The position numbers and the translations under genes were made by a program. Shown here piece after piece: positions 1 to 64,000 of a stretch of DNA of 64,000 nt. The notes beneath the pieces were generated by a model. That model saw only the letters and a program-made list of their open reading frames with translations, did no database searches and was not told the DNA's origin. Every line of letters begins with the position of its first letter. Position 1 is the stretch's first letter. This stretch comes from Tubiluchus corallicola (lineage: Eukaryota > Priapulida > Priapulimorpha > Priapulimorphida > Tubiluchidae). The stretch lies in NCBI GenBank assembly GCA_030141605.1, contig JAQGDQ010000713.1:40486-104485 (forward strand), given 5' to 3'.

Positions 1-1083
1 ACACACTGATGATTTATGTATTAACGCAACGTCCATGGCTAGATTCGCAAAAAAGGAATGATAACACACACATGTATTTATTTTATACATGTATATTTTC
101 AGATTTTGAAGTGGTTAGTAGAATTTTCCTGCAAAAAAAAACAACAGGTCTGACATTACATTGACTAACCTTATCAATTGTACTTTGTATACAAGAAATA
201 CGGCAAGGACAACTTCATCTAGACATGATTACACTGTATAAAACTCGAAACTATCTGCTGTTAACTGGACGTGACAAAAAAACTGCGCGGTTTCACTGTG
301 AAATGAACTTGCTTGCTGCATGGGATTTCAAGGAAGGAGCAGAAACTTTATAAATATTTTCTGATTTTCTGACAACATTCCATGTGTCATTTTACCTTGC
401 GTCGTCTCTGTGAAACCGGCTTCGAGGATGGCTGAGTGTATTAAGACGTATTTATTGTAACGTCACCTGAATACTTGCAGTGCTAAGTCGTGACCTCGCT
501 CACTTTTGGGCAGTGGCAGTATAGGTACTGTGGAACTGCAGCACTTGACATTGTCGCTACTATTCGATGTAATAAGTCGTTTTTCTTTAGTTCTTTCGTT
601 ACACTTGTACGGTCGAGATTACGTGAGGGTAGTACTGTTTGCTTCGCAGCCCAGCACAGTGCGCTCACGGCTGAAGCAATGCGGTGTTTGGCTGTTGTGC
701 GCAAGCGGCGATGCACACGTCTGAGATAAGACGCTGTACATTAGGTAGAAACAGTGCTGTCTCTCACGCAGGTGCGTGTTGTCAGTTGTCGCATAGCCGT
801 GTACCGGCATATTCGTGAACTGCGAAAATTTAGACTATTCGTAAAAAAAACAATATTTTTTGTTTGCAATTTTATCACGTTTATGTATAAATTTTCGTAT
901 GTTTTTTTGTTTAGAATCACAATTGCAAATGGCAACATTAAAATTACACAGTAATTTTACACAGTGTTTTTTACACAGTATTAAGACAATGGCTAAAAAT
1001 TTTCCAAAGTAGCGCCCTTATCTACTGTTTTTGAGCAACACTGTATGTCATTTTCAGTAGTGTGAGTATTTCTCTCTCTTCAG
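1..1083. other. Upstream intron sequence of the PI3K gene
   Basis: No exon is recognised here. It is AT-rich with short open frames that match no family I know. The first recognisable PI3K exon starts at 1084 inside a codon (phase 2: one codon base comes from the exon end, two follow, with G at 1083 matching the acceptor), so an upstream exon must exist. I did not find the adaptor-binding domain or the first part of the Ras-binding domain, so they probably lie before the window. Confidence 0.5.
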
Positions 1084-1232
1084 AAGCGGCAATTCGCAAG
1101 AAAGCGCGGAGCATGCATCTGACTCTACCGGAACAGGAACGGTGCGTCAGAGAATACAAGCCAAATTACTTGCTCAAAGTCTGCGGATGCAATCAGTACA
1201 TGTTGGGTGATTTCCCTGCTTGCCAATATCAG
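1084..1232 (+). CDS. PI3K exon: Ras-binding domain, first part
   Basis: The exon follows a strong acceptor (tctctctcttcag) and ends in CAG before gtaag. It encodes AIRKKARSM, then [12 protein letters not shown] and ending CQYQ. This matches the p110 segment EEAIRKKTRSM...LKVCGCDEYFL...SQYK. It ends at a codon boundary, compatible with the exon at 3019. Confidence 0.85.
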
Positions 1233-2709
1233 GTAAGAATTAATGCACTTTCTGTGTTTTAATATGTTGTTTTATGCTGCAGACGATTGTTTCGACATCA
1301 ACTGTCATTTTCAATGCTCTAAATGAAGCCAAAACAAACAATTAGCACAATTATGACAGTACTAATCAAGGCATAAAATAAATTATATCATTAAACATGT
1401 TGTTTTATTGCTGCAGACGATTGTTTCGACATCAACTGTCATTTTCAATGCTCTAAATCAAGCCAAAACAAATAATTAGCAGAATTATGACACTACCTAC
1501 CAAGGATTAAAATAAATTATATCATCAAACAATCAGAGAATGAAATTCAAAGTGTCAGATGGAACTACAACTTAGAAAGAGGTTCTCGTGTAAAGAAAAC
1601 AAAAATTGTACCTTCTGTATCAGATTCAGGCAAAGATCACAACAACCAGCAAACTATTAGTTTAGCACCAAGCAAAGTCTGCATTCTGTTGGGTGGAAAA
1701 CAAACCACTGTAAAAAGAGTTAGAAGAATAATACACATTTTACACAACCGCAAGAGGGTGCATAATATGCACTAATAAACAACATGTTAATTCTTGGCAC
1801 CTGGCTCTTTAATGTGTTTCTATGTTTTTGGTTTATCTGGTTTCCTGAAATTACATCAGTTTAGGGCCTAGTATCGTATCGGTCGAGGTCGGCAAATAAA
1901 AATACTTCCGTTTCCGGCTAATCGTTTTGCCGGTATTTTGTGAGATGTTTTATTTTTACAAGTAATTAGAATCTAGTAGTCTGAAATTGGGTAAGCGTAT
2001 ATGACGTCGTGCGATGCTGAGGTGATGTACATGGCAAGTGATTGTCGGTAAATTTCTGCACTTGCTTTAATATATTGTTCCGGGGTCGGACCCGGTAGAT
2101 AGCCTCACGGCCCGCCATCGGTGATGCGGGTAAGCGCTGCATAACGGACACTCCAGATATTTAAACAAAAGAAACAACAAAACCAAGACTTAGAATTCAA
2201 AAGGGACGGCTGAGATGAACAACACAATAGAAAAAAAAACAAAACCTGGTGACAATGCTTCAAACCTTACGGAATCCATGACGCTCGGCGGGCAGACAGG
2301 AGAAGTGCATTCCACGGCAACCAGAATTCTGCAATGGAATTTAATTGATTAATTATTAATTATTAGTAACAACAGAAGCTTGCAGTTTCTTTTTTCAGCA
2401 TACGTCTTCTTTCATTTCCATCAAAATGCCTAAGAAGTATCATCCTGCTCACCTTGGATTCAAATGCCGGGCTCAAATGATATTGTGAAGCATTGTTGCA
2501 CAATAGAAGATCCTTACTTTACATCTTTAATTTAAATATTGATTTTGACCCTCGCAGGTCAGTAAGATTCTACAGTCAACGTCCGATATAAGGGACACTC
2601 GCTTATTAGGGACCACCGTCACCGGTCCCAATTTTTCTATGTAAAAATTTTCTATGTAAAATAGATTATTATTATTATTATTATTATATTGCTATTATTA
2701 TTATTGTTA

Positions 2710-2783
<74 letters not shown>

Positions 2784-2785
2784 GC

Positions 2786-2845
<60 letters not shown>

Positions 2846-2884
2846 CATCATCATCATTATTATTGCTATTATTAATATTGTTGT

Positions 2885-2916
<32 letters not shown>

Positions 2917-5900
2917 CTGTTGTTGTTGTTATAGAAACACTTAGTTCTAATATTATTGTAATGTAAATTACGGCGCTTTTTTTTTTGTACCACCCGATAT
3001 ATTATTTTGCATTTTCAGCACGTGCGCAACTGCATCGCCAAGAGCAAAATTCCCCAGCTGATGCTGATGAACAAGCGAGCTGTGATCGAACAAATTCCCA
3101 AGAACATCTTCACCCTGCCGTCGTTCGTGCGGCGGGGGCTGCCGACTCCCCGGAGCGACAAAACCATTTCCTTGTGGGAAATCGACTACCCGCTGCGGAT
3201 TAGGATACTGTGGGCCACCTACGTGAATGTGAAGGAACTAGATAGGGTATGCGTACTTGCTTATGATATCGTGCCTTATTTTTTATGTACCCATTTTTGT
3301 TATTATTTAAGTCGTATATGTGCTTAAATTAGTAATGCAGCAACTCAAAGTATGACTGACTCGCGAGGCGTGTAATCATAACACCAGTTTGTGAGACCAG
3401 TTTTGTAATCATCTCTCTTCTTCATCTTCTTCCCAGCTTTTCCCTATGAGTCTTCTCCACGCATTCCTGTTGTTGACCATCTCTTCATTTATGTCTTCCC
3501 TTCCATGTAATCATCTCTCTAGCACGTGAAAATTAGGAAAGCACGGTCTCTCGGGGACTCATCTTTCATTTCTTGTCAGATATATGTGTGTGCCGGCATT
3601 TACCATGGTAGAGAGACGCTGTACTCACAGTATGTAATGTTTCAGATATACGTACGCGCCGGCATTTCCCACGGTAGACTGACGCTGTACTCACAGTATT
3701 TAATGTTTCAGATATACGTACGTGCCGGCATTTACCATGGTAGAGAGACGCTCTACTCACAGTATTTAATGTTTCAGATATACGTACGTGCCGGCATTTA
3801 CCACGATAGACTGACGCTGTACTCACAGTATGTAATGTTTCAGATATACGTACGTGCCGGCATTTACCACGGTAGAGAGACGCTGTACTCGCAGTATGTA
3901 ATGTTTCAGATATACGTACGTGCCGGCATTTACCACGGTAGACTGACGCTGTACTCACAGTATGTAATGTTTCAGATATACGTACGTGCCGGCATTTACC
4001 ATGGTAGACTGACGCTGTACTCACAATATTTAATGTTTCAGATATACGTACATGCCGGCATTTACCACGGTAGACTGACGCTGTACTCACAGTATGTAAT
4101 GTTTCAGATATACGTACGCGCCGGCATTTACCACGGTAGACTGACGCTGTACTCACAGTATTTAATGTTTCAGATATACGTACGTGCCGGCATTTACCAC
4201 GGTAGAGAGACGCTCTACTCACAGTATTTAATGTTTCAGATATACGTACGTGCCGGCATTTACCACGGTAGACTGACGCTGTACTCACAGTATGTAATGT
4301 TTCAGATATACGTACGTGCCGGCATTTACCACGGTAGACTGACGCTGTACTCACAGTATTTAATGTTTCAGATATACGTACGCGCCGGCATTTACCACGG
4401 TAGAGAGACGCTGTACTCACAGTATTTAATGTTTCAGATATACGTACGCGCCGGCATTTACCACGGTAGAGAGACGCTGTACTCACAGTATGTAATGTTT
4501 CAGATATACGTACGTGCCGGCATTTACCACGGTAGACTGACGCTGTACTCACAGTATGTAATGTTTCAGATATACGTACGTGCCGGCATTTACCATGGTA
4601 GACTGACGCTGTACTCACAGTATGTAATGTTTCAGATATACGTACGTGCCGGCATTTACCATGGTAGAGAGACGCTCTGCTCACAGTATTTAATGTTTCA
4701 GATATACGTACGTGCCGGCATTTACCACGGTAGAGAGACGCTCTGCTCAAACTTGGATACACAGCAGGTTCTGTTTTCAAATCCAAAGTGGAACGAGTGG
4801 CTGCAGTTTGACCTGTTCGTTCTTGACCTCCCCCACAGCGCACGTCTCTCGCTGTCGCTGTGCTCGGTGTCGAAGTCAAAGAAGAAAGGAAAAGAGGTAA
4901 AGTTTATCACTTTACCGGATGAGCTCGTTTCTTGAATGTTCCGCGGTGTTTCCCGGGTCTTCTGGAAATTTACCGGAAAGAGAGAAATTTTTTCCGAAGT
5001 AAAGTTGTGTGGAAATGAGTTATGCCGTGTTTCGACAAACCTTAAACCAAACCCAGACCCAATCTTAAACTGTAGGTCAAAACAATCAACTTTTTAAAAT
5101 ATTGATAGGAAACATGCTATTTTTTCAAAAATGACTTGTGTGAAAGAATTATTACCACTAACCTGAGAAAGGTAGCTGACTTGATGACCAATTGGTCTTT
5201 CGCTGCCCTTTCTCCTGCACACCCCTAACTCTTTCCTTTATGCATAATTTATCCTTTTTAATTAATAACTATAACAATAATAGTCTATTTGTATACTATG
5301 GTGTAAATGAGGAGATAAATAAAATGTTTATGTCTATGTCTATGTCTCTTAGACTTTGTAAGCAAGCATATGTAAACACAGTTGTGTTCTAAAAGTAAAC
5401 ACATGCGTCGAGTCACAACGAAAAAGGAATACCTATATACCTCAGCAAAATAATATGTTAAACTGTAGGTAAAAAAACAATCTACTCTTTAACATATTGA
5501 AAGGAAACGAACTATTTTTTTCGGATATGACTTACGTGAAAGAATTATTACCACACAAACACTATTTCACGTTCGTGCTACTAGTTCTTCGCTGTTACGT
5601 GCATTTCGCCATTCGCTAGTTAGACAGGCGCTAGCACCTTTATTTTGGAAATGCATTACGCAAAAACGGGTACTGTACTTCTCAGTTCAGATGTGTTAGT
5701 TTGTGACGAACTGCTCACGTTCGACAACTCGTGCGCGAGCACAGCCATAAATTTGAAATGTGAATTTTTATCTTAAAATCTGCCTAGTTTTAGTACAGCA
5801 TCTTGAGTATCTTACAGGAGCACTGCACTTCAATTTTCGCTTTCACAAACACGTGCAACATGCTCTTAGAATATTTTTGCTGTTGAAAGTTATGTTAGTT

Positions 5901-8900
5901 TGTGACGTCGTCAATAGTTGTTCTTGCCCGCCATTGATTAAATTTTTAATCTATTATTTAATTATCAAAAACGCTTTTGCAAAAATTAATCGTGTTAAAA
6001 TGTACACTTTTTATCGTATTTCAAAATTGGATAGTTCATGAAAAATCATCCTGTCTTCCTTTAAGGTATAGCTGGCATTATCGACACAGCTAAAGTTCAC
6101 TTTTCAAAATATGTACTATGGCATATTACACTTTGCTATTTAAGAATACTACTGTGTACAATGTACGCAATGAACAAATATACAAAAGCCAAGAAGTAGA
6201 ATCACGTGTTACAACGCTTCATATCGTTTTAGCATACTTTTTCCATACTAAAGGAAAATTCAATGTCCATACAACAGTTAATTAGCATGCTGGTGAAGTG
6301 GTATATATTTTCCGCGGATACGTGGAATTCCGAGTTTCTGGAAGACCAGTAGTGCCATTTTTGTAAATCGCGTAAATTCGTTGAGAAAATTTTTACGGAC
6401 CCAGTACATTATTTCACAAGCTGACCGCTAGTTGGCAGGCCGTCACTTTGTTTACATCACGTACATCAGTGTAACCACGTGTATATCTCTATGTATAAAA
6501 ATATAGAATCAATCGTGCGGAGTTATCTGAGTCAATTGCAGACAGTTTTTATATACTTTTGCATAGGAGCGGCCAGTACTTAGGCATTTTTGAGACAATT
6601 AGGTATCATGTATCCTTGATAGTTGGGTATTTTAAATTATGCATGAAACAAGGTAACTGATATTTTAAGTCCACTTAGAGGCTCTCTATGGTCACAAAAT
6701 TGCAATTTGTTGCTTCGTCCCCTTGAACCCCCATGGGGGCCTACGCGGCCCCAAACTCCCTGCCTGTTTCAGAGTTTTTTGCAATTTGTCATTCTCATCC
6801 CTGATCTCAAGCTGTGTGCTATAGGTTTTACATGTCAAATGTAGACCTACGTTAACTCAAATGTAGATTTAGGTAATTCAAATGTGTCTTGGTAACTCAA
6901 ATGTAGACTTAGGTAGTTCAAATGTGTTAACAATGGTTTTCAACAAATCTTAAGCGTTTCTGGTAAGTCAAATGTAGACACATGTCAAGTCAAATGTAAC
7001 ATTGGTATCTCAAATGTGGATAGGTGTTAAAGTTTAAGGATGTTAAATTTAATATTCTTTAATTTCAATTTAATAATTGCTCTTAAGTTAAAATAACAAC
7101 GTTATAGGCCTACTAATAGGTGCACTATCTTTGGTTTATCTTTTTCTAATTTGCACTTAAATAACTTAATTACCGATTTATTCAAAGTAATGCATCTACA
7201 TTTGACTTACCTAAGTCACATTTGAGTTACCAAAACACATTCAAAATTCCTATGTCTACATTTGAGTTACATAAGTCACATTTGAGTTACCAAAACACAT
7301 TCGAAATTCCTATGTCCACATTTCACTTACCTAAGTCACATTTGAGTTACCAAAACACATTCGAAATTCCTATGTCTACATTTGACTTACCTAAGTCACA
7401 TTTGAGTTACCAAAACACATTCGAAATTCCTATGTCCACATTTCACTTACCTAAGTCACATTTGAGTTACCAAAACACATTCGAAATTCCTATGTCTACA
7501 TTTGACTTACCTAAGTCACATTTGAGTTACTAATACACATTCCAAGTTCCGATGTCTACATTTGACTTACCCACGCCACATTTGAACTTTCCTATGTCTA
7601 CATTTGACTTAGCTAAGTCACATTTGAACTTTCCTGTGTCTACATTTGACTTACTTGAGTCACATTTGAACTTTCCTGTGTCTACATTTGACTTACCTAA
7701 GTCACATTTGAACTTTCCTGTGTCTACATTTGACTCACCTAAGTCACATTTGAACTTTCCTATGTCTACATTTGACTTACCTAAGTCACATTTGAACTTT
7801 CCTGTGTCTACATTTGATGTGTAAAACCTATATAATACCCTGTAGCGGATAGCCCTATAGGCTGAATAGGCTGAAGCCTAAGGCACGGGATCAAAAGGGG
7901 CCCGGCAAAATAAAACGAAAAAAAATTTTTTTTGTAAAAAATAAATAAATTGACAAAAGAGCAAGGGGCCCGCCAAAATAAAATATAGAAAAAAGTTTTT
8001 TCTTCAAAACTCAGTCACTATATTTCAAATCGGGTTTACACAAATCAAGTTTACACAATTTCAGTTTACACAATTCACGTTTACACAATTTAAGTTTACA
8101 CAATTCACGTTTACACAGTTTAAGTTTAAGTTCAAAATTTCAGTTTCCGAATTTTTCTGGGGGCAAAGTCAGTTATAATTTCTGAAAAGTCCATTTTTTT
8201 CAACATATCTGACTCACAGTTTCTGATTGGGTTATTTTAGTTGACATCTAACCCAGAAACTCACCAAGCTGTAATCGTGTTTATATAGTCCTAGTCCACA
8301 ACTCAAGGATCAAGAAGATATAATTTTTATCACAATCGGTGGGCAAAAACTCACAAAATTAAACAAACTTACAAACGACGAGAGCTCCACAAAAACACGT
8401 CAGCTCAGCAGTGTAGCAACATTTAAAAGGCCCGTTCCAAGTTCAAGCCTAAGGCCCATAAAATCATAATCCGCCGCTGATAATACTCTATCCGATAGTA
8501 TTCTATATTTCAGGAACACTGTGCTCTGGCTTGGGGAAACATTATGCTATTCGACTACAAGAGTCGATTACGGAGCGACAAGTATCGCATCAACTTGTGG
8601 CCTATGCCGAAGGGTCTGGACGAACTGCTTAATCCCCTAGGTATTGTTCTGCTGCGTATTTCTTCGTACAGTTTCAACACTTTGCAAACCGCAAACGGCA
8701 GAGTTTAGCTGGGTGCGGCGGGACCGGGACTTTTCTCTCATCCGGAAAGAAAAGAGGTGCTGGAAAATTGTGCACTAGTTGGGACCTCCGCACCTCTTTT
8801 AGCAAAATATTTCGTTAGGTCAAGTACCTAGTCAAGTTTAATTTGATAGTTAGGGTGAGCATCGAATGTTGAAACGTGTTGTGAAAAAACTTTTTTAATT

Positions 8901-11900
8901 CGTATTGAATTTGAACTTAAAATTACGCATTCGAATAATTCACCACTTCATCTAAATACATTCTTTATCATTAAATGTTTGAAATTGATATTTATTTTAT
9001 TTAATTTTGCTATTTAAATTAAATTATATCAAAAATTTTCAAATTATTAAATGTGCTAAAATTGTATTTTGCTCAATTTATTCGTAATTTCATAGATTTA
9101 TTTACATTATCTGGCTGGCTGTTGTTCTATCATCGGTTTCTGTTGAAATTACTTCTGAAAGTACGTATGAAAGGCTAAAAACAACTATTTTGTATTAATC
9201 ATTTTTTATTAAGGTATATGCATACGTACGTATATAAGTTTCTACGCTTATTACCGTATTTTCCCGTGTATAAGAGACCCTTTTTTGCTCAGAATTTTCA
9301 CTTTAAAAATAGGGGGTCTCTTATACATGGGAGTAAGTCTTTTCAATAAGATGCATAAATTGTGACACTAATGATTTTAAAGAAATAAGTGCTCTACAAC
9401 TGTTTTATTTCGAATAATTATAGTTTCCTTTCAATAAATCTTCTCCATGGCTAAATTCTAATGATAAAATTAATGTACCGGGTAAGTTATTATTTTTTTA
9501 AATGTCTCTTTGGTATTGGAGAGAAATCGATTGTTCTGCAGCCAATCAACGCATCTGCATAAGCTCTCTGCATGCCCGTCGACGTCATTGATACGTCGTC
9601 AGAGGTCAACGAGATGAGTCAGCCTAAGCAAGGCGTGTCGCGTTCGACTATGAAGCGGTTGTAAGCAATACAAGCATCGTGACACAGGTCTGACTCCAGT
9701 TGATATTTTTGATGAGAGTGATGAGGAATTTAATGATTTCTATGATGAATAAAGTTATTCATTACCAAAAAACTTTTTTCCAGAATTTTTGCCTAAAAAT
9801 TGAAGGGGTCTCTTATACACAAGGGTCTCTTATACATGGGAAAATACGGTAGTCGTAGGCTATAACACGCAAAAATTCGAAAATCCAAAAAATGGAACGA
9901 ACGAACTGTTGTGCTAGTAATCGGCCTCTAGCCCACAAGACAACGTCACCTATAAGCAGTCATTAAAGAAAGGTTTGCAAATGTGATGCACTTTAATACG
10001 AGGTTTAAATAAGTAACCAGCATAATTTCTGCAAGACTACTTTCTGTTTATGATTCGAAAATCTCTAAACTGAACTCACTTGGTTTGGTTATGAAATTTT
10101 GAAGTTTGGTTTGATTTAAGTTCGAAAATCAAAAATTCGATCTAATTGAAATTCGCTTTCGGATAGAGAATGTTCGTCCTTATTGGATAGTTTGGGTGCA
10201 AATTTTACCAAATTTGTACAAGCAATTGTTAAAAGATGTTTGATCGTTTGACTTTTATTCTGATGCGTATAGGTATCTGTGGTTCGAATCCAAACAAGGA
10301 CTGGCCGTGCTTGGAGATAGAGTTTGATCGATACGTCAGTCCGGCTTCCTTCCCTTCCGACAAGCAGATTGAGAATCTGGCAGAATTCAATGCTCAAAGA
10401 GACTCTAATCCGGTGCAAGCTTTGGGTTCGACAACTGCACACAGGGTAAGTTCTTGCAAGCTTTATGTTTGACAGCTGCACACAGGGTAAGTTCTTGCAA
10501 GCTTTGGGTTCGACAACTACACACAGGGTAAGTTCTTGCAAGCTTTGGGTTCGACAACTACACACAGGGTAAGTTCTTGCAAGCTTTGGGTACGACAACT
10601 GCACACAGGGTAAGTTCTTGCAAGCTTTGGGTTTGACAACTGCACACAGGGTAAGTTCTTGCAAGCTTTGGGTTTGACAACTGCACACAGGGTAAGTTGT
10701 TGCAAGCTTTGGGTTAGACAGCTGCATGCAGGGTAAGTTCTTGCAAGCTGTAGGTTAGACAACTGCACACAAGGTAAGTTCTTGCAAAGCTTTGGGTTTG
10801 ACAACTGCACACAGGGTAAGTTGTTGTAAGCTTTGGGTTTGATAACTGCACACAAGGTAAGTTCTTGCAAGCTTTGGGTTTGACAACTGCACACAGGGTA
10901 AGTTCTTGCAAGCTTTGGGTTTGACAACTGCACACAGGGTAAGTTCTTGCAAGCTTTATGTTTGACAGCTGCACACAGGGTAAGTTCTTGCAAGCTTTGG
11001 GTTCGACAACTACACACAGGGTAAGTTCTTGCAAGCTTTGGGTTCGACAACTACACACAGGGTAAGTTCTTGCAAGCTTTGGGTACGACAACTGCACACA
11101 GGGTAAGTTCTTGCAAGCTTTGGGTTTGACAACTGCACACAGGGTAAGTTCTTGCAAGCTTTGGGTTTGACAACTGCACACAGGGTAAGTTGTTGCAAGC
11201 TTTGGGTTAGACAGCTGCATGCAGGGTAAGTTCTTGCAAGCTGTAGGTTAGACAACTGCACACAAGGTAAGTTCTTGCAAAGCTTTGGGTTTGACAACTG
11301 CACACAGGGTAAGTTGTTGTAAGCTTTGGGTTTGATAACTGCACACAAGGTAAGTTCTTGCAAGCTTTGGGTTTGACAACTGCACACAGGGTAAGTTTTT
11401 GCAAGCTTTGGGTTTGACAGCTGCACACAGGGTAAGTTCTTGCAAGCTTTGGGTTTGACAGCTGCACACAGGGTAAGTTCTTGCAAGCTTTGGGTTTGAC
11501 AACTGCACACAGGGTAAGTTCTTGCAAAGCTTTGGGTTTGACAACTGCACACGGGGTAAGTTCTTGCAAGCTTTGGGTTTGACAACTGCGCACAGGGTAG
11601 ATTCTTGCAAAGCTTTGGGTTTGACAGCTGATGTTCTCATTAACGAATGGCAAATCTGTTAAACCGCAACTGCTTTTTTTGAACTTTGGAGACTCGATAA
11701 ACGTCTTGGTTTTGTTGCAGCTTCAGTCGAAGACCGAGATTGAGGAAGAAGACTTGAAGTTTTTTGCGGAAGTCGTTCATAAAGATCCGCTTTCGGAAAT
11801 TTCCGAGCAGGAGAAGGAGCTGCTGTGGAGGTTAAGGTATGACCGGGCGCCAGGGCCGGATTTCCCTATGGGCTAGTGTAGGCTGCAGTAGGGTCCCTCA

Positions 11901-12623
11901 AGGTTTGGTAAAGTTTGCTAAAAAAAACGTTTTGTCATTACGGTTGTGTTGAACTATGTGCAAATTTGGTTTGCAATAAATTTTCAACTTTTTCGAGGAT
12001 GACCCACTGAAAGAATTATTACCATACAAACACAATTTCACCTTCGCGCCACCAGTTCTTCGCTAATATATGTATTTCGCCTTTCGCTAGTTAGGCGGGC
12101 ACTGACACCTGTGTTTCGGAAACGCATTGCACAAAAAACCGGCGCTGCACCTTTCAGTTCAGTTGTGTTAGTTTGTGAGGAACTGCGGTAAATTTGAAAT
12201 TTGAATTTTTATCTTAAAACACGCCTAGTTTTAGTACAACACACTGAATATCTTACAGTAGCACTCCACTTCAATTTTTACTTTCACAAACACGTGCAAC
12301 TCGCTCGTGGAATATTTTTGCTGTTGAAAATTATGTTAGTTTGTGATGTCATCGATAGTTAGGCTCACCCTCTGTTAATTAAGTTTTTAATTTATTATTT
12401 AACTATCAGAAACGCTTTTGCAGTATTAATTGTGTTAAAACGTGTACTTTTTATCGGTCTTGAAAATGGGGTAGTGTATGAAAAGTCGCGTGATGACGAG
12501 CTTTAATTTAGTAACTTATTCTGGATTTTCTTTTCTCTAAGGCACAAGTGTTTGGACATTCCTAATTCGTTGCCACGGCTACTACATGTTGTCAAGTGGG
12601 AGAACAGGGACGATGTAACAGAG
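1084..12623 (+). CDS. Class I PI3-kinase catalytic subunit (p110-like), partial gene, 7 exons
   Basis: Class I p110 subunits phosphorylate PIP2 to PIP3 at the plasma membrane, bound to a p85-type adaptor and activated by Ras. Seven exons (1084-1232, 3019-3246, 4702-4896 or from 3580, 8514-8640, 10273-10445, 11721-11836, 12542-12623) join in compatible phases and read like PIK3CA/PIK3CB from the Ras-binding domain to the start of the helical domain. Landmarks are AIRKKARSM and LKVCGC (RBD), [30 protein letters not shown] and LNPLG/GSNPNK (C2), and [16 protein letters not shown] and [10 protein letters not shown] (helical). The N-terminus precedes the window. The rest of the helical domain and the whole kinase domain were not found downstream. 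Three junctions are amplified into minisatellites. Alpha versus beta type cannot be decided. The gene may be intact but misassembled, truncated, or a pseudogene. Confidence 0.85.
1263..1533. repeat. Two-copy tandem duplication of about 135 bp in a PI3K intron
   Basis: The stretch from 1263 (atgttgttttatgctgcag) to about 1397 is repeated from about 1398 to 1533 with a few substitutions. Both copies share gacgattgtttcgacatc and the tail aaataaattatatcat. They contain no recognisable coding sequence. Confidence 0.8.
1534..3018. other. Intron sequence with a large TTA microsatellite
   Basis: This is the remainder of the intron between PI3K exons 1084-1232 and 3019-3246. No gene is visible. Around 2040-2160 there is a GC-richer patch of unknown origin, and at about 2573-2630 a transposon-like motif (gtccgatataagggac). 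A trinucleotide repeat follows at 2665-2930. Confidence 0.6.
2665..2930. repeat. (TTA)n/(TTG)n/(CTG)n compound microsatellite
   Basis: A long TTA run grades into TCA, TTG and TGC triplets. It produces meaningless poly-Leu and poly-Asn open frames on the two strands. Confidence 0.95.
3019..3246 (+). CDS. PI3K exon: Ras-binding domain end and linker to C2
   Basis: The acceptor is attttcag and the donor is gtatgc; the exon has 76 whole codons. The product starts [17 protein letters not shown] and includes [22 protein letters not shown] and [11 protein letters not shown]. These match p110 (YIRSCIMLGRMPNLMLM, CFTMPSY, SLWVINSALRIKIL, ATYVNV). It joins in phase 0 with the next exon, which begins [10 protein letters not shown], as in human p110 alpha (IYVRTGIYHG). 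Confidence 0.9.
3247..3579. other. PI3K intron, no feature seen
   Basis: This short intron lies before the acceptor-repeat array. Its last 160 bases are pyrimidine-rich, consistent with splice acceptor context. Nothing else is recognised. Confidence 0.5.
3575..4750 (+). repeat. 66-bp minisatellite built from a PI3K splice acceptor and exon start
   Basis: There are eighteen units at exact 66-bp spacing, starting at 3580, 3646 and so on to 4702. Each unit carries the acceptor (aatgtttcag) followed by the exon start ATATACGTACGTGCC, ending in actcacagtatgtaatg. The last unit runs on into the true C2 exon. The whole array is open in the PI3K frame: 17 units of 22 residues (consensus [18 protein letters not shown] plus VMFQ) before the genuine exon. 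Variants alternate E/L in GR[E/L]TL and V/L in QY[V/L]MFQ. Either the array is intron and the last acceptor is used, or it adds up to 374 residues at the start of C2. A 437-residue open frame on the opposite strand is a repeat artefact. Confidence 0.95.
4702..4896 (+). CDS. PI3K exon: C2 domain, first half
   Basis: Starting at the last of the 18 repeated acceptors, this gives 65 whole codons ending before gtaaag. The product contains [44 protein letters not shown] and ends KKKGKE. It aligns directly with p110 alpha (IYVRTGIYHGGEPLC, CSNPRWNEWLNYDIY, LPRAARLCLSICSV). The start is uncertain because 17 upstream copies of the same acceptor, from 3580, are also in frame. Confidence 0.85.
4897..6823. 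other. PI3K intron with dispersed repeat copies
   Basis: No exon is seen. The stretches near 5069-5160 and 5457-5545 are divergent copies of each other (aaactgtaggt ... gaaagaattattacca). Roughly 5520-6060 has a second copy at 11930-12490 in a later intron of the same gene. The end near 5316 (aaataaaatg followed by repeated tatgtc) resembles the 3' tail of a non-LTR element, but no coding part remains. Confidence 0.55.
5520..6060. repeat. Dispersed repeat, copy 1 (partner at 11930-12490)
   Basis: Shared blocks include gaaagaattattacca, cagttcttcgct, ttcgctagttag, ttagtttgtga and tttgctgttgaaa, in the same order in both copies. Identity is high but clearly diverged. It is probably a non-autonomous transposable element; no terminal repeats or coding capacity were seen. 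Confidence 0.7.
6824..7828. mobile_element. Foldback-type element with terminal inverted repeats and internal minisatellites
   Basis: The left end ggttttacatgtcaaatg (from 6824) is inverted at the right end catttgatgtgtaaaacc (to 7828). Both ends are flanked by TATA (6820-6823 and 7829-7832), a likely target-site duplication. Inside the left arm are repeats of the type ctcaaatgtagacttagg. In the right arm, from about 7190, their reverse complements are expanded (tctacatttgacttaccta plus catttgagttaccaaaacac or catttgaactttcct). The arms are separated by AT-rich DNA at about 7040-7190. No transposase is present. Open frames of 90-103 residues in the right arm are repeat artefacts. Confidence 0.7.
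7833..8513. other. PI3K intron remnant with repeat debris
   Basis: Two similar blocks, cgggatcaaaaggggcccgg at about 7887 and gcaaggggcccgcc at about 7961, are each followed by aaaataaaa and poly-A/T. A short minisatellite based on agtttacacaattc lies at about 8030-8130. No gene is visible. Confidence 0.5.
8514..8640 (+). CDS. PI3K exon: C2 domain, middle
   Basis: The acceptor is atatttcag and the donor gtattg. The product begins [19 protein letters not shown] and ends [17 protein letters not shown], leaving one base (phase 1). p110 alpha has EHCPLAWGNINLFDYTD and LNLWPVPHGLEDLLNPI at the same place. Phases fit both neighbouring exons. Confidence 0.92.
8641..10272. other. PI3K intron containing a pogo-like element
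   Basis: Apart from the element at 9254-9849, this is AT-rich sequence without recognisable exons. The intron ends at gcgtatag, which supplies the GT completing the split Gly codon. Confidence 0.6.
9254..9849. mobile_element. Non-autonomous pogo/Tc1-like DNA transposon
   Basis: The terminal inverted repeats are ccgtattttcccgtgtataa at the left and its near-complement tatacatgggaaaatacgg at the right, flanked by TA on both sides (9252-9253 and 9850-9851). The motif gtctcttata recurs near both ends. Near the right end (about 9703-9751) an acidic frame reading [14 protein letters not shown] then stop resembles the C-terminal tail of pogo/Tigger-type transposases. The rest of the transposase is missing, so this is a deletion derivative. 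Confidence 0.75.
10273..10445 (+). CDS. PI3K exon: C2 domain end and linker
   Basis: The acceptor tag gives phase 1, completing Gly from the previous exon. It encodes [20 protein letters not shown], then [11 protein letters not shown] and ends [10 protein letters not shown] before gtaagt. p110 alpha reads [20 protein letters not shown] here. The last 30 nt and the donor are the seed of the following 41-bp array. Confidence 0.9.
10417..11633 (+). repeat. 41-bp minisatellite built from a PI3K exon end and splice donor
   Basis: About 29 units of 41 bp, with occasional 42-bp units. Each contains the exon end (gcaagctttgggttcgacaa, then ctgcacacagg) followed by a strong donor gtaagttctt. The first unit is the true exon end (donor at 10446). 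A 493-bp block is itself duplicated: the variant ttcttgcaagctttatgttt occurs at 10451 and again at 10944, followed by the same order of variants. Because 41 is not a multiple of three, the array gives long artefactual frames of 130-203 residues on the minus strand. Confidence 0.95.
11721..11836 (+). CDS. PI3K exon: start of helical domain
   Basis: The acceptor is ttttgttgcag and the donor gtatga. It encodes [19 protein letters not shown], then [19 protein letters not shown] plus two bases. p110 alpha has the same core ([20 protein letters not shown]). Phase 0 in and phase 2 out agree with the neighbours. Confidence 0.92.
11837..12541. other. PI3K intron with dispersed repeat, copy 2
   Basis: Most of this intron (about 11930-12490) is a second copy of the repeat at 5520-6060. 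It ends with the acceptor cttttctctaag. Confidence 0.65.
12542..12623 (+). CDS. PI3K exon: helical domain, last exon found
   Basis: It completes a split Arg codon and encodes [19 protein letters not shown] followed by ENRDDVTE. It matches p110 ([20 protein letters not shown]). It ends in GAG before gtaact. The expected continuation (p110 alpha MYCLVKDWPP and onward to the kinase domain) is not seen in the next 51 kb. Confidence 0.85.
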
Positions 12624-15540
12624 GTAACTAGTGCAATAGTTACAATAACGTTTTTGTATAACTAAGTATAACAGTTTTAACTAACGTAATTTGTGTAACT
12701 GAGGTAACTACATGTAGTGTAACAGTTGTAATTAATGCAATTTGTGTAACTGAGAAAATCACGTGTTGCGTAACAGTTGTAATTAATGCAATTTGTTTAA
12801 CTGAGATAACTACATGTAGCGTAACAGTTGTAATTAATGCAATTTGTGTAACTGAGGTAACTACATGTAGCGTAACAGTTGTAATTAATGCAATTTGTGT
12901 AACTGAGTAAATCACATGTAGTGTAACAGTTGTTACTAATGTAATTTGTGCAACTGAGGTAACTACATGTAGCGTAACAGTTGTAATTAATGCAATTTGT
13001 GTAACTGAGTAAATCGCGTGTAGCGTAACTGGTGTTACTAATGTAATTTGTGCAACTGAGGTAACTACATGTAGTGTAACAGTTGTAATTAATGCAATTT
13101 GTGTAACTGAGTAAATCACGTGTAGTGTAACTGGTGTTACTAATGTAATTTGTGCAACTGAGGTAACAACATGTAGCATAACAGTTGTAATTAATGCAAT
13201 TTGTGTAACTGAGTAAATCACGTGTAGTGTAACTGGTGTTACTAATGTAATTTGTGCAACTGAGGTAACTACATGTAGTGTAACAGTTGTAATTAATGCA
13301 ATTTGTGTAACAGAGAAAATCGTGTGTAGTGTAACTGGTGTTACTAATGTAATTTGTGCAACTGAGGTAACAACATGTAGCGTAACAGTTGTAATTAATG
13401 CAATTTGTGTAACTGAGTAAATCACGTGTAGTGTAACTGGTGTTACTAATGTAATTTGTGCAACTGAGGTAACTACATGTAGTGTAACAGTTGTAATTAA
13501 TGCAATTTGTGTAACTGAGTAAATCACGTGTAGTGTAACTGGTGTTACTAATGTAATTTGTGCAACTGAGGTAACTACATGTAGTGTAACAGTTGTAATT
13601 AATGCAATTTGTGTAACTGAGTAAATCACGTGTAGTGTAACTGGTGTTACTAATGTAATTTGTGCAACTGAGGTAACTACATGTAGTGTAACAGTTGTAA
13701 TTAATGCAATTTGTGTAACTGAGTTAATCACGTGTAGTGTAACTGGTGTTACTAATGTAATTTGTGCAACTGAGGTAACTACATGTAGTGTAACAGTTGT
13801 AATTAATGCAATTTGTGTAACAGAGAAAATCATGTGTAGTGTAACTGTTGTTACTAATGTAATTTGTGCAACTGAGGTAACAACATGTAGCATAACAGTT
13901 GTAATTAATGCAATTTGTGTAACTGAGAAAATCATGTGTAGTGTAACTGGTGTTACTAATGTAATTTGTGCAACTGAGGTAACTACATGTAGTGTAACAG
14001 TTGTAATTAATGCAATTTGTGCAACTGAGTAAATCATGTGTAGTGTAACTGGTGTTACTAATGTAATTTGTGCAACTGAGGTAACTACATGTAGCGTAAC
14101 AGTTGTAATTAATGCAATTTGTGTAACTGAGTAAATCATGTGTAGTGTAACTGGTGTTACTAATGTAATTTGTGCAACTGAGGTAACTACATGTAGCATA
14201 ACAGTTGTAATTAATGCAATTTGTGTAACTGAGTAAATCACGTGTAGCGTAACTGGTGTTACTAATGTAATTTGTGCAACTGAGGTAACTACATGTAGCA
14301 TAACAGTTGTAATTAATGCAATTTGTGTAACTGAGTAAATCACGTGTAGTGTAACTGTTGTTACTAATGTAATTTGTGCAACTGAGGTAACAACATGTAG
14401 CGTAACAGTTGTAATTAATGCAATTTGTGTAACTGAGTAAATCATGTGTAGTGTAACTGGTGTTACTAATGTAATTTGTGCAACTGAGGTAACTACATGT
14501 AGCGTAACAGTTGTAATTAATGCAATTTGTGTAACTGAGTAAATCATGTGTAGTGTAACTGGTGTTACTAATGTAATTTGTGCAACTGAGGTAACAACAT
14601 GTAGCATAACAGTTGTAATTAATGCAATTTGTGTAACTGAGTAAATCACGTGTAGTGTAACTGGTGTTACTAATATAATTTGTGCAACTGAGGTAACTAC
14701 ATGTAGTGTAACAGTTGTAATTAATGCAATTTGTGTAACAGAGAAAATCATGTGTAGTGTAACTGGTGTTACTAATGTAATTTGTGCAACTGAGGTAACA
14801 ACATGTAGCGTAACAGTTGTAATTAATGCAATTTGTGTAACTGAGTAAATCACGTGTAGTGTAACTGGTGTTACTAATGTAATTTGTGCAACTGAGGTAA
14901 CTACATGTAGTGTAACAGTTGTAATTAATGCAATTTGTGTAACTGAGTAAATCACGTGTAGTGTAACTGGTGTTACTAATGTAATTTGTGCAACTGAGGT
15001 AACTACATGTAGTGTAACAGTTGTAATTAATGCAATTTGTGTAACTGAGTAAATCACGTGTAGTGTAACTGGTGTTACTAATGTAATTTGTGCAACTGAG
15101 GTAACTACATGTAGCATAACAGTTGTAATTAATGCAATTTGTGTAACTGAGTAAATCACGTGTAGTGTAACTGGTGTTACTAATGTAATTTGTGCAACTG
15201 AGGTAACTACATGTAGTGTAACAGTTGTAATTAATGCAATTTGTGTAACTGAGGTAACTACATATAGCGTAACAGTTGTTATTAATGCAATTTATGTAAC
15301 TCAGAAAATCACGTGTAGTGTAACTGGTGTTACTAATGTAATTTGTGCAACTGAAGTAACTACATGTAACATAACATTGTTACTAATGTAATTTGTGTAA
15401 CTGAAGTAACTAAATGTGACTGAAGTATCAGTTGTTACTAATGTAATTTGTGTAACTGAGAAAATCATGTGTATTGTAACAGTTGTTACTAATGTAATTT
15501 GTGTAACTGAAGTAACTAAATGTGACTGAAGCATCTAATG
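12612..15540 (+). repeat. 51/102-bp minisatellite seeded at a PI3K splice donor
   Basis: The basic unit is about 51 bp. Pairs of units alternate to give a 102-bp higher-order period over most of the array (for example gtaaatcacg at 13111 and 13213). One half-unit contains aactgaggtaact, matching the real exon end and donor aacagaggtaact at 12618-12629. The other half has aactgagtaaatca, where the donor-like GGT is lost. There are about 57 half-units. The array is open on the minus strand for 839 codons with a 34-residue period; I regard that as an artefact. It decays at the 3' end (15350-15540) with irregular units. Confidence 0.93.
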
Positions 15541-15877
15541 TAACACAGGAACAACAGTTAGTTCCACACTGTAATTAAAATTATGGAACTTTATAACAGT
15601 TGTAACTATTCTGACGACCAGATCCGTGACGGACCCGTTACATCTTAAAGTGCATAAATACTTAAGTCCTGCTAAAGGAAAAGCCCAAGTCTCTCCGGAA
15701 GTTGACCTTATTTTAATATTTGAGTAAAATATTGAAAAGTTAAAGGAATAAAATAAGCGCCTCGTGTGATGTGTGAAATCAGCTTAAAGGTGCAACAATT
15801 TCGTTAGCTGTTTGTTTTAGGGATGATCTAAATTTCTGTTGCATTTTTAAGCAACGCATTTTTTGCGAGCATATTGC
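15541..15877. other. Spacer between two minisatellites
   Basis: AT-rich unique sequence. I looked for the next PI3K exon here and found none. Confidence 0.5.
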
Positions 15878-16803
15878 GTCGTAATTTCAGTATGTTCAAG
15901 TCTATATTAATGTGCGGTAATGAATAAGGGTTGATTTTTCCTTTAATGCTCCATATGACTCTTTATTGTGTGGTAATTTCAGTATGTTTAAGTGTATATT
16001 AAAATACAGTAATGAATAAGGGTTGATTTTTCCTTTAATGCTTCTTATGGCTCTTTGTTGTGTGGTAATTTCAGTATGTTTAAGTGTATATTAAAATACA
16101 GTAATGAATAAGGGTTGATTTTTCCTTTAATGCTCCGTATGACTCTTTATTGTGTGGTAATTTCAGTATGTTTAAGTGTATATTAAAATACAGTAATGAA
16201 TAAGGGTTGATTTTTCCTTTAATGCTCCGTATGGCTCTTTGTTGTGTGGTAATTTCAGTATGTTTAAGTGTATATTAAAACACAGTAATGAATAAGGGTT
16301 GATTTTTCCTTTAATGCTCCATATGGCTGTATATTGTGTGGTAATTTCAGTATGTTTAAGTGTATTTTAAAATACAGTAATGAATAAGGGTTGATTTTTC
16401 CTTTAATGCTCCGTATGGCTGTATATTGTGTGGTAATTGCAGTATGTTTAAGTGTATATTAAAACACAGTAATGAATAAGGGTTGATTTTTCCTTTAATG
16501 CTCCATATGGCTGTATATTGTGTGGTAATTTCAGTATGTTTAAGTGTATATTAAAATACAGTAATGAATAAGGGTTGATTTTTCCTTTAATGCTTCTTAT
16601 GGCTCTTTATTGTGTGGTAATTTCAGTATGTTTAAGTGTATATTAAAACACAGTAATGAATAAGGGTTGATTTTTCCTTTAATGCTTCTTATGGCTGTAT
16701 ATTGTGTGGTAATTTCAGTATGTTTAAGTGTATATTAAAATACAGTAATGAATAAGGGTTGATTTTTCCTTTAATGCTCCGTATGGCTCTTTGTTGTATT
16801 GTA
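15878..16803. repeat. 92-bp minisatellite, about 10 copies
   Basis: Units are spaced 92 bp apart (tggtaatttcag at 15971, 16063 and 16155). Each contains ggtaatttcagtatgttt, then gaataagggttgatttttcc and tttaatgctcc. Units differ by a few bases. The tttcag/TATG element looks like a splice acceptor, but no PI3K-like residues follow it (TAT GTT TAA). Confidence 0.9.
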
Positions 16804-19800
16804 ATTTCAGTATTTTTATCGCTTAAAGCATTTACTAGATTGTTTGATAATTATTAGCACTTTTTCATAATTTTCAGTATTTCTATTTTTCACTAGACTT
16901 GACGTTTTGCAAAACCAACGAGGTAGACATTATATTTTCTAGAATTCATCCTATTTAACTTAGTTCGCGCAGAGCAATTTGAGCTTATAAAATTTTCTTA
17001 ACGGATGTTTGCATAAGCGGTATTTAAATTTGTTTTGCAAAGTTTGGAAGGTCTTATTTGCATTTCAAAACTTTTTTCCGAACTATAGTATAGGGCTAAT
17101 GATCTTTTTATGGTTGTGGAAGATGTCCACTCATTGGTTTACATTTTACATGGCTTTGCTGATCTTACAATGCCGGGAAGATGTCGTTTCGGATCATGTG
17201 AGAGCACCTTGGAAATGTGCCCAGCTCGATAGTCCATCTCATGGGACGGAGAACTCGTCACCGGCCGGGTAGGAACTTTATGCCAATAAACGGCATATTA
17301 ATATATAATGAATAATTATATATGAATGATAATAATGAATATTAACCTTAAACCACCTTCAGTAAAATAAAATGAAAAATAAACATTAGATACGAGAGAA
17401 AAGTATTGTCTAAACAACGTTCCCAAAGTTTATGGCAATACATATACATAGCTATGTAATTTCTTATTTAGCTTCTGCATTTTGTATATGTTGTTTATAA
17501 GAAACATTTTCTATGTACAAAGTTCTACGCGTAATGGTGGTAACATATTGGACCTTGCTTTTACAACAGCTGAATTGAAGAGAACTCACTCAGCTTCCCC
17601 CATGCATATAATATGCTTATGAAAGCGTCTTTGACAACTCCAGTTGTGAACAATACGTGAATTAATAAATCAGTGCAAATATAAACTATGAGATGAACTC
17701 TGTGTCAATTGGGAGAAGTTTGCCCACATTGATTTGTACTTCCGAGAGACAAGTGTGATTCTGTGAATAGGCAGAAGGTAATTCGATACTCATTAGCGAC
17801 ATCTGCAAGCAGTTGACGGAGAATTGGACCTGACCAGTCGAGTGACCAGCAGGCATTGCGCTATTGCTCTTAATTGATATAAGTGTTATCAAAGCTGGAT
17901 AATGTGAACTGTTTGCCTGGTAGCCATTGCGCACTTTTATTTAGCATTAACAAATAGTTAATTAGAAATATATGGACGAAACAGGACTATAGAGATCCTG
18001 ATGAGTTATACAACATAATGATCACTGTGTTATTATATCTGATAGCAATGCTGCCACAATCATTCAATAGTAGGTCTTACTGGATTTGTAATTCGATGAT
18101 GGATTTTGGGTTTAAGATATATTTTCCAATACATGGTTTTACAAAGTATAGAGTCATAGATATACAACCTGGCTCGTGAAAACGTACCTGACACAATTCT
18201 TGATTATGGAAACGAGTATCTGGTTTACAGGAAAAGCAGGGAGTCATGTGGCGGAGGAGTCTTGCTTATGCGAAAAACAATAGAAAGTGTACGTGTGTCT
18301 ACGTACAATGAAACGGAAGTAGTAGCTGTTGATTTAAACCACCTATGAAAAGTTTGGTAATTATATTCTTGAAAATGGATTAACTCAGTGTGTACAAAAT
18401 ACTATGTGTAATGATAATATATTGGACCTTGCTTTTGCAACACTGGTATCAGAAGGGATTGGCTGTAGTGTAGTTAAAAATGGTTTGCCATAAAGTAGTT
18501 TCGAACTAGCTATCTTTGGAGTTGAGATGTCTGCTTGTTCCTACTGACGTCTGTCTTCACGAATCCATATTATATCAGTGAAGTCTTGAGTCTCCCTTAC
18601 TAAACATTTTTTGCTTTAATTGTATGCTTGATTATATGCTTTCAAGCTCATGCATTTAGGTAGCGTTTCATATAAATATGTCTCTCGGTGGTGGTGGATA
18701 GGCCTATATATAGTAGCAATGTGAAAAAATAATGTTTAAATTATATGATGTTTATTCTTCATAATTGTGCCTGATGTTTACTTTGCATTAAGGAATATTT
18801 AACGAAATTACTACATAGAATGGTAATTAGCAAGTTACAGGAGCGTGAGCCAGAAGGCAAAATTACATTATGGCTTATGACAGTGCCAGTAATGCAAACA
18901 GCCTAAACTCAAAACCTACTGTGAACACTGAAAATTGTCTAAGAAATTAATAATGTAAAAACAGTATTTCTAGAAATACGACCAGTAAAACACAACTAAA
19001 CGTGGAAGTAAAGAAATAGCAAAGACAGCAAAGACTTTGGCTAACCTGTTCCTGTTAATCTAGTATTTTGCTTTAGGTGGAAGTGGATTCTCTCAACTTC
19101 AGTGGTGTTTTATCATTTGCTTTGTCAAAATGTCCTAAAATCTTTTCAGTTGAGCATTAAGAAATTAATTATAAGCTGTATATGCCTTGTGGCACTATTC
19201 TTGCTGGCACAATCTGGCAGTAATTTTCGAATCAGAACCAGTATCAAAATCAGATGCACAGATATAGATTAATATACAGCTTCTGTTACTGAACTGTAAA
19301 CATAAAAAATGCATATCTGTCTACCAGAGGTGTAAATTTCAGCGAAACCAATAATGTAAGTATCACGATTTTAACTCTTAAATATATAATTTATTCAGCA
19401 AGGTGGCTTTGTGGCCACAGATTTGTGTTTCGGTCGGTTTTTGAAAAATTCTTAAATCTCCTGATTTCGACCATCACATTGAAATTAAGTGGAAAAAGCG
19501 GAAATTCAACTTGCATGCTAATTAAACTTTTTAAAAGATTATGCAAAAAATTCCACTGAGTCTCTGTTAATTAAGCTAACAGTAAACTTATTAAACTAAG
19601 TTTATAATCGGTTGCATAGCTTCATCATTTCACTCCATCTACATTTTGTGTCAATTTTTCCTGCATGATGGCAAATGCTGCAAAGCAAGTGTTCTTCCGC
19701 TTTAGCTTTATAATTTAGCTTTAAAGTTTTAGACTTTTAAGGCTTTTGGAATCTAAAATCAAGAATTTGTACTACTTTGTAGTTTGAATTTCTTGATTGT

Positions 19801-19970
19801 GGTTTCTGAGAAAGTCCTCATAAAACATTTAAAATGCAGTCATGCTTGGTTTCTAGGTCTCTGTCCTGGGGGAGCTTACAGCCCATCTAGCTAGGTCCTG
19901 ACTCCTGACTTCAGTTTGCGATAGGGTGGCAATCCTAATTCTAATTTGTGCTGCAGTAAGTAATTGTAAC
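16804..19970. other. AT-rich non-coding region with LINE fragments
   Basis: No host exon recognised. An open frame at about 17128-17271 (ending ...HGTENSSPAG) matches nothing I know. LINE fragments lie at 17515-18493. The remainder to 19.9 kb shows nothing identifiable. Confidence 0.45.
17515..18493 (+). mobile_element. Degenerate non-LTR retrotransposon (LINE) endonuclease fragments
   Basis: At 18184-18349 a frame reads VPDTILDYGNEYLVYRKSR, then ESCGGGVLLMRK, ending at a stop. This resembles the apurinic-type endonuclease of jockey/CR1-like LINEs (typically Y.VYRKDR...GGGVLI). At about 18363-18493 another frame gives NDNILDLAFATLVSE and KNGLP, the later NILDL and GLP motifs of the same domain. 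An earlier fragment at about 17515-17600 has NGGNILDLAFTTAEL. The element is broken by stops, and no reverse transcriptase part was found. Confidence 0.65.
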
Positions 19971-20047
19971 GCAACGAAGTTAAGCAACGTAGAGCCTGGT
20001 TAGTACTTGGATGGGTGACATCCTAGGAATACCAGGTGCTGTAGGCT
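19971..20047 (+). ncRNA. 5S-rRNA-derived sequence (SINE or 5S pseudogene), 3' two-thirds only
   Basis: From gaagttaagcaacg through gagcctggttagtacttgga and tgggtgacatcctaggaata to ccaggtgctgtaggctt, the sequence follows eukaryotic 5S rRNA positions from about 45 to the 3' end. It includes the internal polymerase III boxes (A-box region and the C-box tggatgggtgac). The first third of 5S is missing, and a non-5S GC-rich tail follows (gcgggatgcccacactgtat). This fits a 5S-derived SINE (SINE3 type) or a truncated pseudogene better than a working gene. Confidence 0.75.
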
Positions 20048-21041
20048 TGCGGGATGCCCACACTGTATCTCGACACTAGGCGGAGGAGCTGCACAAGCAG
20101 CCAACGGCTATAGGGCGGAGGAGGTCAAGTAACCCAACGGCCATGTGTAGAGGAGTAAACCTTCAAAATCAGGAATGGAGCCCCGAAGGCGGACCAGTGC
20201 AGCATGCTCACTGACTCCGGCAGCTCCTGCAGCTCCTGCAGCCAACCTTGTGCCAAACGCATCGCTGCGCTTTCCTTTGGACTACACTGGGGAGGAAAAG
20301 AGGGGGTTCCTGTTGTCTGGGCAACTCAGGATCTCCATACACTTTGCCCAGGCGTGCGCCCTGGAGACGTTCAAGTGCTCAGCCACAGTCGACGCTGCAG
20401 CTCCATTAATGTGATCAATAACTGACTCTCTTGGCGCACATTCCATTGTCTTCCGAGACAGAAGGATACCAACTGTCAAGGATTTTGTTTGTCAAATTTA
20501 GTATAGCTATAAGTTACAAGTGGCGACACCTGGCCTCAATAGTCGCTTCCTACAGAATTTCCGGTCATTTAGGTTTCAAGGTGTACATGTGGTGACGTGT
20601 CTGTGTGAACTCATGATTTAATGCCAACGATGTACGTAAATTTTATTTAGTCATTTATTTTATTTACTGTAAGCTTCTCATTAATTTAATCATATTCGAT
20701 GTTTTGGTAGAAATGAATCAGTTTATTAAAGAAATTTATATTTTATTTCAGATAAAATGTAATATTTTGGGATGAAGCAAATGACTACGGGGCATGTGCC
20801 ATGAAAATGGTACAAGCAATAAACAGTTATACTGAGCAAATGATGACTTTGTTTGTTTGTCTCCGTAAAGCCCAAGCAATTTTATATCGGCATTCGACAA
20901 TCCAGAGTGGACATTTTTATACAGTCAACATATGACCCAGATTGTGACCTACTTCTGGTTTAGCTACTGTTTCGCGTACATAGATTGACTTTTGTAGACA
21001 GGAGAAGTTATTTGGTCATGTTTAAAGTTGAACACACCTAA
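20048..21041. other. GC-rich tail of the 5S-derived unit and leader of the BEL/Pao element
   Basis: From 20048 to about 20480 a GC-rich block (repeated cggaggag; cagctcctgcagctcctgca) follows the 5S-like sequence and may belong to the same repeat. At about 20521 the sequence tggcgacacctgg, preceded by gttaca, resembles a BEL-type primer binding site just after an LTR end. I could not find a matching LTR at the 3' side. The rest is probably the untranslated leader of the retrotransposon. Confidence 0.4.
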
Positions 21042-23390
21042 ATGATGTCGGACCAAACAACAAGGGAGAAATTAAAAAATACGACCCGTGATCAGCTGCG
21101 AGAAATGCTGCGGGCCAAACAACTGTCAGTTTCTGGTAGTAAAGAAGAGCTAATTCACAGACTCTTAGCAAGTCAGCAGAAACCAGATCATTCATATAAT
21201 GTGACGTCATGTGAAGCGTCTGGTACGTCGTCGTATGTTGATGCAGCTACAGCGACAGCGCAGCATCAAGTTGGCGAGCGCAGCCCTTCCAAAGCATCGT
21301 CAGGTGCTAGTCATTCGAAATCTACGAGACGGTCGAAGAAAAGTGCGAGGGAATTAAAGTTGCATGAGATTAAGATTCAGGAACAGGAGCTGAAATTAAA
21401 AGCAATGAAATTAAAACAGTTAAGACTTGAGAGTGAAGTTGCTTCACATAGCAGTGCAACCAGTCAGAAGTCGCGTACAACCGTCACCTCGCCTGAAATC
21501 AAGGACGAGACTTTAGCTAGGAAACCCATGTCAACCAAGGACAAGGTTACCGATTGGCTTCAAGGAGTGCGTGACGTCACCAAAGCCCAGTCATCAGACA
21601 CCAAGCCTGCAGTTCATCATACGTCTATGGAGGCCTATCTCACCATGGCAACGAACGACAGTTATGCTGAGGGAGTTCTTGTCTTGGCACACAGTCTGCG
21701 TCGAACTGGTACAACTCGACATCTAGCAATTTTGGTCACCCATACTGTTTCTAGCAGAGTTATGGCAGAGCTTAGTAATGTTTTTGATTATGTACAAATG
21801 ATTGATTTATTAAAGAGTAGTGATTTTGATAACTTGCATTTGCTAGGTAGGCCAGAGCTAAATGTAACATTCTCGAAATTGCACTGCTGGGCTATGACAC
21901 GGTTTACTAAATGCGTTTACTTAGATGCTGATACTTTAGTATTAGAAAATATTGATGAGCTATTTAATTATAATGAGCTTGCGGCTGCCCCAGATGTGGG
22001 GTGGCCTGATTGTTTTAATTCTGGTATGTTTGTATTTCAGCCTAGTTTGGAAACTTACAGTAGATTGTTGTCACTATCACAAACTGAGGCCTGTTCATTC
22101 GATGGCGGTGATCAGGGTTTATTAAATTTAGCCTTTCCGAACTGGAGTTCACAGTTTGACAAGCGCCTACCTTATGTGTATAATGCTGCCGTCCAAGGTC
22201 GTTACGGTTACCTGCCTACAATGAAGCAGTTCAGTAGCAAGATTAAAGTTGCGCACTTTTTAGGCCGAAAGAAGCCCTGGGATTATACTGAATATGTAAA
22301 CGGGGAGATCTCCGTCAATTTTTCGGACTTTGAATCAGGTTTTCTTCGTAGATGGTGGGATATCTATTTGTCTGATGTACAGCCCTTCTTCGAAAATTCT
22401 CCTAGTGAAGTTTTAGAACCTAGCGTTAAACAAACTACGTCGTTCTGCCGTGCCGCATTTAAATCACCCCAGGTAGAACAAACTTTAAATACTTCTGCAC
22501 GTGACTTCGTCCCAGGGAATATGCATCTTCCGCTTCCGGCTACATCGCCTCAGGCTTCTTATGGTAGCGGAGTTCAAAATAGTTCTAGGAATTTCTCTGG
22601 TAGGGCTAGTCAGAATGACATGAACGTTTTTATGGACCTCATGTTAGAAGGCCAAAGACAACACTTAAATATGTACAATGCTATGCAGCTTCCACACGTG
22701 CAGCTTGAAACGTTTGATGGTGACGTAATGAGGTTCTGGAGCTTTATCAAGCGTTTCGAAGCCAGCGTGGAGAACTATACCCAAGATGATGCAGCGAGGT
22801 ACACTAGGTTAGCCCAACTCTGCATTGGTAAAGCTAAAAGAGTTGTTGACAGTTGTAATTACATGGACCCCTGTTTTGCATATGGGCATGCTAAACAGCT
22901 TTTAACCGAAAGAGTCGGCTCGCCATTTGTTGTCACACAGGCCTGGCTTTCCAGAATTGCTGAATTTGAGCCCATAAAGATAAATGAGCCGGGAAAGTTA
23001 CAGGAATTTTCGGATTTGATTGTGGCTTGTGTGGAAACTTTGAAAATAATGAACAACGTTTGCGAAATTAGTACTCAATGCAGTTTGCTACAAATAATTA
23101 AAAAACTCCCATTCAAGTTCCAGGATAGGTGGAAGGATGTTGTAGCCAGGCTTCTGAAATATGAGCACAGGAATCCGACGATATTTGATGTAGTCGAATT
23201 CACTAAGGACGCAGCTGACAAAATGAATCATCCTGTCTTTGGCGACATTAACGTTAGCCTGCCTACCAGGAGCCCAAGAGGTAAACGCGACACTAAAGCC
23301 AGGAATTTCGCCAACTCAGCGCAGGAAACTGCGTCAATTACGAAATGCAACAGTGAACGACAACCCGGAAATACAACAAGGAAGTGGTAG
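21042..23390 (+). CDS. Gag-like polyprotein with in-frame glycogenin (GT8) domain, 782 residues
   Basis: Residues 8-45 look like a SAP helix-loop-helix (TTRDQLREMLRAKQL, SGSKEELIHRLL). Residues 100-135 form a lysine/leucine-rich coiled coil, as in many BEL/Pao Gags. Residues 196-450 are a glycogenin catalytic domain, which in cells makes the UDP-glucose-fed primer of glycogen. It starts at its own Met (MEAYLTMATNDSYAEG) and includes KLHCW, the metal-binding DxD (YLDADTLVL, D295/D297), WPDCFNSG, FDGGDQG (D357), GRYGYLP (Y388, equivalent to the autoglucosylated Tyr195 of human GYG1) and HFLGRKKPW. From about 460 a typical Gag-like segment resumes (VQLETFDGDVMRFWSFIKRF; CIGKAKRVV). The domain has no introns and keeps frame on both sides, implying capture of a spliced host mRNA. 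An Asn/Ser-rich linker follows it. Confidence 0.9.
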   Translation: MMSDQTTREKLKNTTRDQLREMLRAKQLSVSGSKEELIHRLLASQQKPDHSYNVTSCEASGTSSYVDAATATAQHQVGERSPSKASSGASHSKSTRRSKKSARELKLHEIKIQEQELKLKAMKLKQLRLESEVASHSSATSQKSRTTVTSPEIKDETLARKPMSTKDKVTDWLQGVRDVTKAQSSDTKPAVHHTSMEAYLTMATNDSYAEGVLVLAHSLRRTGTTRHLAILVTHTVSSRVMAELSNVFDYVQMIDLLKSSDFDNLHLLGRPELNVTFSKLHCWAMTRFTKCVYLDADTLVLENIDELFNYNELAAAPDVGWPDCFNSGMFVFQPSLETYSRLLSLSQTEACSFDGGDQGLLNLAFPNWSSQFDKRLPYVYNAAVQGRYGYLPTMKQFSSKIKVAHFLGRKKPWDYTEYVNGEISVNFSDFESGFLRRWWDIYLSDVQPFFENSPSEVLEPSVKQTTSFCRAAFKSPQVEQTLNTSARDFVPGNMHLPLPATSPQASYGSGVQNSSRNFSGRASQNDMNVFMDLMLEGQRQHLNMYNAMQLPHVQLETFDGDVMRFWSFIKRFEASVENYTQDDAARYTRLAQLCIGKAKRVVDSCNYMDPCFAYGHAKQLLTERVGSPFVVTQAWLSRIAEFEPIKINEPGKLQEFSDLIVACVETLKIMNNVCEISTQCSLLQIIKKLPFKFQDRWKDVVARLLKYEHRNPTIFDVVEFTKDAADKMNHPVFGDINVSLPTRSPRGKRDTKARNFANSAQETASITKCNSERQPGNTTRKW

Positions 23391-24633
23391 CAAAATGGCT
23401 TCTCAACGCCTAGAGATGCCTTGTTTTCTATGTAACTCTACGGAACACCGTTCACTCAAGCTATGCAATAAATTTAAGTCAATGAATGATACTGATAGAT
23501 TGAAAACCGCCAGAAGAGAAGGTCTTTGCTTCAATTGTTTGATTAAAGGAAAGCACAGGGCTTCTCGATGCTTCAAAGCAGGATGCGACGTAGAAGGATG
23601 CAGACGTAAGCATTCAAATTTACTGCATGCTGCCTTGGAGAAAATGTCACCTTCTAAAAACAATGATGAAAGCAAGGAGAAAAAAGCGCCAACACATTGC
23701 AAACCAGAGGCTTCTAGCAGTTGTGCTAGTATTAAGGAAGGCGGCAAAGCGGCTCTCCCTGTTGTCTCAGTTTTGGTTGAAGTTGATGGGAAGATGCCCG
23801 TGCGTACTTTAGCCCTACTTGACCCTGGCTCGACTAACACCTTTTGTACAAAGGCATTGTTCGACAAACTTGGGGCTACTAGACAAAAACGAACGCTCTC
23901 TTTAACCACTATAGAAGAGAAATATTCCAAGATAAACACTTTAATCACGAAGATGTCTGTTACTGGGGTAAACACTGGCAATAAAATAGCTTTGCCTTAT
24001 GTCTTCGTTAGGCCTGCATTGTTGCTGGAAAAGGACTGCTTGGCCTTTAGCAAGGATGTAGAACAATGGCCGCATTTGCAAGGAATCCCCCTATCGTTCA
24101 CAGATACAGAAGACCTAACTGAGCTGGGCCTTTTGATCGGCCAGGATGTTCCTGATGCGCTGATTCCTCTTGAGCTACGAACAGGTCCTAGACTAACGCC
24201 ATATGCTGTAAAGACAAAGCTAGGCTGGACCCTTAATGGACCCATAGGAGGCGGCGTTCCTAATTTAGGGCGCATTTGTAGTAATTTGACCCAAGCCAAT
24301 GCATTGTCATATGGAGAAACCAATTCCTTGCAGCAGCAAATAGAACAATTCTGGAAAATTGAAACTAGCGAGTTTGACAGACAATTCTTTTTAGACGATA
24401 TGCGTGCTCTCGATATATGGGAGGCTTCAATTACAAAAACACATGGGCATTACCAGTTGGACATCCCATTTAAATCTGAGAATGATGTTTTACCAGATAC
24501 GCTACAAATGGCTTCATCTAGATTGGAAAGTCTACGTAAACGGCTGCAGAGGAACCCAGAATTGCACAACCGATACACTATAGCTATAAATGACCTACCT
24601 ATTCAAGAAAGGATATGCAGAAGAGATCGATGA
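23239..24633 (+). CDS. BEL/Pao zinc-knuckle and protease region
   Basis: The meaningful part starts near 23395. It has Cys/His motifs CFLCNSTEHRSLKLC and CFNCLIKGKHRASRC, then CDVEGCRRKH, typical of the knuckles ahead of BEL/Pao proteases. The aspartic protease segment reads VRTLALLDPGSTNTFC, with D-P-G where D-S/T-G is usual. It continues with LIGQDVPDALIP and KTKLGWTLNGP, common in BEL/Pao. The frame lies +1 relative to the Gag frame and overlaps it by 152 nt. The Met at 23239 is probably not a real start. It ends at a stop in the stretch leading into the reverse transcriptase. Confidence 0.8.
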   Translation: MATLTLACLPGAQEVNATLKPGISPTQRRKLRQLRNATVNDNPEIQQGSGSKMASQRLEMPCFLCNSTEHRSLKLCNKFKSMNDTDRLKTARREGLCFNCLIKGKHRASRCFKAGCDVEGCRRKHSNLLHAALEKMSPSKNNDESKEKKAPTHCKPEASSSCASIKEGGKAALPVVSVLVEVDGKMPVRTLALLDPGSTNTFCTKALFDKLGATRQKRTLSLTTIEEKYSKINTLITKMSVTGVNTGNKIALPYVFVRPALLLEKDCLAFSKDVEQWPHLQGIPLSFTDTEDLTELGLLIGQDVPDALIPLELRTGPRLTPYAVKTKLGWTLNGPIGGGVPNLGRICSNLTQANALSYGETNSLQQQIEQFWKIETSEFDRQFFLDDMRALDIWEASITKTHGHYQLDIPFKSENDVLPDTLQMASSRLESLRKRLQRNPELHNRYTIAINDLPIQERICRRDR

Positions 24634-27403
24634 AGATGATGACCCTACTTCCAGGAAATGGTTTTTTCCCCATTTTCCGGTGTTTAATGCCAATAAACCA
24701 GAGAAAACTCGCATCGTCTTTGATGCAGCAGCGGAAACAAATGAAGTATCTCTAAATAAATTAGCATTGCAAGGGCCAGATCTCACAAACACGTGCATTG
24801 GAGTTTTGCTTCGGTTTAGAGAGAATCCTATTGCAGTAATGGCGGATATCCGGGAGATGTTCCACCAGGTGATCGTGTCTCCAAAACACAGAAATATGAT
24901 GCGTTTCCTTTGGTGGAAAGATAGAAATCTTAACAGTCAACCATGTACTTTTAGAATGTGTGTACACTTGTTCGGCGGGGTGTGGTCCCCGAGCGTTGCA
25001 TCATTTGCTTTGCAAAGGACTGCAAAAGACAATGCAGATCTGTTTCCCGCAAATGTTGTCGCTACCATTTTGAGAAACTTCTATGTGGACGACCTTTTAA
25101 AATCGCTAAACACCGTGAATGAAGCCATACAGTTAGTTTCTCAACTGACTGCCTTATTGTCTCTTGGTGGATTCCACATAACTAAGTGGATGAGCAACAG
25201 ACGTGAGGTCTTGGCATCTGTGCCTGCTGAAGAACTTGGAAGCGAAGTCAAGAATCTTGACTTAACTCAGAGCCCTCTGCCAACTGATCGCGTACTGGGA
25301 GTTAAATGGCTAGTTGAGGAAGATTGCCTTGGAATCTTGGTTTCACTCAAAGACAAGCCCAGTACAAAACGAGGAATGTTAAGCTGCATTTCGTCAGTCT
25401 ATGACCCATTAGGAATGATCTGTCCATTCGTTTTGCAGGCCAAAAAACTCTTCCAAGATGAATGTAGAATTCAGAAAAAGGATTGGGATGACGCTCTAGA
25501 ACGAGATACAGAAGCCAAGTGGGCAAAGTGGAAAGGAGATTGTATCGCACTAGAAAACTTCAAGTTGGAGAGATGCATGAAGGCTCGTGATTTTGGCCTG
25601 ATTTTCCATTTGCAGTTGCATCATTTCTGCGATGCTTCGAGCTATGCTTATGGTACTGTCAGTTATGTACGTATGAAGAGTGCTCAAGGTGAAATTCACA
25701 CAGCATTCCTCATGGCTAAATCAAGACTTGCCCCACTTAAAGGTCTTACAATACCGCGTCTTGAACTCTGCGCTGCAGTTTTAGCCTCTAAAGTTGATCA
25801 AATGCTTAGGGAAGAGCTATCCTTTTGTGCTGGTACAGATCAGTCGGTCTTCTGGACTGATAGTCAGATAGTTATTCATTACATTCGGAACACAGCAAAG
25901 CGGTTTCATACATTCGTCCAAAACCGTGTCAACTCAATCTTGCAAGTCTCTTCACCAACTCAATGGCGGTTTGTTAGCTCAACAGACAACTGCGCTGATG
26001 ATGCGTCCCGAGGCATGAGCGCTGAAGAATTGCTACTTTCCAATAGATGGAAGTTTGTTCCATCTTTCTTAAGAAAAGATGAAGCTTCGTGGCCGCAGAC
26101 TAATTTAGATTCGGATGATATACTAGCTAATGACAAAGAAGTAAAGCGGTCAGCCACTGTGAACGTCGTAGAATGCAAAGGAACTTCAAATAATGTCATA
26201 GATCAATTGTTGCAGCATTACTCATCCTTTTACAGGCTAAAAAGAGGTTTAGCCTGGTTATTACGAGCCAAAACAATATTGCACAGGAAAGCTTCTGGCG
26301 GAAGTGATATGGATTGTTCCACAAATCTAACTCTGACTGAATTAAATGAGGCCCAGAATGAGCTGATCAGACACACACAGAAGCAAAGTTTCAACAAAGA
26401 ATATAAGACGATGTGTTCCCGTACCAAATCTACATGCCCAGAACGCTCTGTAACCAAATCATCCTGCCTGTATAAGCTGGATCCCTTTATTGATAAAGAG
26501 GGAATTTTGCGTGTCGGCGGTCGCCTGCAAGATGCTCTAGTAGATCATGAAGCTCGTCATCCTGTTATTCTTCCCAAAAATCATAGACTCTCTTGGCTTG
26601 TCATACAGCACTTCCACGAGACAAATGGACATACAGGTAGAGAACATGTCATGGCTTCAGTCCGTAGAGCGTTCTGGATAATTGGGATGCGAGTCATGGT
26701 GCGGAAAGTAATCCATGAATGCAGACAATGTAGGCTGCGTTACTCTCAACCATTGCAACAAAAGATGGCCAACTTGCCTCCTGAGAGAGTTCAACAAGGC
26801 TCCTTCTCTGCGGTTGGCGTGGACTGCTTTGGACCAATTTTGGTCAAACGTGGTAGAATCGAGGTGAAGCGTTATGGGGCACTCTTTACTTGTCTAGCCA
26901 CACGAAGCATCCACTTGGAGGTACTCTTCTCGATGTCTACAGATTCCTTCATTAAAGCACTCCATAGATTTTGTAGCAGAAGAGGCAAACCTAACAGAAT
27001 TAGGTCCGACTGTGGCACTAATTTTATAGGTGCCAACAAGCAACTTTCCAAGGCTATGAAAGAGTGGAATCACAACACTATTCAGAAAGACTTGCTCCAG
27101 GAGAACATCGAGTGGGAGAATAATCCGCCACGGGCTCCCCACATGGGAGGAGTATGGGAAGCAATGGTCAAGATTGTCAAGAAGCATTTGCTTTCTGTGA
27201 CAAATGAACAAGCTCTTGATGATGAAGCTCTCAACACTCTATTCTGCATTGTTGAAAACGTTGTCAATAGTAGGCCTTTAACGGCAACCTCGGACGACCC
27301 AAAAGATTGTAGTCCTCTGACGCCCAATCACCTGCTGTTGGCGAAGTGTTGGCGAAATTTATTACATATTTCTTTTCTCTCTAGTACAAACTACACACAC
27401 TAA
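24590..27403 (+). CDS. BEL/Pao reverse transcriptase, RNase H and integrase
   Basis: Reverse transcriptase: RKWFFPHFPVFN, KTRIVFDAAA, ADIREMFHQV and the catalytic FYVDDLL (about residues 163-169). RNase H: FCDASSYAYG, RLELCAAVLAS, FWTDSQIVIHYI and ADDASRG. Integrase: zinc-binding HFHETNGHTG with CRQCRLRY, catalytic D in VGVDCFGP, D in RSDCGTNFIG and E in MGGVWEAMV. After LTPNHLLLAK the family usually continues for about 100 residues; here the frame ends in 18 unrelated residues, so the C-terminus is lost or altered. The frame is +1 relative to the preceding one with a 44-nt overlap. I take this as a single-base frameshift because the Y...KKGYAEE region that normally joins the two is split at that point. 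Confidence 0.88.
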   Translation: MTYLFKKGYAEEIDEDDDPTSRKWFFPHFPVFNANKPEKTRIVFDAAAETNEVSLNKLALQGPDLTNTCIGVLLRFRENPIAVMADIREMFHQVIVSPKHRNMMRFLWWKDRNLNSQPCTFRMCVHLFGGVWSPSVASFALQRTAKDNADLFPANVVATILRNFYVDDLLKSLNTVNEAIQLVSQLTALLSLGGFHITKWMSNRREVLASVPAEELGSEVKNLDLTQSPLPTDRVLGVKWLVEEDCLGILVSLKDKPSTKRGMLSCISSVYDPLGMICPFVLQAKKLFQDECRIQKKDWDDALERDTEAKWAKWKGDCIALENFKLERCMKARDFGLIFHLQLHHFCDASSYAYGTVSYVRMKSAQGEIHTAFLMAKSRLAPLKGLTIPRLELCAAVLASKVDQMLREELSFCAGTDQSVFWTDSQIVIHYIRNTAKRFHTFVQNRVNSILQVSSPTQWRFVSSTDNCADDASRGMSAEELLLSNRWKFVPSFLRKDEASWPQTNLDSDDILANDKEVKRSATVNVVECKGTSNNVIDQLLQHYSSFYRLKRGLAWLLRAKTILHRKASGGSDMDCSTNLTLTELNEAQNELIRHTQKQSFNKEYKTMCSRTKSTCPERSVTKSSCLYKLDPFIDKEGILRVGGRLQDALVDHEARHPVILPKNHRLSWLVIQHFHETNGHTGREHVMASVRRAFWIIGMRVMVRKVIHECRQCRLRYSQPLQQKMANLPPERVQQGSFSAVGVDCFGPILVKRGRIEVKRYGALFTCLATRSIHLEVLFSMSTDSFIKALHRFCSRRGKPNRIRSDCGTNFIGANKQLSKAMKEWNHNTIQKDLLQENIEWENNPPRAPHMGGVWEAMVKIVKKHLLSVTNEQALDDEALNTLFCIVENVVNSRPLTATSDDPKDCSPLTPNHLLLAKCWRNLLHISFLSSTNYTH

Positions 27404-28145
27404 CAAAGGTGCCACTTGCTGGTCGGCCACTGCTTTGCGATATGCTTCAGTACAACCTAAAGACATGTGCTCACACCTAGCATAACCTCTTTGGTTATCG
27501 CATTTCTTGGACCAATTTTTACATTGGTTTTCATAAGCATAATTTGGAAGTTGACAGCTATTATAGTGATATTCTTTTAATTTCTGTTTGAAGTCGGGGA
27601 GATGTTATATTTGTTTTATTTCACTGAATAGTGATTTCCATAAATTTATGGAATGATTTCATATGGAATGATTTCCAAATTTATTGTTTACTGTAATTTA
27701 ATTTAAACTGTGCATTGTATTGTTTCAAGAGATATCAGGAGTGGATGATAAAGTATTATTTAGAAATTGAATGCTCAGTTTACTCATAAAGAAATATTAA
27801 TGTTTTATTTGAGTTTTTTGTGGAAGGTTCTTAAATTTGTTGTAGAAGTGGCATGTTGTTTAGCAGACGGGGGGATATTAGCCATGTATTAGTCTAAATG
27901 CAGAATTTTGCATTGTATTTAGTTTTATATTTTATAAAGTTTTCTTTTTTTAACGTTTTGTAATAAAGTGCATCAGAAGTAACTAAAGTCTCTGAGACGT
28001 TACTTGGAAATGCAAAAAAAAAACTAAAAGTTTCATTGTTAAGAGTATTGTGGCGCGCCATCTGATGCAGCATAACTTGTTAAGTATTAATATTACAATT
28101 AAACAGAAGCGTGTTCAAAATTGTGCATTTGTGCATGTACTTTCT
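27404..28145. other. 3' region of the retrotransposon, possible LTR and polyA signal
   Basis: Non-coding. A purine stretch, gaagtcggggaga, directly before tgttatatttg at about 27603 resembles a polypurine tract and LTR start. AATAAA occurs at 27962-27967, followed by tctctgagacgttactt. No matching upstream LTR was found, so this stays tentative. Confidence 0.4.
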
Positions 28146-29561
28146 AGTTGTGAACAACACGAATTGGTGGCAGACAGGACAAGTCAATTAGAGCAAAACT
28201 TACAAGTCAAACTGAACTGCGGAGTTGCTAAGAATGTCATATTTTTGCATGGGACCAACGTCGCTTTTACTCGGAAGGTAAATTAATGTCGAGGTTTATA
28301 TAAAAGTGTTAAATAACTTAACGCTAAGTATTATTGTTAGGACATTGGCATCAAACATAGTATAATGTACTTATACAAAAACGTTAATTTTACTACCAGT
28401 CACTATTACTAGTTTTGCAAGCGTCTGGGTTTGCAACGATTATAAAATGCGTGATGATTTGGCAATTACTTACCTAAAGCTGATCATTCTTTGCCAACAG
28501 AAATTACGTTATTTATGTTTGGCAGGCAACATATTTAAACGTTTTACCTTCTTCATGCATGTTGAAATGGTTTTTGATGGACTCTGTCAGCCTGTGCAAA
28601 GGTTATGTTGAGTTAATCTAAAGCTAGAAGAGCATATTAATAAAGCAAGCAAAATCGGGACGGATGTATAATGTGTTAACAGGGGCACATCTACCAACAG
28701 ACTAATAATAATAATAATAATGTTGCATATACCACATGAGCACACAAATAATTATAGTAAGTACAGGCAACTAGAAATTGGCATCAAATATAGTATAATG
28801 TATGTGCGCAAAAAATTAACTTTACTACAAGTCACTATTAGTAGTTGTGCAAGTCTGTGTTTGCAACGATTATAAAATGCGTAGTGATTTGGCAATAACT
28901 TACCAAAAGCTGATCATTCTTTGCCAACAGAAATTACGCTATTTATCTTTGGCAGGCAACATATTCAAACGTTCTACCTTCTTTGTGCATGTTGATGGCT
29001 CCGCCTCCTTTGCAAAGGTTATGTTGAATCAATCTGAAACTAGGATCATAAAATAATAAAATAAGCATAAACATGGCTGATATATAAAAGTGTTAACAGA
29101 GGCGTATCTACCAATAGACTAACAAATTTTGATGGGCATTTTACGGATCCAGTGTTAAAAAATTTTCCTCCAAAATGCTTATTACCATTATTGTAATATA
29201 ATACAGCTACAGAACGTATTATTTTCTAACACGCCACTAGCAGTTATACTGTCCGCTTTTATGTAAACTGCAAACAAGTACAAATGATTATTGCATACAT
29301 ATATATATATACAGTGACAACACTCGTGTGTAATTCTGGGCGGTGTCGTGTAGGGCGTTGTACCGACACTTAGTCGATAGTTATACACTAGTGGCCTATT
29401 TGACCACAGTTTGAATGTAAACTAAAGATCTTTATCTACTCAAAGACGTTAACTTGTTTTGTTATGCGTCTATATATATGGATTTGACTTCTCATATTAT
29501 ATGGATATAAGTTTGGAAGTGACATAATAATGCTTGTAATTATTTCATTTTATTTTTTCAG
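28146..29561. other. Intergenic or intronic sequence with an internal duplication
   Basis: A block at about 28335-28600 is repeated at about 28775-29050 (both contain tttgcaacgattataaaatg and gctgatcattctttgccaac). An open frame at 28146-28276, after a tctag acceptor-like site and before gtaaat, could be an exon but matches no family I know. Short TA and TAA microsatellites occur near 28704 and 29300. Confidence 0.45.
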
Positions 29562-29705
29562 GAACAATGCAAATTTTGCTATGAAGTTGTGTCCACATAT
29601 TTTAAAGTAAATTTAGGAAAGTTTGGCATTCGGCTGGTTTTGCAGGCCAAGAACTACATTATTAATACTCAATTAATAACTCAGTTATTTTTCATAACTC
29701 AATAA
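29562..29705 (+). pseudogene. Isolated last exon of a second receptor phosphatase copy
   Basis: After the acceptor tttattttttcag the frame starts EQCKFCYEVVSTYFKV and ends at TAA (29703-29705). It is clearly homologous to the last exon of the complete gene at 60971 (EQYKFCFEAVSAYFQL), the final helix of a D2-type PTP domain. The following 3' sequence is also shared (29690-30010 with 61085-61470). The preceding exons of this copy are not found between 28 and 29.5 kb, so it is a truncated gene or duplication remnant. Confidence 0.75.
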
Positions 29706-32700
29706 TTTAATGTTCAGTTTGGTGACCGACTCGAGAACTCATGTTTTTCGCATTTCCCATTTGTTTTGGTTATTTAATTTATACTTATTTTCAATGTATT
29801 TTAATGGGACAAAATTATTGATTTGATTTGATTAATCAGCAAACAAGTTGACTAAGTAACCGCACAAATTAAAAACTGCCAGTAACTGTGAATTTACTAT
29901 TACTGCATTTTATACTCAGACATAGATAAAAAATAAATGCTGGTATCATGCTGATGTACGTTATAATTGAAATTGTAAGATACACAATGATTGTGATTTT
30001 AAAACATAATTAACAGTTGGTTTTACAAACGCGGATTCAATTTTTGTGCCAGAGCACAGATTTCGCGAACCATGTAGCGACGCCCATTAAGTTTTTGTTT
30101 TGTATTTTTAATCTTTTTGGTTCTTTACAAAAAGGGGGAAAGCAATTATTGGGCGACTTAAACCATGGTGATTTAAAAAAACGGACAATTGTGTAAACAT
30201 TAGTTTAGAATAAAGAATGCTCTAAAACATTGAAAAATACAATACTTTTTTTAATCAAAGCTTAGATTAAATTGTAATTACCTCGGATACTCAAATTTTG
30301 TTAAACTTTCAGAACTATGCACAGCTCAGTGAATCTACAAAGACTGGCAAACGGCGCCTTTTTGTCACATTCGCGTGGCCGACAAATGGAAGGCTGTACC
30401 GTGATAACCATGATCATGAACTGCTGTGCTAGTTTCATGGCGTCATACGATGTAAAGCCCATTTTCGTGACATCACGCGTTTCAACAGTACTGTAACACC
30501 TACGCAAATGTGCTTGACGTGCAAGGGAAGACGCCTGCCATTGCACAAACTGTGGTTAGTTTCTGGCGTAAGTAATAGCTGTGCTCGGTTGTCATTAATT
30601 AACTTTCTAAGCTAATTACTGAAATATAAGAAACAATTGCTAACTTTTATATATAAGAAAATGTATATGTTGGACAATAAATAAAAATGAGATTAAGTCT
30701 ACATAATCGTCCGGTTTTCCTTTAAAGTTCAAGCCCGCATTTTACGAGATGCTAAGATATGATTAGAATAAAGTTGGCTAATATCCAAATTCGGAGTAAT
30801 AATGTCGGTTACAGAAAACAAGAACGATGAAAATATGCGCATAGTTATTTTTACATTACACAAACATTTCACAAGTGATATTTACAAGTATTATATGAAA
30901 AGGAATTATTACATTATAACGGCAATGCGAATAAATACAGCTAAATGTTATATTTTCAACAGAGAGAAAAATACAGCAAAAATATTACGTAAAAGTCATT
31001 GGCTACATAAGCAGGAAGTGGAGTTCCGCAATGTTATGTCACTCTAAGCTAGCTAGAAAATTTTTTGCAAGATTACAACTATATATACCTTCTGAAAAGG
31101 AAACCTATGTGCATGTATTTACATGGTTAATTGAGAATGAATTCAAAACTAGTTTACTCATACTTAAATGTATACTATGAAAACAAATTTGTTAGGACAG
31201 ATACTAGTAACCATAAACGAGCATTTTCACTCGAAAAGCGTAGTTCTCGCCAGTTGGCCTCAACAACTGTATTAAAATTTACCAGTAAAAGGTGGCATTG
31301 TATGAACATTTCTATTATGCCAAGTAAAGAATCAATATTATCATCGTGATAGGTCAGGAAAGTTAAGTTTAAAGACTAAAGATAATGATGAATAGCTTAT
31401 CAACGAGAACGACAATGGCGGATTCATAGTTACACAGAAAAAAAATCCCATTGAATATAATACAATGGGTGTTTAACAGTCAGAGACAAACTCAAGAGAC
31501 TGTTGCTCTATGGCAATGAATGACAACAGCCTTTGCCACAGAGAAAAAGTCAAAAAACAATATCTTTATTGGTTAAAATAAGATTATAGTCCACGCACAA
31601 TATTCGATACATATTACTGTACATTTTACACTGATCTCTACAGAATGTTTGAAAACATAAATAATAAACTGTACAATTATCTGACAATATTATTACAATG
31701 TAAAAACAGAGGTTTTTTAAATGTAGCAAATAGACACGTTATTAGTGCTTTATCGTGAAGTGGTTTCCAAAAAATTCAGATTTTTGCTACAATCAAGGAT
31801 AAGCGGTCAGTAAAGTGGTATATTAATTATTGAAAGAAGTTCATAATTTCTACAAGCTTTTCAAATGGACGGATTGTTCCCATAACCCTAAACGCTGGAA
31901 TAAAAAGCTTGTAGATCTAGTCTCCCCCGTGGTACATTGAATTCGTTTACCTAAAGTAATAGGAATTTTTTCTCTTCCGTGCGCCCCAAGGCGTGTGGTA
32001 GCTGGAAAATTTTATATAGAAGCCCTGTTCATGTGATTGCAAAATACAATAACCTTTATCACTATGAAGGTGCCTCAGCGACATCAATATTTCACACCTT
32101 TTTCTCACAGCTGCCACCCTGAGAACGTGATACTTAAGTGATTAAATGAAAATATTAACGCAAAAATAATTAAGTTGAAGTTGACACGCCATCTATCGGC
32201 CGTCTTAAGAAAATTGTTGATTTTGATGAAGCTGTCTTCATTTGCAGACATGTACTTAAACGTCTTTAACTAAGAATCTGTTTTCCATGCTTCTTTAACG
32301 GTGTTTCAAATGAAATTCTCATTATTTAGTGTGGCCATTGTTGAGCTAACTGCACAGCTAAAGATTACGTTCGCTCCTCTCAGCAGAACAATCAAAATCA
32401 AACAGGGAAAATCAAAAATATGTAGCAGCAAAAGGATACAAAATACTTGCAGAAAATGCACAGCAAAGAATTAAGCATGCAGAAATGCGATTATGATTTA
32501 ATTTAAGACTTTGCAAAACTATGACGTGCAACAACGAATTATAATGTTTTATTTAGGACTTCTTACGTAGAATGGATATGTTGTACCGCATTGAAAAACC
32601 ATGAAATACGACTATGAAGTAGGTCTATTTTTTCAATCCGTAGAGCTGACAGGGTCCAAGGTACTTTGCGGCAATTCGTGGTAGGAGTTTGGTCGAATTT

Positions 32701-33699
32701 AATGTGACTGAAATTAATCATTAAAATTAAAATTCGAAATTTCAGGTTTACATATTTAGTAAGATGGAAATTGTAAACTCTGGAATTGTACCACTGCATT
32801 GCAATTGTACCCCTGTCATTACAGGATTTCGCAATATTTACCAAACGTTTTTTTTTAATTTTTTGCTTGAGTACAGCATAAGTACGGCTTGAGTACAGTC
32901 AATATGGCCAATGTGGCATTTTAATGCTCCTTTTAGCAAAGCCCCTGTCCACTCGACGAGTACGAACGCCATGAGAAGTTTTCTTTTTCGGGAAAAAATT
33001 ACTGTAAATTAAATCAGTCACCCATCCTATTAATACTCATGCTTTATTTTCTTGAACTTCACTCGCTAAGGACTAATGCTACATTATGCTTCCAATACTG
33101 AGGCAAGCATACTGGCACTTTCTCTGTACTTTACATTGTTTATTTTAAGGGCAGCAATATTTTATAATATATGTTGTGGCATTTTAATTTTACATCGTTT
33201 TTAAATCCGAATAAACTCCTACCGCTTGGCCTAGTGATCCCTGGAAACTTTTAACCCCATGAAATATATAGTACAGTTTCTAGTTGTTTGTTTTAGTCTT
33301 CCAAAGTGGTATCATAAATGTTGCCTAGTAAAATCAGACACTAATAAAGTGTAGACTGTCAGAGGAAAAACTGGCTATAGAAAATTCGCTAATCTGAATG
33401 CGCCGTTAGAACAGATCAGTTTGCTGTGTTGTCCTTGTTGTTCAAATAATACAAACATTACTGTTTTCTCACTGCGAGGTAAACAATATTGCATTCTAAA
33501 TACACGCATGTGCTTTTAAGAGTTTAATATTGAATTCCCCCGGGGCAAGGTTTCGCAGAACTAGAGCAAATGTAATGGAGCAAAGAGATGAGAAAAAAGG
33601 GAGAGAAAAGAATGAGCAAAAGAGATTAGAGGGGAGTGATAAAAGGGAGGAGAGAGAGAAAGAGCCAGCTAGAGAAAAGAGAAAAAGAGAGCGAGAGAG

Positions 33700-33712
33700 G
33701 CACAGACAAAAA

Positions 33713-33786
<74 letters not shown>

Positions 33787-33840
33787 GCACAGACAAAAAA
33801 GACAGAGAGAGAGAGAGAGAGAAAAAGAGAGAAACGTGAG
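33700..33840. repeat. (GA)n microsatellite
   Basis: A perfect GA run at 33717-33778 is flanked by imperfect purine repeats, with cgagagaggcacagacaaaa duplicated on both sides. It creates an Arg/Glu-rich open frame that is not a gene. Confidence 0.95.
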
Positions 33841-33999
33841 AGATGAGAAAGAGTGTGAAAAAAAAGGAGGAAGAGATGTAGAGAGCGATGGAGGAAATGA
33901 GTCTATATTTTCGGCACACGAAGAAAATGCGTGGTTAATCCATCACCCGGCCACCTTTCTTCCTCTAGTACATGACTATGTACTCTAAAATGTCCCATT

Positions 34000-34105
34000 C
34001 GAGTTGAAATGGCTCGAAAATTTCCCACATGAGTGGGATTTAAATCAAGAAGACCTAGATTGGCAGACAAGAGACGTACCAATTGGCCACCGAGCCCTGA
34101 TGTGT
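34000..34105 (-). mobile_element. tRNA-derived SINE head, copy 1
   Basis: On the minus strand the sequence reads ggctcggtggccaattggta (polymerase III A box TGGCCAATTGG) and then gatttaaatcccactcatgt (B box, GATTTAAATCC), about 40 nt apart, as in a tRNA. The tRNA fold is imperfect and no mature tRNA end is present. A diverged copy lies at 63190-63270 within the duplicated intergenic region. Confidence 0.6.
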
Positions 34106-35738
34106 GTCAAACAAAACAAAATCCTTTTAAATTTGTACTAGAAAACCTAACAGTAAGACCGCATAGTTATCTAGCAAAAAAACAGAAACTTGATTGGTGC
34201 TTTGGTTAACCTAATCATTGATGAATATAGAATATGTTGTATACCCATTAACCACTAACAGACTGACTAATTAATTTCATTGATTAAAATGGAATCAGTG
34301 ACGTCGAATGCTGTAAATTCTCATACCAGCAGGGAAATCCCAATCACTTTATTCACAATTGTGTTGCACTTATGTCAGTGAACCTCTAACCAAAGTTTTC
34401 AAAGTCTTTTCTTTTAACATTTCATTTTATTTAGCATGTTTTACTATGACTGCTCGACTTCAGCAAGAGAGTTGTCATAATTCTTCTGTATCCGTCTATT
34501 ACAGAAAATCAGCCGTAAAGAAAAGTTTATGTAAATATCAAAGTTTATGTTACACCTATCAGCCCTAGAAAGAACTTCCTTGTTCATATCAAAAAACAAA
34601 CAAATTTGTCCAGACTCGTATAAAGTTAGAGATCATTTATGCATTCGGAAGACTTTGGTCAAAAGTACACCACTCCACGTATCATGCAGACCATTAAATT
34701 AGCAAAATGTTGTAAACTTTCCTTTTTTCCTTTTATAAATGCTTCTGGTTTTCTAAGCAAGAAATTCCACAGCAAAATTTTCAGAGTGACAAATGAAAGG
34801 AAAAATAAATTATCATTTTCTTGCAAAAGTTATGTCTAAATACAAGAACCTAACTGCAAATTAACACAGTCAATTAAATACTTATTTGCTGTTAATTCGA
34901 CGGCTTTTTAGCTCACTTCACATATGGTAATTACAATAATTATAATAAAGCATTAAAAGATAAATGCAATGTTCATCATCAAACGCCCCTCACGCCTTGA
35001 CAGACTGGACAGACAAAGTATTAAAATGCAGAGGAAATTTGCCATCAAGGCAAGTAAACACAATCTAGTCACTTTTCATAGTGAATCAGAAGTGGCGATT
35101 ATTTTCTTTTCTGAGCAGTTAAAGGCAAAATTAAGACTTGTTGATGTCACACTCGCTATTAAGCTATTTAGTATAGTACGCTTTAAAAGTGTGTCGTGGC
35201 GTCACCAAACTTAGGAAGTAAATTTGTTCACACTATGAAATAAAGAATATTCAAAACAGAATAAAAAATATAGAATTTGTTTTATCTCAGCAATATGGAG
35301 TACTCTCAGCGGTACGATGTGCCAAAGTGGGACGTTTATAACGGCTGAGTATTATCAAGGAACTTTGAACAAATTACACAAATACTGAATCCATAAATGC
35401 TTCTACGGGTTCATTGGCCACCGTGTTTGCATAGTTAATTGTGTGTGTGTTACATAAGTTAAAATTATACAGTAAAGATAGAGCATTTACCTCAGGATGT
35501 CATTGCCAAGCTATTTATATATGTGTGTGTATGTAAAAAATATATAACATAATTTTTTAACATGATTCGTAAATTTGTGGATCTATACAATTCAGTATAA
35601 CAATGAGAAAACCAATTTAACATGTCAATACTGATTGCCAAGACGTAAACGAACGAACTTTTAAAGTTCAAATACTAAAATAAAAACTTTGAACTGCTTA
35701 TTGGATATAAACAGATAGTGGAAACATAAACGTAGGAA

Positions 35739-61090
<25,352 letters not shown>

Positions 61091-61250
61091 ATTTAATAAT
61101 TTCAATTAATGCTCAGTTATTTTTAATAACTGAATAATCCTATACTCAGTTTGGGTGGCTGATTTGATCACTGGTGTCTTTCGCCACCCCTTCACATTTG
61201 TTTGATAATTTAATTTATACTGATTTTCTATGTATTTTTATTGGGACAAA

Positions 61251-61256
61251 AATAAA
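61251..61256 (+). terminator. Candidate polyadenylation signal AATAAA
   Basis: AATAAA lies 161 nt after the stop codon in a T-rich 3' region. The equivalent position in the truncated copy (near 29805) has lost this hexamer. Another AATAAA occurs near 61376. Confidence 0.4.
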
Positions 61257-63184
61257 TTATTTGATTTTATTTGATTAATTAACAATCAAGTTGACTAAGT
61301 AACCGCACAAATTAAAGGCTGTCAGTAACGGAGGATTTACTATTACTGATTTTCATACTCAGACATAGATAATAAAATAAATGCAGGTATAATGGTGTGC
61401 ATTATAATTAAAATTGTAAGATACAATGATTGTGATTTTAAAACATGATTAATAGTTAGCTTCAACATGTGTAAGTTAGGCATATAAAATGCTAGCATCT
61501 GTGCTAAATTTCTCTGCAAAAGGAGGTGTTGTGTGTATATTTCTATTATGCCAAGTAAAGTTTTGATATCATAATCGTCATAGAGTTTAAGTTTAAACAC
61601 TAAAGAAGATGACAAATACTATGACAACGTGAACAACAGTGGAGATCTTTACAGTCACACGGAAAATATCTCGTTAGCATAATTCAGAAGATTCCAAGAA
61701 AGGCAATTAAAATTCAGAGGCTGCAGCTCAATGGCTTGCAATGGATCAGAACGACTTACACCGTCAATTATGGCGCCCTCCCGCACGTGATTGCTGGAAA
61801 ATTTATTTAAATTAGATAAAATATATTTTCGCCTTATCTATAAAACATTCAAGTACATACAGCACAACGGCAGTAAATAGGGTCTCAACTTTGAGCCACA
61901 AGAGACCAAAATTTTACATAATTAAAATAAAACAAAAATAAAAAGGTGACGTAGCGCAATTTTAGATGTACTAAAACCAGGAAATAAATTGTTATAAAAT
62001 GCAAAAGATCACGTAAATGACAAAACTAATAAAACAATTAGTGTTTCACCTATATTTCATCTATACATTAGTTTTCTCCATTTTTCCAGCATCTCAAACT
62101 AAACTTTGGCAGTAATTTTACATTCTCAGGCTTTCCCATTAAATAATTAAACTTACCTAGATCATTCCAGTCATTAAATGTGGTTTCGTATTAAAATATC
62201 CATTGATCAAATTGGTTCGTTAATTGTCAAAAACATTGTAAAAAGACGTGCGTCACACCCTCGATAGTACCTCAATTACACAATTAACATTATCGTTCAT
62301 TACCTGGGATTCTTTCATAATACACTGTTTCACTTCTAACTAGGACAGTGCGGCCAGTGCCACATTTAAGTGACGAATTGTATTACAATATCTGGCTTCA
62401 GAACCCTGTTGAAACATAAGGTATTATCTACCAATACTATTGCAAGCTAAACGTTAACTAACACGGGAAAATATTTGCCCGGCAATTAATTTACTTGAAA
62501 TTATAAGCATAAACTTTAATTATATGTATTTTCCCGTGTTTCGCGAAATACCGTTAATCGTAATATAAAACCGGATTCATGACAACGGTAAAATTTAATA
62601 GTGTTTAAACGACATATCCTGGCACAAAAAAACTAAAAAAGCAAGTAACCAAAACTTTACATTCCGGATGAGTTGTGTACAAAAAACGAATGGAGTCATT
62701 GTCGTACTGACGTAGCCATCTTTGCTCATTATAGAGCATTTAGTAGGTAATGGTTATCGTTGAATTGTATCCATGTACTGGATCCAACGGTAATGATCTT
62801 GATGAACAATGTTCTTTGTATAAAATAAACACTTCTCAAATTCATTAGTTTTTGTTGTTTAGTTTTACTTCTTCTGCTCTAAGAATTGCAAATTTACAAT
62901 CTTTTATTGTATTAAAAACGATTTTCTCACACAAAAATTCTCACCACAACTGAGAACTCGACCTGTGACAATTCTCCACATTTCCCGAACATTTGTTATT
63001 CCATTGCCAACTTGATTGTTGGATACCTAATAGAGTAGGGATAAATAATTACGACTATATATATATGTGTGTATATATAGTCGTGTTTTCAGCTCGCAAA
63101 GAGGACACGTGTTAATCCGTCATTCGATCACCTTTCTTCCTCCAACGTATGACCATCTTCTCTAGAAACTCCTATTCAAGTGGA

Positions 63185-63275
63185 ACATGGTTGGAAAAAT
63201 TCGCACATGAGTGGGATTTGAATCCACACGACCTGGATCGGCAACCAAGTGATGTACCAAATGGCCATCTGATGA
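63185..63275 (-). mobile_element. tRNA-derived SINE head, copy 2
   Basis: On the minus strand it reads gatggccatttggtacatca (A box) then gtggattcaaatcccactca (B box). It is the counterpart of 34000-34105, so the SINE was inserted before the segmental duplication. Confidence 0.6.
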
Positions 63276-64000
63276 ATATAGAATATGTGGTGTACACCTT
63301 AACAGATGGCCTAATTAATTTCGTTGATTAAAATGGAATCTATGACGTTGATTACTGTAAAACTGATATATAAGTTCATGTAAATATCAAAGTTCCTGCT
63401 GCATGTATCAGCCCTAGTGAGAACTTCCTTGTTCATATCAAAAAAATAACAAACAAATTTTACACAAACTCGTGTAAAGGTAAAAATCATAATGTGCATT
63501 TGAAAGACTACATCACTCCACGTATCTAGGAGACTATAAATTTAGCAAAATGTTGTAAACTTTCCCTTTTTCTTTTATAAATGCTTCTGGTTTTATAAGT
63601 AAGAAATTCTAAAGCAGAATTTTCAGAGAGACAATCAAGTGAAAAATAAATTATCACAAAAATTAGGCCTAACTTGGAGTGCCTAACTGCAACTAGCCTA
63701 ACACAGTCGATTATATACTTATTTGCTGTTAATTTGACTGGTTTTTAACTCACTTCACACTTTGATTGTTATTTAATTACAATAATTATAATAAAGCATT
63801 AAAAGATAAATGCAATGGTCATCATCAAACGCCCCTTACGCCTTGACAGACTGGACAGTCAAAGTATTAAAATACAGAGGAAATTTGCCATCAAGGCAAG
63901 TAAACACAATCTAGTCACTTTTCATAGTGAATCAGAAGTGGAGATTATTTTTTTCTTCAGATCGTCTGGGGAGTCAACACAGGAGACGAAATATACTATA

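What the first reader, a model, noticed from the sequence alone, without database searches (positions are those of the whole stretch)
21627..22392. A complete glycogenin catalytic domain captured in frame by a BEL/Pao retrotransposon Gag
The Gag frame runs SAP/coiled-coil, then about 255 residues of intronless glycogenin starting at its own Met, then a normal Gag-like region, without any stop. Flanks on both sides read as retroelement protein. Host glycogenin genes are spliced, so a spliced mRNA was probably picked up during reverse transcription. I know of no described LTR retrotransposon that carries a glycogenin or other GT8 enzyme. If functional it could glucosylate Gag particles, prime glycogen on them, or interfere with host glycogen synthesis; these roles are speculative.
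Basis: partly seen in the sequence, partly recalled or inferred. Interest (0 to 1): 0.96.

Follow-up and report, generated by a model that had tools for sequence, protein, structure and literature searches.

The report
Jumping-gene clade carrying a sugar-transferring enzyme
A family of virus-like jumping genes in an unnamed animal carries, inside the protein thought to form its particles, a copy of glycogenin (the enzyme that starts glycogen), and its sequence looks preserved by selection across very different branches of the family.

Summary
Window 21042-23390 is one open Gag frame (782 aa): SAP and coiled coil, a complete glycogenin GT8 domain (21627-22391), then DUF1759 Gag, in a BEL/Pao-type element. 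The window copy is defective: two frame breaks, 3' end missing.

The genome has 69 glycogenin places (four are pieces of ordinary genes); 53 adjoin Gag or RT sequence and 24 have Gag-N, glycogenin, Gag-C and RT in order. The element domains form one clade apart from the host's intron-split gene and every cellular glycogenin compared, at the same Gag site in all seven lineages read. The RT tree fits one old gain and two losses. Three copies with nearly or fully identical LTRs, exact 5-bp target duplications and single ORFs over 2000 aa moved recently with the domain aboard.

The domain is under purifying selection (dN/dS 0.37), mostly keeps catalytic residues and the Tyr195 acceptor, but lacks the glycogen-synthase docking motif. 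Best reading: Gag glucosylates itself with short chains instead of seeding glycogen. Activity and benefit are inferred. No comparable element was found.

The parts
20474..20878 (+). 5' LTR of the element (405 bp, TG...CA)
   Evidence: Aligned to the 5' LTR of the C1810 copy: 13 mismatches in 404 aligned bases (first seen)
21042..23390 (+). Gag open frame, 782 aa, holding the glycogenin domain
   Evidence: domains; related copies
21084..21167 (+). SAP domain (Gag residues 15-42)
   Evidence: E 3.9e-4, below cut-off; above cut-off, 29-40 bits, in five of six related frames
21336..21452 (+). long helix, presumed coiled coil (Gag residues 99-137)
   Evidence: AlphaFold2 model, mean pLDDT 72-89 over residues 101-130, lower at the ends
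21627..22391 (+). glycogenin (GT8) catalytic domain, Gag residues 196-450
   Evidence: model pLDDT 83.7, pTM 0.87, first 40 PDB matches all glycogenins
21924..21932 (+). DxD metal-binding motif (human D102-x-D104)
   Evidence: alignment; role recalled
22203..22205 (+). tyrosine matching the self-glucosylation acceptor Y195 of human GYG1
   Evidence: alignment; role of Y195 from PMC12267440 passages
22713..23138 (+). DUF1759 Gag core, modelled as all-helical (Gag residues 558-699)
23227..24633 (+). frame with Cys/His-rich stretches (read by me as zinc knuckles) and an aspartic protease match; out of phase with Gag in this copy
   Evidence: in phase with Gag in related copies
24590..27349 (+). 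RT, Peptidase_A17 and integrase part of Pol; third phase; match to related copies stops at about 27349, 3' end and 3' LTR absent

Best explanation
A clade of BEL/Pao retrotransposons acquired one glycogenin catalytic domain long ago, between the N-terminal SAP/coiled-coil part of Gag and the DUF1759 core, and has inherited it with the rest of the element since (supported by the trees, the shared site, the open frames and dN/dS). The domain was kept as a self-glucosylating enzyme: with UDP-glucose it would place short glucose chains on its own acceptor tyrosine, so that assembling Gag carries an oligoglucan coat (inferred from retained active-site and acceptor residues). Because the glycogen-synthase docking motif is missing, the chains should stay short and not seed glycogen (inferred). 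The benefit would come from the altered particle, for example spacing or solubility of Gag, binding to glycogen-rich sites, or masking (speculative).
For: Identity. Family: 69 places, 53 next to element parts, 24 with the full order. One origin: 26 element rows one side of a branch, 94/94; 12 rows, 98/93, in a broader tree whose bootstrap had not fully settled. Same Gag site, 13-29 residues after a KVxxW motif in all seven lineages read; sister Gags have a matching motif and only a linker. One gain and two losses is the shortest account on the RT tree: 3 changes against a shuffled mean of 13.9. Recent movement with the domain aboard: LTR mismatches 0 of 407, 1 of 422, 1 of 322 aligned; exact 5-bp target duplications in 3 of 3; ORFs of 2217, 2201 and 2028 aa. 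Selection: 9 disjoint within-lineage pairs, dN/dS 0.37, Fisher p 6e-10. 21 of 26 stop-free rows (some identical to each other) have no substitution at 11 core positions; acceptor Tyr in 23 of 23 rows that reach it. Docking motif in 185 of 197 database proteins and 0 of 30 element frames, of which 21 extend at least 300 residues past the domain.
Against: No expression, protein or activity data. Five of 26 rows carry a core change: D160V in C1451, D102E in C461 and C485 (identical rows), D102N in C2283, Q164R in C608. Human GYG2 keeps its tyrosine yet was found unable to glucosylate itself in that study (PMC12267440 passages), so retained residues do not prove activity; P238, linked there to positioning Y195, is absent in all 23 element rows with a letter at that poorly aligned column, though only 11 of 23 cellular rows have it. 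On the simplest account the domain was lost twice, so it is dispensable in the long run. dN/dS is higher for glycogenin (0.37) than for Gag-C (0.22); the F-lineage pair alone gives 0.90. The order of lineages within the element clade differs between the two domain trees at weak nodes.
Confidence: 0.6

Rival explanations
1. The domain is kept for its dimeric fold, as a Gag oligomerisation or spacer module, and catalysis is no longer what selection sees.
For: It lies next to a presumed coiled coil in an assembly protein; GYG1 forms dimers (PMC12267440 passages); five of 26 rows have a changed core residue.
Against: Metal, donor and acceptor residues are kept in most rows of lineages whose full-length domains are only 49-58% identical to the window domain; that a fold role alone would not need them is my inference.
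Confidence: 0.2
2. The enzyme acts on the host: it diverts UDP-glucose, competes with host glycogenin, or glucosylates host proteins that restrict the element.
For: The catalytic residues are mostly kept, and a GT8 enzyme could act on other proteins (inference).
Against: No glycogen-synthase docking motif in any of 30 frames, 21 of which extend at least 300 residues past the domain; it is part of Gag, so Gag is the nearest substrate; GYG1 is known as a self-acting enzyme.
Confidence: 0.12
3. Not one gain with losses: the domain was gained more than once or moved between elements by recombination at the same Gag site.
For: Carriers are not a clade in the RT tree (AU p 1.4e-4); lineage F carriers are sister to non-carriers with similar Gag N-termini.
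Against: Element domains form one clade apart from cellular glycogenins. The split of lineages A-D from E and F is seen in the 49-row domain tree (E with F only 64/44) and in the RT tree, but the broader domain tree puts F with A-D at a weak node (53/90), so congruence is not firm.
Confidence: 0.15
4. A single recent capture of this host's spliced glycogenin mRNA by one element copy.
For: The domain is intronless and the host gene has introns.
Against: Many carrier places in divergent lineages; synonymous sites at or near saturation between lineages; element domains do not group with the host gene.
Confidence: 0.02
5. A host glycogenin gene mixed with retroelement debris, or an assembly artefact.
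For: The window copy is broken and lacks its 3' end.
Against: Three copies on three contigs with paired LTRs, exact target duplications and continuous ORFs; same domain order in 24 places.
Confidence: 0.01

Closest known systems
BEL/Pao LTR retrotransposons (Belpaoviridae)
   Same: LTRs, Gag, protease, RT, Peptidase_A17 and integrase order, 7.6-7.7 kb; a continuous gag-pol is an allowed form (PMC8742986, whole text)
   Different: A glycosyltransferase domain inside Gag; the family profile names only gag, pol and sometimes an env-like gene
Cellular glycogenin (GYG1/GYG2, GT8)
   Same: Catalytic domain 47-60% identical to the five animal glycogenins compared; active-site residues, acceptor tyrosine and predicted fold
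   Different: Embedded in Gag, intronless, no glycogen-synthase docking motif found, own clade
Bdelloid rotifer LTR elements with captured ORF3 (GDSL esterase, DEDDy exonuclease, env)
   Same: LTR elements that gained an enzyme gene (PMC5408684, passages)
   Different: There the extra gene is an ORF3 besides gag and pol; here the enzyme is fused inside Gag and belongs to a sugar-transferring family
Accessory domains in retrotransposon polyproteins (chromodomain, DnaQ-like exonuclease, viral helicase)
   Same: Optional in-frame domains, some of them enzymes (PMC6338049, first of four parts)
   Different: None named in the part read is a glycosyltransferase
Viral GT8-like proteins (baculovirus and giant-virus p13 and others)
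   Same: Glycogenin-like fold in predicted viral proteins (Foldseek against BFVD)
   Different: Proteins of DNA viruses and phages; rows named p13 are 13-32% identical over the aligned part; none of the 50 rows shown is named as a retroelement Gag

Membership tests
BEL/Pao retrotransposon | Two LTRs of 0.2-1.2 kb, element 4.2-10 kb | tested here: met
   Three copies examined: LTRs 407/407, 422/422, 323/405 bp; elements 7720, 7747, 7569 bp. The window copy keeps only the 5' LTR.
BEL/Pao retrotransposon | Protease, RT, Peptidase_A17 region, integrase in that order | tested here: met
   (RVT_1, Peptidase_A17, Integrase_H2C2, rve, DUF5641); the protease match is weak (Asp_protease_2, E 0.0087 in the window, 0.00078 in L049)
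BEL/Pao retrotransposon | Target-site duplication at insertion | tested here: met
   Exact 5-bp duplications in 3 of 3 copies examined; that 5 bp is usual is recalled
BEL/Pao retrotransposon | Polypurine tract of about 10 nt before the 3' LTR | tested here: inconclusive
   8-9 of the last 12 bases are purines in three copies
BEL/Pao retrotransposon | tRNA primer-binding site after the 5' LTR | not tested
   No tRNA comparison was run
BEL/Pao retrotransposon | RT groups with named BEL/Pao elements and not with Gypsy or Copia | not tested
   The tree used only copies from this genome; placement rests on Pfam domains
Glycogenin | GT8 catalytic domain with DxD and catalytic residues | tested here: met
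   21 of 26 rows unchanged at 11 positions
Glycogenin | Acceptor tyrosine for self-glucosylation | tested here: met
   Tyr at the Y195 column in 23 of 23 rows that reach it, of 26
Glycogenin | C-terminal glycogen-synthase docking motif | tested here: not met
   0 of 30 element frames against 185 of 197 database proteins; 21 of the 30 frames extend at least 300 residues past the domain; the pattern was written from recall
Glycogenin | Self-glucosylating activity | not testable with these tools
   Needs an enzyme assay
LTR retrotransposon with captured accessory domain | Foreign enzyme domain carried with the element and kept open | tested here: met

The most novel reading that the evidence does not exclude
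A retroelement particle that glycosylates itself: Gag with a working glycogenin domain attaches short glucan chains to its own tyrosine from UDP-glucose, so the particle is built with a sugar coat by an enzyme that is part of its structural protein, freed from glycogen synthase and maintained by selection in a long-lived clade.
Probability: 0.5. Interest if true: 0.96.

Novelty: new variant of a known kind. Interest (0 to 1): 0.9.

Why it matters
In my searches (papers; proteins) I found no LTR retrotransposon with a glycosyltransferase in its Gag. Here the trait is shared by several deep lineages with sister elements that lack it, so gain and loss can be studied directly. It makes testable whether particle proteins of retroelements can modify themselves with sugar, links a selfish element to core carbohydrate metabolism, and suggests glycogenin catalysis uncoupled from glycogen synthase. 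Annotators should also note that glycogenin hits in animal genomes can belong to retroelements.

Tried and rejected
Single-copy capture: rejected by the genome-wide searches. Donor from this host: not supported, the element clade lies outside the host gene; long branches and the lack of non-bilaterian glycogenins leave the donor open. Monophyly of carriers in the RT tree: rejected. Search for the fusion elsewhere: no relatives in viral contigs. Among 5.8 billion proteins, the 120 listed of 282 hits for the whole Gag cover 31-45% of the query and the 120 listed of 804 for an alignment of five element Gags cover 23-35%, all rows bearing PF01501; Gag-C alone found one DUF1759 protein at 23% identity. 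Searches scored only the roughly 8000 candidates sharing most words, and candidates are limited by length (about 430-1368 aa-1655 aa), so full-length polyproteins of about 2200 aa would be missed. Host name: COX1 not found in the assembly; the host glycogenin groups with vertebrates (99/96), which hints at a deuterostome, no more. LTR search inside the window alone found none. Whether the DUF1759 core is capsid-like in fold was not settled: the whole-Gag model has mean pLDDT 64.4 and the 50 rows shown of each fold search look like glycosyltransferase-type or unrelated matches, none a named capsid. Papers: all ten searches used (two searches found no paper); none of the listed titles and abstract starts describes a glycogenin-bearing retroelement; most listed papers were not opened.

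Dropped rows: 4 of 30 element rows with a stop in the domain were left out of the trees and residue counts (C533, C1689, C2308, C2066). In one search, 12 of the 26 rows were used. The nine dN/dS pairs were chosen by me within lineages; Gag-N has seven.

Full report
The observation. Window 21042-23390 is one open frame of 782 codons. Pfam finds SAP at residues 15-42, Glyco_transf_8 at 200-416 (E 4.6e-17) and DUF1759 at 558-699. Residues 196-450, nt 21627-22391, match human glycogenin-1 over nearly the whole domain with E about 1e-82. A model of the domain made with 33 aligned sequences has pLDDT 83.7 and pTM 0.87, and its first 40 solved matches are glycogenins (human GYG1 3t7m: E 1e-29, TM 0.89 by query length). 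The next frames carry Cys/His-rich stretches that I read as zinc knuckles, a weak aspartic protease match, RT, Peptidase_A17 and integrase.

The window copy is not whole. Gag, protease and Pol lie in three phases, while three related copies run through in one ORF. The match to related copies ends at about 27349 and no 3' LTR was found. The 5' LTR is 20474-20878.

It is a family trait. A search of the host genome (343.5 Mb, 2344 contigs, unnamed) with the domain gave 94 rows, which cluster into 69 places; the tool says such counts are lower bounds. By position, 53 of 69 adjoin Gag-N, Gag-C or RT matches (rows), and 24 have all three in the expected order. Of the other 16, four are exon-size pieces of glycogenin genes on C2137 and C2318, and twelve are partial or broken matches; one of these (C1835) does have an RT about 1.2 kb downstream that my distance filter missed. 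By my reading, 21 of the 69 places hold an essentially full-length domain without a stop. Other full-length copies of the window's subfamily are 94-96% identical to the window domain; full-length domains of other lineages are 49-58% identical to it.

One origin. In a tree of 26 stop-free element domains (some of them identical), the host gene, human GYG1 and 21 other database glycogenins, the element rows are one side of a branch with support 94/94. In a second tree with 12 element rows and more animal groups it is 98/93, with the bootstrap not fully settled. The host's own gene, split into five pieces over the catalytic domain, sits with vertebrates (99/96). Order among the element lineages is weak and differs between the two trees. 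The donor is not identified.

Same place in Gag. In all seven lineages read (represented by C1810 and the window, C930, C2, C448, C2317, C215, C485), the domain begins 13 to 29 residues, by my count, after a KVxxW motif that follows the coiled-coil part, and is followed by a variable linker toward the DUF1759 core. Two sister Gags without the domain have a matching motif (TRDWV, TKRWV) and then a plain linker of some tens of residues before the core; SAP is present in the first of them. Of 112 Gag-C places, 60 have no glycogenin row within 3 kb upstream.

Gain and loss. I built an RT tree from 21 carriers and 20 non-carriers, using single pieces cut at stops. All carriers lie in a group of 30 (support 90/88), which also holds two nested sets of non-carriers, five and four rows. 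Three changes suffice, against a shuffled mean of 13.9. Holding the carriers together is rejected (AU p 1.4e-4). With a single domain clade, one gain and two losses is the simplest account; transfer of the domain between elements by recombination is not excluded. Labels: carriers and non-carriers were called from the rows, a capped list; one carrier (C1835) rests on a partial domain match, and one non-carrier (C19) only on the absence of a row.

Recent movement. Three copies were compared by their LTRs: C1810, 407 bp, no mismatch; C448, 422 bp, one mismatch; C1887, 322 aligned bases, one mismatch and a shortened 5' LTR. Each has TG...CA ends and an exact 5-bp target duplication, and each carries one ORF of 2217, 2201 or 2028 aa with the domain inside. 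Pieces of C1810 and C448 hold the remaining integrase domains. In C1810 only about 90 bp lie between the end of the Pol frame and the 3' LTR, so there is no room for an env gene there (coordinates).

Selection. Over nine disjoint pairs within lineages, dN/dS (Nei-Gojobori) is 0.37 for the glycogenin domain (Fisher p 6e-10), 0.31 for Gag-N (seven pairs) and 0.22 for Gag-C; single glycogenin pairs range from 0.18 to 0.90. Between lineages synonymous sites are at or near saturation while dN of the domain is 0.29-0.49, so it has been conserved over a long time.

What is kept and what is lost. At 11 core positions chosen from recall and from glycogenin structure titles, 21 of 26 element rows show no substitution (gaps aside); the exceptions are C1451, C2283, C461, C485 and C608. 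The tyrosine matching Y195 of GYG1 is present in 23 of 23 rows that reach it. GYG1 uses UDP-glucose to build a short glucose polymer on Y195 and has a C-terminal glycogen-synthase binding domain (PMC12267440, passages; PMC4370744, passages). A pattern for that docking motif, written from recall, matches 185 of 197 database proteins (one of the 197 is a Gag) and 0 of 30 element frames; 21 of those frames extend at least 300 residues past the domain, nine are shorter. So the element kept the catalytic half and, as far as seen, not the part that recruits glycogen synthase.

How it probably works. Supported: the domain is fused in Gag, conserved, and part of recently moving elements. Inferred: it is active on itself, so Gag carries short glucans. 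Guess: the gain lies in particle assembly, location or masking. The main caution is human GYG2, which keeps the tyrosine but did not glucosylate itself in the study seen. A purely structural role is the chief rival.

Comparison. BEL/Pao elements are described with gag, pol and occasionally env-like genes (PMC8742986, whole text; PMC3118150, passages). Captured enzymes are known in LTR elements: GDSL esterase and DEDDy exonuclease as ORF3 in bdelloid rotifers (PMC5408684, passages), and chromodomain, exonuclease or helicase domains in polyproteins (PMC6338049, first of four parts). None of these, in the text seen, is a glycosyltransferase in Gag. Viral GT8-like proteins exist in DNA viruses, p13 among them. 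My ten paper searches, of an open-access library only, listed no report of a glycogenin-bearing retroelement. I therefore call it a new variant of a known kind.

Noticed in passing
window 19949-20047: A 5S rRNA-like stretch just upstream of the element, below Rfam's gathering score (32.9 bits, cut-off 38); possibly part of a 5S-derived SINE.
   Followed up: partly
window 3576-4749, 10414-11630, 12669-15523, 15872-16818, 58898-59858: Minisatellite arrays with units of 41-120 bp and 92-97% matches; the first and last leave long open frames on both strands.
   Followed up: no
window 40935-41411: An open frame with a WSC domain (E 4.9e-7), perhaps a host exon.
   Followed up: no
G000 C1780:50535-51290 (-) and C1780:60225-60980 (+): Two carrier copies in opposite orientation about 10 kb apart; the domain of the second is identical to those on C900 and C2321, possibly duplicates or redundant contigs.
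   Followed up: no
G000 C1796, C2016, C2136, C2140, C2209: Five carrier copies with the same scores, identities and stop pattern, suggesting recent spread of one copy or redundant contigs.
   Followed up: no
G000 C2318:609-2567: A second glycogenin-like gene with two exon-size matches on opposite strands; relation to the C2137 gene unclear.
   Followed up: partly
window 20001-28000: The element stands out by base composition: G+C 0.40-0.44 against 0.32-0.40 elsewhere, except 0.436 at 10001-12000.
   Followed up: no
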